A DNA stretch of 64,000 bases from a virus, in IMG/VR virus record IMGVR_UViG_3300030060_003348, positions 1-64,000 of that record; one strand, written 5' to 3'. Position 1 is the stretch's first letter. Each line of letters begins with the position of its first letter. The position numbers were made by a program, and so were the translations under genes. The notes below the pieces were generated by a model. The model was given only the letters and a program-made list of their open reading frames with translations. It had not been told where the DNA came from and ran no database searches. This document shows, piece by piece, positions 1-64,000 of the stretch.

Positions 1-234
1 AAATACTTACCAATTACAATTACTTTGAATGATGAGCTAGATCAGTTCGGTAATCAAGGTCCTGTAGTTGTAGAACAAACTAAGGAAGAAAGAGATGCTA
101 AAGCACCTAAGACTTACCTTGGTAATGTAAAGGTAGTTTGGAGCAATGGAACAAATGTTGAGCCTGCTCCAAGAGATAATCAACCAGCACAAGCTGCTCC
201 AGCGCCTGCTGTTGAAGAAGATCTACCGTTTTAG
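1..234 (+). CDS. SSB-like single-stranded DNA-binding protein, C-terminal part
   Basis: The reading frame is open from the first base, so this is the 3' end of a gene that begins outside the window. The visible 77 residues are a low-complexity tail rich in Gln, Ala and Pro that ends in EEDLPF. An acidic tip ending in D-[IL]-P-F is the hallmark of single-stranded DNA-binding proteins, where it recruits replication partners. The gene abuts the primase-helicase (stop at 232-234, next ATG at 235), which fits a replication role. The OB-fold lies outside the window, so the family call rests on the tail and the context. Confidence 0.6.
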   Translation, partial: KYLPITITLNDELDQFGNQGPVVVEQTKEERDAKAPKTYLGNVKVVWSNGTNVEPAPRDNQPAQAAPAPAVEEDLPF

Positions 235-1950
235 ATGAATAGAGAAGAGATCAATGGATTTGTTGTTGACAAATTTAATCAACATGGCCTAAAAGAGGGC
301 GCAACACAAGGCATCTGCCCGTTGTGCTCTCATACTAGGAAACCTAAAAATCAAAAAGCACAGTGTGCTTCTTATGATTGGGAACGTGGTCTCGGTACCT
401 GTCACAACTGTAACAAAACATTTCAACTTCATACTTATCAACGCAAGGGCAGTAGCGAACGTGTCTATGTTAGACCGGAAACGCCGGCCAACTTTAACGA
501 GGTAAGTACGAATGTTGAAACATGGTTTGGAACAAGAGGTATATCAAAACAAACTCTCAGTGATCTTCAAGTAACTGAAGGTCCTGAGTTTATGCCTCAA
601 ACAGGTAAAAAAGAAAATACTATTCAGTTTAACTATTTAATGGGTGGACAACTTATTAATGTTAAATATAGAGATGGTAGAAAAAACTTTAAGCTTTATA
701 AAGGAGCTGAAAAAGTATTTTACAATATCGATAGTATTGTAGGCCACGATACATGTGTTATAGTTGAAGGTGAAATGGATGTTTTAGCATTACACGAAGC
801 TGGCATACCAAACGCAATATCAGTGCCTAACGGAGCAACGTTAAACAATAATAATTTAGATTATTTAGATAACTGTATTGATTATTTTGACGACAAAACT
901 AGAATTATATTAGCAGTTGATGCTGATGAACCTGGTCAAATGTTACAACGAGAGCTTGTTAGACGTCTTGGAGCAGAAGTATGTTACCTTATAGATTTTA
1001 ATGGTAACAAAGACGCAAATGACTTCTTATTAGAACACGGTGCTAGCGCATTAAAAAATGCTGTACACAACGCAAGACCAGTTCCATTAGAAAATGTATC
1101 AACATTAAAAGATATAGAAGATGAACTTAAAGACTTTGTTAAAAATGGATTTAAACCTGGCTTTCAAATTGGGCTTAATAACTTTGATAAAATATTTAGC
1201 ACATATACTGGCCAGTTCATTACTGTTACTGGTATTCCTAGTAGTGGTAAGTCTGACTTTGTTGACCAGATGGTTGTGGGATACAACAATTTATACGGCT
1301 GGAAAACTGCTTATGCTAGTCCAGAAAATCAACCAGTATACCTCCATGCACACAAACTAATGCGTAAAACATGGCAAGATATGCCATCAGCTGGAGATAT
1401 TGGTGGTAACAAATGGCAAGAGGTTGCTAACCATGTTAATGATAATTATTTCTTTATTGATATGGACAAATATAGTTTAGAGTCTGTATTACGTAAAGGC
1501 GCTGAGCTAGTTAAACGTAAAGGTATTAAATGTTTAGTTATTGATCCATTTAATAAGATCAGAGACACAAATGCAGCATCAGATGATGTAAACCGCTACA
1601 CAATGGATTATTTAGCTAAAATCGAAGCTTTTTGTAAAAAGTATGATGTGTTAACCTTTATTGTAGCACATCCAACTAAAATGTATAAAGGACAAGATGG
1701 AAAAATTGAAGAACCTACTATGTATAATATTAAAGGTGGGGGTGAATGGTACGACGCTTCATACCACGGGCTTTTGGTACATAGAGATTACGATGCTAAA
1801 ACTACTAAGGTTAAGGTGCTCAAAGTTAAGTTCCAAAACCTCGGTGAGAATGGCGCTGAGTCTCATTTTACCTGGGAACCACGCTCTGGCTCTTTCGTTC
1901 CACATGAATCAGCAGTGGCAGAAGGTGAGCCGATGCCTTGGGAATCGTAA
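235..1950 (+). CDS. Primase-helicase, T7 gp4-like
   Basis: A bifunctional replicative primase and ring helicase that would unwind the fork and prime lagging-strand synthesis. The N-terminus has a zinc ribbon (C28, C31, C56, C59). A TOPRIM domain follows, with EGEMD near residue 178 and the acidic pair in VDADEPG near 229-231. The C-terminal half is a RecA-like helicase with Walker A GIPSSGKS (333-340), a Walker B-like CLVIDPF and a motif with VAHPTK. At 571 residues it matches the usual length of gp4-type proteins (about 560). The ATG follows the preceding stop directly and the next gene starts within TAATG, so translation is probably coupled. Confidence 0.95.
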   Translation: MNREEINGFVVDKFNQHGLKEGATQGICPLCSHTRKPKNQKAQCASYDWERGLGTCHNCNKTFQLHTYQRKGSSERVYVRPETPANFNEVSTNVETWFGTRGISKQTLSDLQVTEGPEFMPQTGKKENTIQFNYLMGGQLINVKYRDGRKNFKLYKGAEKVFYNIDSIVGHDTCVIVEGEMDVLALHEAGIPNAISVPNGATLNNNNLDYLDNCIDYFDDKTRIILAVDADEPGQMLQRELVRRLGAEVCYLIDFNGNKDANDFLLEHGASALKNAVHNARPVPLENVSTLKDIEDELKDFVKNGFKPGFQIGLNNFDKIFSTYTGQFITVTGIPSSGKSDFVDQMVVGYNNLYGWKTAYASPENQPVYLHAHKLMRKTWQDMPSAGDIGGNKWQEVANHVNDNYFFIDMDKYSLESVLRKGAELVKRKGIKCLVIDPFNKIRDTNAASDDVNRYTMDYLAKIEAFCKKYDVLTFIVAHPTKMYKGQDGKIEEPTMYNIKGGGEWYDASYHGLLVHRDYDAKTTKVKVLKVKFQNLGENGAESHFTWEPRSGSFVPHESAVAEGEPMPWES

Positions 1951-2234
1951 TGGCTTTTAAACGTTGGAACAGGTCACCTAGTAAAAAAACACCTGTAAGA
2001 AGTTGGCAGCCTAGTGAAATGAAAATTATTGGTTGGTGCTTAAGTAAAAATATAGGTGTTGCTATAAGTCCTGATTGGAAAAGTGATATGAGTCGATGGC
2101 AAATAGAAATATCTATAAACGACAGAATACACAAAGATCCAAACAGGTATAGTGATGAGACTGTTTATGATAAAGTTGTGGAGTATTATAAATACTATTA
2201 CAATAAATACAAAACAAATACGGACACTAAATGA
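1950..2234 (+). CDS. Small hypothetical protein, 94 residues
   Basis: A basic, aromatic-rich protein (many Lys, Trp and Tyr) with no family I recognise. The ATG at 1950 overlaps the helicase stop codon (TAATG), which favours this start over an upstream TTG at 1938. It sits between the helicase and the hydroxymethylase-like gene, so it belongs to the replication operon. No membrane segment or signal peptide is visible. The C-terminus is Tyr/Lys-rich and may be flexible. Confidence 0.7.
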   Translation: MAFKRWNRSPSKKTPVRSWQPSEMKIIGWCLSKNIGVAISPDWKSDMSRWQIEISINDRIHKDPNRYSDETVYDKVVEYYKYYYNKYKTNTDTK

Positions 2235-2244
2235 TTATATTAAT

Positions 2245-2901
2245 ATGATAAACACAATAAATAATAAAGTATTTAGAAATGCAAATGAAGCCTACGAGTA
2301 TATACACGACCGTATATTACAAGATGGTATATCGTTTGGAGATACTAAAGCTCTTTTTAATGTTGGGTTCTACATGACAGATCCTAAAGATAGAAAGATA
2401 ATAAACAAAGAACGTAACTGGAAAGAAGATTATGCTGAAGCCGAATGGCAATGGTATTTATCTGGAGATCCATGTGTAGATGCTTTAGGTGAAATATATG
2501 GTAAAGTTCCTGAAATATGGAAACGCATGGCAGATGTAAATGGTAGAGTAAACTCTAACTATGGTTGGCAATGGAAACGTAATCAACAAATAGATTATAT
2601 TGTTGGTTTATTAAGAACCCAACCTGATACTAGACAAGCTGCTATAAGCATATATGACGCTAAAGAATGGGAAAGCTATAAACACGATACTCCATGCACA
2701 TACGCTGTACAGTTTACAATGGTACACGGAAGACTTGATATGTGTGTTACGATGCGATCTAATGATCTCTGGTATGGTTTCTGTAATGATCAATATCAGT
2801 TTTCTAAACTGCAAGAGATGGTCTCTAAACAGCTAGATATTGAAACTGGTGTATATTATCATTTTGCACATAACATGCATTTATATAACGATAAGATATG
2901 A
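2245..2901 (+). CDS. Thymidylate synthase-family enzyme, probable dCMP hydroxymethylase
   Basis: Belongs to the thymidylate synthase fold, which adds a one-carbon unit from methylene-tetrahydrofolate to C5 of a pyrimidine nucleotide. NSNYGW near residue 104, the nucleophile Cys151 in DTPCTYAVQF, and MRSNDLWYGFCND at 170-182 are visible. The position that is Asn in thymidylate synthases (PFN) is Asp182 here. In the family that Asn-to-Asp change goes with dCMP as substrate, and the T4 dCMP hydroxymethylase has the same MRSNDxxxGFxND pattern. At 218 residues it is close to the T4 enzyme (about 246). The ATG at 2245 is preferred because the longer frame from 2152 overlaps the upstream gene and has no family similarity. 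The stop overlaps the next start (ATGA). A dUMP-specific role is less likely but possible. Confidence 0.82.
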   Translation: MINTINNKVFRNANEAYEYIHDRILQDGISFGDTKALFNVGFYMTDPKDRKIINKERNWKEDYAEAEWQWYLSGDPCVDALGEIYGKVPEIWKRMADVNGRVNSNYGWQWKRNQQIDYIVGLLRTQPDTRQAAISIYDAKEWESYKHDTPCTYAVQFTMVHGRLDMCVTMRSNDLWYGFCNDQYQFSKLQEMVSKQLDIETGVYYHFAHNMHLYNDKI

Positions 2902-3716
2902 CATATTACTTATACCACATACCAGGAAAGAAAGTTGGTGTTACAACTAATCTAAAAAAACGAGTAGAAGAACAACAGGGTTATGGGCCTGGAGAATACG
3001 AAATAATCGAATCATCTGATGATATAGATTTTATATCAGCGGGAGAAATAATAATGCAAAAATGTTACGGTTATAGAGTAGACGAAACACCATACAATAA
3101 ACTTAAGTTTAATCAAAAAGAAAATGAAATGAATATAAACATAACGGAGCAAACAACTACGTTTCCGTATCCTGTAAACAAGCTAAAAGGACACCTTGTA
3201 GAAAACATAGGTATGACTTGGAAAACAGAACACGGTGATGTAGTATTGACACACAAGTCAATAAAATGGATAATGGATAACATACAAATATCTAGATACA
3301 ACGACCAAAGATCTTACGTGTACAACAAGGCGCTTGGTAGATGGTTTGACAACAACAACCCTCATGAAACTAGAACTGGCGGGCTGTTTCCAGTTGGTGC
3401 TGATGGTAGAAAGCTAAATGGTAAAGCGAGTCATTTTGATTTAATTAGAAAATGGGCTAATGATAGAGGTTTGTACGAACACGGTGATACTAAAACCCAA
3501 GCGTTAAAACTTGTTGAGGAAATGGGTGAAATATGTAGAGCTATACTTAAGGGAAAACACGATGAGGTTGTTGACGGTATAGGTGACTGTGTAGTTGTGT
3601 TAACAAACTTAGCTGAATTACAAGGCACAACTATTGAGGGTTGTATAGAAGCAGCTTATAATGAAATTAAAGATCGAACGGGTAAAATGGATAACGGAAC
3701 ATTTAAAAAAGACTAA
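2898..3716 (+). CDS. GIY-YIG-like domain fused to MazG-like NTP pyrophosphohydrolase
   Basis: Two domains are visible. Residues 3-30 (YYLYHIPGKKVGVTTNLKKR) resemble the start of a GIY-YIG nuclease, with a short strand, a VGVTTN turn and a basic helix, although the fold looks shortened. Residues about 195-272 match a MazG-like all-alpha NTP pyrophosphohydrolase, with KLVEEMGE, EVVDGIGD and the C-terminal KDRTGKM. These supply the ExxE and ExxD metal ligands used to hydrolyse dNTPs or (p)ppGpp. The middle (about 75-190) is unassigned. The start overlaps the previous stop (ATGA) and the end overlaps the next start (TAATG). MazG proteins in phages are thought to clean or tune nucleotide pools. 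The nuclease half is the less certain call. Confidence 0.8.
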   Translation: MTYYLYHIPGKKVGVTTNLKKRVEEQQGYGPGEYEIIESSDDIDFISAGEIIMQKCYGYRVDETPYNKLKFNQKENEMNINITEQTTTFPYPVNKLKGHLVENIGMTWKTEHGDVVLTHKSIKWIMDNIQISRYNDQRSYVYNKALGRWFDNNNPHETRTGGLFPVGADGRKLNGKASHFDLIRKWANDRGLYEHGDTKTQALKLVEEMGEICRAILKGKHDEVVDGIGDCVVVLTNLAELQGTTIEGCIEAAYNEIKDRTGKMDNGTFKKD

Positions 3717-4081
3717 TGAATATAGTTGGCCACGTATTAAAACAAGCATTAGGTATTAAAAAAAATTGCGTTAATGCTATAATAGGCAACCCTGGAGCTG
3801 GCAAGTCCTCTACAGTTAGAGAGTTTATGCTTTCTCATAGAAATAATTCAAAAGATGGTTTGTATATTTACTTTGACGAAGTAGAACAAAACATGGACGG
3901 TTTAAAAAAGAAATATTTAATAAGAGACTTAAAAGCATTAGCTAAAAACTATGATATAACATCAATAGTTTCTACACACGACAAGGATATAGCTTTAGAA
4001 TGTGACCATATAATACTTATACCTGGTGGGCAAGAACACAAAAAAATAATAAAATTAAATTACGAAGATTATGTCAGATAG
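3716..4081 (+). CDS. Minimal P-loop ATPase, ABC-like
   Basis: A 121-residue ATPase with Walker A GNPGAGKSS near residues 24-32, a Walker B-like YIYFDEVEQ near 50-58, and STHDKDIALECDHIIL near 86-101. The last resembles the H-loop and final strand of ABC-type ATPases. The segment between Walker A and Walker B is only about 20 residues, and no LSGGQ signature is present, so the helical subdomain of classical ABC ATPases appears to be missing. It could be a reduced AAA/ABC protein acting with the replication enzymes around it. Its start overlaps the preceding stop codon (TAATG). Confidence 0.75.
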   Translation: MNIVGHVLKQALGIKKNCVNAIIGNPGAGKSSTVREFMLSHRNNSKDGLYIYFDEVEQNMDGLKKKYLIRDLKALAKNYDITSIVSTHDKDIALECDHIILIPGGQEHKKIIKLNYEDYVR

Positions 4082-4391
4082 AGAAATTATGGATGCCAAA
4101 AACGGCATTGCTGTAAGAAAGTCTTACGGCTTTAGAGACCCAGTTGTTAAACACGTTGTAGATAAGTTTGTGTCAAGATCAGATGTTGGCTACGAAAAGT
4201 ATGGATCAACATTAGATGATGAACGTAGATTTAAAATGAAAGACCTATATGGTTATTTAACAGATATACAAGAAGAGCTTATGGATGCAATATTGTATAT
4301 ACAAACAGCTAGAGAAGAGATTGAAGAAAAAACAAATGGCTCTCCCTTCAAGTGTACAGCTGCAGATTACGACGATGAAGAAGAGGATTAA
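4071..4391 (+). CDS. Small MazG-like helical protein
   Basis: A 106-residue protein with the pattern VDKFVSRSDVGYEKYGSTL, followed by a helix carrying IQEELMDAILYIQTAREE. This arrangement recurs in short phage MazG-like proteins, in which the EExxD face binds the metal and nucleotide. The C-terminal tail is very acidic (DYDDEEED). It overlaps the ATPase gene by 11 bases and the nuclease gene by 17, consistent with tight coupling. It would be the second MazG-like gene in the operon. The activity is inferred from the motif only. Confidence 0.65.
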   Translation: MSDREIMDAKNGIAVRKSYGFRDPVVKHVVDKFVSRSDVGYEKYGSTLDDERRFKMKDLYGYLTDIQEELMDAILYIQTAREEIEEKTNGSPFKCTAADYDDEEED

Positions 4392-4827
4392 AAGAAAGAA
4401 AGGTCCTGTCAGAAGTAAAAAGGTTACTTTTGACGGGATCACATTCGCTTCAGGTTTAGAAAAATATATGTATATGGCTTTAAAGAAAGCTAAAATATAT
4501 GCGGTATATGAAGGAGCAACATTTGTTTTACAAGAAGATTTTAACTTTAAAATTGATTCTTATGAACGACAAGCTAATGGAAAAGGAGATATGGTAAACA
4601 GAGGTCAAAAAAAGATACAAAGTATTAAATATACTCCTGATTTTGTAAGTAGTTCATTTATAATAGAATGCAAAGGTAGAGCAAACGAAAGTTTTCCAAT
4701 GCGATGGAAAATGTTCAAAAAATATGTAAATCATAAAATGAAACATGTGACTTTATATAAACCTCAAAACCAGAAGGAATGTGACAAAGTAATAGAGTTA
4801 ATAATTAATAAAAATAAAAATAAATGA
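4375..4827 (+). CDS. PD-(D/E)xK endonuclease, T7 endonuclease I/DUF1064-like
   Basis: A 150-residue nuclease with Glu29 (ASGLEK), Asp89 (YTPDF) and E98-x-K100 (IIECKG), the catalytic set of the PD-(D/E)xK fold. The arrangement resembles the small phage endonucleases and Holliday-junction resolvases of the T7 endonuclease I or DUF1064 groups. It probably resolves branched DNA before packaging or degrades host DNA. The ATG at 4375 is preferred because the longer frame from 4285 lies inside the preceding gene and adds a segment without family features. The N-terminus is strongly basic. Confidence 0.75.
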   Translation: MKKRIKRKKGPVRSKKVTFDGITFASGLEKYMYMALKKAKIYAVYEGATFVLQEDFNFKIDSYERQANGKGDMVNRGQKKIQSIKYTPDFVSSSFIIECKGRANESFPMRWKMFKKYVNHKMKHVTLYKPQNQKECDKVIELIINKNKNK

Positions 4828-4961
4828 GAGAATGGGAAATAAGTGTTGGTTTTTATACCGGCATCCTTTTTGGTTTTAGAACCTACGATGAAGAGTTTAA
4901 ACAAAACCACGTTTTATATATACCTTTTGTAGACGTGTGTATAACACTGTATAAAAAATGA
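4824..4961 (+). CDS. Small hypothetical protein, 45 residues
   Basis: A short gene that fills the gap between the nuclease and the reductase. Both ends use ATGA overlaps (4824-4827 and 4958-4961), which strongly suggests a real, translationally coupled gene. The sequence reads WEISVGFYTGILFGFRTY, then an acidic stretch, then HVLYIPFVDVCITLY. It is hydrophobic but has charges between the two hydrophobic parts, so it could be a small beta-rich or membrane-associated protein. Function unknown. Confidence 0.7.
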   Translation: MREWEISVGFYTGILFGFRTYDEEFKQNHVLYIPFVDVCITLYKK

Positions 4962-6829
4962 GTGATATAAATAAAAAAATACTTTCAGACTTAACAGTCC
5001 ACATGAAGTATGCTAAGTTCGTTCCAGAGTTAAACAGAAGAGAAACATGGGAAGAACTAGTAACAAGAAACAAGACAATGCACCAAAAGCGTTATCCTGA
5101 ATTATATAATGAAATAGAAGAAACATATAGATATGTATACAAAAAGAAAGTTTTACCGAGTATGCGTTCGTTACAGTTTTCTGGGAAACCTATTGAGATA
5201 TCTCCCAACAGACTATACAACTGCAGTTATTTACCTATTGATCATGTCGATAGTTTTAGTGAGTGCATGTTTCTCCTTTTATCTGGCTGCGGAGTTGGTT
5301 ATTCAGTACAACATCACCACGTACAAAAACTCCCTCATGTAACAAAACCTTTTGAAGGTAGAACACGCAGGTTTGTTATTGGTGATAGTATTGAAGGTTG
5401 GTCAGATTCAATCAAAGTTTTAATTAAGTCTTATTTGGGCTCTAAGAGATCATCTAAGATCAAATTTGATTATTCTGATATTAGACCAAAGGGAGCTAGG
5501 CTCGTGACCTCTGGCGGTAAAGCACCGGGGCCACAGCCATTAAAAGAATGTTTATTAAAAATTAAAGGAATATTAGATGCTAAAGAAGATGGTGCAAAAC
5601 TTTCGACACTCGAAGTACATGATATTGTCTGCCACATTGCGGATGCTGTCCTCGCGGGAGGAATTAGAAGAGCCGCTCTTATATCATTATTTTCAGCGTA
5701 CGATGAAGAAATGATTTCATGCAAATCAGGTCAATGGTGGGAAACACAACCACAACGTGGTAGAGCTAATAACTCTGCTGTGTTAATGAGACATAAAATA
5801 ACAAAACAATTTTTTATGGACTTATGGAAGCGTATAGAGCTATCTGGTTCTGGTGAACCTGGTATATATTTTAACCACGACAAAGACTGGGGAACTAATC
5901 CTTGTTGTGAAATAGCCTTACGTCCGTATCAGTTTTGTAATTTATGTGAAGTTAATGTAAGTAATATAAAAGATCAAAAAGATCTTAACGATAGAGTTAA
6001 AGCTGCTGCGTTTATTGGTACATTACAAGCTGGTTACACAGAGTTTCATTATTTAAGAGAAATATGGCAAGAGACAACAGAACGCGACGCACTTATAGGT
6101 GTGTCAATGACAGGAATAGGGAGTGCCGCTGTGCTCCAGCTGGATATGAAGGAAGCTGCAAATACAGTAAAAAAGGAAAACGCAAGAGTAGCAAAGCTAA
6201 TTGGAATAAACAAAGCAGCTAGAACTACATGTGTTAAACCTGCAGGTACAACATCTCTTGTGCTTGGAACATCTTCAGGTATTCATGCTTGGCATAATGA
6301 TTATTATATACGTAGACTACGTGTAGGTAAAAACGAACCTATATATAAATATCTAAAGAAAAATAATCCTGAGCTTATAGAAGATGAATATTTTAGACCA
6401 CACGACACTGCTGTAATTGAAATACCACAGTCAGCACCTAAAGGTTCTATATTAAGAACTGAGTCTGCTTTTGACTTGTTAAAACGTGTAAAAAAAGTTG
6501 CTACTGAATGGGTTAAACCAGGTCATAGAAAAGGTAGTAACACACATAACGTTTCTGCAACTATAAGTTTAAAGAAAGAAGACTGGGACAAAGCTGGTGA
6601 GTGGATGTGGAAAAACAGAGAATGTTATAATGGTCTTTCTGTTTTACCATACGATGGTGGAACTTATACTCAAGCTCCTTTTGAGGATATAACTAAAGAA
6701 CAATTTAACAAAATGGTTGAGTCTCTAAAGTATATCAATTTAACTGATGTTACTGAAGAAGATGACAACACTGATCTATCTGGTGAATTGGCTTGTACCG
6801 GTGGATCATGCGAAATAACAAGCCTATAA
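4958..6829 (+). CDS. Adenosylcobalamin-dependent class II ribonucleotide reductase
   Basis: Reduces ribonucleotides to deoxyribonucleotides using a radical generated from adenosylcobalamin. The sequence has PSMRSLQFSGK, Cys89 in LYNCSY, NPCCEI with Cys316 as the likely thiyl radical residue, and Cys327 in QFCNL as the redox partner of Cys89. It also has GTTSLVLGTSSGIHAW and a C-terminal C613-x4-C618 pair that re-reduces the active site. This is the monomeric triphosphate reductase (RTPR) type and, at 623 residues, is somewhat shorter than the lactobacillar enzyme (about 740). No separate B12-binding domain is needed in this type. With the two MazG-like genes and the hydroxymethylase it forms the dNTP supply module. 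NPCCEI has a second Cys where NPCGEI is usual. Confidence 0.93.
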   Translation: MSDINKKILSDLTVHMKYAKFVPELNRRETWEELVTRNKTMHQKRYPELYNEIEETYRYVYKKKVLPSMRSLQFSGKPIEISPNRLYNCSYLPIDHVDSFSECMFLLLSGCGVGYSVQHHHVQKLPHVTKPFEGRTRRFVIGDSIEGWSDSIKVLIKSYLGSKRSSKIKFDYSDIRPKGARLVTSGGKAPGPQPLKECLLKIKGILDAKEDGAKLSTLEVHDIVCHIADAVLAGGIRRAALISLFSAYDEEMISCKSGQWWETQPQRGRANNSAVLMRHKITKQFFMDLWKRIELSGSGEPGIYFNHDKDWGTNPCCEIALRPYQFCNLCEVNVSNIKDQKDLNDRVKAAAFIGTLQAGYTEFHYLREIWQETTERDALIGVSMTGIGSAAVLQLDMKEAANTVKKENARVAKLIGINKAARTTCVKPAGTTSLVLGTSSGIHAWHNDYYIRRLRVGKNEPIYKYLKKNNPELIEDEYFRPHDTAVIEIPQSAPKGSILRTESAFDLLKRVKKVATEWVKPGHRKGSNTHNVSATISLKKEDWDKAGEWMWKNRECYNGLSVLPYDGGTYTQAPFEDITKEQFNKMVESLKYINLTDVTEEDDNTDLSGELACTGGSCEITSL

Positions 6830-6843
6830 CTAAAACAATTATT

Positions 6844-7254
6844 ATGAAAAAAATGTTAATGAGTCTTACTTTAGCTGTACTTTGTACTGTTGGAGTTAAT
6901 GCTCAAAATCAAGGTGACTGGTACATTGGTGCTGGTGACATCGCTAACGTAGCTTGGACTGAATGGTCTGTAGCTCCAACTGTAGGTTACGGGATAACTG
7001 ACAAGTTGATGGTTGGTGTAAATGTATCTCAAGCAGATTCAACTGCTGAAATGGTATTAGATGTACATGCAAGATATTTTGTAAAAGGTTTCTTCGCGTA
7101 TGCTTCTGCTCCAAATATGGATACAGATTTACTATCGATTGGTGTTGGTAAAATGTTTACGTTCCACAAAGGAATATACGTTGATCCAAAGGTTGTATAC
7201 AACACTAACGAGAAAACAACTAACTTAATGTTAGGCGTAGGACTGAAATTTTAG
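6844..7254 (+). CDS. Outer-membrane beta-barrel protein with signal peptide
   Basis: A 136-residue protein starting with a cleavable signal peptide (MKKMLMSLTLAVLCTVGVNA, then QNQ). Alternating amphipathic strands follow, and the chain ends in LMLGVGLKF. A terminal Phe on an amphipathic strand is the signal for insertion by the BAM complex, and the length fits a small eight-stranded barrel. An ATG at 6844 directly before the signal peptide is the obvious start. It lies 15 bases after the reductase gene. A phage gene of this type could change the infected cell's surface, for example to block superinfection, but that is inference. Confidence 0.8.
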   Translation: MKKMLMSLTLAVLCTVGVNAQNQGDWYIGAGDIANVAWTEWSVAPTVGYGITDKLMVGVNVSQADSTAEMVLDVHARYFVKGFFAYASAPNMDTDLLSIGVGKMFTFHKGIYVDPKVVYNTNEKTTNLMLGVGLKF

Positions 7255-7277
7255 TATTAACTTAAACAATAAAAATT

Positions 7278-7520
7278 ATGGACAAAGTAATGAAGTATTT
7301 AACAGGATTTTTTGGTGGACTAGTATCAATTATGATGGCTATTATACCAGTAACAATTTTGTGGGTATTATTAACAGGATTACCTATTTTCGGAATGGAC
7401 GTTATAGGAAATTTTATGGGAATAGTTGAAGCTTTAGGTAGTGAAGGTTTTACCGGTTTATTAGCTTTAATATTTATCATGTATTTCTTCCTGTGTGATA
7501 TCTGTGTTAAAGGAAAGTAA
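7278..7520 (+). CDS. Small membrane protein, two transmembrane segments
   Basis: Eighty residues with two long hydrophobic stretches (about 8-35 and 60-74) joined by a Gly-rich loop. No catalytic motif is seen. It could be a holin or another inner-membrane effector, but it stands in the replication-side operon rather than next to the endolysin, and a holin-like gene is present at 51991-52377. The leader is A/T-rich without a Shine-Dalgarno motif. Function unknown. Confidence 0.65.
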   Translation: MDKVMKYLTGFFGGLVSIMMAIIPVTILWVLLTGLPIFGMDVIGNFMGIVEALGSEGFTGLLALIFIMYFFLCDICVKGK

Positions 7521-7548
7521 ATTATAAATCAATTAAATTAAATTAAAT

Positions 7549-7743
7549 ATGAGTTTTAATAAATTAGATTCGTTATTTGACAGTTTACAAAACTGTATTA
7601 ACGATTGTCAATCAGACGTAACAAAATTTGTAGAGGGAAATAACTCTGCAGGAACGAGAGTTAGAAAGGCAATGCAAGCTGTAAAAGCTTTAGCCCAAGA
7701 GGTTAGAGTTGAAGTGCAAGACCAAAAGAACTCACAATTCTAG
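7549..7743 (+). CDS. Histone H1-like (Hc1-type) DNA-binding protein
   Basis: A 64-residue protein with the pattern VTKFVEGNNSAGTRVRKAM followed by LAQEVRVEVQDQK. The GN-x-AAGTR-x-RKA block is typical of the small histone H1-like proteins found in Bacteroidetes genomes and in marine phages. It may bind DNA or nucleoid proteins during takeover. It is preceded by the leader AATTAAATTAAATTAAAT, which recurs before other genes here, and it is the last gene before the terminator at 7762. Confidence 0.7.
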   Translation: MSFNKLDSLFDSLQNCINDCQSDVTKFVEGNNSAGTRVRKAMQAVKALAQEVRVEVQDQKNSQF

Positions 7744-7761
7744 TTATTTGTTTTTATTAAG

Positions 7762-7789
7762 AAAGGGAGCTTAACGGCTCCCTTTTTTT
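7762..7789 (+). terminator. Rho-independent terminator of the replication operon
   Basis: A nine-pair stem, AAAGGGAGC (7762-7770) with GCTCCCTTT (7777-7785), closes a six-base loop and runs into a tract of seven T (7783-7789). It ends the plus-strand transcription unit at the point where it meets the convergent minus-strand block. In the other direction the T-run is weak, so it acts mainly on the plus strand. Confidence 0.9.
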
Positions 7790-7865
7790 ATATTGCTACT
7801 AAAAATATAGTGATCATCATTACTATATACACTAGCGGACTAAGATCTAATTGTTTTGTTTCCAT
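7788..7865 (-). CDS. Possible 25-residue membrane micropeptide
   Basis: A very short frame, METKQLDLSPLVYIVMMI and onward, with one hydrophobic helix and no charged residues after Asp7. It begins just before the terminator and lies downstream of the endolysin on the same strand, so it would be the last gene of the late block. Small single-span proteins are common in phage lysis regions. Nothing but composition supports it. The remainder of 7866-7959 is AT-rich and shows no gene. Confidence 0.35.
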   Translation of the reverse strand: METKQLDLSPLVYIVMMITIFLVAI

Positions 7866-7959
7866 AATTATATTATCACTAAACAAAGTAAGTATTTAAT
7901 ATATAGTATATTAACAAATTGTTAAATTATACGCCTTAATTCTTTATCATTAATTTTTA

Positions 7960-8418
7960 TCAACCAATTACAGCGTATTTTGTTTTTCCATTTTCTTTGT
8001 ATGCTTTTAAACATCTATTTCTATTTTTTTCAGGTGATACATAACTAACATGAACCCAATCAGGGTTTCCATCTGTTCCAAACTCCCATATCATTTGATC
8101 AAAATCTAATTCACTTTTTATATAGTAATACATTTCAGCGTTTTTCATACGTCCAAAAGTATCGTCTATATCTATAGCTTGACCTTTACAATGTTGTGAC
8201 TTGGAACTACCACCAATAGCCTTGTTAAGCTCTGGTGATCTAAAAAAACTGTTTACCTTTATTGGTCCACCAACTTCAAGTCGAAGGGGTTCAAATACCT
8301 TTTCGGCCAACAGTTTCATATTTTCTAACTGCTCTTTATTAGGTTCATTTTCAATACCTAATCTAGTAGCAGTATTACTTTTTATACCTTCTTTATAGCT
8401 AATGTGCTTACTTATCAT
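7960..8418 (-). CDS. Endolysin, peptidase M15-like (D-Ala-D-Ala type)
   Basis: A 152-residue zinc peptidase that would cut peptidoglycan cross-links during lysis. VNSFFRSPELNKAIGG, then SQHCKGQAIDID with the His and Asp zinc ligands, and WVHVSY with the third His match the M15 fold. There is no signal peptide, so it depends on a holin. It overlaps the end of the upstream surface-protein gene by 11 bases. A holin-like gene is far away at 51991-52377, and a transmembrane coiled-coil gene at 11641-11916 may also contribute to lysis. Confidence 0.88.
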   Translation of the reverse strand: MISKHISYKEGIKSNTATRLGIENEPNKEQLENMKLLAEKVFEPLRLEVGGPIKVNSFFRSPELNKAIGGSSKSQHCKGQAIDIDDTFGRMKNAEMYYYIKSELDFDQMIWEFGTDGNPDWVHVSYVSPEKNRNRCLKAYKENGKTKYAVIG

Positions 8419-10801
8419 ATCTTAATTTTTTCTCAACAGTACCATCGCTGTATATATATATTAAAACCTTTCTATTAAAATCATTAACAGGTCTACCAAG
8501 TATATCTGTAACACCAATTAACTCTCTTTTCCCAACTTCGTATCTTTTTGGTAGTGGACCAACATAAGAACTGTCACAATAATCGTAAGTTAATTGACAT
8601 ATACTATCCCACTCGTTTTCACAACAATATTCATCTACTTCAACTACCCAAGCATAGCAAGGGTCGTTTAACCAGTAAGGATTACCTGGACCAGTAATAC
8701 AATTAGCATCATATAAACAAGATAAAGAATCGTTAACATTAGCAGCTGGTTCGTAGTTATACGCTGATTGATCCATGCAACCCACAACCACTTCGACACA
8801 CGAACCGTTATCCGTGTTAGCAAGTGAATCGTAGTTAAGAGCCAAACTATCCATACACCCATAAACATAAGCGATACAACTAAAATCCTCCGTGTTCGCT
8901 TGTGGGTTATAATTGAGCATAGAAGGATCCGTGCAACCATATATAAAAGGTATACAAGAATTGTTATCAGCATTTGCTAGTGGGTTATAATTAAACATTG
9001 TGCTATCTGTGCAGCCATATACAAACTCTACACAAGATCCGTTATCTGTATTAGCTAACGGGTCAAAATTAAACATTGTAGGGTCTGTACAACCATAAAC
9101 AATTGCCACACATGAACTATCATCAACATTTGCTAATGGATTATAATTAAAAGCGCTTGGATCCATACAGCCCAACACTATAGTTATACAGCTATTGTCG
9201 TCTGTGTTAGCAAGTGGATCGTAATTTAAAGCTAGTGGATTAGTACAACCATATATAAACGGTATACAAGTACCCGGAGTGTTTGCCAGTGGATTATAGT
9301 TTAATGCAAAAGCATCCATACAACCTATAACAATTGGAACACAACCTCCATTATCTACGTTAGCACTACTATCATAATTAAAAGCTAAACTATCAGTACA
9401 ACCAAACATAGCTAATGTTTCACAACTGTCTTGTATATTAAAATCTGTGTAGTAGGCATTAGCAGTATCAGTGTGATATTCTAAATATGCTGGTGATATA
9501 CAACCAGGATAATAATAACAGTCATCAGCGGTGTTTGCACTATCAATATAATTAAAAGCCAAAGTGTCCAAACAACCTTCTACTATCTCTTCACATATAT
9601 TACCACAATAAGTCATTCCTTCATATAGTATAAACGGAACTATAAAAGGAGGCACAACACTTATAGCGGTATCACCTTCTGGACCTATTAAAGTAAACCC
9701 ACATTCTATTGCTGTTGATTGTGCTTGTTGACTAACAAATAGTTTAGCACCAACCTCAGCTGGTGCATACAAATCCAATGAAAAAGCTTGATTAAAGCTA
9801 TTGTTGTTCATGATAAAAATAGAAGTATCATCATCTTGATATATCTCCAACCTAGTACCAACCCAACCGTTACCAACAAGATCATGTAGTATTAAATCAT
9901 AAGAACACTGATCGACGTACTCCATTGAATTTGCTAATGAATCGTAGTTGTACATTGTGCTATCAGTACAACCATATATTTTTAAAGTTACACAGCTACT
10001 GTCATCTATTGTAGCTAATGAGTTGTACTCAACATAATCATCATCTGTACAACCATATATCGGAGGAGGTGGTATACAAGTGTCCGACAGAAATACATGA
10101 CTGGAATCTTGCCCAAAGTTAGCTTCTGTTCCATAAACTAAGGTATCGCCACACTGTATTACGTAGTAAGAACCATCTTGACCTCCCCATAAACTACCCT
10201 CTAAACCATCTCCGTAAAGATCGTATATAGTAAAAGTTAATTCACCTATAGGTAAACAGTTTACTATTACTTGTGGTTGATAGTCAGGAACATTTGTATA
10301 AGGACCTCCTGCTATTATAATATTGCCTAAAGTATCTGTAATATCCCAAGAAGTTTCTTCTGGATATTGATCTAAATTAATTAATATGAATGTTTGCTCA
10401 CATATCGGTGGAGTAGGTGGTGGTGGTGGTCCGCAGGGTAGTATTGTTATAGTAGTATCCCTTAAATAAAAAGAACCTAATACTGGGTCCCAATTTATTA
10501 TTGGACCTTGACATAAGTTACCCATTTTAAAATGAGCTGGTTGATTAGAAATCCAACCATCACCAAAACTATCTGTTAGAGAAACAGTATAATCACCACT
10601 CCAAACAGCTATTGTTGTATCTATATATTCATAAGGTACAGTAGGTTGCCAAAACATAGAAGTATCACCGAGACTGTCACTAACCATAAAAAAGTTAGAT
10701 TCAGACGGTGCGTAAAAATCAAACTGTACTTTGAAGTTAACCCATGAGTCTTGTGCTAATATACTTAGCGGTAATAATAATAGTATTAAAATTTTTTTCA
10801 T
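8408..10801 (-). CDS. Secreted repeat protein with type IX secretion-like C-terminus
   Basis: A 797-residue protein with a signal peptide (MKKILILLLLPLSILAQ). Two beta-rich modules follow, with TDSFGDGW and IYDLYGDGLEG motifs and Cys pairs of the kind found in Bacteroidetes surface proteins. About nine tandem 25-residue repeats come next, of the form GCTDPxxxNYxPLANxDDxSC. The last 45 residues (KRELIGVTDILGRPV, then YIYSDGTVEKKLRYD) resemble the C-terminal sorting domain that sends proteins through the type IX secretion system. It could be displayed on the infected cell or carried on virions as an adhesin. The 3' end overlaps the endolysin start by 11 bases. The family reading is firm for the repeats and moderate for the sorting domain. 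Confidence 0.85.
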   Translation of the reverse strand: MKKILILLLLPLSILAQDSWVNFKVQFDFYAPSESNFFMVSDSLGDTSMFWQPTVPYEYIDTTIAVWSGDYTVSLTDSFGDGWISNQPAHFKMGNLCQGPIINWDPVLGSFYLRDTTITILPCGPPPPPTPPICEQTFILINLDQYPEETSWDITDTLGNIIIAGGPYTNVPDYQPQVIVNCLPIGELTFTIYDLYGDGLEGSLWGGQDGSYYVIQCGDTLVYGTEANFGQDSSHVFLSDTCIPPPPIYGCTDDDYVEYNSLATIDDSSCVTLKIYGCTDSTMYNYDSLANSMEYVDQCSYDLILHDLVGNGWVGTRLEIYQDDDTSIFIMNNNSFNQAFSLDLYAPAEVGAKLFVSQQAQSTAIECGFTLIGPEGDTAISVVPPFIVPFILYEGMTYCGNICEEIVEGCLDTLAFNYIDSANTADDCYYYPGCISPAYLEYHTDTANAYYTDFNIQDSCETLAMFGCTDSLAFNYDSSANVDNGGCVPIVIGCMDAFALNYNPLANTPGTCIPFIYGCTNPLALNYDPLANTDDNSCITIVLGCMDPSAFNYNPLANVDDSSCVAIVYGCTDPTMFNFDPLANTDNGSCVEFVYGCTDSTMFNYNPLANADNNSCIPFIYGCTDPSMLNYNPQANTEDFSCIAYVYGCMDSLALNYDSLANTDNGSCVEVVVGCMDQSAYNYEPAANVNDSLSCLYDANCITGPGNPYWLNDPCYAWVVEVDEYCCENEWDSICQLTYDYCDSSYVGPLPKRYEVGKRELIGVTDILGRPVNDFNRKVLIYIYSDGTVEKKLRYDK
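8715..9410 (-). repeat. Tandem 75-bp coding repeats (GCTD repeats)
   Basis: About nine consecutive units of roughly 75 bases, each encoding a 25-residue GC[TM]D...NY.PLAN.D..SC module. The DNA copies have diverged at synonymous sites, so the array is old rather than freshly duplicated. Two conserved Cys per unit suggest disulfide-stabilised or metal-binding beads outside the cytoplasm. Confidence 0.85.
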
Positions 10802-11097
10802 TATTTTTCTTTGTGTTTTTTACAAAATGCAGCCGCTGCTTCTCTACTACCAAATCCCCACTTTTTTAAAGCCATAGCATAAGGAGTTGGTTCCCCAGCG
10901 TCGTTTTTCATTTTACCACCCATACCCGCAAATCTACATGCAAAACTAACTCGACGTTTTCCAGTTCCGCTAGTTTGTCTATCACCTAACGTTTTACCAG
11001 TATCGCTTTTATGTTTTGAACGCATTTTTTTATTACGTTTAGCATAAGCTTTTTCAGTTATTTTTAACGGATCTACAGATTTATTATTATACGCCAT
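10801..11097 (-). CDS. Small basic conserved phage protein
   Basis: Ninety-eight residues, lysine-rich at the N-terminus, with the block RRVSFACRFAGMGGKMKND, then GEPTPYAMALKKWGFGSREA and AAAFCKKHK at the end. I recall this SFACRFAGM...ALKKWGF pattern from small proteins of unknown function in other phages (possibly DUF6321). The three Cys are not in a zinc-ribbon arrangement. The gene stops one base into the start codon of the secreted repeat protein. It may be virion-associated. Confidence 0.65.
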   Translation of the reverse strand: MAYNNKSVDPLKITEKAYAKRNKKMRSKHKSDTGKTLGDRQTSGTGKRRVSFACRFAGMGGKMKNDAGEPTPYAMALKKWGFGSREAAAAFCKKHKEK

Positions 11098-11099
11098 AA

Positions 11100-11297
11100 C
11101 TAAGCTTTTTTACAACTACCTTTAGCACAAGGTTTTGTACCAGGAACTCTTTTATAACCGTCCCAACAGTTACAGTCCTTTGCTTGTAAAGGAGAGTCTT
11201 CAATTGCTTGTTTTAAGTGCCCTGGTAGTTTGTGTTGTTTTCCGATAAGTTTTTTCATTAGTGGGCTTTTCCCCACCATTTTAAAAGGTTTGTACAT
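11100..11297 (-). CDS. Small basic protein, 65 residues
   Basis: Starts MYKPFKMVGKSPLMKKLIGK and ends in a Cys-rich tail (DCNCWDGY, then PCAKGSCKKA). The ATG at 11297 is preferred to a GTG at 11318 because the GTG overlaps the upstream gene. The FKM..KSPL segment resembles the N-terminal tag shared by the small proteins at 52.4-59.3 kb. The Cys pattern suggests metal binding or disulfides. Function unknown. Confidence 0.6.
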   Translation of the reverse strand: MYKPFKMVGKSPLMKKLIGKQHKLPGHLKQAIEDSPLQAKDCNCWDGYKRVPGTKPCAKGSCKKA

Positions 11298-11307
11298 ATT
11301 ATTTGTT

Positions 11308-11634
11308 TTAAAAGTCACTCATTAATAATTCATCTATAATTCCTTGCATATCCTTTCTAGTTGCTTTCATGCTAAAAGATATGTCTGCTTGAAATCGTTT
11401 TACCTCTTCACCGTCCTTAAATATTACAACGGTTGGCACTATAACAATTTCATGTTTTTCTTGTAGTTTTGGTGATTTAGCTATGTCTACATAAACTATA
11501 TCACAGTCTGTTAACTTACCTATGTAACTTACTTTATTCGGGTCATTCCACTCGGCATTAAAGTGTGTTACAACAATCTGGGCACTAGCATTTACACTTA
11601 GTGCCACAAAAAGTGCTATTAGTATTTTTTTCAT
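11308..11634 (-). CDS. Exported thioredoxin-fold protein lacking CxxC
   Basis: A signal peptide (MKKILIALFVALSVNASA) is followed by a compact thioredoxin-like domain: THFNAEWNDPN, DCDIVYVDIAKSP, then IVIVPTVVIFKDGEEV with the cis-proline. The position of the active-site WCGPC reads WNDPN, so both redox cysteines are gone. It therefore probably acts by binding, perhaps to an envelope partner, and not as an oxidoreductase. At 108 residues the length is right for one thioredoxin domain plus signal. It sits among other envelope-directed genes. Confidence 0.75.
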   Translation of the reverse strand: MKKILIALFVALSVNASAQIVVTHFNAEWNDPNKVSYIGKLTDCDIVYVDIAKSPKLQEKHEIVIVPTVVIFKDGEEVKRFQADISFSMKATRKDMQGIIDELLMSDF

Positions 11635-11640
11635 TTAATT

Positions 11641-11916
11641 TTATCTTAGTCGATCTATTTTGTCTTCAATACGTCTAATGTCTACTTTTAATTCATCTAC
11701 AGCTTTTTCTGTATTTTCTATAGACTGACGTACATTAACGTCTTTCATGTTAAACTCCATTCTAGTTACGTCAGGTTTAGGCAACTCTTTAGCTTCAGCT
11801 ATATCAGCCTGTAAAGCAAACCACATTCCTATTATTGCCGCCATAGCGAAACCTACAGCTATCATTGTTTTTATACTAACCGTAAAGCCAGTATTTTCAT
11901 TTAATTCTTTTGCCAT
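11641..11916 (-). CDS. Single-span membrane protein with coiled coil
   Basis: Ninety-one residues: a short cytoplasmic start, one transmembrane helix (about 17-36), then a long heptad-rich helix (about 45-91) with IENTEKAVDELKVDIRRIED. The topology resembles spanin-like or holin-associated proteins in phages. The stop overlaps neither neighbour, and its start shares a base with the end of the lipoprotein gene. A lysis role is plausible but not shown. Confidence 0.65.
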   Translation of the reverse strand: MAKELNENTGFTVSIKTMIAVGFAMAAIIGMWFALQADIAEAKELPKPDVTRMEFNMKDVNVRQSIENTEKAVDELKVDIRRIEDKIDRLR

Positions 11917-12965
11917 TATCTTATTATGTAATTTATCCCTAACTTAAAGTCATACCACTCTCTATTCCAATACTTGTTATATTTACCTTCTGTAAAAACA
12001 CCTAATCTTTTACTTAACTTTGTGCCAAAAATTATACCACCAGAATAATCATACCATTGACCACCATTAAAATTGTGATAAGAAAATTCACCACCTTGAT
12101 CAACGTGCCAAGGCATTAAATTACCCCAAGCATGTGTCCAAAATGATTTTGTGTAATGATAGTAATCAAAACCAACAACTATAGAATGTTGTATCATTAA
12201 GTCTAAAGCGTCTCTTTTCTTTTGAGTGTAATTAGCTAAAACAGTTGGTATAACAATTTCTTCCCACACCTCTACGTTTGTAGCCACTAGGTTTCCATTT
12301 GGATCAAAATACTCAGAATTAAAAACATCAACGTTATATCCCTCTTGCAATGCTAAGTAAGTATAGTGTATATCTCCATTGTCTAATTTCCACTCTTCTA
12401 AAGGATCATAACCGTAAGGCTCAGAAAGCCTTTGTGCAGCTCCAATATTAAAAGAAAGCTTGTTGCTAACTTTATACCTATACCTTTCAGACGTTTCAAA
12501 GTATTTAATATCAGCAAAGCCATCTTCTAAATATTCACCCTTTAATATATACTTGTCATCAACAAACCTAACAAAATGGTGTTGATCAACATATTCATTA
12601 CCTTGTTGTCTTGTGTAATCTATTTCAAATAAAAACTCCAAACCTTTTACTTTACCAACATTTGCACCATCAGACCAAGATGTTTCTGTGCCATCGTAAA
12701 ATGTTTGCGCTTTATTCTCGTAACCAAATCTAGCAATTTTTCTAACACCAAAAGCAACGTTGTAATCAAAAGGGGTTTTTACAGTTGATGTCTCCAACCC
12801 GTTAGTAACGGAAAATGTTTCAACATCAGATATAGAAGTACCACCACTTGCAGCTCCATAAAAGGTTGCAAATTTAAAATACTTCTTAAAATCTTGTGAG
12901 CAACACTCTTTTGGTGCGGCACAAGATACCAACAAAGTTAGCAATACTACTATTAGTTTATTCAT
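11916..12965 (-). CDS. Lipoprotein-type outer-membrane beta protein
   Basis: A 349-residue protein whose N-terminus has a lipoprotein signal (MNKLIVVLLTLLVSC, Cys at the lipobox). The rest alternates short amphipathic strands with aromatic girdles and ends in WYDFKLGINYIIR, the look of a beta barrel or an outer-membrane-attached beta protein. No enzyme motif is visible. It could be a receptor mimic, a superinfection blocker or a host-derived surface gene. It is the first gene after the giant virion protein in transcription order and opens the envelope-directed set. Confidence 0.65.
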   Translation of the reverse strand: MNKLIVVLLTLLVSCAAPKECCSQDFKKYFKFATFYGAASGGTSISDVETFSVTNGLETSTVKTPFDYNVAFGVRKIARFGYENKAQTFYDGTETSWSDGANVGKVKGLEFLFEIDYTRQQGNEYVDQHHFVRFVDDKYILKGEYLEDGFADIKYFETSERYRYKVSNKLSFNIGAAQRLSEPYGYDPLEEWKLDNGDIHYTYLALQEGYNVDVFNSEYFDPNGNLVATNVEVWEEIVIPTVLANYTQKKRDALDLMIQHSIVVGFDYYHYTKSFWTHAWGNLMPWHVDQGGEFSYHNFNGGQWYDYSGGIIFGTKLSKRLGVFTEGKYNKYWNREWYDFKLGINYIIR

Positions 12966-12995
12966 ACTTTATAAATCACTTGTAAATTTCAAATT

Positions 12996-15900
12996 TTACT
13001 GGTGAGCATAACACTTACCGTTTTTATTTTCAGTTCTATTTTTACATCTAGGTCCTTTACCTTTTCTTGTTCTAGCCGAGCACTGAACTTCTCTAGCTTC
13101 TCTCTCTTTTCTTTCTTTTTCTTTTTGTTTTTTCTCTTCTAATCTTTTAGCCTCTCTTTTCTTTTTTCTTTCTAGCTCTTTAACTTTTCTAATTCTTTCT
13201 GTAGAAGCTTGAACACCCTCGTTTTGAACACCTAAATCCCAAGTGTTCCACCCCATCATTAAAGCTATACGTTGCCAAGCCTCATTGTTTTGATTCATGG
13301 CTTGTTTGATATTATTGGTTTTATTAACTATTCTGTCTAAAGGAAAGTTTGTTATAGCAGAAACAGTGTTACCAATAGTTTGATACATAGGATTATCTAT
13401 AGTTAACTTATCCATCTCGTACATTTCGTCTTTTTTAAACTTGTATGTTGTTAAACCAGAATATAATTTTCTTGACTTAGATCCAATAGGTGGTGATAAG
13501 TTTAATCCTTCAATTAATACTCTAGCGTAATCAGCGTTACCTTTTCTTTTGTCTTCCTCTATAAACCTCATTATCATGTTTTTCAAAGTAGAAGCGATTG
13601 CTCCATAAACACCGGTACCTCTAAGGAAACCATCTAACATGCTATTACCAACTCTCATAGTTGATGTTCTTTGTCTTTCTTCGTCTTCTTCATCATCAAA
13701 CATGTATTTAAACATTGCTTGTTGTAAACTAGAGAAAATCATATTTTGAACAGCTCCGTAATATAAAATCTTAGATATGTTTTGTCTATCACTACCCCTT
13801 CTGTTTATTAAGTCTAATGCTGCTTTTTTTGTTAACCTAGCATACTGCATTGGTGTGTTTTGAAAAGCTAATATAAATCTACCTAAAGCAGAGGCTTGTT
13901 GTTGTGATATTAAGTCTGGTCTTGATGACTGTTGAGTTTCTTCAGCTTTTTCTTGAAAATCTATAAAAGCTTGTTGTTCAGCCTCAGCTCTTGTCATTCC
14001 CTTTTTAATTAAAGCATCAACTCTATTTCTATAAAAACTAGCGCCACCTAAAGATATTGCAAAACTATCTGCTATTTGTGTAGGTAAAAAACCTAATCTT
14101 AATAAGTGTTGTAATATTGCTTTTGGATTACCCTTGTGTTTTCTAGCTACAGCCGCTAATTCGTTTTGGTTTATATCTGTTTTTAAACCAGCTCGTCTTT
14201 GTTTCAGCATGTCTGAGTTAAATAACATAGCAAAGTCTTTCCAAAACTGTGGTTGGTTAGCAAAAGCTTTGGCAGCTTTAAATATATTATTATCACCAAA
14301 GTTAATAAAGTTAACCGTAGATAAAGTCTGTAATACAGCTGATCTAGCATTAAAGAACATGATAGCACCAACAGAATTATTAATCCAATTAGCAAAAGAG
14401 TTTACTAGTCTGTTGGAACCAAAGTTTCTATTACTACCATTTTCCATACGCCAAAGCATATCGGTTAAAGCTTCTCTAAATCTAACACCAAACAAAGCTT
14501 CAATCTTATTCATGTTTGGACCAACTAGTTTTTTACCTTGCCACTCTCCAAACACTTGTCTTCTGTTTTCTTTAAATGGCTCTAAAAATTCTTCTCTTCC
14601 TATTTTTTGAACCATACTACTTAAGTCTGATCCTATAGTTTCTGTAACCCAAAACTCACCTGGCTTTGAATAACCGTTTTCTTGTTTAGAAATCATACTA
14701 AGATCGTTAGCGTAAGCTAAAGCATCTGGATGTTTTTTAATTGCTGCTATAACTCTGTTTTTATCTGTTTCAGATAAACCAGGTATTTCGTATCCAGCTC
14801 TGTCCCAAAGTAATATTCTAACACCTTGATCGTAAGTAAACTCAGTTCCAGGTAATGTTTTTGTTAATTTGTTGTGGAAAGGTTTATGTTTCTTTTTTAC
14901 AGTTCTATAATCATTAGTAAGTGCTTGCTGGGCTTTATCAACTTGTCTTTGTGCTTTAGCAAATGGATCAATTAATGTTCTTTTAAAGAATGCTAAATGA
15001 CCTTCACCTTGTTTTCCTTTTCCTAAAAAGTTATAAAGTAAACCTTTAAAATCTTCAGCTGATGGTGGTATAAAGATTCTAAACATACCTTTACCTTTAC
15101 CTCTTTGTTTACCTTTAGCTTCTGAAAATACTTTTTCTTTACCAACACCAAAGACGTCTTCTAATATACCATTAAACTCAACGCTTGGATCAGCTTGACT
15201 TAATCTAACTTGTGCAGCTTTACCTTTAATATCTAATTGATCAATTACATTTTGAACAGCCTCAACATTTGGCAAAGCATCGTCAACAAAATACATATCA
15301 TTATAACCCTCTGCAAACTTACCTAACATCCACTGTGCTTTTGCTTCCCCAGTGCTGTTGCCTAAGCCAGTAATATTTTCTAAAGGCATTTCTATACCTT
15401 GTTGTTTTAACCAAGCTTGTATTGCTGGTGCAGCTTCAGCTGGTCTTGCCGTAAGTATATAGTTATTTTCTATACCATACTTTTTAATTCTGTTTCTAAA
15501 CTTTTGCATTAACGGTCCTTCAACACCACCTTTCACATTTATAAAATCACTAAAGTCAAAATCGAAACCTTCAGCGGCGTATCTTGGCCCAAGTATAGGC
15601 CAATCAGCAGAACTTATAGTTACGCTCTCGCCATCTTTTGTTGCTATTATTTTATTTTCACCACCATCAATTAACGTTTCATCAAAATCAAAAGCGCTCA
15701 TACCTCTACTTTCTCCCTGAGAAGTTCTAACATTTTGCTTAGCTTTATCACTAATTTTTAAATCTAATCTTGTTGATTGTGCTAGGCTTTGTACCATCAT
15801 AGATGTTTTAGCATCTATTAAACCTGAAGCTTGTTCTCCAGATTTTAAATCAACATAATTTTTTACTTGATCATTTATGACATAATTCCTAGCATAACCT

Positions 15901-18900
15901 AACTGACTTGTTTTGCCTAACCTATTGTCTTGTGTATCAGAATCAATAATAGGACCTAAAGCTTGGTCGAAAGTGGCTAGCAATAAATCCATTTCATTAT
16001 CATGCTCTAACAATATTTGATTTCTAGCATCTACATCATTTACGCCCCTTAGCTTACTAGCTAATTGTAATGTTTGTTCAAAAATTCTATTTTGAAGAGG
16101 AGCGCTTGGATCAATATGCTCTCCTTTACTATTTAATAGTTCTCCAGTTTTTCTTAAATCACCATTAGATAATTCAAAAGCTCTTTCAAAGTCTGGGTGG
16201 TTTCTATTTACATTATCTGTTTTTGTTGTTGTTGGTTTTCCAGTTTTTGTTAAATAAGGAGCTTGTGAACCGTCAACAACTTTAACCATGCTTAAGTCTG
16301 TTAAAGCTCTAAAACCATTAACATTGTTACCAGCCATTTGATATATTAAAGCTGCAGCTGTAGAAAAACTAGGATCTTCCTCTACTAAAGCGGCTAGCTC
16401 TTTAACTAAATACTTAAGCATTTTTTTATTAGCGTTGTTAGCAGCGTCAATTTTAGGTTGTAATGCTCTTATTTTAGCTCTTTTTTCTTCGGCTGGTATG
16501 TCAAGGTTTAAAACATCTTGAATTTCTTTCATTAACCCATACTTAGAGTTTAACAACTGAACATCTTTCATCCAACTAAGCTTAGGATCATTTTTTGCTT
16601 TTGCTATTTTATTATCAATAGCTTGTCTTGTAGAGTAAAACTCACCAGGTTTTCCAGTTGATCTTTTTTCTTTAGCACCGTCTAATATTCTAGGGTTATT
16701 TAAACCAAAGAAAGTATAACCACCTATAGCGTCTAAAGCTTGACCTGGTAGTCTTTTAACCATACCTAAAACACCTCTATTTAATTGTTGTCTATGGTCA
16801 CCGTTTTTAAACGTAGACGAAGCGTTTTCAATATAATCATTTTTATAAGCACTGTACTCGTCCCCCCAGTTTGAATTTTTAGTTAAGTATATATAACCTT
16901 TTGTTTTGCCAAACATATTGTATAAACCTGTAGCCTTAAAAGCGTTTACTAAATGTGGGTCATAACCTTGTAGTAAATGATCTAACTCTTTATTTTCTTT
17001 TATACCACCTTGAGGAACTTGCTGAACAATATCTTTTAACATGTTGTTTAAGTCTTCTTGTATAGCATCTCCTACTAAGTCGTTAGAAGGTGTTTCACCT
17101 TCGTAACTAAACTTAGCGTCACCTCTTTGCATTTGTCTACCTATTTCCTCAACGTAGTTTTCAGCTAAAATTCTATCAAATAAGTCTTGTCGTCCTTTAA
17201 ATATTTCAGACATAGGTCCATCGTTGTTTAGATCATTTTTAAACGTCTCTAAACCATATTCTTGACCTATCATTAAAGCTAACTTATCTAAACCATTTCT
17301 ACGCATATCAGTCATAGTTTCTCCTTTAGCAAACTCACTAAGCATTTCTGCGTTTGAAACTCTAGTGTCTGCGGCTGGGTGTCTTCTCATAACTTGAGGA
17401 CCAGAGGTATTACCTCTATAAGGACCAACGTCTGCAGCGTTCCATCTATCTATTTTTTTACCTTGCCAATCACTAGTCCAGTTAGGAGTAAACGTTGTTG
17501 TACCATCATCATTTTTAACCCTAGTACCACCAACAGATTTTTGAACAGTTTTGGGTAGGTTTTTTGCTAACCAACTTGTCGGCGCTGATCTTAATATAGA
17601 TAATCTATTTTTTGGATTAGTTAAAAAAGCCTCAACTTCAGCTTTTGTTTTACCAATAGTGTTTAGTATAGCTTTATGTATAACACCATTTTTCTCACCA
17701 AATGCTTTTTTAAGTGCAGATATTAAAGGTGTTGTAAATTTGTTTTTAGAAATCTCTTGGTCTACAGCGGGTAGTTTAACACCAATGTCTATTAATATTT
17801 GATCTACTATATTTTGATTATCTTGACTTGTAACGTCTAAATTTTCAGTCAAAGGTAATTCAGGGTTTGTTATAGATTCAGCTTCGTTACTAAAAGCGTC
17901 TTCAGCTGTAAGGTCAGACTCAACGCCCTTAGCGTCTTCAATTTTAACAGCTATACCCATACCGCCCTTATCAGTTATAGATTGTATACCCAGCTCACTA
18001 GCAATATCTTTTGATCTTTCATTTAGTAAAAACGATACGTAACCATCTAGTTTCATACCATCTGTTTTGTACTCTTTACTTATTAATTCCCAAGCTTTTA
18101 TTACAGCCGCTTCTTTAAACTCATTTCTAGTAACACCATTTCTAGCGTCTGGAACTATAGGATCATATAGTTTTTTAGTTATAGTTTCTACAATACCACC
18201 TATTTCGTTTGCTAACTCTGAGTCTAAAACTGTATCGGCTAGCTTGCCATCTGGAGCAAAAGTTAACATGTCTAAAGCCATAGCTTCTGCATCAGCTTTT
18301 GTTGGTACTCTCGGCATACCATCATTATCTACGGCTCTTTGTTCTAGTTTACCCTGTAAATCACTAGACGTTCTATATCCTTCTTTAGTTCTATCAGCAT
18401 CTTGTTCAGCTGCTTTAAGTTTTCTTTGTTGTAGTAAACCAACTTCTCCTTTTTCAAAACCAGTTAAGTAACTACCCATCCAAGCTGCAGCGTCGTTTTT
18501 ATTATTTATTTTAAAGTCACCACCTTTAATACCACGCATCCTGTTCATGAAACCAGTCTGATCTTGCTTCTTTATTTGGTTTAAATATTTTATATTTTTA
18601 TTTTGACGAAGTTCGTCTTGTACAGACTTTGTATACTCATCTTTAGCTTCCGGTGTTTGATTTTCAAAAGGTAAATCAGGTATATATCTACTGTCGTCTG
18701 TAAACTTACTATTTCTATCAATAACATCTTGGTGTATAGAAGGCATGTTTTCCGTTACGTATTCATTTAAGTAACCAGCATAACTTTCTCTTTCAGACTC
18801 ACTCATAGCTGTATCATCAATAAAGTGACCTATTTCATGAGATATAGCGGTACCAGCTAATAAATTACCTTGAGCAACAGCTTTTTGTGTAGCATTTATT

Positions 18901-21900
18901 TCTGTAGTGATGTATTTATTACCTAGAATAGCTGCTTTTACTTTTCCTTGGTTTATACCTTGTATTATTTCATCAGCTTTCTCTTCTGTAATAAAACCAT
19001 CATCTACAGCTTTGTAAACTTTTTGTTTCAAATCATCAAGCCCATTAGCCTCATTTATTTCTAGACCTTTTAAACTCTGATCTTGTAGCATGCTAGCAGC
19101 ACTAACCATACCTTGTTGAGCTAAAACTAAAGCCTCACCTTTTCTAGCATTAGCATATTGACCCACTCTATTGTATAAAGCGTCTTCAGCTTTTTTCAAG
19201 TCTGATGGAACTCTTTTTCTATTGTTTAAAAGCAACCATTCTGCTTTAGTTATACCATTACCTTCATTATCAGTGTAGATACTTCTCTCTACACTTTCCT
19301 TCATCTTTGTATCTTTCTTTAGTTTGTTTACTTCTTTAGTGTCTCTTTTTTCTTTTAACGCTTCGTTAACAGCTATAGCCTTGTCTTTAGCACTTAACTC
19401 TAAAAACTTAGGGTCTTTAGCAATTAGTTTTTCAGCCATAGCCACGCCTTCAGGTCCAAACAACTTGTGTACAACACCTTCTGATTTTACGCTACCATCA
19501 TTGTTGTATTCTACAGTGTGAGCTGTTTTATCGTTTCCATAATCAAAACTACCTTTTTGTTTTGCTATAGAGTCTTTAGCTATTTTTAATTTAGTTTTAA
19601 AGTCTCTTTTTTCAGACATATCCAAACCAGAAACATGCTTGTCTATTTTTTGCTCTATCACGGCTTCAGAATCACCAGCCACAACACCAGCCTCAGCATA
19701 CAAACCTTGAAGGTTTTTATTTGAAACTATAATTTCTTGAACTGCGTCTGGACCTAACATTAAAGCATCCATTTCAACCTCTTGATTAAGCTTAGCCATT
19801 TTTCTTATTTGCTCAAGCTTAGCATCTTGTAAAGCTTTTAAGTCTGCTTGGAATTTTTTTGAACCAGGATCTCCTTGTAAATTATTTATAGCATTATCTA
19901 TTTTTGCAAGCTCTGGCTTTACTTCATTAAACCATGTGTTTCTAACATCTTTGTTTGCAACATGAGCTATTATATTACTATAAGCATTACCAGTAACAGC
20001 CATTGGTCCTGATGATATTATAGTAGAGTAGAAAGTTTCTTTAGCTTCTGTTCCTAAATCTTCCCAAACATCATCTCCAAGTATAAAAGCATCTCCTAGT
20101 TTATCAAAACCTAAAGCCGCAAATTCCTCAACAAGTTCACTACCAACCATACCACCAGCTCCAGCCGTAAAGTTTAGTAATCTACCACCTATACCTCTAA
20201 CCATTTGATCACCAGCGTTAGAAGTAAAAGCACCAGTCATCAACCCTTTAAACTTCATAGCATTTACAGCGGTACCAGCAACAAGCATAACACCAGCCTC
20301 AGTAACACCAGCTAAGTTAGATGCCCAGTTAATTTGCGAAGAAGTTAAACCACCCATACTTATGGTTTCGTTTAGTGCTATCGCTTGTTTCTTATATTCT
20401 TTATAACTTATATTTCCATCTTTGTAATGCTTTTCCAACTCTTTCAAATCAAGCTTGGCTTTATCAGCCATTTCATTTCTTTTTTCTAAAGAAGATCTTT
20501 TACCACCAGCACTACTAAGACCATATAAACTAGCAGTTGTAGCTGTTGCACCAGATATTCCTAAGACAGCACCACCAGGAACCACAAAACTTGAAGCTGT
20601 AGCAATTATCATATTACCAGCTTGTTGATTAAAAGTTCTCCAAGATGTAAAACCTACTTGATCAAACTCTCTAGCTTCGTCCATAGTTAGCTTTGTTTGA
20701 AAAGCAGACTTAGCGTCATTAAAATTTTGAGATTGTTCTACAGCCCAGTCATTACCAAACGCAGCTGGTATGTTATAACCAAAACTTCTAAAACCATCAA
20801 AAAAGTCTTGCCATACTATTTTACCACCATCAAACTCTTTGTTTACTAAAGCTTTTAACTTGTCGTTATCTTCTGTCTCGTCTAAATGTTTTTCTCTCCA
20901 CTGATCAATTTTAGTTTGATACTCAACACCAGCGTTCTCAGCTGTAGATTTTAAAGTTCTACTTTGTTCTAATAAACCTTCTAATTTTTCTTGATAATAC
21001 TTTTGTTTTTTAGGATCTGGATGTGTAACTACACAAGTTTGATTATCACCTTCTCCGTATATCTCAACACCACAGCCATCTTTTTTCATGTTTAAGCTAA
21101 TGTTTTGTAGTCTTCTTTCTAATACGGCAGAATCATTATTAACTTGATCAACTAGTTTTAAATAACCAGCCTGTAATTGCTGACCTTCTCTTTCTATTGA
21201 TTTACTTGTTTTATTAACAATGTCTTTAGCACCTATTCTTACATCTATATTTTCATCATGACCTACAAAAACTTCATAAGCTAAATCACCTTTACGGTTC
21301 GCTATAGTATTTTTCTCATCGTTTAACCTTTCAGATGACAATGCTTTTTGGCTATTAACATACTTTTCAAGCTCAGCGTACTCCTCCTCAGATATTTGAC
21401 CCTTCATATCCTTTAAAATATTGTCATATCTTTTTTGCTCCCAACCATCTACTGTTACTAAACCTTTTACCATTGGTGGTGCGCCTTCATAAGTTGCATA
21501 TACGTTTGGCACCATTTTTTCCTCTTGTATAGGTTTTTCTAAATGAGCTTTAATTAACACTTTTGATTCTTGAGAAAACACAGGGTTGTTATCAAGATCA
21601 AACATTACATTTTTTCTAGCTCTACCACTAGTCCAATAACTTTTTGTTATTTCATCATCTGAAATGGTTGCTAAAGTATCATCAATTTTTGCTTGCCTAA
21701 CATTTATACCTTCTACTCTTTTACTAGTGCTAAGATCATCTATTTTATCATATTCCTCTGGGCTTAAGTTATCATAAAACCACTTAGTCATTTGGTTAGC
21801 GTCTGTAAATACAACTTCACCATCAGGAGTGTTAACGGTGTATGACATGTGTAATAAGTCCCAATCGTCAAGATTTTGCTTAACAGAATATGGTAAACCA

Positions 21901-23210
21901 GCCTCTTTAAAAACCTGATTAACACCATCAACACCTTCCTTGCTAAGTTTACTACTGTCCATCATTTGTCGTTCACCTAGTTGTGCGGCAAGTGAAAAGT
22001 TTATTTTATCACCTTGTTTGTTATAATCTTGTATAAAATTATCTAACACACCTTTTTGCTCTCTAAAACCTTTTTCGCTAAATGGCTGTAGATCAACAAT
22101 GTAAGGCTCTGATCTCCACGGTACGTTTATTTTTACAGCGTTTCCAGTTCCATACTCTTCAACATTAATACCTGGAAAGTTTGATTCTATACCCTCTCTA
22201 ACTGTTGACTCGTTTTTATTAACCCAAGTTGTCGTATTTCTATAATCAAAATCATCGTCTTTGCCTAAAGCAAGAACTTTTGTTTGTTCTTCATCTGTCA
22301 AGCTACTTGCCCACCAAGAGTTTTGCTCTTTCCCTTTTCTTATAATTTCACTTGCAGTTTTAACATCGCTAAAAGGTTGTGGTGCATACAAAAAGTTTTC
22401 AACTTCTTCATCGCTAGGTTTTACACCACTCTTTATTTTTTGTTCTGGGCTTAATATGTTTTGCATCCTATTAGTAAACTTCTCACCCATTGGCTCACCT
22501 CTTTGTTCTTTTTGAACAACGCTAACACCACCTATAGGTTGTTTCCACCATTGACCATCTATAAATACAAATCTATTTTCGTTTTGTATGTAGGAACCAT
22601 CTGGTTCAGCGGTTAAACCCATGTCGTCTAAACTAGTAGGATTTTCTTTTTTTCTTTCTATTTCTTTCTTAGCGCTCAATGCTTTGTAGTAAGCCTCTCT
22701 ATTAAAAGCATCTTTACCAAAGTGACCAAATTCCTGACCTATACTTACATAAGCTGGGTTGGTTATTTTATCATCTTCTATTTTAGGATCAACTTCTATC
22801 CAGTTTTCAGAACCTTTCTTTTTAGTATAATATACAGGTTTATTATCATCTCCAACCCCAAACTTATATTCGTAACCCCCTTGCTCTATTACTTGGTCTG
22901 GCTGTATCTCTTGTGATTCCGAAGAACCACTTTCCGATTTTGAATCCGTATCTCCGGATACTATTTGAGGCTCTCCAGTCGTATCGGTCGTCTGAGAGCC
23001 TCCTGTCTTTCCCTCTTGTAAATCAGCCCAAACCTGCTCTGGTGTTTTCCAAGTTCCATCAGCGTTTTTGTGCTCACTGTTAGGGTCTTTTTCTTTTTCC
23101 ATTGTTGCCATTAAACTATTGTAATGCGCAGCAACTTTTCCAATGTTTTCTTGTGGTTGTCCATCATCGGCCATTCTTTTAAGAATGTCACCAAGTATTT
23201 CTCTATTCAT
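12996..23210 (-). CDS. Giant polyvalent internal virion protein, 3404 residues
   Basis: The largest gene, following two internal virion protein genes. The N-terminal 1-150 region is polar and low in complexity. A hydrophobic, Gly/Ala-rich stretch at about 866-902 and another near 970 could cross membranes. A zincin metallopeptidase motif, SHEIGHFIDD, lies near 1457 (H1458, E1459, H1462). A HAD-like phosphatase domain starts with AFDFDETLID (D2508, D2510) and continues with ILTARPAEA and VDDALPN. Residues about 2710-3330 look like a conserved large C-terminal domain of giant phage proteins (similar in style to LPD38 of polyvalent proteins). A K/E-rich helix follows, and the end has a Cys/His knuckle (CSARTRKGKGPRC, then CYAHQ). 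It is probably packaged and ejected with the genome to protect or prepare it. Domain calls are by motif. Confidence 0.85.
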   Translation of the reverse strand: MNREILGDILKRMADDGQPQENIGKVAAHYNSLMATMEKEKDPNSEHKNADGTWKTPEQVWADLQEGKTGGSQTTDTTGEPQIVSGDTDSKSESGSSESQEIQPDQVIEQGGYEYKFGVGDDNKPVYYTKKKGSENWIEVDPKIEDDKITNPAYVSIGQEFGHFGKDAFNREAYYKALSAKKEIERKKENPTSLDDMGLTAEPDGSYIQNENRFVFIDGQWWKQPIGGVSVVQKEQRGEPMGEKFTNRMQNILSPEQKIKSGVKPSDEEVENFLYAPQPFSDVKTASEIIRKGKEQNSWWASSLTDEEQTKVLALGKDDDFDYRNTTTWVNKNESTVREGIESNFPGINVEEYGTGNAVKINVPWRSEPYIVDLQPFSEKGFREQKGVLDNFIQDYNKQGDKINFSLAAQLGERQMMDSSKLSKEGVDGVNQVFKEAGLPYSVKQNLDDWDLLHMSYTVNTPDGEVVFTDANQMTKWFYDNLSPEEYDKIDDLSTSKRVEGINVRQAKIDDTLATISDDEITKSYWTSGRARKNVMFDLDNNPVFSQESKVLIKAHLEKPIQEEKMVPNVYATYEGAPPMVKGLVTVDGWEQKRYDNILKDMKGQISEEEYAELEKYVNSQKALSSERLNDEKNTIANRKGDLAYEVFVGHDENIDVRIGAKDIVNKTSKSIEREGQQLQAGYLKLVDQVNNDSAVLERRLQNISLNMKKDGCGVEIYGEGDNQTCVVTHPDPKKQKYYQEKLEGLLEQSRTLKSTAENAGVEYQTKIDQWREKHLDETEDNDKLKALVNKEFDGGKIVWQDFFDGFRSFGYNIPAAFGNDWAVEQSQNFNDAKSAFQTKLTMDEAREFDQVGFTSWRTFNQQAGNMIIATASSFVVPGGAVLGISGATATTASLYGLSSAGGKRSSLEKRNEMADKAKLDLKELEKHYKDGNISYKEYKKQAIALNETISMGGLTSSQINWASNLAGVTEAGVMLVAGTAVNAMKFKGLMTGAFTSNAGDQMVRGIGGRLLNFTAGAGGMVGSELVEEFAALGFDKLGDAFILGDDVWEDLGTEAKETFYSTIISSGPMAVTGNAYSNIIAHVANKDVRNTWFNEVKPELAKIDNAINNLQGDPGSKKFQADLKALQDAKLEQIRKMAKLNQEVEMDALMLGPDAVQEIIVSNKNLQGLYAEAGVVAGDSEAVIEQKIDKHVSGLDMSEKRDFKTKLKIAKDSIAKQKGSFDYGNDKTAHTVEYNNDGSVKSEGVVHKLFGPEGVAMAEKLIAKDPKFLELSAKDKAIAVNEALKEKRDTKEVNKLKKDTKMKESVERSIYTDNEGNGITKAEWLLLNNRKRVPSDLKKAEDALYNRVGQYANARKGEALVLAQQGMVSAASMLQDQSLKGLEINEANGLDDLKQKVYKAVDDGFITEEKADEIIQGINQGKVKAAILGNKYITTEINATQKAVAQGNLLAGTAISHEIGHFIDDTAMSESERESYAGYLNEYVTENMPSIHQDVIDRNSKFTDDSRYIPDLPFENQTPEAKDEYTKSVQDELRQNKNIKYLNQIKKQDQTGFMNRMRGIKGGDFKINNKNDAAAWMGSYLTGFEKGEVGLLQQRKLKAAEQDADRTKEGYRTSSDLQGKLEQRAVDNDGMPRVPTKADAEAMALDMLTFAPDGKLADTVLDSELANEIGGIVETITKKLYDPIVPDARNGVTRNEFKEAAVIKAWELISKEYKTDGMKLDGYVSFLLNERSKDIASELGIQSITDKGGMGIAVKIEDAKGVESDLTAEDAFSNEAESITNPELPLTENLDVTSQDNQNIVDQILIDIGVKLPAVDQEISKNKFTTPLISALKKAFGEKNGVIHKAILNTIGKTKAEVEAFLTNPKNRLSILRSAPTSWLAKNLPKTVQKSVGGTRVKNDDGTTTFTPNWTSDWQGKKIDRWNAADVGPYRGNTSGPQVMRRHPAADTRVSNAEMLSEFAKGETMTDMRRNGLDKLALMIGQEYGLETFKNDLNNDGPMSEIFKGRQDLFDRILAENYVEEIGRQMQRGDAKFSYEGETPSNDLVGDAIQEDLNNMLKDIVQQVPQGGIKENKELDHLLQGYDPHLVNAFKATGLYNMFGKTKGYIYLTKNSNWGDEYSAYKNDYIENASSTFKNGDHRQQLNRGVLGMVKRLPGQALDAIGGYTFFGLNNPRILDGAKEKRSTGKPGEFYSTRQAIDNKIAKAKNDPKLSWMKDVQLLNSKYGLMKEIQDVLNLDIPAEEKRAKIRALQPKIDAANNANKKMLKYLVKELAALVEEDPSFSTAAALIYQMAGNNVNGFRALTDLSMVKVVDGSQAPYLTKTGKPTTTKTDNVNRNHPDFERAFELSNGDLRKTGELLNSKGEHIDPSAPLQNRIFEQTLQLASKLRGVNDVDARNQILLEHDNEMDLLLATFDQALGPIIDSDTQDNRLGKTSQLGYARNYVINDQVKNYVDLKSGEQASGLIDAKTSMMVQSLAQSTRLDLKISDKAKQNVRTSQGESRGMSAFDFDETLIDGGENKIIATKDGESVTISSADWPILGPRYAAEGFDFDFSDFINVKGGVEGPLMQKFRNRIKKYGIENNYILTARPAEAAPAIQAWLKQQGIEMPLENITGLGNSTGEAKAQWMLGKFAEGYNDMYFVDDALPNVEAVQNVIDQLDIKGKAAQVRLSQADPSVEFNGILEDVFGVGKEKVFSEAKGKQRGKGKGMFRIFIPPSAEDFKGLLYNFLGKGKQGEGHLAFFKRTLIDPFAKAQRQVDKAQQALTNDYRTVKKKHKPFHNKLTKTLPGTEFTYDQGVRILLWDRAGYEIPGLSETDKNRVIAAIKKHPDALAYANDLSMISKQENGYSKPGEFWVTETIGSDLSSMVQKIGREEFLEPFKENRRQVFGEWQGKKLVGPNMNKIEALFGVRFREALTDMLWRMENGSNRNFGSNRLVNSFANWINNSVGAIMFFNARSAVLQTLSTVNFINFGDNNIFKAAKAFANQPQFWKDFAMLFNSDMLKQRRAGLKTDINQNELAAVARKHKGNPKAILQHLLRLGFLPTQIADSFAISLGGASFYRNRVDALIKKGMTRAEAEQQAFIDFQEKAEETQQSSRPDLISQQQASALGRFILAFQNTPMQYARLTKKAALDLINRRGSDRQNISKILYYGAVQNMIFSSLQQAMFKYMFDDEEDEERQRTSTMRVGNSMLDGFLRGTGVYGAIASTLKNMIMRFIEEDKRKGNADYARVLIEGLNLSPPIGSKSRKLYSGLTTYKFKKDEMYEMDKLTIDNPMYQTIGNTVSAITNFPLDRIVNKTNNIKQAMNQNNEAWQRIALMMGWNTWDLGVQNEGVQASTERIRKVKELERKKKREAKRLEEKKQKEKERKEREAREVQCSARTRKGKGPRCKNRTENKNGKCYAHQ

Positions 23211-23218
23211 ATTTTATT

Positions 23219-24487
23219 TTATTGTTTTGGTGGGTACATTGCCAACAATTCCTCTTTGGTCATGTTTTTAAATCTGTCAGAAGCCATGCTGACTGGAGCG
23301 TAAGTACCGTCAGATTGCAAAGCGTAAAACTGCTGGGTATTATTCTCTTCGTTTACTTCTTTTTTTATAGCTGTGCTTCTACTGTATTCTTTGTCATATT
23401 GTTGTTTTACAAAATTTGAAAAATAACCAGCCATCAAACCTCTTGTTCTATCTTCATCATAAAGATCGTTGTCAGGATTTGTTAAAGCGTCAGTTATTAA
23501 AGCTTGATCAGCTTCATTTAATAAAGCTAACTCCTGTTTATCAATTTTACCATCGTTATTTATGTCTATACTACCTTTACCCAACAAGGCTTCGTTTCCA
23601 GCCGCATCAGGTCTATTTGCTAAACTAGGATCAATACCTAGTGATTCATAAGTCATACCGGTTATTTCTGGGTTTGTCTTTATAGCTTCAATAAAAGGTT
23701 TGCCATTTTCTAAAACATCGTCATGCATTAAAGATTTTAAATTGGCGTTTCTAAGAGTGTTGTCCATTTGAGAAGTAGTTTTAACCATATCAAAAGGTTC
23801 TCCTTCTACACCTTCTTCTTTAAATCTTTTCGCGGCTTCTTTAGCTTTGTCAGAGACGTTTATAGCTTGCTCTCTAATGTTAGACATTGTTTTAAAATCC
23901 TGTTTATGCTCGTTCATCATTCTTTCTATTTCACTAGTGTTTTTCCACCCTTCAGGAGTTTCAACCTCCATAACCCTTTTACCATCAACCATACTAACTC
24001 TTTTTTTAGAGTTGTTATTCATAAAAGCGTTAAAAATACCCTGTTCTTTTTCGCTAACAGAATTAGACCAGTCTTTTTGCTCTTGAGCTTCTGCCATAGC
24101 TGTGGTTAAGTCCTTTGTTTGACCTACCAAAGCACCCAACTCATTTTGCTCTTGCATTATCATTCTGTTCTTTTTGTTTTTACCATGAGAAGCGTTATAA
24201 GAATATTGATCATGCATACCGCTAACCTCACCTTCGATACAATCATACCAGCTAGTCCCTAAAGAACCTCCTTTTTCTAAAATATCATTAGCTAAATCAT
24301 CACCTTCTTTTTTCTTTGCTTTTCTATCAGCAACAATATCTTTAACAGCTTGATCACTTATTTCCATAAGTTTATCCATACCTTTAGCCATACCGTCTTG
24401 ACCATCTTGAGGTGTTCCGGCTATAGCGGCATTGTACGCGCCTTGTACTAATGTTTGATCTGCTTGTTTTAATGGTGTTTTACTCAT
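23219..24487 (-). CDS. Probable internal virion protein with EF-hand-like loop
   Basis: A 422-residue, mostly helical, polar protein just upstream of the giant gene in transcription order. Residues 308-319 (DINNDGKIDKQE) form a textbook EF-hand calcium loop with D, N, D, G, I, D and E in the expected positions. Position in the cluster suggests an ejected protein comparable to the gp15 type of T7-like phages, but there is no sequence match I can name. Helical segments with EQ-rich heptads occur throughout. Confidence 0.7.
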   Translation of the reverse strand: MSKTPLKQADQTLVQGAYNAAIAGTPQDGQDGMAKGMDKLMEISDQAVKDIVADRKAKKKEGDDLANDILEKGGSLGTSWYDCIEGEVSGMHDQYSYNASHGKNKKNRMIMQEQNELGALVGQTKDLTTAMAEAQEQKDWSNSVSEKEQGIFNAFMNNNSKKRVSMVDGKRVMEVETPEGWKNTSEIERMMNEHKQDFKTMSNIREQAINVSDKAKEAAKRFKEEGVEGEPFDMVKTTSQMDNTLRNANLKSLMHDDVLENGKPFIEAIKTNPEITGMTYESLGIDPSLANRPDAAGNEALLGKGSIDINNDGKIDKQELALLNEADQALITDALTNPDNDLYDEDRTRGLMAGYFSNFVKQQYDKEYSRSTAIKKEVNEENNTQQFYALQSDGTYAPVSMASDRFKNMTKEELLAMYPPKQ

Positions 24488-24498
24488 AATTATATTTT

Positions 24499-25242
24499 TT
24501 AATATCCTGGGTATTCTCTTTTCTGAAGATCTGGTCCTCCCGTGTTAACGGGTAGTTTCTCCATAGGTAGCTTCTCCATAGGCGTGCTAGGTGTTGGACC
24601 TTGAGGTTTACCTTGGAACATACCTGCGTCAGCCATACCAGTTAAACCGCCAGCTAACGAACCAGCTGCACCAGTAATACCAGACCACATTTTTGCGTCG
24701 GCAGCAGCAACTTTTTGACCAGCAGCAGCTGTTTCAGATTGTGCCATACCTAACATAGTTGATACCTTGTTTCTTTCCATATCACGTGACATAATCTCAC
24801 CTTGTCTTTCCATTCCTTGTAGTCTTGAAGCTTCACTTCTTTCAGCCATTTGGTTTGACTGCTCTTGCTTACCAATAGATATGGCAGATTTTTGAGCGTC
24901 CATACTTCCTTGATTAGCTAATGTTTGTGCTAAGGCGGCAATACCAGATCCACCAGCAGCACCTTTCATTTGTTGCATTATGTTAGCTTGATTTTGTTGT
25001 TGTTGTTGTTTCATAAAATCAGCTTCTTGTTGGTTGACCGTTAAGTCTTCCATAGTGTTTTCCATGTTAGCGTAAGGATTACTAGTGTCTAATTTTTCAA
25101 ACTTTTCTTTTTGTCTTTGCATTTCCGCCTTTGCCTTTTTTTCTTCTTGCAAGGCTTTTTTCTTTGCTTTAGAACCAGATATAGCTTTAGCTACACCAGC
25201 CCCAACACCCACGACAGCTGCTCCTGCTAGTAAAAAACTCAT
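24499..25242 (-). CDS. Internal virion protein, gp14-like
   Basis: A 247-residue protein that begins with a hydrophobic Gly/Ala helix (LLAGAAVVGVGAGVAKAISG), continues with a Lys/Glu coiled coil and a Gln-rich, Met-rich middle, and ends Pro-rich. This architecture matches small ejection proteins that insert in the inner membrane in podoviruses. It lies 11 bases before the next internal protein gene and next to the giant gene. The call rests on architecture and context. Confidence 0.7.
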   Translation of the reverse strand: MSFLLAGAAVVGVGAGVAKAISGSKAKKKALQEEKKAKAEMQRQKEKFEKLDTSNPYANMENTMEDLTVNQQEADFMKQQQQQNQANIMQQMKGAAGGSGIAALAQTLANQGSMDAQKSAISIGKQEQSNQMAERSEASRLQGMERQGEIMSRDMERNKVSTMLGMAQSETAAAGQKVAAADAKMWSGITGAAGSLAGGLTGMADAGMFQGKPQGPTPSTPMEKLPMEKLPVNTGGPDLQKREYPGY

Positions 25243-25245
25243 ATC

Positions 25246-25698
25246 TTATTTATTTTGGTTAATGTATTCTTCATATTCTTTAAAATCTTTTGCTACTATT
25301 TCTTTCTCCAACCACTCTATATCTTGAGAATTAGTAGGGTTTTTATGTATATTTACAAATATACTTTCTTCATGCGCGTATATAACTCTTTTAGTTCCAG
25401 GTGTTGCAACAACATAGCATGGTGATATGTAATCTTCTGTGACTTCTTCTGTAACAACTGAAATACGTCCGGTTAGTAAAAACCAAACATGCAAGTGTTT
25501 GTGTATAGCTCCAACAACTACAGATCCCGGGTTCATAGACATTTGCCTAACATATATTCCATCTGCAAATGTATGTTTTAATGGAAATATTTTTGAGTCT
25601 TGATGAGTAACGATATTAATCTCATCAGCATTACTAACTAACATCGATTGAAAATCTAAGATTTTCTTTCGAGTAGATAACTTTATATCTTTATTCAT
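25246..25698 (-). CDS. Cupin-fold protein
   Basis: A 150-residue protein with one predicted cupin barrel. GIYVRQMSMNPGSVVVGAIH and KHLHVWFLLTGRISVV give motif 1 with His residues suited to metal binding, and VATPGTKRVIYAHEESIFVN gives motif 2. The C-terminal helix is acidic. It lies inside the virion gene cluster, between a small beta protein and an internal virion protein. Its substrate is unknown. It may be structural, an enzyme carried along, or a regulator. Confidence 0.7.
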   Translation of the reverse strand: MNKDIKLSTRKKILDFQSMLVSNADEINIVTHQDSKIFPLKHTFADGIYVRQMSMNPGSVVVGAIHKHLHVWFLLTGRISVVTEEVTEDYISPCYVVATPGTKRVIYAHEESIFVNIHKNPTNSQDIEWLEKEIVAKDFKEYEEYINQNK

Positions 25699-25740
25699 AT
25701 TAAATTTAATTTATAGTTAAATAATCACACTTTTTTTGCG

Positions 25741-26088
25741 TTATTTACTACTTTCAAATATATCCATACCAACACTAAACAGTTCAGCTTCAGTTGTAGA
25801 GTTGTTTACAAACTTAACGCTGGCATAATAACCCAACAAACTACTTAAGTTAGCTTTATTATCTTTACTGAACAAAATAAAACTTCCACTAGGAACACTA
25901 GCCACTAAGTTGTTTGAAACTGTAATTGTTTTTGCCGACGTGTTTACTGCTGATATTATACCAACCTCTACAACACTTGATGAGTTTATATTAAACCCAC
26001 CGGAAGCTGTTGTTGGTACATAGTAAGCCGTATCGCCAACTTGACAAGAAACATTTAAGTCGTTTGAAAAAGATAAAGTTATTGGCAT
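25741..26088 (-). CDS. Small virion-associated beta protein
   Basis: One hundred and fifteen residues, rich in Ser, Thr, Asn and Val with short strand-like segments and the repeated style of phage tail proteins (VGDTAYYVPTTASGG). It follows the stabilisation-protein gene with a gap of four bases, so it is probably a tail component. No specific family is recognised. Confidence 0.6.
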   Translation of the reverse strand: MPITLSFSNDLNVSCQVGDTAYYVPTTASGGFNINSSSVVEVGIISAVNTSAKTITVSNNLVASVPSGSFILFSKDNKANLSSLLGYYASVKFVNNSTTEAELFSVGMDIFESSK

Positions 26089-26092
26089 ATTG

Positions 26093-29000
26093 CTAATCTG
26101 TTGTTATTGTTAAAAAGTTACCAGTTTTAATAGTTAAGTTACCACCAGTGCTACCAAACTTCGCTAAACTTATTTTACCTGTAAGATTAACTCTAGTATT
26201 AGATATTTTTGTTGCTGTTAAATCTGATATTACCTCAAAACCATTTCTAAATGTTAGTGTAGAACCTTGTGATAAGTTTGCTGTTGTTGCTTTGCTTAGT
26301 GTTATAGTTCTTGCGTTTACATTAGTTACAGTTGTACTAGGCGCAATACCATCACCGTGAACAGTCATACCAGTAGCTATACCATCAATATTTGCAAGAT
26401 CCATTAATATTGTTGTAGAACCAGAGGTAGTATCTATAGAAATACCGTGAACATAATCACCACCTATAATATCTTGAATGTCTGGTTGTCTTGCTACAGT
26501 AAACGATTTACCAGAAGTACACTGTAACTCAAGGTGTATTTGTTGTCTTATAGCGTTTTTAGGTGTGCTGTTTCTTTTGCCTATAAAAGCATTACTAATA
26601 ACGTTACTACCGGAGAACATACTCATATCGGTTATCATAGTAGCTGTTATACTAGATGCAAGATTAGTTTGCGATGTTATATCGTAGGTACTACTAGCCG
26701 TTGGAAATGCTGCTGATAAGCCCAAACCATCACCACCCAAATCAACGCCATACAAGTTGTATGTTAATAAGGTTGCAGAAGCGCTGGCATCTAGTGTTAA
26801 ATCTATATCGGTATTACCATTAACACATGCTATTGTATTAACAACGGGCGTTTCTGATGTAGCCCAAGTGCTTGTCCAAACTAAATCACCTTCTTGCGTA
26901 GAACTAGAAAGTGTACAGTAAGTGTGATTACCCTCGCCACTTGTCGGTTTTTTAATAACTAAACCAACGTTTCCAGCTGCAGAAGAAGATATGTTTAAAG
27001 TTACCGTATTGCCAGATGTTAAGTGCTGTGGGCTAGCACTGAACAGATTTGCCAAAGTTGGTGGTATTGTTGTTAATATCTCTCTAGCTAAATAGTTTAA
27101 TCTTACATCATGCAGGTGTGCACAAAAACCACCCTCACCAGCAGGTGGATCACCAGCTTCCCAACCAACACCCGTAGGTGGAGTATAAAATATTTTTACA
27201 ACTGTTTGATATATTTTTGTTGTGTTACCAGATGATGTGTAATAAGTGTTGTCGTAACTAAAACTATAAGAACCAGTCCAAGCAGAGCTTGCTAAATGTG
27301 GAAACCAAGAGGCTTCACAACCAGTTGTTGGACCACTACCTACCTCTGTTAAATAGTAGCCAGAATCAGCCGTTACAGTATATCTAGCTATTTCTGTAGT
27401 TTGACCCTCATTAGCCGAGCCAGAATGTTTTATAGTAGTCATTGGGTCTGGCAAGTAATTAACATCAGCTGTTTCTGTAAAATTAGCTAAATCTACATGT
27501 GCTATAGTAACTCTATCGTTACCACTAGTTACAGTGCCGCTAGGTATTTCAGAATAACTAACTCTCACACAAGCATCTCTAGCCACAACACCAGGAGGGT
27601 TTGAAGTAACTGAAGAATCTACATCGCATTTTAAAACCTTATTACCAGCAGCCGGCATTGTATAGTTTTGCCAAAATATTTCACATTTAACCCTGTTTGC
27701 TGGGTCGTTAGGTATACCAGGAGTTTCGTTAAAAGCAGCGTCTATAAACACATTAGAAAATTCAACTTTAATTATATCAGTATCCGCGTTCATGCTACCA
27801 CCTTGTGTGTATATATATTTTGTTGCGTTACCAGATCCAGATGTTGTAGCTGTACCACCAGGACAACTATAATCTTTAGCAGATAAACTAAGACCACTGT
27901 AGTTCTGCACCCAAGCACTACCATTCCATTGATACTCATTTGTTATATAACTTGCATAAGAACCAGCTAAAACAGTAGCGCCACCCACAGCGGTCAGCGG
28001 CGTTTTAAATAACACTTTCCAATTTGGATTATCTGCAACGCCCGAATCCCAAGAATTATGATTAGGAGAAGCGTTTCCATTACCAGTATCATTTGTGTGA
28101 GTACCTTGTATATATATTTTATAAGTCACTCCAGGAGGTGGACCAGTTACAGTAGAGTCATCAAAACCACCTAAACCTTGAACAGAAAACTCTCTTTCAT
28201 CTAAGTTTGCAAGCTCTGTAGTTTTACCTTTAACAGTGCTAAAGTATTTACCTTCTTTATTTTTAAACTCTAACAAGCCTGTTTCTTGTAGATTTGTTGT
28301 TATGTCTTCAATATACCAACCAGTTTTATTCCAAAGGTTATAGTATTCAGAGTCATTTAAATTATTAAGAGCTTGGCTAGCAGCGTTCGTTGTGTTTACT
28401 TGAGTAAAAGAAGTTACCGCCGCCGCGCTACCTTCGTAATTTATTGTTCCAAAACTTTTAACAGAACCAGGTTGATCGTTAAATAGTAACGTAACATCGG
28501 AATTGTACTGTGTTCCGTAGAAATTATTTCTAGTAGAATTAGTATGATGTTGCCATAAGTTTCCTTTATTCCATGTGTAAAACTCATTATTTAAACTAAT
28601 ACCTTGCTCAGGTAAAAAATCTTTAAAACTAACCCAACCTTTAGATTTTTGACTATATGAAAGTGTTACACCTGTTGGTCTAAATTGCTGTTGCGCTGCT
28701 TTTTTCAAAAGAGATATACTGTATTCTTTTTTCTTTTCATCAAACACTCCAACGACAGAGTCTAAGTCCTTCATGTTATCGTTAAAATAATCTTTCATTC
28801 CCATGTCGGATATAGAAACTATTTGATCTCCTTTCAATGTTAACACATTGCCTCTCATAACATCAGCCCAGTAAAAACCATCTGGATCTGGAGTTAAAGA
28901 CTCTGGGTTAGTTGATATACCATATTCACCAGCAAGTGGAACAGCTTGGCCTAAAACATTATTGGTAGACGTTACGTTAGAATTACCATCAGCATTAAAT

Positions 29001-32000
29001 AAAGCATCTTTGTTTGTTAGTATTTTTAAAACTTTATCTTCACAAAAAGCTAAAGTGTTTGTGTTTCTAGCAACCATTTTTTGTATAGTACCATAACCAG
29101 GATTTAAGTCTTTTGTTATTGGCTCCGCTTGTATAAACTGATTAAGATTGTTTACGCCACTAGTTGAGTTAAATATACCTGACCATATAAAACCACTACT
29201 TCTATGCTCTTCAGCATAAGGCTCAGATAAAGTCGTGGATGCTTTTACACCATTGTCTATTGTTTTAGCGTTAAAATCATCACGTATTCTATCTGATTCA
29301 ACACCATTACCAAAAGAATAGCAGTTAAACCAACCTAAAACAGTAGGGTTGTGATGAGGCGCCGCATCTGCTTTTGAAACAAAAGTACCTAAATTAATAG
29401 CATTATCACCAGTAGTAAAGTATATGTAAGGTTGACCAGACGCAGCGGCTGTACCACCTGGTTGGTTAGATATTAAGCAGACTCTAGAGCCGTCGTATCT
29501 AGTAAAGTAAGACCAGTGATCATGAGGAAAAGAAGTCGCTAAATTAGGGGAAAGCGTTATTTTACTAACGTGTTTATGTGGAGAATATGAGTTAACAGCC
29601 ATAACCTTGTATTCAGTACCCTGCCAAAACATAGTAGAGCCAAGAGGTAATAACAACTCGTTTTCACTGTGGTCAGGATTTATAGGTATAGCTCCAGAAG
29701 CTTCGTAATAAATATCTAGGCCTACATCTTCTTTTGGTTCTGTTTCCCATATAGCTGGATTATTAGTTAAAAAAGCACCTGCACCACCATCTTCACTTGA
29801 AAATATTTGAGGTTCTAAAAACTCTATTGTTATTCTAGCTGGGTGATTACCACCGCCGGGTTGTGGCCCTAAACCATAAGAGTGACCCGTGCCTAAAGCA
29901 GAGTAGTTAATAGGGTTGTAATGTGTATACGAAGTAAATGGACCACCACCAAACGAACTAGAATATCTAGGTGCCGCGACTAATTGATTAGCAGTGTTTA
30001 ATTCCAAACCAGTATCACTAGTTATAGGGTACCAGTTATGATAGTGACCAATAGGAGCTGTTATAGTTGTTCCAGCCGCATTTGTAACTCCATTTGCTGC
30101 AACAATAGCCCCATCATATCTATCACCATCTACTAACATAATTGGATCGCCATCTGGGTCTGGGTTAGGCTTGCTCATTGGAGCGTGTTCGTTTGAATCA
30201 AAAACGTGTAAAGGTCCACTACCAAACATTTTGTCAACCTTAATTCTCATACTCCACCTGTGATTATCAAAATCATTTAGATTACTGTGCCAATTCCAAT
30301 GCGGGTCGTCAGAACCGCCGATTAAACAACCACCACCACCATTGTTAACTTCACTTTCCCAATTACCACTACCATCTTTTCTTGTTCTTGTGAATAAATT
30401 AGCCCCCTCACCATCAAAAAGACTACTTCTTAACCTACCCTGAACACCATCAATTCTAAATACAACTTGTGCCGGATCCTCTTTAAATCTAAAAAGTGTA
30501 CCTATTGTTCTAAGTCTATTATAAGGAACTTGAAATCTATTACCCTGCTCATTAGGACTTCCGTCAAAGTTAGCATAAGACAAGTCTATATAGCCATGCC
30601 CATCAATACCAGAACTAATACCACCATCATCAGCCTGTGCGTTTTGAGGGAAACTTGCTATAGCATTATATATACCACCTCTATTTATATGTTTTGAAGA
30701 AATAGAGTTACCACTACCAGCTGGGCCACAATCTTGATCATCAATAAACCATCTAGACCTTGTTGATCTCTGATCACCATCATGCCAGTTTCTCCATTTA
30801 GTCCAATACGTTTCATTAGAACCATCGTGGTCTGACATATAACCAATGTTCATTATATCTGTAACAATATAATCTATTCTTTCTGAAAAAGAAGATAATA
30901 ATTCTTTTTCCAGTGTTAAATCTTTTAATATTTTAACAAAAAACCTACCATCAAACTCCGGTTTATCTTCAAATTTATTTTCAAACACCTCTAACCTCAT
31001 TTGAGTTGTTCTATTCAAAATAGATATTGGAGAACATTCATCTCCTAAAGGCTCTGAAAGTGTTATTCTAACTCCACCAGAATTATTAGCTATACCAGTA
31101 ATATCGTAAACCTCACTAGTTAAAACCGTGCTAGCATCAACACCACCAATTCTTAATTGTAAGTTATCTTTTAAATCTGGCTCGACAACACCACCAAAGC
31201 TGTTTAAAAATTGCTGTTGGTCTAATATAATAAAAGTTCTTCCTTCTTCAGGTAAGCCAGTTGCTTCAAACTCAACAGTTGACATACCATAGGACTTTCT
31301 TTTTCTTTTAATAAATAAAGGCGCCTCGTTACTTATAGCAATAACCTTATATCTTGCAGACTCTGTAACAGGATTATTATTATCGTGTTGTTTTTTAAGT
31401 ATTAAATAAGTTTCTTGATCTACTTTATTTCTTTCCGCAGAAGGAAAACTAATCCAAACATTACCATCTTCAGCATCGTAAAAACGATCCATAGCTAGGT
31501 TGTAATATTCGTTAGAAGTTTCTTTAATATAATACTTCATGTATCTAGCCCACGGCGGCGGATCACCTCCTCCGTTAGATTTTTCTAATATTTTTACTTT
31601 TAATCTATTTTGTTTAAAAGAATCTTTTTTTGGAACAGTTATAGACCCACCTTCAGCAGGAACCATAACTGGACTTTCTCTACCATAATCATCTATCCAA
31701 ACAACTCCAACCTGATAAGTTCTCATTGATTTTAAAGACTGTAAGGGTATTTCGTAGTCTTCTATAGAGCTATCTGGAATATTGTAAGCCGAGTGCTGAA
31801 CGTTTAGTTTTAAAGAATCATCTATGTTGTAATTCTGCTTGTAGTTACCATAAACCAACCTGTTAGCAGTTATTTCTTGAGCCTTAGCACATTTAGGAAC
31901 ATTGTCATAAGGTCTCAACAATTGGTTAGAAGGAACGACAGCGTGTATCATTTCGCTATCTATTTGAAACTCACCTCTATTTCTCCAATTGCTTTTCATG

Positions 32001-33715
32001 TCAGGCCAAAGAGGATGTCCATCTTTTCTTGACAAAGTTTTCATCGTGTAAACAGTAGTAGACTGTGTTTCTTTGTATAGTAGGTCTATTTCTACAACGT
32101 CATCAGGAACTAAACTATGTTCGTGAAAATAATTTTTAAGAGTTATGTATCTAACTCTATTTGTCATACCTAGGTTATAACCTTTTTTAGGTAAGTAATC
32201 AAAATCACCAGGTAAAAAGGCTATTTCAGAAAACGGCGCAAAAGCAGAGTATTCACCATCGGTATATCTGTATCTGTATGAAAACCTAGGAAACTTATAC
32301 TCAAACAAAGGTTTTGTTTGTTCTAATCTGCTTAACCAGTTTGTCGCTGTTGTAGGCGCTTCAAAATCTATCGACTGTATTTCCGCTGTATAAGGTCCCG
32401 ACGAAGCATTTGGGTTAGAGTTGTTAACTGGTCCACTTAGTATTTTTAATCTAGCCTCAACCTTATCTAAGGCAAAGTTATCTTGTGCTAAGGTTAAATC
32501 ACTAGTTAACATTATAGTGTCACCAGCTCTATAATCAACAGGGGTTTGTAAATTAAAAGTTACTTGATCACCAACTTCTAAATGTTCTGGCGGACTAGCA
32601 CCATCTCCAAGGTTTAAACTTGTTGTTGTTGCAAAAACTGGATTTTCATCACCGTTAGTATCTTTTCTTTTATTTTCTGTTGTAGACATTTCTACTTCTA
32701 AAGGAAATAAAGGGTTTCTTTTTATAACAGTAATATCAGCTTCTTCTACAAAAACCGGTTTTTCCTCGTTAGAGTCCGTGGCAACTTTAAAAGCGTTAGA
32801 CACAGACTCATGTTTTCTACATAATCTAGTATGATAATCATCATTGTTTTCACTTGCGGGCTGAGGGTTGTTTGTCGCGTTTGGCTGGTTATTCCAAAGG
32901 TTAGTGTCTATCCAGCCGTCTAAAGGGTCGTTTCCACATGTACCAGCAAAAGATCTTTCTATATTTATTTTTCTAGGCTCATGATAATTATCAGTCCAGA
33001 ATATCATTCCATCTAAATGATTTATAGCTGTTATTTTTCTATGATGAACAAACTTTAAAACTCTATTAGCAAAAAAAGTCATTGTATCTCCAGCTGTACA
33101 GTAAAAATTAGATCCGTTATTTAACAAGCCACTACTACCACTGTGGTATATTCTATAATTACTTCCTTGTTTTTTAATGTTAGTAACCGTAACACCCCAA
33201 TTATTATTAATACCAACTTGGTTTTGACCAGCTCCATTTGGATCGTTTAAAACACCTTTTAGTTCCATACCTATTCTTATACCTAAAGAATAATAAGTAG
33301 GAGCGGCTATTTCAATAAAATCAGAACTAGCTTGATCAGTAGCTATAGTATGTGTTACAGAATATATATCAACAAATATATAACGGGTTTCTTCTGTTAT
33401 AGTATTGTATTCTATTATATAATCTTTTTTTCTTAAGGGCTCATAATTTTTTGTACCACCACCAGCAATAAAATAATATATTAAATCTTTTTCGGGCAAA
33501 GGTAAAACACCTACGCAAGTAGAATAATCTTCGTTAACAACATTTGCAGTTTTATTAGTGTTTCCTAACAATGTTTGTAAAGAACCAACATTAGAACCAT
33601 CAGATGTAGCTATTTGTATATTTCTAGCGTCACGATACTGGCCGGAAGGTACAACCCTTTCGTCCATATCTTTGTTCATTTTCGCTTGTGAAAAATCTCT
33701 TTTTAATTCAGCCAT
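26093..33715 (-). CDS. Giant tail stabilisation protein, crAss-like/P22 gp10-like
   Basis: A 2540-residue tail protein. The N-terminus (MNKDMDERVVPSGQYRDARN, with SDGSNVGSLQ following) matches the start of tail stabilisation proteins in crAss-like phages, distantly comparable to P22 gp10. Residues about 1530-1800 keep the other family hallmarks (NNVLGQAVPLAGEYGIS, KGWVSFKDFLPEQG, NNFYGTQYNSDVTLLFND). In between and after are large beta-rich insertions, which explain the unusual length. It probably plugs or caps the tail tube and may carry receptor or glycan-binding modules. It follows the tail-tube gene closely. Confidence 0.82.
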   Translation of the reverse strand: MAELKRDFSQAKMNKDMDERVVPSGQYRDARNIQIATSDGSNVGSLQTLLGNTNKTANVVNEDYSTCVGVLPLPEKDLIYYFIAGGGTKNYEPLRKKDYIIEYNTITEETRYIFVDIYSVTHTIATDQASSDFIEIAAPTYYSLGIRIGMELKGVLNDPNGAGQNQVGINNNWGVTVTNIKKQGSNYRIYHSGSSGLLNNGSNFYCTAGDTMTFFANRVLKFVHHRKITAINHLDGMIFWTDNYHEPRKINIERSFAGTCGNDPLDGWIDTNLWNNQPNATNNPQPASENNDDYHTRLCRKHESVSNAFKVATDSNEEKPVFVEEADITVIKRNPLFPLEVEMSTTENKRKDTNGDENPVFATTTSLNLGDGASPPEHLEVGDQVTFNLQTPVDYRAGDTIMLTSDLTLAQDNFALDKVEARLKILSGPVNNSNPNASSGPYTAEIQSIDFEAPTTATNWLSRLEQTKPLFEYKFPRFSYRYRYTDGEYSAFAPFSEIAFLPGDFDYLPKKGYNLGMTNRVRYITLKNYFHEHSLVPDDVVEIDLLYKETQSTTVYTMKTLSRKDGHPLWPDMKSNWRNRGEFQIDSEMIHAVVPSNQLLRPYDNVPKCAKAQEITANRLVYGNYKQNYNIDDSLKLNVQHSAYNIPDSSIEDYEIPLQSLKSMRTYQVGVVWIDDYGRESPVMVPAEGGSITVPKKDSFKQNRLKVKILEKSNGGGDPPPWARYMKYYIKETSNEYYNLAMDRFYDAEDGNVWISFPSAERNKVDQETYLILKKQHDNNNPVTESARYKVIAISNEAPLFIKRKRKSYGMSTVEFEATGLPEEGRTFIILDQQQFLNSFGGVVEPDLKDNLQLRIGGVDASTVLTSEVYDITGIANNSGGVRITLSEPLGDECSPISILNRTTQMRLEVFENKFEDKPEFDGRFFVKILKDLTLEKELLSSFSERIDYIVTDIMNIGYMSDHDGSNETYWTKWRNWHDGDQRSTRSRWFIDDQDCGPAGSGNSISSKHINRGGIYNAIASFPQNAQADDGGISSGIDGHGYIDLSYANFDGSPNEQGNRFQVPYNRLRTIGTLFRFKEDPAQVVFRIDGVQGRLRSSLFDGEGANLFTRTRKDGSGNWESEVNNGGGGCLIGGSDDPHWNWHSNLNDFDNHRWSMRIKVDKMFGSGPLHVFDSNEHAPMSKPNPDPDGDPIMLVDGDRYDGAIVAANGVTNAAGTTITAPIGHYHNWYPITSDTGLELNTANQLVAAPRYSSSFGGGPFTSYTHYNPINYSALGTGHSYGLGPQPGGGNHPARITIEFLEPQIFSSEDGGAGAFLTNNPAIWETEPKEDVGLDIYYEASGAIPINPDHSENELLLPLGSTMFWQGTEYKVMAVNSYSPHKHVSKITLSPNLATSFPHDHWSYFTRYDGSRVCLISNQPGGTAAASGQPYIYFTTGDNAINLGTFVSKADAAPHHNPTVLGWFNCYSFGNGVESDRIRDDFNAKTIDNGVKASTTLSEPYAEEHRSSGFIWSGIFNSTSGVNNLNQFIQAEPITKDLNPGYGTIQKMVARNTNTLAFCEDKVLKILTNKDALFNADGNSNVTSTNNVLGQAVPLAGEYGISTNPESLTPDPDGFYWADVMRGNVLTLKGDQIVSISDMGMKDYFNDNMKDLDSVVGVFDEKKKEYSISLLKKAAQQQFRPTGVTLSYSQKSKGWVSFKDFLPEQGISLNNEFYTWNKGNLWQHHTNSTRNNFYGTQYNSDVTLLFNDQPGSVKSFGTINYEGSAAAVTSFTQVNTTNAASQALNNLNDSEYYNLWNKTGWYIEDITTNLQETGLLEFKNKEGKYFSTVKGKTTELANLDEREFSVQGLGGFDDSTVTGPPPGVTYKIYIQGTHTNDTGNGNASPNHNSWDSGVADNPNWKVLFKTPLTAVGGATVLAGSYASYITNEYQWNGSAWVQNYSGLSLSAKDYSCPGGTATTSGSGNATKYIYTQGGSMNADTDIIKVEFSNVFIDAAFNETPGIPNDPANRVKCEIFWQNYTMPAAGNKVLKCDVDSSVTSNPPGVVARDACVRVSYSEIPSGTVTSGNDRVTIAHVDLANFTETADVNYLPDPMTTIKHSGSANEGQTTEIARYTVTADSGYYLTEVGSGPTTGCEASWFPHLASSAWTGSYSFSYDNTYYTSSGNTTKIYQTVVKIFYTPPTGVGWEAGDPPAGEGGFCAHLHDVRLNYLAREILTTIPPTLANLFSASPQHLTSGNTVTLNISSSAAGNVGLVIKKPTSGEGNHTYCTLSSSTQEGDLVWTSTWATSETPVVNTIACVNGNTDIDLTLDASASATLLTYNLYGVDLGGDGLGLSAAFPTASSTYDITSQTNLASSITATMITDMSMFSGSNVISNAFIGKRNSTPKNAIRQQIHLELQCTSGKSFTVARQPDIQDIIGGDYVHGISIDTTSGSTTILMDLANIDGIATGMTVHGDGIAPSTTVTNVNARTITLSKATTANLSQGSTLTFRNGFEVISDLTATKISNTRVNLTGKISLAKFGSTGGNLTIKTGNFLTITTD

Positions 33716-33723
33716 GTTTTATT

Positions 33724-34707
33724 TTAATGTTTTATCCATTTAGATTTACCTCTTAGTATCTGAGTAATCTCTTCTAATTTAATTTCTGATAATCTTATTT
33801 TTGCTTTTCTAGTCTCAGCAAATCTTTCTTTTTTAAGTAAAGCAAGCATATTATGATCAACCGGTGACTTTGACTGCATACAAGCGTATAGCACGTGTTT
33901 TATTAAAGCTTCTTGAGCAAACTTATGTACTATAAAGTCTTTTTCAACATGTATTTCACTTTGCCAAGGATCAGTTGGTGTTATACCTTTGTTTTCTACA
34001 CCGTCATTTAAATAAGCAACGCCATCACTTATATATTTTAATGTTATAGTTTTTCCAGTACAATTACTACTAAAATGTATTCTACCTTTATGATAATCTA
34101 TATAAAAAGAACCGTTAACATTCATGTGTTGTGGGTTGGCACCATATATTTGGCCAGCCTCATTATTTATAACATCATAATCTTCATATCTTCCACCAGG
34201 TGGAATTGTTGAGTTTGGTGTGTTACCATGATAATCAAACCAAGTGTTAGAATCACTAGCATGAGTTGTGTCATTATGGTTGTCAAATTCTAAAAAATAA
34301 TTGTTATCTTGATTATATGGTTTTGGGTTACTTGTTAATATAGCTGGAAATAAAGTGTGTTCTATACCATAATCATCTTTCCAGGTTACTTTTACGTAAC
34401 CAACATAATCATGTGGTAACGCCATAACTAAAGATGGTGGTATTTCTATTTCCATATCTTTAATAGATCTAAAAGTGTCAAAACTTAATTCTTGTAAAGC
34501 TCTATTTGCATGATATTTTATATGCCTAAGTCTTACACCATCTAACATCATACCAGTACCTCCATAAGTAGCTAGTATATCGTTAACAACATCACCTATT
34601 TTTATAAACTGATAATTACCATATTGTCTATCATCACCTGATAACTGAGTATTATCTTTACCTTGGTAATATTGTGTGTGGTTTAAAGTTATTAAGTTAT
34701 CTGCCAT
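33724..34707 (-). CDS. Tail-tube/adaptor protein, gp4-like
   Basis: A 327-residue protein with an N-terminal helical part (FIKIGDVVNDILATYGGTG, RLRHIKYHANRALQEL) of the type seen in P22 gp4-like head-to-tail adaptors. A beta-rich middle and a basic C-terminal helical tail (LLKKERFAETRKAKIRLSEI) follow. The gene order capsid, connector, gp4-like, stabilisation protein fits podoviral necks. Assignment is by motif style and position. Confidence 0.72.
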   Translation of the reverse strand: MADNLITLNHTQYYQGKDNTQLSGDDRQYGNYQFIKIGDVVNDILATYGGTGMMLDGVRLRHIKYHANRALQELSFDTFRSIKDMEIEIPPSLVMALPHDYVGYVKVTWKDDYGIEHTLFPAILTSNPKPYNQDNNYFLEFDNHNDTTHASDSNTWFDYHGNTPNSTIPPGGRYEDYDVINNEAGQIYGANPQHMNVNGSFYIDYHKGRIHFSSNCTGKTITLKYISDGVAYLNDGVENKGITPTDPWQSEIHVEKDFIVHKFAQEALIKHVLYACMQSKSPVDHNMLALLKKERFAETRKAKIRLSEIKLEEITQILRGKSKWIKH

Positions 34708-34713
34708 TTTCTA

Positions 34714-35529
34714 TTATTTTGTTTGTTGAGCGTTTTGTGATTCTTCGTTTGAAGCTATTTGTACTAAACCTGGTTTGTTTATTGTTATACCAGCTAGTTC
34801 TAATATTTTTATAACTAAATTTGTTTCTTCTGATCTATGTAAGTTAAAATCAGTTGATGTGTTTGAGTCATATAAGGCTTTTTCATTTACAACAACATAA
34901 CCCCATTTTACAGGAGCAGGTGGATCTGCTACAACTTCTACTTTTAGCGAATTAGCAGTTGTAATAGCTTGTTGACCAGTGTCTTCTCTATATAAAGAAA
35001 AACTACCATCGGTATTTTCTGTATAATAATATTCAGGAGGATCAACACTATGCCATCTACTACTATTTTTAGCAACGTACAGCTCTTGTAGCATTGGTAA
35101 CGTATAATACTCTATAAGTTTTAAGGGAATTTGTGCTCCGGTTGGAGAACCAGGGTTGGATTCAAAATACATTCTACCAGTTCTATATATTGAGTTTGAT
35201 AAAGCTGGCATAACAAAAGTTTGACCACTAACAGCTAAACTAACAGGTGTAGCTTCATATATAGATATTTTTTCTCTTAATATATTAACAGTGTCACCAA
35301 AGTCTGGCTCTAACGGATTGTTTGCACCTGGGGATTGTTGAGCATCTCCTCTTTTGCTTAAATTAACCATAGCGGCTAAATCGTAAAAGTATTGCTCAAA
35401 TATATCTAACTGTGCTTGATTAGCATGTAGATTAAATTCTTGTGGCGTAATGTAGCCTCGTTGCTCTTTGTTAGCTAACGCTAATACTCTTTGATATACT
35501 GTATCTATACTTATGCTTGTATTCGCCAT
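34714..35529 (-). CDS. Virion neck or ring protein
   Basis: A 271-residue protein starting MANTSISIDTVYQRVLALAN, followed by KEQRGYITPQEFNLHANQAQ and IFEQYFYDLA. This N-terminal pattern recurs in virion proteins of marine podoviruses and crAss-like phages. Its place between capsid and tail-tube genes points to a neck or ring component. The ATG at 35529 is preferred to an upstream one at 35562, because the extra 11 residues would lie inside a strong RNA hairpin. Confidence 0.7.
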   Translation of the reverse strand: MANTSISIDTVYQRVLALANKEQRGYITPQEFNLHANQAQLDIFEQYFYDLAAMVNLSKRGDAQQSPGANNPLEPDFGDTVNILREKISIYEATPVSLAVSGQTFVMPALSNSIYRTGRMYFESNPGSPTGAQIPLKLIEYYTLPMLQELYVAKNSSRWHSVDPPEYYYTENTDGSFSLYREDTGQQAITTANSLKVEVVADPPAPVKWGYVVVNEKALYDSNTSTDFNLHRSEETNLVIKILELAGITINKPGLVQIASNEESQNAQQTK

Positions 35530-35549
35530 ATATTTTTTTATATTTACAA

Positions 35550-35582
35550 GTATAACAACCACCCCGAAGGGTGATTGTATAC
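35550..35582 (-). other. Strong intercistronic RNA hairpin with UUCG loop
   Basis: On the minus strand GTATACAATCACCC, loop TTCG, GGGTGGTTGTTATAC forms a stem of 14 pairs with one bulged base and one G-T pair, closed by the very stable C(UUCG)G tetraloop. No T-run follows, so it is not a typical terminator. It may stop exonucleases or separate expression of the capsid-side and tail-side genes. Confidence 0.75.
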
Positions 35583-35590
35583 TAATTTGT

Positions 35591-36436
35591 TTACTTCAAT
35601 TGTTTTTCAATATGCTTTAAAACTTCCATACCTTCATCGGTTTTAAACCAAGAAGCTAAAGCAGAATATGGATGTTCATCAAAAGGAACATTCATTATTT
35701 TTCTATCGTTACTTCCAAAAGAAAAGCTTCTTTGATCGTGCGAAAGTTTAAGAATACCGTTTTCGGTTGCTTTTATACCAATATTTCTTAAATGTATACT
35801 TTCGTCTTTACATAAATCTAAGAATAAACGAGGTTTCTCTTTTGCAAATACTAGTACATCTCGTTTAAGCTCCCTAGAAGTCATGCTAGATACCTTAGAA
35901 CCAATCTCAACACGCATAATAGCTTCAACCATATCTATATCTAGGTTTCTAGCTTCTATCATCGCGTCTAGTTGATGATTAAGAACATCTAAGTGTGTAG
36001 TTGCTTTTACCTCAGGCATAACCTCGTACCAAAGTTTATTTACTTTTGGGTGATATATACTCATAAACTTTTGAAAGTTTACTTTGTTTTTTGGTATACT
36101 TAAAACTCCGTTTCTAAAAATTATTCTACCGGGTCTTATTTGACCTTGCATTTCGTCTACAAACGGTGTGTTTTGGTTTTCAGTTAAAGCTATTTCTCTT
36201 TCATAGCCTTTTTCTTTATCAAAATAAAATAATTTACTAGACTTAATACTGTAAGTTAATGGTTTGGTACCATCTTTTAATAAATAAATTCTATCTTTTA
36301 TTTCCCAGTCACCAGCCATGTTTTTAACTGGTTCTTGTCTTTTTGGTTTTTCAACCTTTGGTGCTTCCACTACTGGAGTTTCCATTACTGGAGTTTCTAC
36401 AGGCACCTCTGTTTTTGTTTCTTGTTTTTTTGCCAT
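35591..36436 (-). CDS. Conserved virion protein next to the capsid gene
   Basis: A 281-residue protein. The first 40 residues are Pro/Glu/Val-rich and look disordered. The core has DWEIKDRIYLLKDGTKPLTY, EREIALTENQNTPFVDE and RIIFRNGVLSIPKNK, a pattern I associate with a conserved gene next to the capsid gene in crAss-like and marine podoviruses. The C-terminal half is helical. It may decorate the head or bind the neck. No enzymatic motif is visible. Confidence 0.65.
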   Translation of the reverse strand: MAKKQETKTEVPVETPVMETPVVEAPKVEKPKRQEPVKNMAGDWEIKDRIYLLKDGTKPLTYSIKSSKLFYFDKEKGYEREIALTENQNTPFVDEMQGQIRPGRIIFRNGVLSIPKNKVNFQKFMSIYHPKVNKLWYEVMPEVKATTHLDVLNHQLDAMIEARNLDIDMVEAIMRVEIGSKVSSMTSRELKRDVLVFAKEKPRLFLDLCKDESIHLRNIGIKATENGILKLSHDQRSFSFGSNDRKIMNVPFDEHPYSALASWFKTDEGMEVLKHIEKQLK

Positions 36437-36459
36437 AATATAATATAATATAAGTTAAT

Positions 36460-36500
36460 AAAAAAAATAAAAGGACCGAGGCCGAAGCCCCGGTTCTTTT
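36460..36500 (-). terminator. Terminator or attenuator after the major capsid gene
   Basis: On the minus strand AAAAGAACCGGGGC (36500-36487), loop TTCG, GCCTCGGTCCTTTT (36482-36469) forms a 14-position stem with one mismatch and one G-T pair. It is followed by TTTT-A-TTTTTTTT. It begins 13 bases after the capsid stop codon, so it should end or attenuate most capsid transcripts and let the capsid message accumulate. Confidence 0.88.
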
Positions 36501-36513
36501 AAAAATCTAATGT

Positions 36514-37953
36514 TTATCCTTTCATTAGTACAAAGTTATTTGCACCTTGAACAACTAAACATCTTTCAGATAAGAAGTGCATCTCCATCGCATCTAAATC
36601 AGAAGTAGTAGCACCAACCGAACCAGTAGTCCAAGTTTTGTACTTTCTGCTTTCCATGTTAGAAGCTCTGTAACGTACATGTAAGAAAGGTCTCTTAAGA
36701 TTCTTTCCTAATGATTGGTCGTATACAGAAGATACACCAGCAGGTATCATAACACCGTGGATAGCATTAGTACCGTCCGTAGAGTTAATTAAACCTCTTG
36801 TTGATTTATCGTTTAGATATTTGAAATCAGATTTGTAGAAGTCATAAGAACCTCTTCTGAAACCAGTGAAACCTAAGTTCAACGCCATGTCTTCTTCGTT
36901 GTTAAATACACCGTAAGCGACACCACCCTGAGCACCAGATGATAAACCTGCAAGCATGTCATCAATTGCTAGTGATACAGTTCTGTCAACGAACATCATG
37001 TTTTCTTCAATAGCACCGTTAGCATCAAGCTCGTCGATAATTAAATCAAACTCAGTTAATGTAGCAGCGTTATCTAAAGCATTAGATACATTACCTCTAG
37101 TTTCTAAAGCTTCCCAAAGACCTTCAGTTCCAGCAATTACACCAGCACCAGTAGCAGTATTTGCTAACGCTGTTGTTGGAGCAGTTGATTCCATCATTGC
37201 CATTTCTAAGTAGTCAGAGAATCTAGCTTTAGTATCACCTGAAGCTTTTAGGTACCATAAGTAACCTGATTGACCTTCTTCACCAGAAATTTCAACCCAA
37301 CCAATTTGAGAAGCGTCAGATCCAGAGATCTCATACTTGTCTTTTAATATGATTGGCTTGTTAGTTCTAGATTTGTGCTGAGGAACGTTAGCACCATCTC
37401 TACCTAAAGTTCCTTTTGCAAATTCAGATCCATATACTAGTATGCTAACTTCACCAGCGGCTAAGTTACCACTAGCAGCGTTAGCGCCATCGTAACGTAA
37501 AGCATCTACAACACCAGTAGTAGCGTTAACAGCTTTTACAAACATCTGAACAGTGTCATCAGCGTCTGATACTAAAAGCATGTCACCAACTCTAATACCG
37601 TGTTCAGTTGCACCTACAGCGATACCGTCTACGTCAGTAGAACCAGTACCAAAAGTAAATGTAGCAACTTTCGCAGCAGCAGTCATGTCAACTAGTTTGT
37701 ATGATAAATGTAATCTACCTTGCTCTGACCAAATTACTTGATCAGCCGCCATAGATTCTTCAGCCCCAACTTGCGATAAGAAACCTGATATAGTTCTGTT
37801 TCCAAAAACTTCAGCTTCTTTCTCCATTAGGTCTGGTAAGTATTGTTGTGCCCAGTCATTAGTTCCATTTGCGAAATCTAAATAAGCAGTGCTCAACGTT
37901 TGTTTAGTCGGTGCTGGAGTATAACCAGCAGCCGGTACACCTGTTACAGCCAT
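36514..37953 (-). CDS. Major capsid protein
   Basis: A 479-residue protein between the scaffold gene and the strong terminator. It starts MAVTGVPAAGYTPAPTKQTL and has long helices (FANGTNDWAQQYLPDLMEKE) and beta segments consistent with an HK97-type capsid protein. The C-terminal part has RRGSYDFYKSDFKYLNDK and RKYKTWTTGSVG. Codon use is cleaner and slightly richer in GC than its neighbours, as expected of a highly expressed gene. The identification rests on context, length and general sequence style. Confidence 0.85.
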   Translation of the reverse strand: MAVTGVPAAGYTPAPTKQTLSTAYLDFANGTNDWAQQYLPDLMEKEAEVFGNRTISGFLSQVGAEESMAADQVIWSEQGRLHLSYKLVDMTAAAKVATFTFGTGSTDVDGIAVGATEHGIRVGDMLLVSDADDTVQMFVKAVNATTGVVDALRYDGANAASGNLAAGEVSILVYGSEFAKGTLGRDGANVPQHKSRTNKPIILKDKYEISGSDASQIGWVEISGEEGQSGYLWYLKASGDTKARFSDYLEMAMMESTAPTTALANTATGAGVIAGTEGLWEALETRGNVSNALDNAATLTEFDLIIDELDANGAIEENMMFVDRTVSLAIDDMLAGLSSGAQGGVAYGVFNNEEDMALNLGFTGFRRGSYDFYKSDFKYLNDKSTRGLINSTDGTNAIHGVMIPAGVSSVYDQSLGKNLKRPFLHVRYRASNMESRKYKTWTTGSVGATTSDLDAMEMHFLSERCLVVQGANNFVLMKG

Positions 37954-37978
37954 AATTTTAAATTTTTAAATTAATAGT

Positions 37979-39124
37979 TTATTTTCTTATTCTTTTTTTA
38001 ACTCGTAGCTTCATGTCGTTTGCGCTGTCTCCCAACACTTTAAACTTGATACCTCCTTGACCTTCATAAACTTTATGAGACTCTCTTGATGTATTAATGT
38101 TTTTTGACTCGGCAACTGATTGCTTTATAGCATCAGATTTACCTTGCTCATAGAAATGTTTAGCTATTGCATCAGGATTCATTGCAGTAAAAAGTCCTTT
38201 GTGATAACCAGCAGCATCACTCATAACATTTTTATCGTTTAGAAACTTTCCAACGAAGTTATTAATGTCTATTTGCGTAGTTTTCACATTTTCAACATTC
38301 CCAACATCATAAACCATTTTTTGGTCACCGATATTAAATTCAAAACCTTTAAAGTTTTTATTAAAAACTTTGTCAGTTTGTTCTTTAAATGCAGTTTGTT
38401 GGGTTTGTATCATTTTTGCTGTTTCTTCCTCCTGTGCATTGTACTTATTGAAGAATTCAACTGCTTCTTGTTGCTCACTCGTGAGCTTTGAACCAGCTTT
38501 TATTTCTTCATAATATTTGGATTTTCGCTCTTCCAAGTGAGACCTAGCCTCAGCAACTTGCTCTTTTAAGGCCAATTTTTTTCTTTTAACTTCTTTTTCG
38601 TCCATCACCTCTTCATCTACAGAATACTTATCTTCTAATAAAAAGTTTATTTCTTCATCAGAAAGGTGTGGTTTTGTTTCTTTGTAATAATTATGCATTA
38701 CTTCAGAGTCATCTAACTCTTTAACATCTGTGTTTAATCTTACATAATCATTTATATCTCCACCAGTGTCGTTCATAAACTCAACAAGTTTTTGAACATT
38801 TTCTGGAACTTCTATATACTCTTCTTCAGACTCTACCTGTTGTTCTTCAACATTTTCACCAGCGCTTGGTTCTTCATTTTGAACGGTTTGCTCCCCTGGT
38901 GGTACTTCTTCAACCACTTCTTGTACAGCTTCGGTTGGTTGATCTGCAGGTACGTCTGTTGTTTCTTGCTCTTGATCGGCATTACTAGTTTCGTTAAATT
39001 TGTTAAGATCTACTTTTATATCACCATCATCATTGTATGATATGTGAGTAGGTTCTACTTGTTCTGTGGTTTCTTCCACAGGTTGTTGTGTGGTTTCTTC
39101 AACCACGTCTTTGTTTTCTTCCAT
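37979..39124 (-). CDS. Scaffolding protein
   Basis: A 381-residue, strongly acidic protein. Residues 1-110 are dominated by Glu, Gln, Thr and Val. A long coiled coil (about 170-250) with KLALKEQVAEARSHLEERKS follows, and the end is basic (LRVKKRIRK). An acidic, helical protein between portal and capsid genes is the normal description of a scaffold that organises procapsid assembly through a basic C-terminal hook. Confidence 0.75.
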   Translation of the reverse strand: MEENKDVVEETTQQPVEETTEQVEPTHISYNDDGDIKVDLNKFNETSNADQEQETTDVPADQPTEAVQEVVEEVPPGEQTVQNEEPSAGENVEEQQVESEEEYIEVPENVQKLVEFMNDTGGDINDYVRLNTDVKELDDSEVMHNYYKETKPHLSDEEINFLLEDKYSVDEEVMDEKEVKRKKLALKEQVAEARSHLEERKSKYYEEIKAGSKLTSEQQEAVEFFNKYNAQEEETAKMIQTQQTAFKEQTDKVFNKNFKGFEFNIGDQKMVYDVGNVENVKTTQIDINNFVGKFLNDKNVMSDAAGYHKGLFTAMNPDAIAKHFYEQGKSDAIKQSVAESKNINTSRESHKVYEGQGGIKFKVLGDSANDMKLRVKKRIRK

Positions 39125-39144
39125 AATAAAATAATATTAAATAA

Positions 39145-41493
39145 TTAGTTTTGTGTTAATCCAGCAACTCCCATTCCTCCTTTCATTTCGTCCATACCTT
39201 TAGACTCAAATTTTTGTTGCTCTCTTCTTTCTTTACCTTGCTCTTTTACATCTTCTTTTTGTAAAGCAGCTTTATTTTCCATTTGTTTTAGCTCTTTGTT
39301 AAGTTTAAACTCATGGTCCATAAGTTTCATTTTAAGCTCTGCCTCTTCTCTCATGTATTGTATTTTCATACCGTTTCTTTTCTCCTCCATTTGCATATCA
39401 GCTTCTAATTTAGCCTGTTGTTTTTGTTGCTCGGCTTGAGCTGCTGCTTGAGCTGTTTGTTGTTGAGACTGACTTTGAGCGTCTATATTTTGCTTTTGCA
39501 TAGCCTGCTCTCTTTCCAGTTTCTTTTTCTTTTTATACTTTATTAACTGGTTAGCCATTTTTAGATTTTTAACCTGCCTAATGTCAATAGCATCGTCAAC
39601 ATCTAAACTTTTTTGTTGTATAGCCATTTGAATATTATTCTCAAGCTGGGCTTTCTCCTCTTCATCTGGTGCTAAATCAATAAATATACCAAAATCATAA
39701 AGGTGCAATTCCTTCATCTCATCTAATGTAGCTACGTTGTGAGCTCCTATCTGTTGTATAAAAGCATCTTTTGTTGGTGAATATTCTACAATATCAGATA
39801 CTCTTAGTGATAATTGCTCTGCGACTTCAACTGTTAAAAATAAACTAGAATCTAAAATATGTCTTGTAGCTACATTTGAGTTAGCCGCAGCTAATTTCTG
39901 TATACCAACTAATGATCTAGAATCAGGTGTAGAAGCATCTCTAGCCTCATTTAAACCGGTTACATCTCTAATCATTTGCAGATAATAGTTATAGTTACCT
40001 ATTAACGCTTGTAATTTACCGCCAACTCCTTGACCGTTTGATATTTCTTGTATAGGTACTTTTCCTGGATTTTGGTCTCCATCTTGAGTGAAAGATCTAC
40101 CAACAACCGATCCAGTTTGGAAGAACATGTTTAAAGCTTCTTGTGCGTTATAATTTGTTCCATTACCTAAATCAACCTCTGCTAAACCATCGACATCTAA
40201 AAACACACCATCAGGAACCATTCTTGATAATACTTGTTGTAATTTTAAATGTGTTAACTGTATCATATCAGCAAAGCTAGTAATTCTACTAACAATAGAT
40301 TCTATTTTACCGTTATACATTTTAGGAGCAACAATAGAATAATTCATTTTAACTTTATTCATATCGCTTTTAGTTCTCATCATATTGTCAGCTTTTTTCC
40401 ACTTTAACAATATATCTGTTCCTAAAACTAAAGCTCCCTCAAACAAACACTCTATAGATCTTTGTAATCTTGAGTAATCAGCGGCATCTTTTGGTGGTTT
40501 AAACGTGTCGTCTCTACGTATAGATTTCTCAGCGCCAGAACCTAATTTTTTAACCTTGTATACATCATTCATGTATGTTTTGTAGTTAAAATATAATATA
40601 GCAACTTTATTTTTATCATTATCAGCTTGAACAAAACCATTTCCGGTTCTATTAGTATATTTAGAAACTATATTTTTTAATTGAAAATGATCTAAATGTG
40701 GAAACTCTTTTGCAACTTCATTTACTGGTATATATTTAACCTCTCCAACATAATATATGTCTTCAAAGTAAGGTGATTCTGTATAAGAATAAACTAAATT
40801 AGCTGGATCAACATATTCTACCTTAGCACCTTCGGACCAGTTAAAAGTTGTTTTACAAGCACCAATACCTAATACTGTTAAATCTTCTAAACACCTTCTT
40901 CTAATTAAATCATACTTACAACCGTCCATCAAAGTATTTAAAGCCGTTTCGTTTGCAATTTCAACAGCTTGTTTGTAACTAAGCTGCATGTGTAGTTCTA
41001 GCTCTGCTTTTGTATCTGGTAATTCTGCTGGATCATTTTTGTATAAATCTACATTAAAAAGCTGTTTTGCGTTATCGTTAAACTCTCTTGATTGCATATC
41101 AGCCATAAGGCCTTCCATGTACTCTGTTCTTTTTGCTACTCCGTATTGATCTTGCGAATACGCTTTTAGCTCATAACCTCTACCAGCCATACCGTTAACA
41201 ACTATGTCAACAAATTTAGGTATAATTGGAACTGGTGTCCAGTCTAAGTTTAAATAGCTTAAGTCGCCATTTATTGATAACTCATCTTTATATTTTTGTA
41301 TGCTTTGTTCTCCCCTCGCGTATAATCTTAAATTATGAAATTTCCTTTGTGTATGTGAAGATCTACTGTGAGCAGGACCATCAAACCACTCTAGCTCTAT
41401 AGCCTTAGCTACTTTTAAGCCATAGTCTTCAGTCATCTTTTCTAGATCACTTACGACTTGAGAAGGAAAATTTTTATGTACAGACTCTGCCAT
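39145..41493 (-). CDS. Portal protein
   Basis: A 782-residue portal, the dodecameric ring through which DNA enters and leaves the head. The N-terminal part includes HNLRLYARGEQSIQKYKDEL and YLNLDWTPVPIIPKFVDIVV, typical of portals in crAss-like and related podoviruses. The middle carries helix-rich clip and stem segments, and the last 150 residues form a Gln/Lys/Glu-rich coiled coil that fits a barrel or an ejection-gate extension. It lies two bases after the terminase gene and before the scaffold. Confidence 0.9.
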   Translation of the reverse strand: MAESVHKNFPSQVVSDLEKMTEDYGLKVAKAIELEWFDGPAHSRSSHTQRKFHNLRLYARGEQSIQKYKDELSINGDLSYLNLDWTPVPIIPKFVDIVVNGMAGRGYELKAYSQDQYGVAKRTEYMEGLMADMQSREFNDNAKQLFNVDLYKNDPAELPDTKAELELHMQLSYKQAVEIANETALNTLMDGCKYDLIRRRCLEDLTVLGIGACKTTFNWSEGAKVEYVDPANLVYSYTESPYFEDIYYVGEVKYIPVNEVAKEFPHLDHFQLKNIVSKYTNRTGNGFVQADNDKNKVAILYFNYKTYMNDVYKVKKLGSGAEKSIRRDDTFKPPKDAADYSRLQRSIECLFEGALVLGTDILLKWKKADNMMRTKSDMNKVKMNYSIVAPKMYNGKIESIVSRITSFADMIQLTHLKLQQVLSRMVPDGVFLDVDGLAEVDLGNGTNYNAQEALNMFFQTGSVVGRSFTQDGDQNPGKVPIQEISNGQGVGGKLQALIGNYNYYLQMIRDVTGLNEARDASTPDSRSLVGIQKLAAANSNVATRHILDSSLFLTVEVAEQLSLRVSDIVEYSPTKDAFIQQIGAHNVATLDEMKELHLYDFGIFIDLAPDEEEKAQLENNIQMAIQQKSLDVDDAIDIRQVKNLKMANQLIKYKKKKKLEREQAMQKQNIDAQSQSQQQTAQAAAQAEQQKQQAKLEADMQMEEKRNGMKIQYMREEAELKMKLMDHEFKLNKELKQMENKAALQKEDVKEQGKERREQQKFESKGMDEMKGGMGVAGLTQN

Positions 41494-41494
41494 A

Positions 41495-43711
41495 TTATCG
41501 TTTAATTATTGTTGAATTTGTGCCTCTATTATTATATCTGGCTATATTTATATCTACTTTTGGTTTTTCTATTTTAGCATTTGGAGTATAAAGATGTTTA
41601 TTACAAGCCATTATAGCTAAACCAGAACTTATAGTTGCATCAAATTTTGTTCTTTTTGTTATATCAAATTTACTCCAATCGTTTAATGTATTGTTAAAAT
41701 ACATATTACCGTAAACACCCTCTTTAGTTTCTCCGACCTTTTCTTGTATATACATTTCAATAGCCGCAGCGTGAGCTTGTTTTATATCTTCACTAGAGTT
41801 TGGTATACCACCTATTTCTTTTTCTGCTACAGATAATTTATTCCAAACTTTATCAGGTCTGTTCATGCTAAAACCTCTATACCCTCTTCTTCTAAAATAA
41901 TAAAGTAATCTTGGTTTATTATTTTCTGCAAGTATTGGCATGCCATAAAATACACAAGCCATTAATACATCTTCAAAAAACATATCAGCTGTTTGTGGTC
42001 TTGCTATGTATTCTAAAAAAAACTGGCTTGGTGGCGCGTTTTCCATCGAAAACTTAGTTAATCCATGTAGCGCTCCTTTAGATCCTTTACCATCAACAGT
42101 ACCACTAATATCGTAACTGTCACAGCCAAACGCACCGACGTGCTCATTACCTGGGTATCTAATTCCATTTTTTATAATTTGTTTGTTTTGTATTTCACCA
42201 GGTGGTACCCAGCTAATATTAAACCTACCTTTTGGATTTGGATAAAAAATAACTTTCCCATCTTTTACACCATTAACCCATTGAAAATTACCTTTTGTTA
42301 TACCTAAGCTATTATAAAGACCTTCGTTATAATCTATTTGTTCGTATATTTTAACTAAGTTAAATATACTATTTTTTGACTCATCTCTAAAAGCGTGTTC
42401 TGTAGTTCTTGGAAACTGTCTGTAAAACTCGTTTAAAGCATCTTGATCTGACTTCAATCCATCAACTTCATTTTGCCAATTATCTATTACACCTAAATCT
42501 ATTAACTCTCCATGTGGGTCAACGATGTCGATGTCAGGCGTAGTAAATACAGGAAGTCCGTATTCGTCAATAAATCCTTCATAGTTCCATTCCATTGGGA
42601 TAAACAAAGAGTACAAACCAGACTTCGTTTGACCATTTCTATTTCGCTCTGTGACATCGGAACTGTTGTATAGTTTTTTAAAATTGTCTCCACCTTTGTC
42701 TAATGCGTTTGAAGTCGAGCCCATCATACATTTACCTATAATCCTACTACCTAATCGTAAACATGTTTTTGTAACCCTCCAGTTATTTAATATATTATCG
42801 GGTCTTTCCCACTTACCACTTTCATCGTGTACTAGTAAAGATAACTTTTCACCATCATAACTATTATCTCCTGTGTTTTTCCAATCTATTGTAGTGTCTA
42901 ATCCTTGTAAATCCTCAACCTGTTCGTTTGCTGTAATTTTTCTTCTTGTAAACTTACTGGCTGGTACTCTATACGCCAATTCTGTTTTAGGTCGATCCAT
43001 ACCATCTTGGATAGGTTTAAAAAAGAAAGGATAGTTTATACTAATTGGTACAACTTTATCTGTAAACATTTTCTTAGCATCAGCACCCGTTTTAGACAGT
43101 ATACCATACCTACTATCACTTGACATTGTTGCTAGATTAACAGTCTCAGCTGATGACATAAAAGAAAAACCAGATCGTCTATTTTTAAGGTAACACATAC
43201 CATAACATCTTTTATCAGCTTTACATGCCTCCCAAAATATATAAAATATTCTATTAGCTTCCCTAAAATCTGGAGCACCGACATCTATTTTGCTCCATTG
43301 TAAATACATGTAGTGTGTTCCTACTATATAAGTTGGTTTACCATTGTTAATAAACCAAAAACCTTCGTCTCTTCTTTTAAACTCCTCATCAATATAATCA
43401 TACCATTTAGCCTTGTTTTCTTCTGGATAAGATCTCCAATCAAATATATTTTTTAATCTAGCTAAATCTTTAGGATATTCTTGTTTTACCCATTTATTAT
43501 CTTCGTTCTTATATATTTCTTTTGGTTGTTTTGGTAACGCTATTTGTAAATTTTGAATTTCAAGTATTTCACCAATTTGACCAGTTCTTGATATAACGAT
43601 AATATCATGTTCTTTATTGTATCCATATTTCCATTTTTTACCACGATTTAAACGTGTTATAGTTGTTTGTTTTATAGGCTCTACAACCTTAACCAAATTT
43701 TGCTCGTACAT
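41495..43711 (-). CDS. Terminase large subunit
   Basis: A 738-residue DNA-packaging motor. The ATPase half shows YLKNRRSGFSFMSSAE as a variant Walker A region and LSLLVHDESGK as Walker B with the catalytic Glu. The nuclease half starts with GAFGCDSYDISG, where the Asp is a metal ligand. The N-terminal region has FWFINNGKPTYIVGTHYMYL, a landmark of this terminase group. It is larger than average terminases but normal for crAss-like types. The start codon overlaps the stop of the preceding small gene. Confidence 0.9.
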   Translation of the reverse strand: MYEQNLVKVVEPIKQTTITRLNRGKKWKYGYNKEHDIIVISRTGQIGEILEIQNLQIALPKQPKEIYKNEDNKWVKQEYPKDLARLKNIFDWRSYPEENKAKWYDYIDEEFKRRDEGFWFINNGKPTYIVGTHYMYLQWSKIDVGAPDFREANRIFYIFWEACKADKRCYGMCYLKNRRSGFSFMSSAETVNLATMSSDSRYGILSKTGADAKKMFTDKVVPISINYPFFFKPIQDGMDRPKTELAYRVPASKFTRRKITANEQVEDLQGLDTTIDWKNTGDNSYDGEKLSLLVHDESGKWERPDNILNNWRVTKTCLRLGSRIIGKCMMGSTSNALDKGGDNFKKLYNSSDVTERNRNGQTKSGLYSLFIPMEWNYEGFIDEYGLPVFTTPDIDIVDPHGELIDLGVIDNWQNEVDGLKSDQDALNEFYRQFPRTTEHAFRDESKNSIFNLVKIYEQIDYNEGLYNSLGITKGNFQWVNGVKDGKVIFYPNPKGRFNISWVPPGEIQNKQIIKNGIRYPGNEHVGAFGCDSYDISGTVDGKGSKGALHGLTKFSMENAPPSQFFLEYIARPQTADMFFEDVLMACVFYGMPILAENNKPRLLYYFRRRGYRGFSMNRPDKVWNKLSVAEKEIGGIPNSSEDIKQAHAAAIEMYIQEKVGETKEGVYGNMYFNNTLNDWSKFDITKRTKFDATISSGLAIMACNKHLYTPNAKIEKPKVDINIARYNNRGTNSTIIKR

Positions 43712-43989
43712 TACTTAGATCTACTTTCTGCGAATCCCTTAAAAGTCTTTTTCTTTGTCTCTTCAGGTGTTTTTCCCTCAAGCATGTTTTTTTCCTCTTG
43801 AATTCTGTTAAGTATCTCGAATGCGTCAAATATAGCTAGTTTTTTTGTAGCTGCAGCATTTTTTAATCTATCGGCAGAAACATCATCTTCTGTATTAGTA
43901 ATAATCTTTTCTCTAGCTACATTAATAAGCTCTTCAACTGCCCTGTGCCCAGCTTGGATTATAAGTTTTTTCGTTTCCTTGATATTCAT
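43711..43989 (-). CDS. Possible small terminase subunit
   Basis: A 92-residue helical protein directly before the large terminase gene. It has VSADRLKNAAATKKLAIFDA and FEILNRIQEEKNML, a helical layout common to small proteins at this position. The basic C-terminus could contact DNA. It overlaps the end of the upstream gene by 56 bases, which is long but the only Met in a suitable place is at 43989. The small-terminase role is inferred from position. Confidence 0.55.
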   Translation of the reverse strand: MNIKETKKLIIQAGHRAVEELINVAREKIITNTEDDVSADRLKNAAATKKLAIFDAFEILNRIQEEKNMLEGKTPEETKKKTFKGFAESRSK

Positions 43990-44521
43990 ATTTAATTGTA
44001 ATTGAATTTGATCTAACTCTGTATAATCTTTGTCCGTCTATAACAAACTCAAATTTACTACGAGCTTTAAATTGTACTAAACTGTTTTTTTCAACAGTAC
44101 CGTCAGAATAAACAACAACGCCTCTTAGCTGTTCTTTTTCATTGTATAATTCATTTGTTTCTTCTAATGGTTGTAAAAATAAATAACCTTTTAATGGTTT
44201 CCAGTTGTTATTTATTTTATAAGCATATATTTGATCTGGATAAACTATATATGTTTTTTCATTAAAAAAACTAGCACTATTTTTTTCTTCAGCATATTGA
44301 TTGTACCATCTTCTAAAAACGTTGTGATGTACTATAACTGTATCACCAACCTTTATGTCTGTTTCAGAAAGTATTGGTACCGCTTTTACAATAGCTTCTC
44401 TATTTATAAATTGATGATTAGATATTTCAGTATTTAAAACAAGTTCTTTGTCACCAATTTTTTTACTATTATTGTATCTTTCACCTTTTGGTTCTATAAC
44501 AAAACCATAAACGCTTTTCAT
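43934..44521 (-). CDS. Conserved beta-barrel protein near the terminase
   Basis: A 195-residue protein with KIGDKELVLNTEISNHQFIN, DTVIVHHNVFRRW and YPDQIYAYKINNNWKPLKGY. The VGDTVIVHHN segment has the look of a GroES-like barrel, but the sequence is too distant to call it a co-chaperonin, and a clearer GroES gene exists at 54052-54309. I recall related genes beside the terminase in marine podoviruses. Role unknown, perhaps in head assembly. Confidence 0.6.
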   Translation of the reverse strand: MKSVYGFVIEPKGERYNNSKKIGDKELVLNTEISNHQFINREAIVKAVPILSETDIKVGDTVIVHHNVFRRWYNQYAEEKNSASFFNEKTYIVYPDQIYAYKINNNWKPLKGYLFLQPLEETNELYNEKEQLRGVVVYSDGTVEKNSLVQFKARSKFEFVIDGQRLYRVRSNSITIKYEYQGNEKTYNPSWAQGS

Positions 44522-44742
44522 TAGTATTCTAAATTATATTCTACAGATATAGCCATGTTTTTATTAAAGTCTTTCCAAGGTATAACTTGATTTCTTTTTT
44601 TAATATATATAGAATACTTATCGTCCTCCTCTAGTATGTTACAGATGGTATGACCGCCATACACTTCTTGCCCCACGGCATAGTGCATAGCGTCATTTTT
44701 ATAATCTTTACCTATACTGATTTTACGAATTAACCTCTCCAT
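44521..44742 (-). CDS. Small conserved protein, 73 residues
   Basis: Starts MERLIRKISIGKDYKNDAMH and contains YAVGQEVYGGHTI and a C-terminal strand SVEYNLEY. The ATG at 44742 is preferred over one at 44766, which lies deeper inside the upstream gene. The ATG of the next gene overlaps its stop (44521). It is basic and beta-rich. Function unknown, probably late because of its position. Confidence 0.6.
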   Translation of the reverse strand: MERLIRKISIGKDYKNDAMHYAVGQEVYGGHTICNILEEDDKYSIYIKKRNQVIPWKDFNKNMAISVEYNLEY

Positions 44743-45019
44743 CTTCTGGGTGTTTAATAGCTCCATCTTTTAGGTCAATATCGATTTTACCGTATTTATC
44801 TTCAAGTTTTGCTTGTTGAACTTTAACCTCATCATTCAAGCCAGCCACTTGATGTAAAACTTGATGTTTTTGAACTTCTATTTTACCAAGGTGCATTTGT
44901 AAGCCATCTAGCCTAGAAACCACTTCTCTTATAGAAGTAAGTTCATCTGCAGTTATAAATTCAGCTTTTGGTTTTAAGTCTATTACTTCTTTAGACTTTT
45001 TTGTTTTTCTTTTTGCCAT
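44723..45019 (-). CDS. Coiled-coil protein, 98 residues
   Basis: A basic N-terminus (MAKRKTKKSKEVIDLKPK) is followed by a heptad-rich helix (SIREVVSRLDGLQMHLGKIE, VQKHQVLHQVAGLNDEVKVQ) and the short end LEDKYGKIDIDLKDG. The YG..I.I.L.DG ending is shared with other late genes of marine phages that I recall. It may be a virion or assembly protein. The message has an AT-rich leader of ATTAAA type. Confidence 0.6.
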   Translation of the reverse strand: MAKRKTKKSKEVIDLKPKAEFITADELTSIREVVSRLDGLQMHLGKIEVQKHQVLHQVAGLNDEVKVQQAKLEDKYGKIDIDLKDGAIKHPEDGEVNS

Positions 45020-45045
45020 TTTTTTTAATTTAAGTTAATTTAATT

Positions 45046-45306
45046 TTAATTGTCTATATCTGAAACGTATTCAATTGTTTCAATATCATCTTCAGTTACA
45101 CCAGTTCCATCACCAACCCAATCAGAACTATTATCAAACGTATAAGCTGATAACTCTGAAGCTGTTGTGAAACTATTTAGTGCACTACTTATAGTATCAC
45201 TTGTAACCACTATGTTTTTACTCTTATCTATGCTTCTGTGCATAAATTGTATATTTTCTTTGTTTAAAGTATCAAATACTTCGCTTGTTATTATATAGTA
45301 TTTCAT
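45046..45306 (-). CDS. Hypothetical protein, 86 residues
   Basis: An acidic protein, MKYYIITSEVFDTLNKENIQ, then Ser/Thr-rich and ending in a very acidic tail. It follows the LamG fibre gene by three bases, so it may be a fibre accessory or assembly factor. No family is recognised. Confidence 0.55.
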   Translation of the reverse strand: MKYYIITSEVFDTLNKENIQFMHRSIDKSKNIVVTSDTISSALNSFTTASELSAYTFDNSSDWVGDGTGVTEDDIETIEYVSDIDN

Positions 45307-45309
45307 TTT

Positions 45310-46395
45310 TTATATTGTTGCTATAGCAGAATCTCCATTTACTGAGAAGTTACCAGATGATTCCCCACTACTATCATTACCATTACCAGCTTCAAAAGTA
45401 TAATAACCTTTTAAATTACTAGCTGCACTATGACCGGTTGCATCTATTCTTGTACCGCCTCCATATAACTCTGACACTTCGCTTGCTGACAACGCTTTGT
45501 TCCATATTGTTAAATCATTGTAAAGAGTAGCTGCGCTGTTACCAGATTTTAGATTATTAGCTGTATTCATTCCTATAGCAACCTCTCTAGATGTGCTAGC
45601 ACTCATATTACCACCATTACCAACAGTTCTACCACTTGCGTAAAATCCAGTTCCAAGTGTAGAAGCGTTCCAGTAGCATTTTAAATGAGCAGGAGCGGAG
45701 CTATTAGTTCCACTCATGGTGAATGTTATCATTGTAAAGTCATCATCACCTACGTTCCCTCTGTTAGTAGCACTCCAATAAGTGCTAGAATTACCAGTTC
45801 CACTAGCACTTGTATATAAGTTTGCGGCTGCTCTTGCTGTTCCATAGTTGCCACTGTTAGCATGAAACAACCAAAATTGTTGAACATAATTGCTATTATT
45901 TTGACCACGCTCTATATATAATCTATTGTTTGACTCGTTATAAAATATTCTAACTTGTTGGTTTCTTGTTCCGGTACTATCCTCTTGGTTTGAGTGGAAA
46001 AAATGTATATTTGTATTTAAGTTAGCCGCCCAACCAGCTTTAACCCAAAATGATATTGTATGTGCTGTAGTACCAGTAACATTCCATGGTGAACTAGTAC
46101 CAGTAGAAGCAATTTGTATCATATTAGCCTCACCTGTAGTTATAGATTTTGAAACTGCTTTTGTATCAGAAAAACTACTAAGATCGTGATCATAAGCATA
46201 AAATTCAGACATTGCATGGGGCGCTTCACCATCAGGTCTATCTTCAGCTGCGTTACCTGTATTAATAGTACCTGCAGTACCATTAGAACACTCTAACAAG
46301 CTAGCTTCATCTGTAGCACTAGTATTATAAGTGTTAGTAGCTAACTCCGCTTTAATAGCAGCGAGACTTATAGCACCACTACTCGGGACGGCCAT
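45310..46395 (-). CDS. Tail fibre with LamG-like lectin domain
   Basis: A 361-residue fibre protein. The N-terminus MAVPSSGAISLAAIKAELAT is the typical virion-attachment start of marine phage fibres. Residues about 95-340 form a concanavalin A/LamG-like domain, ending with LTIWNKALSASEVSELYGGG, a signature of that fold. It probably binds glycans on the host. It overlaps the end of the S74 fibre gene by 17 bases. Confidence 0.78.
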   Translation of the reverse strand: MAVPSSGAISLAAIKAELATNTYNTSATDEASLLECSNGTAGTINTGNAAEDRPDGEAPHAMSEFYAYDHDLSSFSDTKAVSKSITTGEANMIQIASTGTSSPWNVTGTTAHTISFWVKAGWAANLNTNIHFFHSNQEDSTGTRNQQVRIFYNESNNRLYIERGQNNSNYVQQFWLFHANSGNYGTARAAANLYTSASGTGNSSTYWSATNRGNVGDDDFTMITFTMSGTNSSAPAHLKCYWNASTLGTGFYASGRTVGNGGNMSASTSREVAIGMNTANNLKSGNSAATLYNDLTIWNKALSASEVSELYGGGTRIDATGHSAASNLKGYYTFEAGNGNDSSGESSGNFSVNGDSAIATI

Positions 46396-49213
46396 GAAGA
46401 ATATATTTTAATTCGTTAATTTGTTTTTGTTGATCTTTAATAGCCTCGATTAAATAACCAACTAAGTTACCATAAGCAACTCCTTTGTAATTACCATCAT
46501 CTATAACTAACTCTGGGGCAACTTTTTCCATTTCTTGAGCTATAACACCAGAACTAGCTTTTCCTGTGTCTACACGATCGAAACTAACTCCTCGCATCTC
46601 TAACACTTTCTTACCATCTAATGTTTTAACATTTTCTTTTAATTTTTTATCAGAATATGCTATTACGTCTGCAGAACCAGTTATTGTACTACCTACATAT
46701 AGTTTTTTAGCGATACTTGCTCCACCAACGGTTCTTAAAGCACCATTACCGCCTGTAGCACTAGAAGAATCTGTTGTGTTACTTATAGTTGTTAAAGCGC
46801 TAAATGTTTTTGCACCGCTAATAGTTTCTACTGAAGAAGCAAGGTTTAAAGTATCTAACTTAGTTTTATCTTCAGCAGTCATAACACCCCTAGTCTCTGT
46901 AGTTGCATCGTCAAGATCACTAAGATCGCTAACTCCTGAACTCCAAGGTACATTAACAACTAAAGCACCACTAGTATTACCTAGTTGAACAGCATAAGTT
47001 CTATTAGCAGTATTTGTTAAAGTAGCTGGTGAAACAGTGTTTGTTGTAGTGCTTTTTATTTTAACACCACCAATAGCGCTAGTTGAAGCTGCTGGTAAAT
47101 TATCAGTGTGTATGTTTTGTGTCTGTGATACAGACCAATCTAATGTTTGAGCTACACTGTAAGCCGCGCCAATGTTAGTTTTTATTGAAGCTTTATTAGA
47201 AGAACTAATATCAGTGCTAGCAACAATAGCAGCTATTACTTGACTATCACTTAACTGAGTATTGTTATAATTACCAGTATGTATATTGGTACCACCTTGG
47301 TCTGTAGTCCAGTCTATAATTTGATTGCCTGATGGTATTGTTGGAGTACCACTCAAAGAATTGTATGCTCCATCAAAAGCATCTGTGATTCCATATCCTG
47401 ATATTGTAGTTGGCTTACTTGTTATAGAACTAAACGTATGTGAGTGTGATGAGGCAGCTCTAGTTGCAACTTGTGTATCTACATAAGATTTAATACTTTG
47501 CTGCGTAGCCAAAGCTGTAGCACTATTACTAGACATATTATCTTGATCTAATATAGAACTAACCGTAGCACCAGTGTTACCTAGCTTTAATCCACTATCA
47601 CTTACTTCTAATCTTTCACTACCACCTGTTACTACTCTCCATTGATCATTAGTGTGAAATCCAAAGTAAGTATTAGTATCGGATTCATGCATTATATTTC
47701 CTGGTATGGTTAAATCTCTATTGTGATCTAACAGATTAGTATAATCAGTGTTTTCTGTACCAGCGTAGTTAGATGTTATAAATATATTTTGGAGTGGTAT
47801 TGTTTGATAGCTATCATTAGAAGGGTTCCAACCATAGAAATCTATTGTTATTCTAGTTGAATTTGCATCGTCACCATCACCATCGTGTAAAGCGCTATCT
47901 GACTTAAACATTAAGCCCCAATTGTCTATATTATTATCATTATTGTTTAATGCTGTTGGATCACCACCACTAATTCTCCCACCAAAATCCATTGTTGCGT
48001 GTACCTCAAATTCATCATCAGTATTTTTATGCTCAACTAACATTTGACAACCAGGCCATGTAGATCCACTCCAGCCGGTTTGTATACCTATATTTGCTCT
48101 AGTAGGCCAACCACTAGATTGGTTTGTTGTAAATCTAAATTTATAATAAGTTGATGGTACGTTCCAATATGTGTCTTGCCTACCATCAAGTAGTTTTCTT
48201 ATATTAGCCTCTTGCTCAGCCGTTGCCCATTCACTACCGTTCCAATATTCAAAATTCTCAACAGCTTGGTATCTAATAATATCAGCTCTTTGATTTTTAA
48301 GAAATAAACTTAAGTTCCTATCACCACCATAATCGTCAAAGTAATATTTATCTTCTATTGTTTCGTGGTACAAACCAAAAGTGCTACCTTCTACTGTTAA
48401 ATCACCAGTAATACTAGCATCATCTCCAACTACTAAGTCATCAGTAGTGTACAAATGTTCTGCTTGTATTGTTGCACTAGCAGTTATATTATCTACTCCA
48501 GTTAAATTACCGCTTATATCAGCGTTACCATTAATGTCTAAAGATGTAGCCTCTACTTCACCGGCAAAAGTTGCTTTTGAACTATTTAATACAAACCAGT
48601 TTTCACTAAGCGGAGCGGTTGCTGAGTTATTATCTATTGATCCAGTTTCAACATCAGATCTACCAAGAGCAATGACATCATCTCCAATAAAAGCTATACC
48701 GTGATCAGTAGTGCTATTACCAGGAGCTTTTAAATATACATAGTCCCCAGTATTAGCACCCCAACTTGTATATAAAACGTCATGAGTTGTTGCATTACTC
48801 CAACTATCGCTTTTCTTTCTAAGTATAGCACCACCAGCATACGACACTATTTCATCATGTATGTCTAAATATCCTGATATATCTGCGTTACCGTTTATAT
48901 CAAGTGAGGTACCAGTTAATGTTGTACCGGTAATTGTGCCACCACCAGTAATGTTATTACTACCCATTGCAATATTTCCTGACATAGTGCCACCAGTTGT
49001 AGCTAAAGCACCTATATCTGAAGGGTCTGTTGGAATAGTTGTGCTAGTAAACGCGTTGCTTTGTAACTGTCTTTTACTAAGAACACCTGTACTGTTGTTT
49101 ATCATAACAGCATAGGTTTCAAACCCGCCAGAAAGCCCTGAAAAAGTAACAGCAGAGGCGCATGATAAATCAGCGCCACTACCTGTTATTGTTACGTCGT
49201 TTAAAAACTTCAT
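46379..49213 (-). CDS. Tail fibre with peptidase S74 chaperone domain
   Basis: A 944-residue fibre. Beta-helical repeats with GNADISG motifs fill the N-terminal half. One copy of a VPW element (NRTYAVQLGNTSGALVVNVP, then W) lies further on. The C-terminal about 95 residues form an intramolecular S74 chaperone with YSDKKLKENVKTL (Ser/Lys dyad) and GVIAQEMEKVAPELV. This domain trimerises the fibre and then cuts itself off. The start MKFLNDVTITGSG resembles that of the neighbouring fibre at 49238-51196. Confidence 0.88.
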   Translation of the reverse strand: MKFLNDVTITGSGADLSCASAVTFSGLSGGFETYAVMINNSTGVLSKRQLQSNAFTSTTIPTDPSDIGALATTGGTMSGNIAMGSNNITGGGTITGTTLTGTSLDINGNADISGYLDIHDEIVSYAGGAILRKKSDSWSNATTHDVLYTSWGANTGDYVYLKAPGNSTTDHGIAFIGDDVIALGRSDVETGSIDNNSATAPLSENWFVLNSSKATFAGEVEATSLDINGNADISGNLTGVDNITASATIQAEHLYTTDDLVVGDDASITGDLTVEGSTFGLYHETIEDKYYFDDYGGDRNLSLFLKNQRADIIRYQAVENFEYWNGSEWATAEQEANIRKLLDGRQDTYWNVPSTYYKFRFTTNQSSGWPTRANIGIQTGWSGSTWPGCQMLVEHKNTDDEFEVHATMDFGGRISGGDPTALNNNDNNIDNWGLMFKSDSALHDGDGDDANSTRITIDFYGWNPSNDSYQTIPLQNIFITSNYAGTENTDYTNLLDHNRDLTIPGNIMHESDTNTYFGFHTNDQWRVVTGGSERLEVSDSGLKLGNTGATVSSILDQDNMSSNSATALATQQSIKSYVDTQVATRAASSHSHTFSSITSKPTTISGYGITDAFDGAYNSLSGTPTIPSGNQIIDWTTDQGGTNIHTGNYNNTQLSDSQVIAAIVASTDISSSNKASIKTNIGAAYSVAQTLDWSVSQTQNIHTDNLPAASTSAIGGVKIKSTTTNTVSPATLTNTANRTYAVQLGNTSGALVVNVPWSSGVSDLSDLDDATTETRGVMTAEDKTKLDTLNLASSVETISGAKTFSALTTISNTTDSSSATGGNGALRTVGGASIAKKLYVGSTITGSADVIAYSDKKLKENVKTLDGKKVLEMRGVSFDRVDTGKASSGVIAQEMEKVAPELVIDDGNYKGVAYGNLVGYLIEAIKDQQKQINELKYILHGRPE

Positions 49214-49237
49214 TTATTAAATTTTATTTATTATTGT

Positions 49238-51196
49238 TTATGAATATGTTGGAGTTACAGCGGAAGCGCTTTTCGCAGCCATTATTACAACTCTAACATT
49301 AGCAGTTAAGTTTGCTGAAAATTGAACCGTAACCACTGAAGTAGAAGTTGCCGTAACATCAGCATAAATCTCAGTGTAGTTTGTGTTTTCACCAGTTCCA
49401 ATTTCATAAAGTCTAACCACAACGTCTTTTGTGCCTAAATTATGTGTTATAGTTGCAAGTTTATTCGTAGAGGCGTTTAATCCACCAGCACCAGCAGCAG
49501 TTATAGTTGCAACCTTTGAAAATTGAGCCATAACATTTGCACCAGATATTACCACTGCTTGACCTGAAGCACTTGTTGATATACCGTTTGAACCAGTTAC
49601 ATCAAGAGCTGTAGTATAACTATTTGCTGTAGCCGTACCACTATCACTTGTAACAGATGAAAATAGATTTTGTATTATGTTATAACTGTTTGAACCATCG
49701 TTAGCAACCCATTTATCTGTTTGTTCAACCCAATGAAGACTAGAGTTGGTTGGATTACCTCTTTCTACTTCAATACCAGAAGTCAAAGTTGAAGAAGGTG
49801 TACCAGTTTGATTCTTGTTTAATGTTATAAGATTATCTTCAATTACAAGTTGTGTTGTATCTATCGTTGTAGTCGTACCATTAACAGTTAGATCACCTGT
49901 GATTGTGCAGTCATTAGTAACAGTTAAATCATTACCAATTGTAACATCGTCTGGTAAACCAATAGTAATATCACCACCGTTACCAGTTGCTGGAGTTGTG
50001 ATTTCTATTTCATTAGTAGTACCTGAGAATTTAGCAGTTGTTGTAGAACCACCTGCCGTCCCTAATAAAGACAATGTAGATTCGTTAGAAGATACAGCTC
50101 CAACGCTTAAAGCATATCTAGCATCAGTGTTAGTGGTGGTTGTCCAAGGTACGTGAACACAAAGTTTGCCATTAGCATCGCCAATTATACCATACGTTCT
50201 ATCACTAGCAAAACCATCTAAACCGCCATAAACTGTATTATCAATTGTACCAACAGTGTTGAAAGCGTGCTTACCAAGACCAAATGTTGAGTCGTCCATT
50301 TCACTGTAAGTAGTGTTTGTAGCTCCTATAGTTACAACACCAGCGTTTTCTGCTAAACTTACGTTAGAACCTTCTGATAGTAACAATGTTTCAGAAGCAA
50401 GTAAAGTGTTATTTGCAACACCATTACCAGTCGTATCCACAGCTACGGTTCTTACAGCGGAATCAGTCCAAGGAACGCGAACAACTAATTTGTTGTTAGA
50501 ATCTGTTTGTACACCATACCATTTTGTACCTGTGTCACCAGTTTCTTCAGCAGCATTTGCAGAGTTATTTGCAGCAAAAGTATTAGCATTTACTGTAACC
50601 GTGTCTGTACCACCAACTACTGTACTTGTACCAGTACCACCAGCAATATCCATTGTATCAGTATCTGCTATAATTTGGTTTGTGCCACTATCAGCTGTTA
50701 ACGTAAATGTTGTAGCTTTGTGATCTTGCCAAGGAACATGTACTTGTAGTTTATCTGTAGTTGGGTGACGTTCAACAGCATATATTTTAGTTCCAGCATC
50801 GCCAGCTCTTGCAGCTGTTGTTGTTGAACTCATAACACCATAAGTCTGTACGTCAAAAGTTACAACTGGAGCTGCGGCAGTACCAGATGTTGTTGTTACT
50901 AAAGCAGCACCACCTGTTAAGTCTAAAGTATCACCAGTGTCAACCTGGATGTTAGAACCAGAGTCCGATTGAATAGTCCAGTTTGAAATACTAGCCGTGC
51001 CATAAGCAAAGTCTCTCCATATACCAGAACCACTGTTACCAGTTTGATCCCACCATTTAGGTATTCCAGCTGCCGTGTCAAGGATTATATTACCTGAAGT
51101 GTTTATACTTGGCGTGTAAGAGGCGGCAGCAACCCTATACATCTTAAGTCGTCTTGCTTCATTTTCTACAAGATCTAAGTGATTTAAAAATTTCAT
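49238..51196 (-). CDS. Tail fibre protein with VPW repeats
   Basis: A 652-residue, Thr/Gly/Asn-rich beta protein. It has at least three repeats of about 85 residues that end in L-x-V-x-VPW (for example KIYAVERHPTTDKLQVHVPW). It then has NGTTTTIDTTQLVIEDNLIT, common in phage fibres. The end THNLGTKDVVVRLYEIGTGE resembles receptor-proximal tips. It shares its MKFLN start with the next fibre, so both may dock on the same baseplate or neck partner. Confidence 0.78.
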   Translation of the reverse strand: MKFLNHLDLVENEARRLKMYRVAAASYTPSINTSGNIILDTAAGIPKWWDQTGNSGSGIWRDFAYGTASISNWTIQSDSGSNIQVDTGDTLDLTGGAALVTTTSGTAAAPVVTFDVQTYGVMSSTTTAARAGDAGTKIYAVERHPTTDKLQVHVPWQDHKATTFTLTADSGTNQIIADTDTMDIAGGTGTSTVVGGTDTVTVNANTFAANNSANAAEETGDTGTKWYGVQTDSNNKLVVRVPWTDSAVRTVAVDTTGNGVANNTLLASETLLLSEGSNVSLAENAGVVTIGATNTTYSEMDDSTFGLGKHAFNTVGTIDNTVYGGLDGFASDRTYGIIGDANGKLCVHVPWTTTTNTDARYALSVGAVSSNESTLSLLGTAGGSTTTAKFSGTTNEIEITTPATGNGGDITIGLPDDVTIGNDLTVTNDCTITGDLTVNGTTTTIDTTQLVIEDNLITLNKNQTGTPSSTLTSGIEVERGNPTNSSLHWVEQTDKWVANDGSNSYNIIQNLFSSVTSDSGTATANSYTTALDVTGSNGISTSASGQAVVISGANVMAQFSKVATITAAGAGGLNASTNKLATITHNLGTKDVVVRLYEIGTGENTNYTEIYADVTATSTSVVTVQFSANLTANVRVVIMAAKSASAVTPTYS

Positions 51197-51221
51197 GTTT
51201 TATGTTGTTTGTTATTTATTA

Positions 51222-51986
51222 TTAGTTACAAAATGCCTTGCCACTTCCGTCAGCCGACAAATATATTTTTAGTTGGTTGGTACTTATATGTTCTACATCT
51301 GGTATAAATATGGTATTACCAACTACACATTGTACAGCTGGGTATTTCCCTAAATTATGAGTAACGGTCCAAGTAGAGGTTGCGTTTGTTTGGGTATGTG
51401 TATAATGTTTATCACCTTGATCTGGTCCAACCCATATTTCTAGTACATATACAGCTGGAACAGCAGGGTTAGCTCCGCTTGGATTAGAATGCCAATTACT
51501 ATTACTAGATACATGTGTCACGGCTAAATCGTAAAAATCACTATGAGTACCGTTAACTGTCATGCTATTAACATCAAAAATTCCATAATAGTTAGGATTA
51601 CTAACATCATGGAACTTTACTCTTTGTCCTACGTACTCAGCCAATATGTCTTGTGCTGTCATATTTACAGCGTTTGCTATAGCTGTAGCGTAAGGAAACT
51701 TACTAACTTTTAAAACGCTTAAACCACTAAAAGGTGTAGATACGTTGTTATTATTTCCTATTATAGATCCAGCTTGAGGTGTTGAGTTGCCATTATAATC
51801 TAAGTTGTGATATTGCCAACCTAATGCGCTTGGATCACACTCTGTAATATAATTAATAATAGTTGTATTTCCACCGGTACCACCAGGGCCCATGTGAAAG
51901 TTTCTCGTCACACCGTCTTGATCAGTACCGTGTAATTTATCTAATGGATCGAGGGTGTCGATCGCGTATGTACTGATTCTAGCCAT
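51222..51986 (-). CDS. Tail fibre or spike protein
   Basis: A 254-residue protein with MARISTYAIDTLDPLDKLHG followed by TDQDGVTRNF, the standard N-terminus of fibre proteins in marine podoviruses. A Gly-rich hinge follows. The C-terminus has WTVTHNLGKYPAVQCVV, a strand motif also present in the 49238-51196 fibre. It probably forms a short fibre. Confidence 0.72.
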   Translation of the reverse strand: MARISTYAIDTLDPLDKLHGTDQDGVTRNFHMGPGGTGGNTTIINYITECDPSALGWQYHNLDYNGNSTPQAGSIIGNNNNVSTPFSGLSVLKVSKFPYATAIANAVNMTAQDILAEYVGQRVKFHDVSNPNYYGIFDVNSMTVNGTHSDFYDLAVTHVSSNSNWHSNPSGANPAVPAVYVLEIWVGPDQGDKHYTHTQTNATSTWTVTHNLGKYPAVQCVVGNTIFIPDVEHISTNQLKIYLSADGSGKAFCN

Positions 51987-51990
51987 AAAT

Positions 51991-52377
51991 TTACTTTTTT
52001 ACTTTCTCTAAACTTCTTCCACCAAAATACGCACCAATTACAGTTATTAAAACTAACTGCAATAAATCAGTCCATTTATTTTCTACTTTAAAATTAATAG
52101 CACCAGCGTCAATAAATATTAATAAAACTGTTGCTACTACTAAAAATACCAAAACTAATGGACGTATATTTTTACTCAGCCATGAATCTGACTGCATGTC
52201 CATTTTCCATCGCTCAGTTACTTGCTTTTGCATCTCAGCTTCGTAACCCATTATCATGTCTTTTATTTTTTGTTCAGCTGCTAACTTTTCTTCAGCAGAA
52301 GTATGGAGGTTATCTATAACACCTCCAACTCCTTTTATAAGTTCAGTTGCACCTCCTGAAAATATTTTACTTAGCAT
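51991..52377 (-). CDS. Holin, 3TM family-like
   Basis: A 128-residue protein with an N-terminal amphipathic part, KMDMQSDSWLSKNIRPLVLV, a first membrane span, a second span (WTDLLQLVLITVIGAYFGGR), and the ending SLEKVKK. This is the layout of the Holin_3TMs family, in which SWLSKxxRPL and GGRSxEK are landmarks. It would form the lesion that releases the endolysin, encoded at 7960-8418. It overlaps neither neighbour. Confidence 0.85.
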   Translation of the reverse strand: MLSKIFSGGATELIKGVGGVIDNLHTSAEEKLAAEQKIKDMIMGYEAEMQKQVTERWKMDMQSDSWLSKNIRPLVLVFLVVATVLLIFIDAGAINFKVENKWTDLLQLVLITVIGAYFGGRSLEKVKK

Positions 52378-52378
52378 A

Positions 52379-52768
52379 TTATTTTTTCTTTTTCTTGTTC
52401 TTAGATGGTCTTATTTTCTTTTTATCAAAGTCGTAACCAGTGCCTAAATCTCCTTCTTCAAAATCAGTTTCATCTAGATGATCACCTTTTTTATATTCCT
52501 TACCACTCCAGTGTTGAGCACCACGAGGTAAATAAGTAGTGTCCATAACTGAGTTATTAATAAAGCTTCCGTCTTCACGGCCAGTAACAAACAACCCTTT
52601 GTCATTCTCTTGAACTTTAGACACGTCTTCTATTATATAATCTTTAGCGTTTACATTTTGAGATCTTCCTTCTGAATCTTTAGGGTTAAAATTTCTTTCT
52701 CTTTTCTTTTTTTGTAACAATGGAGTTCCTTCTCCAAAGTTTTTGATACCTTTCATTTTATATGCCAT
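52379..52768 (-). CDS. Tag-bearing small protein (MAYKMKG)
   Basis: A 129-residue lysine-rich protein beginning MAYKMKGIKNFGEGTPLLQK. Two parts of this start, [AG][FY]K[ML]KG and [ST]PLxQK, recur in several neighbouring genes. The middle is polar and the end is a run of Lys. No fold is recognised. It may be packaged in or attached to the virion through the shared start. Confidence 0.6.
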   Translation of the reverse strand: MAYKMKGIKNFGEGTPLLQKKKRERNFNPKDSEGRSQNVNAKDYIIEDVSKVQENDKGLFVTGREDGSFINNSVMDTTYLPRGAQHWSGKEYKKGDHLDETDFEEGDLGTGYDFDKKKIRPSKNKKKKK

Positions 52769-52777
52769 AATATTTTT

Positions 52778-53125
52778 TTATGCGTTATATGCTCTTTTTT
52801 CCCATGGAAACTCCTTGCTACCTTCTTCTATCCATTTTCCATTATACTTTATTTTACCATCTTTTCTTTTGTAAGTATTACCATTATACCTAATGTAATC
52901 ATCACCATAAGCAAGTTTACCACTTTTCATATCATCAATATGCTTTTTTTCGTGATTAACCACTTCTTTTTCTAATGGACTACCTGGTTTTATTTTATTG
53001 CTAATATTAATGCTACCATCGTTATTAGCTTCACCCATAACACCAGGATCTAGTTTCTTTCTAAATATAGGAGCTGATTTAGAATTTTTAATACCTCTAC
53101 TTTCTGAACCTAATTTAAAACCCAT
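52778..53125 (-). CDS. Small metallopeptidase-like protein with HExxH
   Basis: A 115-residue protein with VVNHEKKHIDDMKSGKLAYG, in which H-E-x-x-H is the zinc-binding motif of metallopeptidases. It starts MGFKLGSESRGIKNSKSAPI, a relaxed version of the shared tag, and ends with KEFPWEKRAY. The conserved block EANNDGSINISNKIKPGSPL precedes the motif. A processing role in the virion is possible. Third metal ligand not identified. Confidence 0.65.
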   Translation of the reverse strand: MGFKLGSESRGIKNSKSAPIFRKKLDPGVMGEANNDGSINISNKIKPGSPLEKEVVNHEKKHIDDMKSGKLAYGDDYIRYNGNTYKRKDGKIKYNGKWIEEGSKEFPWEKRAYNA

Positions 53126-53613
53126 TACTTTTTCTTTACATATTTTTTAGCTTCTCTGTAAGCTTTTCTTTCTTGCTTATCTTTTTCATAATCTGCATCA
53201 GAAGCGTCAAAAGTAGTTCCGCTAGGTCCTTTTTTAGTTTCTAAGGCTAGCTTTTCTTTTTTAGCAATCATTTCTTTACTTTCAGCTGGTCCTATTTTTT
53301 CACTAGTTCCTTTTTTCTTTTTCTTTCCACCTGGAATCCCTAAACTAATAGCGTCTCCTTTTTTTCTAGGTTTTTTATTCCCCATGCCCCACTCAAAAGC
53401 TTCATCTTCACCAGTATATTTAGAATAAGCACCTGGACCTCTATATGTTCCCATTGGTACTGGCTCGTAATCTTTACTAGCAGCTGTTTCATAAAAAGCC
53501 TTTTCTTCAGGTGTTCTCATATATTGTGGCATCAATTGTTTAACAGGTGAGCCATCAGCGTGACACTTTACTGTTTTTCCGTAAAAAGATGATCCTTTCA
53601 TTTTATATCCCAT
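53125..53613 (-). CDS. Tag-bearing lysine-rich protein (MGYKMKG)
   Basis: A 162-residue protein that begins MGYKMKGSSFYGKTVKCHAD and then GSPVKQL. The rest is Lys/Glu/Gly-rich and looks disordered, with a basic tail. It overlaps the next gene by one base. Part of the shared-tag family. Function unknown. Confidence 0.6.
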   Translation of the reverse strand: MGYKMKGSSFYGKTVKCHADGSPVKQLMPQYMRTPEEKAFYETAASKDYEPVPMGTYRGPGAYSKYTGEDEAFEWGMGNKKPRKKGDAISLGIPGGKKKKKGTSEKIGPAESKEMIAKKEKLALETKKGPSGTTFDASDADYEKDKQERKAYREAKKYVKKK

Positions 53614-53614
53614 A

Positions 53615-54055
53615 TTATCTGTCTTTGTCTTTTATCATATCATTTATAGCTTTATTATAAACTTTATCTGTATATGATTGGTTATTAAAAAATTTGCTTC
53701 TCTCTGATGTTGGTAAATCCTCTTCACCTAACAATATTCTATACATTCTACTTATGAGTTGAGAGCACTTAAAAGAAGTTTTAAATACTGAGTATTTTAT
53801 GGTAGTTCGGTTTCGGTGTCGCCAAACTTCTATCCAATCATTTCTTCTAAGCTTCTCCCATCTGTTCTTATCCCAACTCATTGTGTACACTCCGTTTATA
53901 AAGTCTTGTCGGGTAAATCTTCCTTTACAATCGAGGTATACTAATAATTCTAGATCAGCGTCGGTTATGTTGTAAGTTTTACAAGCCCATTTTCTTACTA
54001 ATCTATAATATTTAAAGAGATTCATTTCTCTTATATCTTGTGCTGTTATTCTCAT
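53615..54055 (-). CDS. Winged-helix-like DNA-binding protein
   Basis: A 146-residue basic protein with ITDADLELLVYLDCKGRFTR, then RWEKLRRNDWIEVWRHRNRT and TIKYSVFKTSFK, which reads like a winged helix (helix, helix, wing). The end SRMYRILLGEEDLPTSERS is distinctive. A MarR-like fold is likely. It sits four bases into the GroES gene end, so it is in the same late operon. It may regulate late transcription. Inference from predicted fold. Confidence 0.6.
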   Translation of the reverse strand: MRITAQDIREMNLFKYYRLVRKWACKTYNITDADLELLVYLDCKGRFTRQDFINGVYTMSWDKNRWEKLRRNDWIEVWRHRNRTTIKYSVFKTSFKCSQLISRMYRILLGEEDLPTSERSKFFNNQSYTDKVYNKAINDMIKDKDR

Positions 54056-54309
54056 TCTACTATAACAACATCTTGATCTTTTATAACTTGATATAGCTTA
54101 TTGCCACAATCTATACTTTCACCTCTATGCTTGTCATAATATACAATATCGTCTTGTTTTAATGCTTGTACAAAATTTCCAACTGATATTATTTTACCTT
54201 TTATAAATCTATTATCTACATCTAAATCTTCTGTATATAATAAGCCGTTAACTTTTTTATGTTTAGACTCTAATTTTTCAACTAATATGTAATGTCCTAT
54301 TGCTTTCAT
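54052..54309 (-). CDS. groES: GroES-like co-chaperonin
   Basis: An 85-residue co-chaperonin. IKGKIISVGNFVQALKQDDI and VYYDKHRGESIDCGNKLYQV match the barrel of GroES, with the final strand DVVIV. The mobile loop (about 18-33) is present but diverged. The start codon overlaps the GroEL stop (54306-54309). Order GroEL then GroES is reversed with respect to bacterial operons. Confidence 0.88.
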   Translation of the reverse strand: MKAIGHYILVEKLESKHKKVNGLLYTEDLDVDNRFIKGKIISVGNFVQALKQDDIVYYDKHRGESIDCGNKLYQVIKDQDVVIVE

Positions 54310-55868
54310 ATTTCCCTAGCGTTTGAAATTACACAATCAGCAGATATAATAGTTGAAACTACACTTACAGCATTTTTTAAAGCTGCTTTAGTTACAAGCA
54401 CCGGATCTATAATACCTCGCTCTACCATATCCACACCGTTACCTGTTACAACATCTATACCATAACCTTTTTCTAACGGTAAATCTTTATACTCTATACC
54501 TGCGTTATCTAATATAGTGTAAAAAGGTGCTTTAATAGCTTTCAACAGTATTTCTTCACCTAGTGTTTTATATTTTATTTTTTGAGCTGCATTAAGAAGA
54601 GCAACACCACCGCCTGGTACAATACCTTCTTTTAAAGCTGCTTTTGTTGCGTATATAGCGTCTTCAACTCTATCTTTCTTTTCTTTTAACTCAACTTTAG
54701 AATCAGCACCCACTTTGACGATTCCAACACGACCGGATAACATAGACAATCTTTGTTCCAGCTTCTTTTTAATGAAACCATTTTTTTCCTTGGTAATAAG
54801 CTTTGACACGAGGTCAATCCTTTCTTGCAAGTCTTCTTGTATATCATCTATAGTAGTTATTACGGTGTTTAGTTGATCTGTTACAGAAAACTCAGCTTCT
54901 CCTAAGTGTTGATCGGTAATCATATCTAAATCATCACCAAGCTCTTCATCTATTACTGTAGCACCTGTTAATATTGCTAAATCTTCAGTTGTATCTTTTT
55001 TAGTAGGACCAAAGCCTGGTAAGTCAATTATATTAACTTTTATATTACCTTTAGCTTTGTTCATCATTAAAGCCGTTTTAACTTGCTGTGAAACCGGAGC
55101 AACTATTAACAAAGATCTATTCTTTTTTATAACATGCTCTAAAACGCCTTGAATTTTTCTTATGTTGGGTATTTCACTAGAAACTATTAATACTAAAGGA
55201 TTTTCTAACTCTGCTTTGTTTTTCTCTTTATCTGTAACAAAATGGTTAGAGGTTAATCCACATTCTATTTGAACACCGTCAACTAACTCAACGTAAGTTT
55301 TGTCTGTTTCAGAAGATTCCATTAAAACAACTCCGTTTTTACCAACAGTCTCATAAGCCTCTGCTATAATCTTTCCTAGTTCTTCATCATTATTACAACT
55401 AATTGAACTAACAGATTTCAACATATCGCCTTCGATCTTGACAGCAGACTTATTTAAATGTTTATTGATATTTAACAAACAGGTGTTTATACCTTGTTTT
55501 ATTTCTCTTATGGAGGTTTCTTTATTTATAGAATTATAAACCTCGTTTAAAAGTGATTGAGCAAGGACAGTAGCTGTTGTAGTACCGTCACCTGCTTCGT
55601 TCACTGTGTTTTTAGCAGCTTCTTTTATTAGGGTTGCACCTAAGTTTTCAACCGGGTCATATAAGACTACGCTCTGCGCAACGGTTACACCATCTTTTGT
55701 AATCACCGGGTTACCCCTGGAATCTTCATATATTACGCATTTTCCAGACGCCCCAAGGGTAGATTTCACTGCTTTAGCTAGTTTATCAACACCAGCTCTA
55801 ATTTTATTATTAGCTTCATCACCAAAGTTAAGTTCTTTGACAATTTCGCTAGGCAAATTGTATTCCAT
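54306..55868 (-). CDS. groEL: GroEL-like chaperonin
   Basis: A 520-residue group I chaperonin subunit. The ATP motif GDGTTTATVLAQ, VITKDGVTVAQSV, and VEDAIYATKAALKEG with the catalytic Asp are all present, as is GIVPGGGVALL. The C-terminus ends at about ISADCVISNAREI and lacks the GGM-rich tail of bacterial GroEL. The leader contains several ATTAAA units. Phage GroEL proteins are known in a few large phages, where they may fold capsid or other virion proteins. Apical-domain hydrophobic residues appear retained. Confidence 0.95.
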   Translation of the reverse strand: MEYNLPSEIVKELNFGDEANNKIRAGVDKLAKAVKSTLGASGKCVIYEDSRGNPVITKDGVTVAQSVVLYDPVENLGATLIKEAAKNTVNEAGDGTTTATVLAQSLLNEVYNSINKETSIREIKQGINTCLLNINKHLNKSAVKIEGDMLKSVSSISCNNDEELGKIIAEAYETVGKNGVVLMESSETDKTYVELVDGVQIECGLTSNHFVTDKEKNKAELENPLVLIVSSEIPNIRKIQGVLEHVIKKNRSLLIVAPVSQQVKTALMMNKAKGNIKVNIIDLPGFGPTKKDTTEDLAILTGATVIDEELGDDLDMITDQHLGEAEFSVTDQLNTVITTIDDIQEDLQERIDLVSKLITKEKNGFIKKKLEQRLSMLSGRVGIVKVGADSKVELKEKKDRVEDAIYATKAALKEGIVPGGGVALLNAAQKIKYKTLGEEILLKAIKAPFYTILDNAGIEYKDLPLEKGYGIDVVTGNGVDMVERGIIDPVLVTKAALKNAVSVVSTIISADCVISNAREI

Positions 55869-55902
55869 ATTATATTTAATTTAATTTAATTTAACTTTGT
55901 GT

Positions 55903-56196
55903 TTAAAAGGTTTTTACAACCTTTGGACCACTTGCCGCCTCTATTTTTTTAGAGAAATGGTCGATGCTGCCATCGATAGCAGCTTCTGCACCATCTATGG
56001 TCTCTCTTCGTGTTACGTCAACCCAATTATCTTCTGAGTCTAATTGTAAACATTCAGTTTGGTAAAATCCATTAGGCAGCTGAGTTATTCTCCAGTTACT
56101 TTTAGTAGCTAAGTGTTCCCACTGCTCAATAGTTTCTTTACTCGGTTTTTGGTTGCCAGTAGTTAATGTACTGGTCTTGTAGTATAAATAAGTCAT
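55903..56196 (-). CDS. Hypothetical protein, 97 residues
   Basis: MTYLYYKTSTLTTGNQKPSK at the start, then EQWEHLATKSNWRITQLPNG and FYQTECLQLDSEDNW. The spacing of Trp and Cys suggests a small folded domain. It lies upstream of GroEL in the late operon, 34 bases away. No family is recognised. Confidence 0.55.
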   Translation of the reverse strand: MTYLYYKTSTLTTGNQKPSKETIEQWEHLATKSNWRITQLPNGFYQTECLQLDSEDNWVDVTRRETIDGAEAAIDGSIDHFSKKIEAASGPKVVKTF

Positions 56197-56249
56197 TTTG
56201 GTTTATTTTTTGGTTAATATTGACTTGGTCTAGGGTCTTTCCCTATATT

Positions 56250-56441
56250 TTAATATTCTTTAGATTTATCTTTCATTAATAATCCGGTTTTACTAGCTAT
56301 AGCTCCTATTGGGTTTAATGCACCAAGAGCTCCTTTACCTTTAGCTAGATCTCCAAAAAATCCTTTAAATGGACTTTTTCCGCTACCGTATTTTTTCATT
56401 TTCATGTTAAATTTTGATGTTGCTTTTCCTTTTGCTGGCAT
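56250..56441 (-). CDS. Small basic protein, 63 residues
   Basis: MPAKGKATSKFNMKMKKYGS, then GKSPFKGFF and a short Gly/Ala helix. The MKMKKYGSGKSPF block echoes the shared tag of neighbouring genes, here internal. Strongly cationic, so DNA or capsid binding is possible. The preceding gap (56197-56249) is AT-rich with a small five-pair hairpin. Confidence 0.55.
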   Translation of the reverse strand: MPAKGKATSKFNMKMKKYGSGKSPFKGFFGDLAKGKGALGALNPIGAIASKTGLLMKDKSKEY

Positions 56442-56443
56442 AA

Positions 56444-56896
56444 TTATTTCTTTTTAGTTGTTTTTTTCTTTGGCTCGTAACCATCTATTTTCATCATTTT
56501 TTCTTTCTCAGTCATTTTAGCAATATCTTCTTTGCTATAATCAGCGCCTGGATAAGCTGGCACAAAATCTTCTTGTGAAACTTTTTTAGACTTTTTGTCA
56601 GCTGCAGATCCTTTCTTAACTTTTACTGTTGTTTTTTTAGGAGGTACTGGTTTTTTATTTTCTTTAGGTCTACCAGTAACAGCGCCATCTTTAATCATCA
56701 TATCAGCATCTTTTTGGGTAAAGCCCTCTGCTAATAACTCTTCTTTAGTTTTATCTCCTGTTTTTACTTGGAATGGAGATGACGTGGCTCTGCCGTCAGC
56801 TTTACCAGCATAGTCTTTATTATTTTTTATTGCTCCTTTAGCTCCAAAACCACCCATACCTTTGTATAGTGATGGACCTTTCATTTTAAATGCCAT
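56444..56896 (-). CDS. Tag-bearing lysine-rich protein (MAFKMKG)
   Basis: A 150-residue protein starting MAFKMKGPSLYKGMGGFGAK. The core has ELLAEGFTQKDADMMIKDGA, a helical, SAP-like or UBA-like looking piece, flanked by Lys/Pro-rich linkers. The end is a Lys-rich run. A member of the shared-tag family. Function unknown. Confidence 0.6.
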   Translation of the reverse strand: MAFKMKGPSLYKGMGGFGAKGAIKNNKDYAGKADGRATSSPFQVKTGDKTKEELLAEGFTQKDADMMIKDGAVTGRPKENKKPVPPKKTTVKVKKGSAADKKSKKVSQEDFVPAYPGADYSKEDIAKMTEKEKMMKIDGYEPKKKTTKKK

Positions 56897-56907
56897 AGTT
56901 TCTAGTT

Positions 56908-57198
56908 TTATTTTTTACAATATTTTCTTTTTATAGGTGTTTCTAAAACCTCTTTGTCATTAGGAAAATTATATTCTTTTCCAGGTTCCATTATTTTAGT
57001 TTTTCCTGTTGTTAATCCCTCTCCTTTAATTTTACCTTTTTCCAAAGGTTTACCGTCTTCTTCTTTCATACTAATTTTAGTACCATTTTCATCACCAGGT
57101 ATAATTTTATGATCTGATGGTGTGTGTCCTTTTCTATAACCATGAGTTGTTCTCATTAAGTTTTTGTACAAAGAAGGTCCTTTCATTTTGTATGCCAT
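56908..57198 (-). CDS. Tag-bearing small protein (MAYKMKG)
   Basis: A 96-residue protein starting MAYKMKGPSLYKNLMRTTHG, nearly the same first 12 residues as the 56444-56896 protein. The middle is Gly/Lys/Glu-rich and probably unfolded. It is 11 bases from the next gene. Part of the shared-tag family. Confidence 0.6.
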   Translation of the reverse strand: MAYKMKGPSLYKNLMRTTHGYRKGHTPSDHKIIPGDENGTKISMKEEDGKPLEKGKIKGEGLTTGKTKIMEPGKEYNFPNDKEVLETPIKRKYCKK

Positions 57199-57215
57199 AC
57201 TCTTATTATTACGTA

Positions 57216-58301
57216 TTACGCTATATTTTTACTCGGATTAGATTTAACTTTTGTATTCTTATTTTTCTTTGGTTTTCTCGCAGTTACAGTTTTTGTAGAA
57301 TCGTATACTACATTTTTCTTTGTTTTGTTTTTCTTTTTGTTTTCCGCAATTTTGTTAGTTACAACTTTATCTGTCTTCTTAAGTATTTCCTTAGATCCTT
57401 TGTTAACTGCTTTTTTAACAACTTTCTTTCCTACCTCGTTAGCTAATTGCTTACCACCTTGCTTTACAACTTCTTTACCTGCTTTGTAAGCTAGTTTTGT
57501 ACCAGCAACTCCTTGACCAACAACAGGAACCATCATAGCTGCATTAACACCAGCATTGATCATGTGTTCTTTGGCTCCTTCTTCGTCACCTGTCCATTTG
57601 GAATAACCAGCTCTACCTAAAGAAGTAGCCGTGTTTATTCCATCAGCGATTATACCGAACCCAGGAACGGTTCCAGCTGCGGTTAAAGCGGTTTGACCGT
57701 AGTCAAGAGCTTTTTTCCAGTCAAAATGTAAGGGTGAATCGCTATAATTTAGCGGAGTATGTCCATAACCCTTCTTTTTTAACTCTAAATGCTTTTTATA
57801 TGTATTAGCTTTTATAGCGCTTTTACCTTTATACATCATGTGTGGCTCAAATTTCTTTTTAGATAGTAAAGGTGGCTTTTTTTCTAATTTTGTACCTTGT
57901 TTTTTCAGCTCTGTTTGTTCTTTTGTTAAAACAGTAGGTCTTTTCGACGCTTTGTTATTTTTTCTTGCTTTTTGTGTTTTTGCTATACGTCCACTAGCAT
58001 CGGGATCGTTAGTGGTTTTAGTTGGACCATCACCAACTGGGTTTTCATAAGCGTTATACTTGGCTTTTGTCACAGTTTTTCCACCTATCTTGTACCAATA
58101 TGGCTCAATTTTTTGCTCTAAAGGGGTTTTTTTATTTTTTTTAGTCTTAGGAACAGGTTTTCCTTGTTTTTTCCAGATTTCTTGCCCTTTTTTGTCTAAA
58201 TCTTCATACCTAACAACGTCTTCTTTTTGTTTTTTTAAGAACTCGATGTCTTTTGAGGTGTAACCTGCTGGATATGTTTTTTGTTTTAATGCGCTTTTCA
58301 T
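57216..58301 (-). CDS. Basic protein with a glycine-rich hydrophobic segment
   Basis: A 361-residue protein. The first 180 residues are Lys-rich and polar. Residues about 190-270 hold LTAAGTVPGFGIIADGINTA, then AMMVPVVGQGVAGTKLAYKA, a Gly/Ala/Val-rich, amphipathic to membrane-inserting stretch. It is similar in style to the segments that precede toxin domains in polymorphic toxins. The last 90 residues are again very basic. It may insert in membranes or bind DNA on entry. SPLHFDW near 188 recalls the SPxxQK part of the shared tag. Confidence 0.6.
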   Translation of the reverse strand: MKSALKQKTYPAGYTSKDIEFLKKQKEDVVRYEDLDKKGQEIWKKQGKPVPKTKKNKKTPLEQKIEPYWYKIGGKTVTKAKYNAYENPVGDGPTKTTNDPDASGRIAKTQKARKNNKASKRPTVLTKEQTELKKQGTKLEKKPPLLSKKKFEPHMMYKGKSAIKANTYKKHLELKKKGYGHTPLNYSDSPLHFDWKKALDYGQTALTAAGTVPGFGIIADGINTATSLGRAGYSKWTGDEEGAKEHMINAGVNAAMMVPVVGQGVAGTKLAYKAGKEVVKQGGKQLANEVGKKVVKKAVNKGSKEILKKTDKVVTNKIAENKKKNKTKKNVVYDSTKTVTARKPKKNKNTKVKSNPSKNIA

Positions 58302-58302
58302 G

Positions 58303-58875
58303 TTACCTTAATTTATTATATCCTCCGGTTACTAAATTCTTCACTCTTCTAGACTTTGGACGTTTTGTAAATACTTTTTTTACTTTATTTTTAGTAGTTT
58401 TTATAGCGTCACTAACTTTTTTCTTAGTTCTTCTAACAGATCTCTTTATTTTATTCTTAGGTTTGTTTTTTTCTTCTGTACGCTTCTTTATTTCTTCCTT
58501 TTTCTTTTTAACCTCTTCTCTTTTCTTAACTTCAGCTAAAGCATCTTCATCTAAACTTACCTCAGGAGCTGTATACTCCGGCATTTTAACCTTTTTTAGC
58601 TTTCTAGGTAATCGTTTTCCTCCTCTTATCTTTTTAACCTTCTTCATCTTCATTTTTTTAGGCTGATATGTCTCACCAACCTTTTCACCGTCAGCGTACC
58701 TAGTTGTTATAGTAGCTCCGTCTGCTCTTTTAACAACAACGTTCTGTATTTTTTTACCAGTATCAGGATCAGTACCTACATTTTTAATAGGTTTAACTCT
58801 AGATATACCATCGCTGTTCTGTATTTTTCTGTCCTTACGCCTTTTTTGATATAAAGCTGTTTTAGTTTTAGCCAT
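58303..58875 (-). CDS. Very basic protein, 190 residues
   Basis: A Lys/Arg-rich protein that begins MAKTKTALYQKRRKDRKIQN and has a small folded-looking unit with NVVVKRADGATITTRYADGE. A long Lys/Glu helical run follows. An in-frame upstream start at 58932 would overlap the previous gene and is rejected. Its charge would suit DNA binding or condensation in the head. No family is known to me. Confidence 0.6.
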   Translation of the reverse strand: MAKTKTALYQKRRKDRKIQNSDGISRVKPIKNVGTDPDTGKKIQNVVVKRADGATITTRYADGEKVGETYQPKKMKMKKVKKIRGGKRLPRKLKKVKMPEYTAPEVSLDEDALAEVKKREEVKKKKEEIKKRTEEKNKPKNKIKRSVRRTKKKVSDAIKTTKNKVKKVFTKRPKSRRVKNLVTGGYNKLR

Positions 58876-58876
58876 G

Positions 58877-59341
58877 TTATTTTTTATTTTCTTTGTATTT
58901 ACCTCTTTTGTGAAATTTATCAGCTTTATCATTTGCTGCGTCTTGCATTTTCTTTCTTTCTTCTGGAGTTGCGTTGTCGTACTTTTTCTTTTTAGCGTCT
59001 ACCTTTTTTTGAAAGTCAGATTTTTTAGCGTTTGGGTTTGTCCATGTATCACCTTTCTTTAAACCATGTACTTTATTTTTAGACCCGTCTTTCATTACTT
59101 TTTTATTACTACCAGAACCTACGCCAGCTTCGTCTTCTTTCTTTTCTTGCTCGTTTGCTTTCTTATTTCGTAAATATTCTTCGTAAAGTCTTTTGTCAGT
59201 CTCATACTCAGCTGCAGCATCGTTCATTTGACCATGTGCAGTAGTTGTAGATTTTTTAGGTTTAGGTACAACCTCTTGTTTTTTCTTTTGTTTGAATGGA
59301 GAAGATCCATAGAATGAGGATCCTTTTAGTTTGAAAGCCAT
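58877..59341 (-). CDS. Tag-bearing lysine-rich protein (MAFKLKG), first late gene
   Basis: A 154-residue protein, MAFKLKGSSFYGSSPFKQKK followed by a Lys/Glu/Asn-rich chain. It has the full bipartite tag. The ATG at 59341 is preferred to one at 59380, whose extra residues are unrelated. It is the first gene of the minus-strand late block, about 200 bases after a copy of the repeated promoter element. Confidence 0.62.
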   Translation of the reverse strand: MAFKLKGSSFYGSSPFKQKKKQEVVPKPKKSTTTAHGQMNDAAAEYETDKRLYEEYLRNKKANEQEKKEDEAGVGSGSNKKVMKDGSKNKVHGLKKGDTWTNPNAKKSDFQKKVDAKKKKYDNATPEERKKMQDAANDKADKFHKRGKYKENKK

Positions 59342-59473
59342 AGCTATTATTTTTATTAGTATACTAATTCTTATTATCACTCATAAAATAGTGTTTTTAC
59401 AAAGTGTGACACTAGCTAGTTACTATATTCCTATTAATAGGCTAATGTCATAAAAAAAGTTATCGTAAATATT

Positions 59474-59552
59474 GGGGTACAGTGTTGCTCCTCCCCTACA
59501 CCACTGCCCACCCCTGGTAAAACGCATATTTTTTGGCCCACCCGGGCGTTTT
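59474..59552 (-). other. GC-rich structured leader of the late block
   Basis: The 220-base gap between the first late gene (59341) and the minus-strand promoter (59559) has a GC-rich, hairpin-forming part. GGGGT..CAGTG (59474-59484) can pair with CACTG..ACCCC (59502-59514). GCCC-ACCC-GGGC lies inside a stem of AAAACGC and GCGTTTT near 59520-59552. It would be in the 5' leader of the late transcript. It could attenuate, stabilise or recruit, or could hold a replication or packaging site. Confidence 0.5.
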
Positions 59553-59558
59553 GTATTA

Positions 59559-59581
59559 GTATTATCACATTTTTTTCGTAT
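59559..59581 (-). promoter_or_regulatory. Repeated promoter element, minus strand copy
   Basis: On the minus strand it reads ATACGA (59581-59576), nine bases, GATAATA (59566-59560). It is the only copy I found facing the late block and keeps the exact nine-base spacer of the seven plus-strand copies. It therefore probably starts the long late transcript. Confidence 0.7.
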
Positions 59582-59610
59582 TAGTTTTGTATTTAATTTT
59601 TACAATGTAG

Positions 59611-59632
59611 ATACGACTTACAATTGATAATA
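59611..59632 (+). promoter_or_regulatory. Repeated promoter element, copy 1
   Basis: ATACGA (59611-59616), nine bases, GATAATA (59626-59632). It lies 31 bases before the ATG at 59664 and is divergent to the minus-strand copy at 59559-59581, with 29 bases between them. Confidence 0.7.
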
Positions 59633-59663
59633 TTAATGTAAATAAACTCAAAAGATATTTAAC

Positions 59664-59735
59664 ATGAAACTCAAAATTGATAACTACATTGCAGAAATAA
59701 TTATAATAATATTAATAATAATAATTGCAAGTTAA
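59664..59735 (+). CDS. Possible 23-residue membrane peptide
   Basis: MKLKIDNYIAE followed by an almost pure Ile/Leu helix and a short end. It begins 31 bases after promoter copy 1 and ends inside promoter copy 2, the same layout as other mini-genes here. Small single-span peptides can act on membrane proteins or lysis timing. Support is position and composition only. Confidence 0.4.
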   Translation: MKLKIDNYIAEIIIIILIIIIAS

Positions 59736-59760
59736 ATACGACTCAATAATGATAATATAA
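59736..59760 (+). promoter_or_regulatory. Repeated promoter element, copy 2
   Basis: ATACGA (59736-59741), nine bases, GATAATATAA (59751-59760). It overlaps the stop codon of the 59664-59735 frame and precedes the frame that starts at 59784. Confidence 0.75.
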
Positions 59761-59783
59761 ATGTAAATAAAATAAATAAAGTT

Positions 59784-59882
59784 ATGCGCACAGTGAAGTC
59801 GCGGGCAATAGCACCAACTAACAATATAAGTAATAAACAATGTGTATACTTTTACAAACAAAATACGAGATATAAAAGATAA
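59784..59882 (+). CDS. Small basic protein, 32 residues
   Basis: MRTVKSRAIAPTNNISNKQC and onward, cationic, ending in RYKR. It starts 23 bases after promoter copy 2. Its TAA stop (59880-59882) is made by the GATAATA of promoter copy 3. Function unknown. The frame is short, so the evidence is its placement between two promoter copies. Confidence 0.4.
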   Translation: MRTVKSRAIAPTNNISNKQCVYFYKQNTRYKR

Positions 59883-59887
59883 TATAA
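59863..59887 (+). promoter_or_regulatory. Repeated promoter element, copy 3
   Basis: ATACGA (59863-59868), nine bases, GATAATATAA (59878-59887). It lies 36 bases before the ATG at 59924 and overlaps the end of the 59784-59882 frame. Confidence 0.75.
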
Positions 59888-59923
59888 ATAACTAAAATAA
59901 ATAACTAATTAAAAATTGAAATT

Positions 59924-60145
59924 ATGAAATTAAATTCTAAAAGATTTGTGATAAGAAAGTCACTAGTAGGTAAAAATGCAGTAGTAACAGTAAACTTCAA
60001 AAATGGTAAAACTGCAAAGTATAATCATGACAAAGTATATGAAATTATGAAGTCAAAATTGGAAACTTTACCATGTTGGACAAAGTATAAAAGTTATACT
60101 GCAAGTAATAACGTGCCAGTAGTAGCCAGAGAAGCTTGCGAGTAG
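59924..60145 (+). CDS. Small basic protein, 73 residues
   Basis: MKLNSKRFVIRKSLVGKNAV, then VTVNFKNGKTAKYNHDKVYE. It is basic with strand-like segments followed by a helix, so it may be a small nucleic-acid or protein binder. It begins behind promoter copy 3. No family is recognised. Confidence 0.6.
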   Translation: MKLNSKRFVIRKSLVGKNAVVTVNFKNGKTAKYNHDKVYEIMKSKLETLPCWTKYKSYTASNNVPVVAREACE

Positions 60146-60333
60146 TACCAAAATTTGCTCGATAAATACCGCTCGTGAAGTGCTGATTAGCGAGTGGTGG
60201 GCAGAGACGTAGTTGAGTAACATTTAGCGTCTTATAAACAATGCGAATGACAACAGTGTGAATGGTTAATAGTAGTTCGATTCTGCTCCACACTACAATT
60301 AAAATAAATGTTTAACTTATAAAATATATAACT
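60146..60333 (+). other. Gene-free stretch with a tRNA T-arm-like hairpin
   Basis: About 190 bases with no convincing frame, higher in GC than its surroundings. It contains a 7-pair stem CCGCTCG/CGAGTGG (about 60169-60198) and, at 60255-60294, AGTGTG...CACACT closing over AGTAG-TTCGATT-CTGCT. The loop TTCGATT with a five-pair stem matches the T arm of tRNA. A full cloverleaf could not be drawn. Confidence 0.45.
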
Positions 60334-60501
60334 ATGAAAGTAACTTGTAAAAAAACTGGAAAAGATATGACTAGTAAAGTAATTAAAGCTTTAGAAAAAT
60401 CAATAACAAAAGGTAAATACACTATCAAAACTGTGTATTCAAGTGACCCGCACTTAAATGATAATATGTGTGAAAGCTTTTATAAAAATTCTAACAAATG
60501 A
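60334..60501 (+). CDS. Small hypothetical protein, 55 residues
   Basis: MKVTCKKTGKDMTSKVIKAL, then KSITKGKYTIKTVYSSDPHL and a C-terminal Cys. A compact alpha/beta look. Its stop overlaps the start of the next gene (ATGA at 60498-60501), which supports both. The leader is AT-rich. Function unknown. Confidence 0.6.
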   Translation: MKVTCKKTGKDMTSKVIKALEKSITKGKYTIKTVYSSDPHLNDNMCESFYKNSNK

Positions 60502-60629
60502 GAATAATAATAAGAAAAGTAGCGGGAGTGTGGATAGTTCAGTGTAGTGAATCACAACAAATATACTTCACGCATAAAAATATAATGAAGTGTTTTCAAT
60601 ACAAATTAAATACGAAATTAGTAAGATAA
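60498..60629 (+). CDS. Small hypothetical protein, 43 residues
   Basis: MRIIIRKVAGVWIVQCSESQ, then QIYFTHKNIMKCFQYKLNTK. Strand-rich, basic, with two Cys. It starts in an ATGA overlap with the upstream gene, and its TAA stop lies within promoter copy 4 (GATAATA). Both facts favour a genuine gene. Confidence 0.55.
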   Translation: MRIIIRKVAGVWIVQCSESQQIYFTHKNIMKCFQYKLNTKLVR

Positions 60630-60634
60630 TATAA
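60610..60634 (+). promoter_or_regulatory. Repeated promoter element, copy 4
   Basis: ATACGA (60610-60615), nine bases, GATAATATAA (60625-60634), only 13 bases before the ATG at 60648. Confidence 0.75.
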
Positions 60635-60647
60635 TAAATTAAATAAT

Positions 60648-60899
60648 ATGTCAAAAAGAAATTACAAACTAACTATAGTTGATTATGGCTACAAGGTTGA
60701 AGCGTGGGATAGATATGGTAAATACGTATGTGTATACGAGAAAACTCGTGAAGATGCTAGTAAGTTTATACTCGACTGGTGGGAAAAAGCAGATGAGAAT
60801 AAGAAATCAGATGAGTTAATGGCAAAAGCTATTATGCAGTGTATACAAATAGACAAAGAAAATGGCATAGTGTCAGGCAATAGAGATGGATTAGATTAA
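60648..60899 (+). CDS. Hypothetical protein, 83 residues
   Basis: MSKRNYKLTIVDYGYKVEAW, then DRYGKYVCVYEKTREDASKF and a long C-terminal helix. It looks like a small alpha/beta protein with beta strands first. It follows promoter copy 4 directly. No family is recognised. Confidence 0.65.
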   Translation: MSKRNYKLTIVDYGYKVEAWDRYGKYVCVYEKTREDASKFILDWWEKADENKKSDELMAKAIMQCIQIDKENGIVSGNRDGLD

Positions 60900-60909
60900 A
60901 ATAAATAAT

Positions 60910-61248
60910 ATGAAGAAAGTAAAACTATGTGTAGCAGCACTTCTGCTAGGTGGGTTTAGTTATGGCCAAAGCACCTCAAATACTACAAATAATAACTACA
61001 TGTATAGCAATTTATACGAAGAAACTAACGAGCAGTTTAAAGCTGTAGAGTTTATGGTTGAAGATGTGATCGACGCTATTCGGATGGATATGTTCTATGG
61101 TCACTTAGAAAGACAACGTGGCGAATATTATATCAAAATGATATTAAGTGTTAAGTCAACTAATAGAGACATAATGGCGAATGTATTTACTCACAGAAGC
61201 AAAACATTAGGTGAAATGCAACTAATGCTAGACAAGAAATTGAAGTGA
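60910..61248 (+). CDS. Exported hypothetical protein with signal peptide
   Basis: A 112-residue protein with MKKVKLCVAALLLGGFSYGQ, a flavobacterial signal peptide ending in YGQ. The mature part is helical and charged (AVEFMVEDVIDAIRMDMFYG). No anchor is seen, so it is probably periplasmic. It would be one of several envelope-targeted products in this genome. The stop overlaps the next start (GTGA). Confidence 0.65.
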   Translation: MKKVKLCVAALLLGGFSYGQSTSNTTNNNYMYSNLYEETNEQFKAVEFMVEDVIDAIRMDMFYGHLERQRGEYYIKMILSVKSTNRDIMANVFTHRSKTLGEMQLMLDKKLK

Positions 61249-61391
61249 AACTAACAAACAAACATAAAAGAGGAGTCAAAAGGCGAGTAGATCTCGAGCA
61301 AGGTGTGAGACCACCAGGCTCCTCTGTGTTTGTTAACAAAAAGAAATATACAAGAAAACACAAACATAAAGAATTATGGAGAAAAGAGTAA
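61245..61391 (+). CDS. Small basic protein, 48 residues, GTG start
   Basis: A GTG at 61245 overlaps the stop of the exported protein (GTGA). The product is MKLTNKHKRGVKRRVDLEQG, then VRPPGSSVFVNKKKYTRKHK and a short end. The composition is clearly protein-like and cationic. The same DNA can form an inverted repeat (61257-61334), noted separately. Confidence 0.55.
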   Translation: MKLTNKHKRGVKRRVDLEQGVRPPGSSVFVNKKKYTRKHKHKELWRKE

Positions 61392-61393
61392 CA

Positions 61394-61594
61394 ATGAAGT
61401 ATATAACTGTACTAGATTTTGAAATAGGTCAAGTATTCCAGTATAATATAGAAGGAAGAGTAACAATATTAAAAGGTAGCACTGTTTGGTATCCAGAATC
61501 AGAGTCGTGTGAAGAGTTTTTAAGCGGAGTTGGTCATAATTTAAGCAATTGTGAGTGGATGGTGCATAGTGATAATGAAATAATTACAAAATAA
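61394..61594 (+). CDS. Hypothetical protein, 66 residues
   Basis: MKYITVLDFEIGQVFQYNIE, then GRVTILKGSTVWYPESESCE and FLSGVGHNLSNCEWMVHSD. The ATG at 61394 is three bases after the preceding stop and is preferred to one at 61376, which lies within the upstream gene. It has the look of a small beta domain. No family is recognised. Confidence 0.6.
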   Translation: MKYITVLDFEIGQVFQYNIEGRVTILKGSTVWYPESESCEEFLSGVGHNLSNCEWMVHSDNEIITK

Positions 61595-61619
61595 ATACGA
61601 TTACTATTGGATAATATAT
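61595..61619 (+). promoter_or_regulatory. Repeated promoter element, copy 5
   Basis: ATACGA (61595-61600), nine bases, GATAATATAT (61610-61619). It is 13 bases from the ATG at 61633 and directly follows the stop codon of the preceding gene (61592-61594). Confidence 0.75.
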
Positions 61620-61632
61620 ACAAATAACGAAT

Positions 61633-61845
61633 ATGAATTGTGTAAAATGTAAAAATATAATACCTAGCGGCCGAGTTCAACTTGGTTACAAAGTGTGCGT
61701 AGACTGCTCCACGACCGAGCGATACGGTTGCGCACCACTAATCAACCACAAGACCGGTAATTCCATACAGATTATGTCAAGCAGTGACGCTGCACGCATA
61801 GCTAAGTTGACTCGTCGCAAAGGTTATGGTACAATGTTGGGATAA
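61633..61845 (+). CDS. Small zinc-ribbon-like protein, 70 residues
   Basis: MNCVKCKNIIPSGRVQLGYK, then VCVDCSTTERYGCAPLINHK. Two CxxC pairs (C3-C6 and C22-C25) separated by 15 residues form a zinc ribbon or DksA/TraR-like finger. The C-terminal half is basic (ARIAKLTRRKGYG). It may bind nucleic acid or RNA polymerase. Its GC content is higher than that of its neighbours. Confidence 0.65.
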   Translation: MNCVKCKNIIPSGRVQLGYKVCVDCSTTERYGCAPLINHKTGNSIQIMSSSDAARIAKLTRRKGYGTMLG

Positions 61846-61856
61846 TTACAATATAA

Positions 61857-61882
61857 ATACGAACATAGTAGGATAATATAAA
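61857..61882 (+). promoter_or_regulatory. Repeated promoter element, copy 6
   Basis: ATACGA (61857-61862), nine bases, GATAATATAAA (61872-61882). The ATG at 61900 is 17 bases on. Confidence 0.75.
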
Positions 61883-61899
61883 CAAATAAATAAATAAAT

Positions 61900-62085
61900 A
61901 TGCAGAAAATTAAACACTTAAGAAATGACTATGTGCAACTCGGCAACTTAATCTACAAACCATACACTGTATGTGATTTACCTGCCAACTTCGGTTGTAT
62001 AGAGTTTCAAGAAAAAGAAGGAATTAGCGAATGGTTTAACTACAGAGGATATACTTATCTCTTTGACAAAGTAGCAAAAATATGA
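61900..62085 (+). CDS. Hypothetical protein, 61 residues
   Basis: MQKIKHLRNDYVQLGNLIYK, then PYTVCDLPANFGCIEFQEKE and WFNYRGYTYLFDKVAKI. It looks like a small beta-rich protein. The stop overlaps the next start (ATGA at 62082-62085). It follows promoter copy 6. Confidence 0.6.
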   Translation: MQKIKHLRNDYVQLGNLIYKPYTVCDLPANFGCIEFQEKEGISEWFNYRGYTYLFDKVAKI

Positions 62086-62672
62086 ATATAAAAGAATATA
62101 ATAGTGACCCAAGATACTGGGCAGTATGGGAAAAGATGCAACTACTTGGCATACAAGATGTTAGCACGGATAGACAAGAAAAAAATGGTACAATAGTTTG
62201 GCGATTACCAATCAAAAATAACTGGCCAAGACAAAATGCTAGTTTTATTGAAGTGGCTAGTTTTAGCACTGGATATGTAAGAAACCAGAATAGTGGTTAC
62301 AGTAACTATCAACTCAACAAAAGATGTATGGGCGAACCAGAATACTTCAAGAGTTATAAGTGGGTTGATGGTGAGCAAGTATGGGACGGTAAATATAGAA
62401 AGTTTGAAACTCGTAAGTGTGTACTAATACCAATAGAAATAGAAAGATTAGAGTATTTATTAAAGTATTGTATTAAAAACTATTATATTAAACATGCTAA
62501 TCAAGTACCGAATGGTGAGTTTTATCCAAAGTGGATGTATGAAAGTGACAATTTAACGCAAGATAAGTATAATGAGGCGTACAACAACGGTTACAGTGAT
62601 GGAGTCACGGAAACTCTTAACAATCAAAAAGTAACAGTAATAGTAAATGAACAAAAATATAAGATAATATAA
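62082..62672 (+). CDS. Hypothetical protein, 196 residues
   Basis: MNIKEYNSDPRYWAVWEKMQ at the start, KNGTIVWRLPIKNNWPRQNA in the middle and NNGYSDGVTETLNNQKVTVI at the end. Aromatic-rich alpha/beta protein of a family I do not recognise. It starts within an ATGA overlap and lies one base before the next gene, so it shares their operon. Confidence 0.65.
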   Translation: MNIKEYNSDPRYWAVWEKMQLLGIQDVSTDRQEKNGTIVWRLPIKNNWPRQNASFIEVASFSTGYVRNQNSGYSNYQLNKRCMGEPEYFKSYKWVDGEQVWDGKYRKFETRKCVLIPIEIERLEYLLKYCIKNYYIKHANQVPNGEFYPKWMYESDNLTQDKYNEAYNNGYSDGVTETLNNQKVTVIVNEQKYKII

Positions 62673-62673
62673 T

Positions 62674-62859
62674 ATGGAAAGAAAAATATTTTGGAGTGAT
62701 AAGGCTTCACCAAATGGAAAATATCGTGGTGGTATATACTTCAGGTCTTTTGACTTAAACAAATTCATGAAACTAGTAGAAAAAGAAGAAGGAGAAGTAG
62801 TTGGTTTAGAATTTGAAGACAATAATGTAAATATAATAATAAAAGAATATGATAAATAG
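62674..62859 (+). CDS. Hypothetical protein, 61 residues
   Basis: MERKIFWSDKASPNGKYRGG, then IYFRSFDLNKFMKLVEKEEG and VVGLEFEDNNVNIIIKEYDK. The strand-helix-strand order suggests a small folded domain. It overlaps the next gene by 11 bases. Function unknown. Confidence 0.6.
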   Translation: MERKIFWSDKASPNGKYRGGIYFRSFDLNKFMKLVEKEEGEVVGLEFEDNNVNIIIKEYDK

Positions 62860-63019
62860 ATTATTTGGAAAGAGATTAGGACAAGATGAACAACTATTAA
62901 AAAATATAGAAGAATATGAGCAAAAAGAGAAAATTAAACAGCAAGAATCCGAAATACTGGGACAAAAGCCAGGTAACCGAAAAGCCAATACTGAAAAAAG
63001 TATTGATGAAAGAGGTTAA
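62849..63019 (+). CDS. Helical protein, 56 residues, overlapping another frame
   Basis: MINRLFGKRLGQDEQLLKNI, then EEYEQKEKIKQQESEILGQK. A charged helix with coiled-coil character. It overlaps the upstream gene by 11 bases, which supports the start. The second half (from 62916) is covered by a different frame that is also protein-like. One of the two may be spurious, or both may be made. Confidence 0.45.
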   Translation: MINRLFGKRLGQDEQLLKNIEEYEQKEKIKQQESEILGQKPGNRKANTEKSIDERG

Positions 63020-63053
63020 AGGCTGTAAAGTATACGGAGTATGGTACAAATAA
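62916..63053 (+). CDS. Basic protein, 45 residues, overlapping frame
   Basis: MSKKRKLNSKNPKYWDKSQV, then TEKPILKKVLMKEVKGCKVY and GVWYK. The composition (Trp, Tyr, Lys, Pro) and the end VYGVWYK are strongly protein-like, arguably more than the overlapping 62849-63019 frame. It shares 104 bases with that gene in another frame. Confidence 0.45.
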   Translation: MSKKRKLNSKNPKYWDKSQVTEKPILKKVLMKEVKGCKVYGVWYK

Positions 63054-63475
63054 CGAGGTGAGGGTGGTAGCGCGTGAGATGTGTTGGTATGAGGTTCTTA
63101 GTCCTCCCTTCTTACTCACTTGGCAGAACGGCAGGATAAAGCAAAAATACGAGAGTAAGCTAATGCACTTATGTGATTATGGGCGCTCGTATAGAACCAC
63201 ACCTGCCCGACTTCGTTTTATAATACTTAGTAAGGGTCTCCTAGGCTCGCCCCGAAAAGTATGACACTAGCTCCTTAAGCGATAGCAAGGAAGAACAAAG
63301 ATCGAGCACGAAGAGGTTTGGGATAGACGTTTCACGAAATCTCCAATAGAATAAAACTTTGTGTGTCGAGCCTTGTGCTGTTGGGAGTAGGAAACTAGGT
63401 ACTGGAGATACAGGAAACACGGTTGCGCTCGTGCTGAAAACAATGAGGTTCGATTCCTCACTAGTTACAAAACAA
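63054..63475 (+). other. Gene-free, structured 420-base stretch
   Basis: No convincing coding frame, and the GC content is clearly higher than that of neighbouring genes. Several helices can be drawn: AGGTGAG/CTCACTT (63056-63121), GGGC/GCCC (63181-63208), CCTT/AAGG (63273-63290), and AGCACGA (about 63305-63311) with TCGTGCT (63429-63435). Its 3' end carries a tRNA-like element (63392-63468). It may be a long non-coding RNA, a broken RNA gene, or a replication site. I see no known RNA family. Confidence 0.5.
63392..63468 (+). ncRNA. tRNA-like element, degenerate cloverleaf
   Basis: Seventy-seven bases. An acceptor-like stem AACTAG (63393-63398) pairs with CTAGTT (63461-63466). A short D-like hairpin CTG-GAGATA-CAG (63402-63413) and an anticodon-like hairpin CACG/CGTG with an eight-base loop (63418-63433) follow. 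The T arm is perfect: TGAGG-TTCGATT-CCTCA (63444-63460). No CCA is encoded, the D loop lacks GG, and the anticodon loop has eight bases. It is therefore a decayed tRNA or a tRNA mimic, not a standard tRNA gene. Confidence 0.4.
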
Positions 63476-63500
63476 ATACGAATAAAGTAGGATAATATAA
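63476..63500 (+). promoter_or_regulatory. Repeated promoter element, copy 7
   Basis: ATACGA (63476-63481), nine bases, GATAATATAA (63491-63500). It lies 26 bases before the ATG at 63527 and just after the tRNA-like element. Confidence 0.75.
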
Positions 63501-63526
63501 ATGTAAAATCAATTAAATTAAATAGT

Positions 63527-63910
63527 ATGACAAAAGAACAATTAGAAACAAATTTAGCAGCGTTAAAACTGCTACAAAACGAAACAAATGAAAAGTTAGC
63601 TGACCACAAGGTACAAATATCTTTGTTAGAAAAACAATTAGAAGACATTAATAAGCCAGAAATCACACCTATGATGATAGATGAGATTCATAGTGCTGTA
63701 GAAAAAGCTATTGAAGGCTTTGACTTTAGCAATAATGATAACTATGAGTTTGAGTTTGGTATGGAGTATGACGGTAAGGTGTTCGTTGAAAACGTAGACT
63801 TACAATGTGCTTATGAATTGACAGAAAATATAGTAGATAAAGTTTGCAACTTATTCAAAGAAGCCGAGTGTCCAACTGATAAAGATGAAAGCGATGAAAC
63901 TAACAAGTAA
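63527..63910 (+). CDS. Coiled-coil protein, 127 residues
   Basis: MTKEQLETNLAALKLLQNET, then NEKLADHKVQISLLEKQLED, a clear N-terminal coiled coil. An acidic alpha/beta part follows with FEFGMEYDGKVFVENVDLQC. The leader contains ATTAAATTAAAT as at 7530 and before GroEL. It follows promoter copy 7. Function unknown. The acidic end overlaps the next gene by 26 bases. Confidence 0.65.
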   Translation: MTKEQLETNLAALKLLQNETNEKLADHKVQISLLEKQLEDINKPEITPMMIDEIHSAVEKAIEGFDFSNNDNYEFEFGMEYDGKVFVENVDLQCAYELTENIVDKVCNLFKEAECPTDKDESDETNK

Positions 63911-64000
63911 AAAAGTAAAACAATATATGGAATGGCGAACAGATGAAGAGCTAAGACATTGCCCTGATGCTATCGCTAAAGCTTGTAACGACTTGTTCCA
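63885..64000 (+). CDS. Hypothetical protein, N-terminal part
   Basis: An open frame running off the window: MKAMKLTSKKVKQYMEWRTD and EELRHCPDAIAKACNDLF. The start may be 63885 or 63894 (in-frame ATG). The visible part is helical and basic. The 3' end is outside the window, so no family can be given. Confidence 0.5.
   Translation, partial: MKAMKLTSKKVKQYMEWRTDEELRHCPDAIAKACNDLF

Follow-up and report, generated by a model that had tools for sequence, protein, structure and literature searches.

Copies of the motif ATACGA-N9-GATAATA in this phage record probably act as promoters of its small-gene block and, judging from sequence, would be read by the host core RNA polymerase (RNAP) carrying a sigma factor that the phage itself encodes. 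The first-pass annotation had proposed a phage-specific promoter, a reading that gains support from a sigma gene lying outside the window (the first 64,000 bases of the 69,817-base record), from the co-occurrence of motif and sigma, and from the lack of both in sister phages. It had left a phage polymerase, a phage sigma, and a modified host enzyme as possible readers, and we infer that the choice narrows to the sigma.

Motif copies and their spacing

The eight copies reported earlier for the window are all exact and lie at the coordinates originally given (Table 1). A one-mismatch scan of the rest of the record added one exact copy (64799) and one copy with a single mismatch (65035). The latter is probably not a site because it lies within a gene and is without TACAA. 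The spacer is indeed invariant at nine bases. Of all gaps from 0 to 30, gap 9 was the sole distance at which ATACGA and GATAATA paired in this genome (n=9), and in 78 sigma-bearing loci the pair was found 217 times at gap 9 and at most four times at any other gap in the same range. The letters of the spacer vary between copies, and so do the flanks, indicating that the motif is not a copied repeat. As noted in the first pass, the left replication block and the late block hold no exact copies. Simulation with an order-3 Markov model yielded no exact match in 100 runs. When two mismatches were allowed, the window contained 11 matches against 3.0 expected; thus, the signal resides in the exact copies. 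A literature search for the motif found no description of it.

Start codons do follow the plus-strand copies, and the distance of 13-36 bases stated for them is corrected to 16-39 bases in the window, counted from the motif end to the start codon taken as used. The copy at 64799 lies 5 bases from its start codon. The single minus-strand copy faces the late block, and minus-strand copies occur at the same divergent place in L023, L032, L042, L072, and L075. A search for structured RNA in the minus-strand leader gave a fold z-score of -1.21, which is not significant, and Rfam and ARAGORN had no matches in the window.

Table 1. Positions of the predicted promoter copies and associated features in the phage record
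Feature	Coordinates	Strand	Remarks
Conserved 44-bp inverted-repeat element TGACATTAGCC..AGTAACTAGCTAGTGTCA	59407..59450	-	between minus promoter copy and first late gene
Promoter copy, minus	59554..59591	-	faces late block; predicted +1 at 59554
Boxes of minus copy	TACAA 59591-59587; ATACGA-N9-GATAATA 59581-59560	-	
Promoter copy 1	59601..59638	+	motif 59611-59632; predicted +1 59638; precedes 23-aa hydrophobic micro-ORF, start 59664
Promoter copy 2	59726..59763	+	motif 59736-59757; predicted +1 59763; precedes 32-codon micro-ORF, start 59784
Promoter copy 3	59853..59890	+	motif 59863-59884; predicted +1 59890; then ORF at 59924
Promoter copy 4	60600..60637	+	motif 60610-60631; predicted +1 60637; then ORF at 60648
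Promoter copy 5	61585..61622	+	motif 61595-61616; predicted +1 61622; then ORF at 61633
Promoter copy 6	61847..61884	+	motif 61857-61878; predicted +1 61884; then ORF at 61900
Promoter copy 7	63466..63503	+	motif 63476-63497; predicted +1 63503; then ORF at 63527
Promoter copy 8	64789-64826		motif at 64799; predicted leaderless; past window end, same record
Second copy of element, 42-bp	66845-66886		past window end, same record
HTH gene	66881-67501		past window end, same record
Sigma-70-family gene	67607-68374		past window end, same record

Predicted promoter architecture and start site

The motif turned out to extend further than first described, with TACAAA ten bases before ATACGA and tAAATR after GATAATA. 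The full motif is TACAAA-N3-AATACGA-N9-GATAATATAAATR, in other words TACAAA-N19-GATAATA with the ATACGA box inside the spacer. A consensus of 214 sites displays the boxes TACAA, ATACGA, and GATAATA, and its position 28 is a purine (A 0.60, G 0.38). The outer boxes also keep a fixed distance, as [C/T]ACAAA-N19-GATAATA was found 188 times at gap 19 and no more than seven times at any other gap. Where would transcription start? Start codons peak at motif position 28 (44 of 270 sites, in 11 unrelated gene families) and fall before it at only 9 sites. The peak at the purine position suggests that initiation occurs there and is often leaderless. The start codons supply an independent register: with +1 at position 28, GATAAT, which is TATAAT with a G at -12, would occupy exactly -12 to -7, TACAAA would occupy -37 to -32, and the ATACGA box would occupy -27 to -22. 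Each predicted start site is defined to a single base, which makes it directly testable.

A different possibility is that the repeats are not promoters at all. They could be binding sites, as an operator or as a signal for replication or packaging, or they could form the tail of a dispersed repeat, and some copies are closely spaced within the divergent region. However, in 40 genomes the strand bias of the motif matches the direction of the genes, with a reversed control near 0, and a start-codon peak at one exact position shared by unrelated families, with a purine there, is a promoter signature. This makes a non-promoter role very improbable.

The copies form a -35/-10 promoter-like motif in front of phage genes, and its -35/-10/+1 layout, as deduced from the sequence, is of the sigma type and unlike the TTTG/TAnnTTTG arrangement of the host. 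Flavobacterial sigma-A reads TAnnTTTG at -12 to -5 (PMC9723704). The motif has neither the TTTG nor the TAnnTTTG box of Bacteroidetes sigma-A promoters and carries GATAAT at -12 to -7 instead, and host-type TTG-N18-22-TAnnTTTG sites were not enriched (13 sites vs 11.7 expected), in agreement with the earlier view that this is not the Bacteroidetes primary promoter. The late block showed no over-represented gapped pair forming an extended motif like ATACGA/GATAATA.

A phage sigma factor that accompanies the motif

A search for a sigma or polymerase gene outside the window, advised in the first pass, led to the identification of a sigma-70-family gene. Its product matched PHROG 351 (5e-18) and SigA in the PDB (8.5e-7), whereas the Pfam scores for region 2 (23.2 bits, cut-off 24.0) and region 4 (21.2, cut-off 24.1) were both just under the cut-off. 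Foldseek returned 105 matches at E<=0.001, and those listed were all sigma factors or sigma-RNAP complexes. By these comparisons, the protein is a member of the sigma-70 family with regions 2 and 4. A search of 50,697 named phage records returned no match to it (E 1e-5).

Contigs fetched with the sigma usually contain several motif copies, located upstream of the sigma gene on the same strand. Conversely, the sigma is present in 32 of 37 contigs fetched with the motif, including 27/27 of those of at least 55 kb; the five sigma-less contigs are 49-54 kb long and are possibly fragments. The motif set is common to a large group of uncultured flavobacterial phages with their own sigma gene. In the sister phages MW202828, Elemovirus, and phi46:3, no sigma, no HTH protein, no 44-bp element, and no motif array were found, and positive controls were run for the two proteins. 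A single clade that inherited both motif and sigma may be sufficient to cause the co-occurrence.

Further evidence comes from lineages that differ in promoter dialect while the -35/-10 frame stays nearly constant. A genome-wide change of dialect on such a frame is as expected of a trans-acting reader. The dialects were compared with single residues of the sigma, the HTH protein, and two control proteins. In the lineage with CACGGACTTA promoters, sigma residues 57-59 change from S/T-Q-Q to D-S-R along with K134S, while the recognition helix of region 4.2 hardly differs. Outside this lineage, none of the sigma residues follows the dialects more closely than do residues of the unrelated control proteins. 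The dialects form a natural series for the joint change of a sigma factor and its promoters.

The HTH neighbor and the ATACGA box

The HTH gene is a constant neighbor that adjoins the sigma gene and is missing together with it from the sister phages. A fold search with the HTH protein gave no significant match. Does this protein read the ATACGA box? Its residue L139 tracks the presence of ACGA (NMI 0.44), slightly above the best columns of the sigma and control proteins, which is only a hint. A 42-44-bp element occurs both at the start of the HTH gene and at the head of the late block, and its 44-bp form was found in 14 loci with 0 control hits. From its position, this element is a better candidate site for the HTH protein than the motif.

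These observations bear on a model in which the phage sigma serves elsewhere and the motif is read by host RNAP containing sigma-A or an ECF sigma of the host, with help from a phage activator in the manner of T4 MotA; the HTH protein, sitting on ATACGA, could be such an activator. The box is placed where an activator could sit, and both the L139 association and the linkage of the HTH and sigma genes are in favor of the model. However, GATAAT is unlike TAnnTTTG and other reported flavobacterial sigma motifs, the HTH protein has the better candidate site just described, and none of its residues is specific to the CACGGACTTA dialect. Such an activator model is unlikely. Somewhat less doubtful, although still tentative, is initiation by two phage proteins, with the sigma joined by its HTH neighbor reading ATACGA, so that three boxes (-35, spacer, and -10) would be read. 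If true, it would mean lineage-private dialects with many transcripts starting on the A of the start codon, and a flavobacterial phage sigma-promoter code that rewrites host transcription independently of TAnnTTTG.

Search for a virion RNA polymerase

In crAss001 and phi14:2, a virion RNAP transcribes the early genes at one genome end (PMC8375218, PMC10136315). A crAss-like or N4-like RNAP packaged in the virion and injected with the DNA could likewise read the motif as an early promoter, leaving the sigma for late genes. The phage has a muzzle domain in common with crassviruses, encodes a 3404-aa virion protein, and has the motif at the head of its non-structural block, all of which fit this model. 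However, a comparison of 11 homologs showed that the 3404-aa family is without a conserved DxDxD (DFDxD). The parts that this family does conserve are an HExxH motif and, at the C-terminal end, a region carrying a HAD-like DFDD motif. The DPDGD of a 2540-aa protein sits in a non-conserved insert. By Pfam, PHROGs, PDB, and conserved motifs, neither giant protein emerged as a virion RNAP. Pfam, PHROG, and PDB searches of the giant virion protein gave no match to a T7-like polymerase domain, but the first ~2400 residues are so divergent that such a domain may have escaped detection there. Furthermore, Elemovirus, a relative, has a virion-protein gene of 11 kb yet no motif array, and the -35/-10/+1 geometry looks sigma-like. 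A virion RNAP is an improbable reader of the motif.

Proposed mechanism

In the favored model, host core RNAP would carry the phage sigma to the promoters of the small-gene block. Region 4 of sigma would contact the TACAAA box, and region 2 would melt and read GATAAT, where an arginine (R112), replacing the threonine that reads -12, would fit the G. Initiation would occur at the purine found 27 bases past the first A of ATACGA; in some cases this purine is the A of the start codon. The spacer box ATACGA may provide lineage-specific discrimination, with the sigma, RNAP, or the adjacent HTH protein as possible readers. A conserved box within the -35/-10 spacer is unusual as a sigma contact and counts against the sigma model. 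The promoters would belong to the middle or delayed-early class because the sigma must be made first. Since the sigma gene lies downstream of promoters that need the sigma, its first expression would require another promoter or delivery in the virion. A compact non-host promoter with its own sigma is a possible orthogonal expression tool in flavobacteria.

Comparison with known phage transcription systems

T4 late promoters, read with gp55, consist of a -10 box only and need a sliding clamp, and T4 MotA is a DNA-binding partner that reads an upstream box. The promoters proposed here resemble the T4 ones as phage-specific, -10-based promoters on host RNAP, and differ in having a -35-like box and an HTH gene constantly beside the sigma gene. 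In SPO1, phage sigmas redirect the core RNAP of the host to phage promoters in which a fixed spacer separates the -35 and -10 boxes, as is proposed here, but the host is Gram-positive, the boxes are different, and no close relation to the present sigma was seen. These SPO1 proteins, gp28 and gp34, are middle and late sigma factors of Bacillus phages (PMC9429907).

phiEco32 and 7-11 are likewise podophages with a divergent sigma and a short phage-specific promoter repeated before genes (PMC4331800). Their sigma promoters lie ahead of middle and late genes and were discovered as a conserved intergenic motif, as was the present one (PMC4331800). In phiEco32, the consensus consists of just one -10 element of the TAATGTATA type, whereas here -35, spacer, and -10 boxes keep a fixed spacing, the predicted promoters serve the small-gene block, and no anti-sigma was identified.

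The crAss-like phages phi14:2 and crAss001 are also Bacteroidetes podophages with a related muzzle protein and early genes at one genome end, but a sigma gene is present here and no DxDxD virion RNAP was found. The published work found on transcription takeover by Bacteroidetes phages has worked it out for crAss-like phages with a virion RNAP. The present data point to another route for a large group of uncultured aquatic phages, which would rely on a dedicated sigma and a promoter code of its own.

A conserved, probable promoter class and its predicted start site

All eight copies of ATACGA-N9-GATAATA reported in the first-pass annotation are exact and correctly placed. The spacer is also invariant as claimed; when gaps from 0 to 30 were scanned, the two boxes occurred together only at gap 9. 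The late block and the left replication block indeed lack an exact copy. Past base 64000, where the window ends, the 69,817-base record has one more exact copy, at 64799, and one with a single mismatch, at 65035. No exact match arose in 100 runs simulated under an order-3 Markov model. When the non-structural region was searched blindly for pairs of words separated by a gap, this motif came out first, along with a TACA box farther upstream that the annotation had missed.

The nine exact copies here and 214 distinct sites in related loci give the consensus TACAAA-N3-AATACGA-N8-g-GATAATAtAAATR. The distance between the outer boxes is strongly preferred: [C/T]ACAAA-N19-GATAATA has 188 occurrences at gap 19, against no more than 7 at any other gap. 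Positions are counted from the A of ATACGA as 1. Of 270 sites, 44 have the first ATG of an ORF with 40 or more codons at position 28; these represent 11 unrelated gene families, and only 9 sites have that ATG earlier. The base at position 28 is a purine (A 0.60, G 0.38). Because an ATG cannot precede the mRNA start, this sharp edge and peak suggest that transcription initiates at position 28 and that many of the mRNAs would be leaderless. In F. psychrophilum, 5.5% of mapped mRNAs are leaderless (PMC9723704). The inferred 5' leaders of the plus-strand copies in this genome are 0-34 nt. In the same register, GATAAT falls exactly at -12 to -7 as a TATAAT with G at -12, TACAAA at -37 to -32, and ATACGA at -27 to -22.

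A candidate reader

The annotation was also right to distinguish the motif from the host primary promoter. Host sigma-A is an unlikely reader: its box, TAnnTTTG, is unlike GATAAT, and sites of the host type occur about as often as expected (13 observed vs 11.7 expected). A search outside the window for an RNA polymerase or sigma gene found a sigma-70-family gene. Its matches to Pfam regions 2 and 4 score slightly below the cut-offs, while it matches PHROG 351 at 5e-18 and S. aureus SigA at 8.5e-7; its structure model (mean pLDDT 77.8) has sigma factors as top fold matches.

Coordinates of genes and repeats
Feature	Position	Strand	Remarks
3404-aa virion protein	12996-23210	-	Family has conserved HExxH, metalloprotease-like, and C-terminal HAD-like DFDDT..TARP..FADD (DFDD motif)
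2540-aa protein	26093-33715	-	Relative of crassvirus-type muzzle; large variable insert
42-44-bp inverted repeat, TGACAWTAGCC..AGTAAYRGGCTARTGTCA	59407-59450	-	Ahead of late block
42-44-bp inverted repeat, second copy	66845-66886	+	Past window end; across HTH gene start
HTH gene	66881-67501		Past window end
Sigma-70-family gene, 255 aa	67607-68374		Past window end; Pfam, PHROG, SigA and fold matches

Residues were assigned from the SigA alignment and compared with those of E. coli numbering. F102 would stand in place of Y430, the A-11 contact, and G109 and R112 in place of Q437 and T440, the -12 readers. Arginine at R112 would suit G at -12.

The main rival is a virion RNA polymerase, because crAss-like phages use one for their early genes (PMC8375218, PMC10136315, PMC7886860). 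The 3404-aa virion protein lacks a conserved DxDxD, and neither it nor the 2540-aa protein has an RNAP match in Pfam, PHROG or PDB searches, although a divergent N4-type enzyme may lie in the poorly conserved N-terminus. Outside its conserved parts the family of the 3404-aa protein is extremely divergent, and relatives of the 2540-aa protein differ widely in open-frame length.

Co-occurrence of motif and sigma

Further evidence for the phage sigma comes from related loci. The motif is usually present in the 80 viral loci retrieved by sigma alone (62-98% identity), where it lies on the same strand as sigma and upstream of the gene; most loci that lack the motif start too near sigma or hold a variant. 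At least one match within one mismatch was found in 36 of 40 records scanned whole, and a reversed-pattern control was near 0. Conversely, 32 of 37 contigs retrieved by the motif alone encode sigma; among those of 55 kb or more, every one of the 27 does (one copy is frameshifted). Several MAGs, with labels that include Aliivibrio and Ilumatobacteraceae, contain short motif-bearing contigs (L326, L327, L331, L333, L339, L340). Misbinning of flavophage contigs is the probable cause, because the phage sigma is present in the same assemblies as the Aliivibrio- and Ilumatobacteraceae-labelled ones.

Sigma and the motif array are absent from the complete genome MW202828 (terminase 64% identical), its uncultured 54-65 kb kin, Elemovirus elemoA and Cellulophaga phage phi46:3, whose lone one-mismatch match lies inside a coding region. 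Local tblastn and HMM searches with positive controls found sigma in 0 of the three named sister genomes and no credible HTH partner there. The co-occurrence may reflect one clade by shared ancestry instead of many independent events. In MW202828 (loci L090 and L091) the palindrome TGTCGTTAACGACA occurs about 15 times and a repressor gene is annotated, which suggests a different regulatory scheme.

Promoter dialects

The motif varies by lineage. ATACGA is lost in L012, L061 and L084; CACAAA is used in L012, L015 and L018; CACGGACTTA is used in L076 and L087 at an unchanged distance to GATAATA; and L021 has an 18-bp spacer at all sites. The base at -13 is nearly uniform inside many genomes and varies from genome to genome. 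Concerted changes of this kind are suggestive of a trans-acting reader. The sigma of the CACGGACTTA pair has D-S-R at residues 57-59, where S/T-Q-Q is otherwise nearly invariant, and S in place of K134, a single event in one clade; its HTH partner has no columns specific to this dialect. In a general test, no sigma residue followed the dialects more closely than did residues of proteins unrelated to it; the ATACGA box may be read by sigma itself, the RNAP or the adjacent HTH protein.

A possible regulatory circuit

Of 78 loci, 77 have an HTH homolog upstream of their sigma gene. The 42-44-bp inverted repeat, present in exactly two copies in this record, spans the start codon of the HTH gene in 67 of the 78, precedes the late block on the minus strand in 14, and occurs nowhere else in these loci (reversed control 0). 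It probably serves as an operator or promoter for the late genes and the sigma operon. In a plausible circuit, this repeat would let the HTH protein regulate both the late block and the sigma operon to which its own gene belongs, and sigma would drive the small-gene promoters. Since the first expression of sigma would have to come from another source, middle or delayed-early is the most fitting label for the motif.

Small-gene block

The promoter copies at 59611-59884 are ~118-131 nt apart, an arrangement that recurs in many relatives. Since they enclose nothing but micro-ORFs (here one of 32 codons and one for a hydrophobic peptide of 23 aa), their products may be very small proteins or RNAs. 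Two GC-rich stretches without clear genes, 63058-63470 and 60140-60300, end in sequences that resemble a tRNA T-arm (GAGGTTCGATTCCTC; GTAGTTCGATTCTGC). ARAGORN and Rfam gave no match at either, and several relatives have a tRNA gene in the corresponding block; the stretches are possibly decayed or unusual tRNAs.

Relation to known systems

The motif is real and conserved and most probably a phage-specific promoter class, as the first-pass annotation had proposed, its conserved array co-occurring with a phage sigma. This putative cognate sigma appears to be its best reader. A phage sigma with a phage-specific promoter class is of the same kind known from phiEco32 and SPO1; new here, compared with those phages, are the box within the spacer, the lineage dialects and the presence of such a system in flavobacterial phages.
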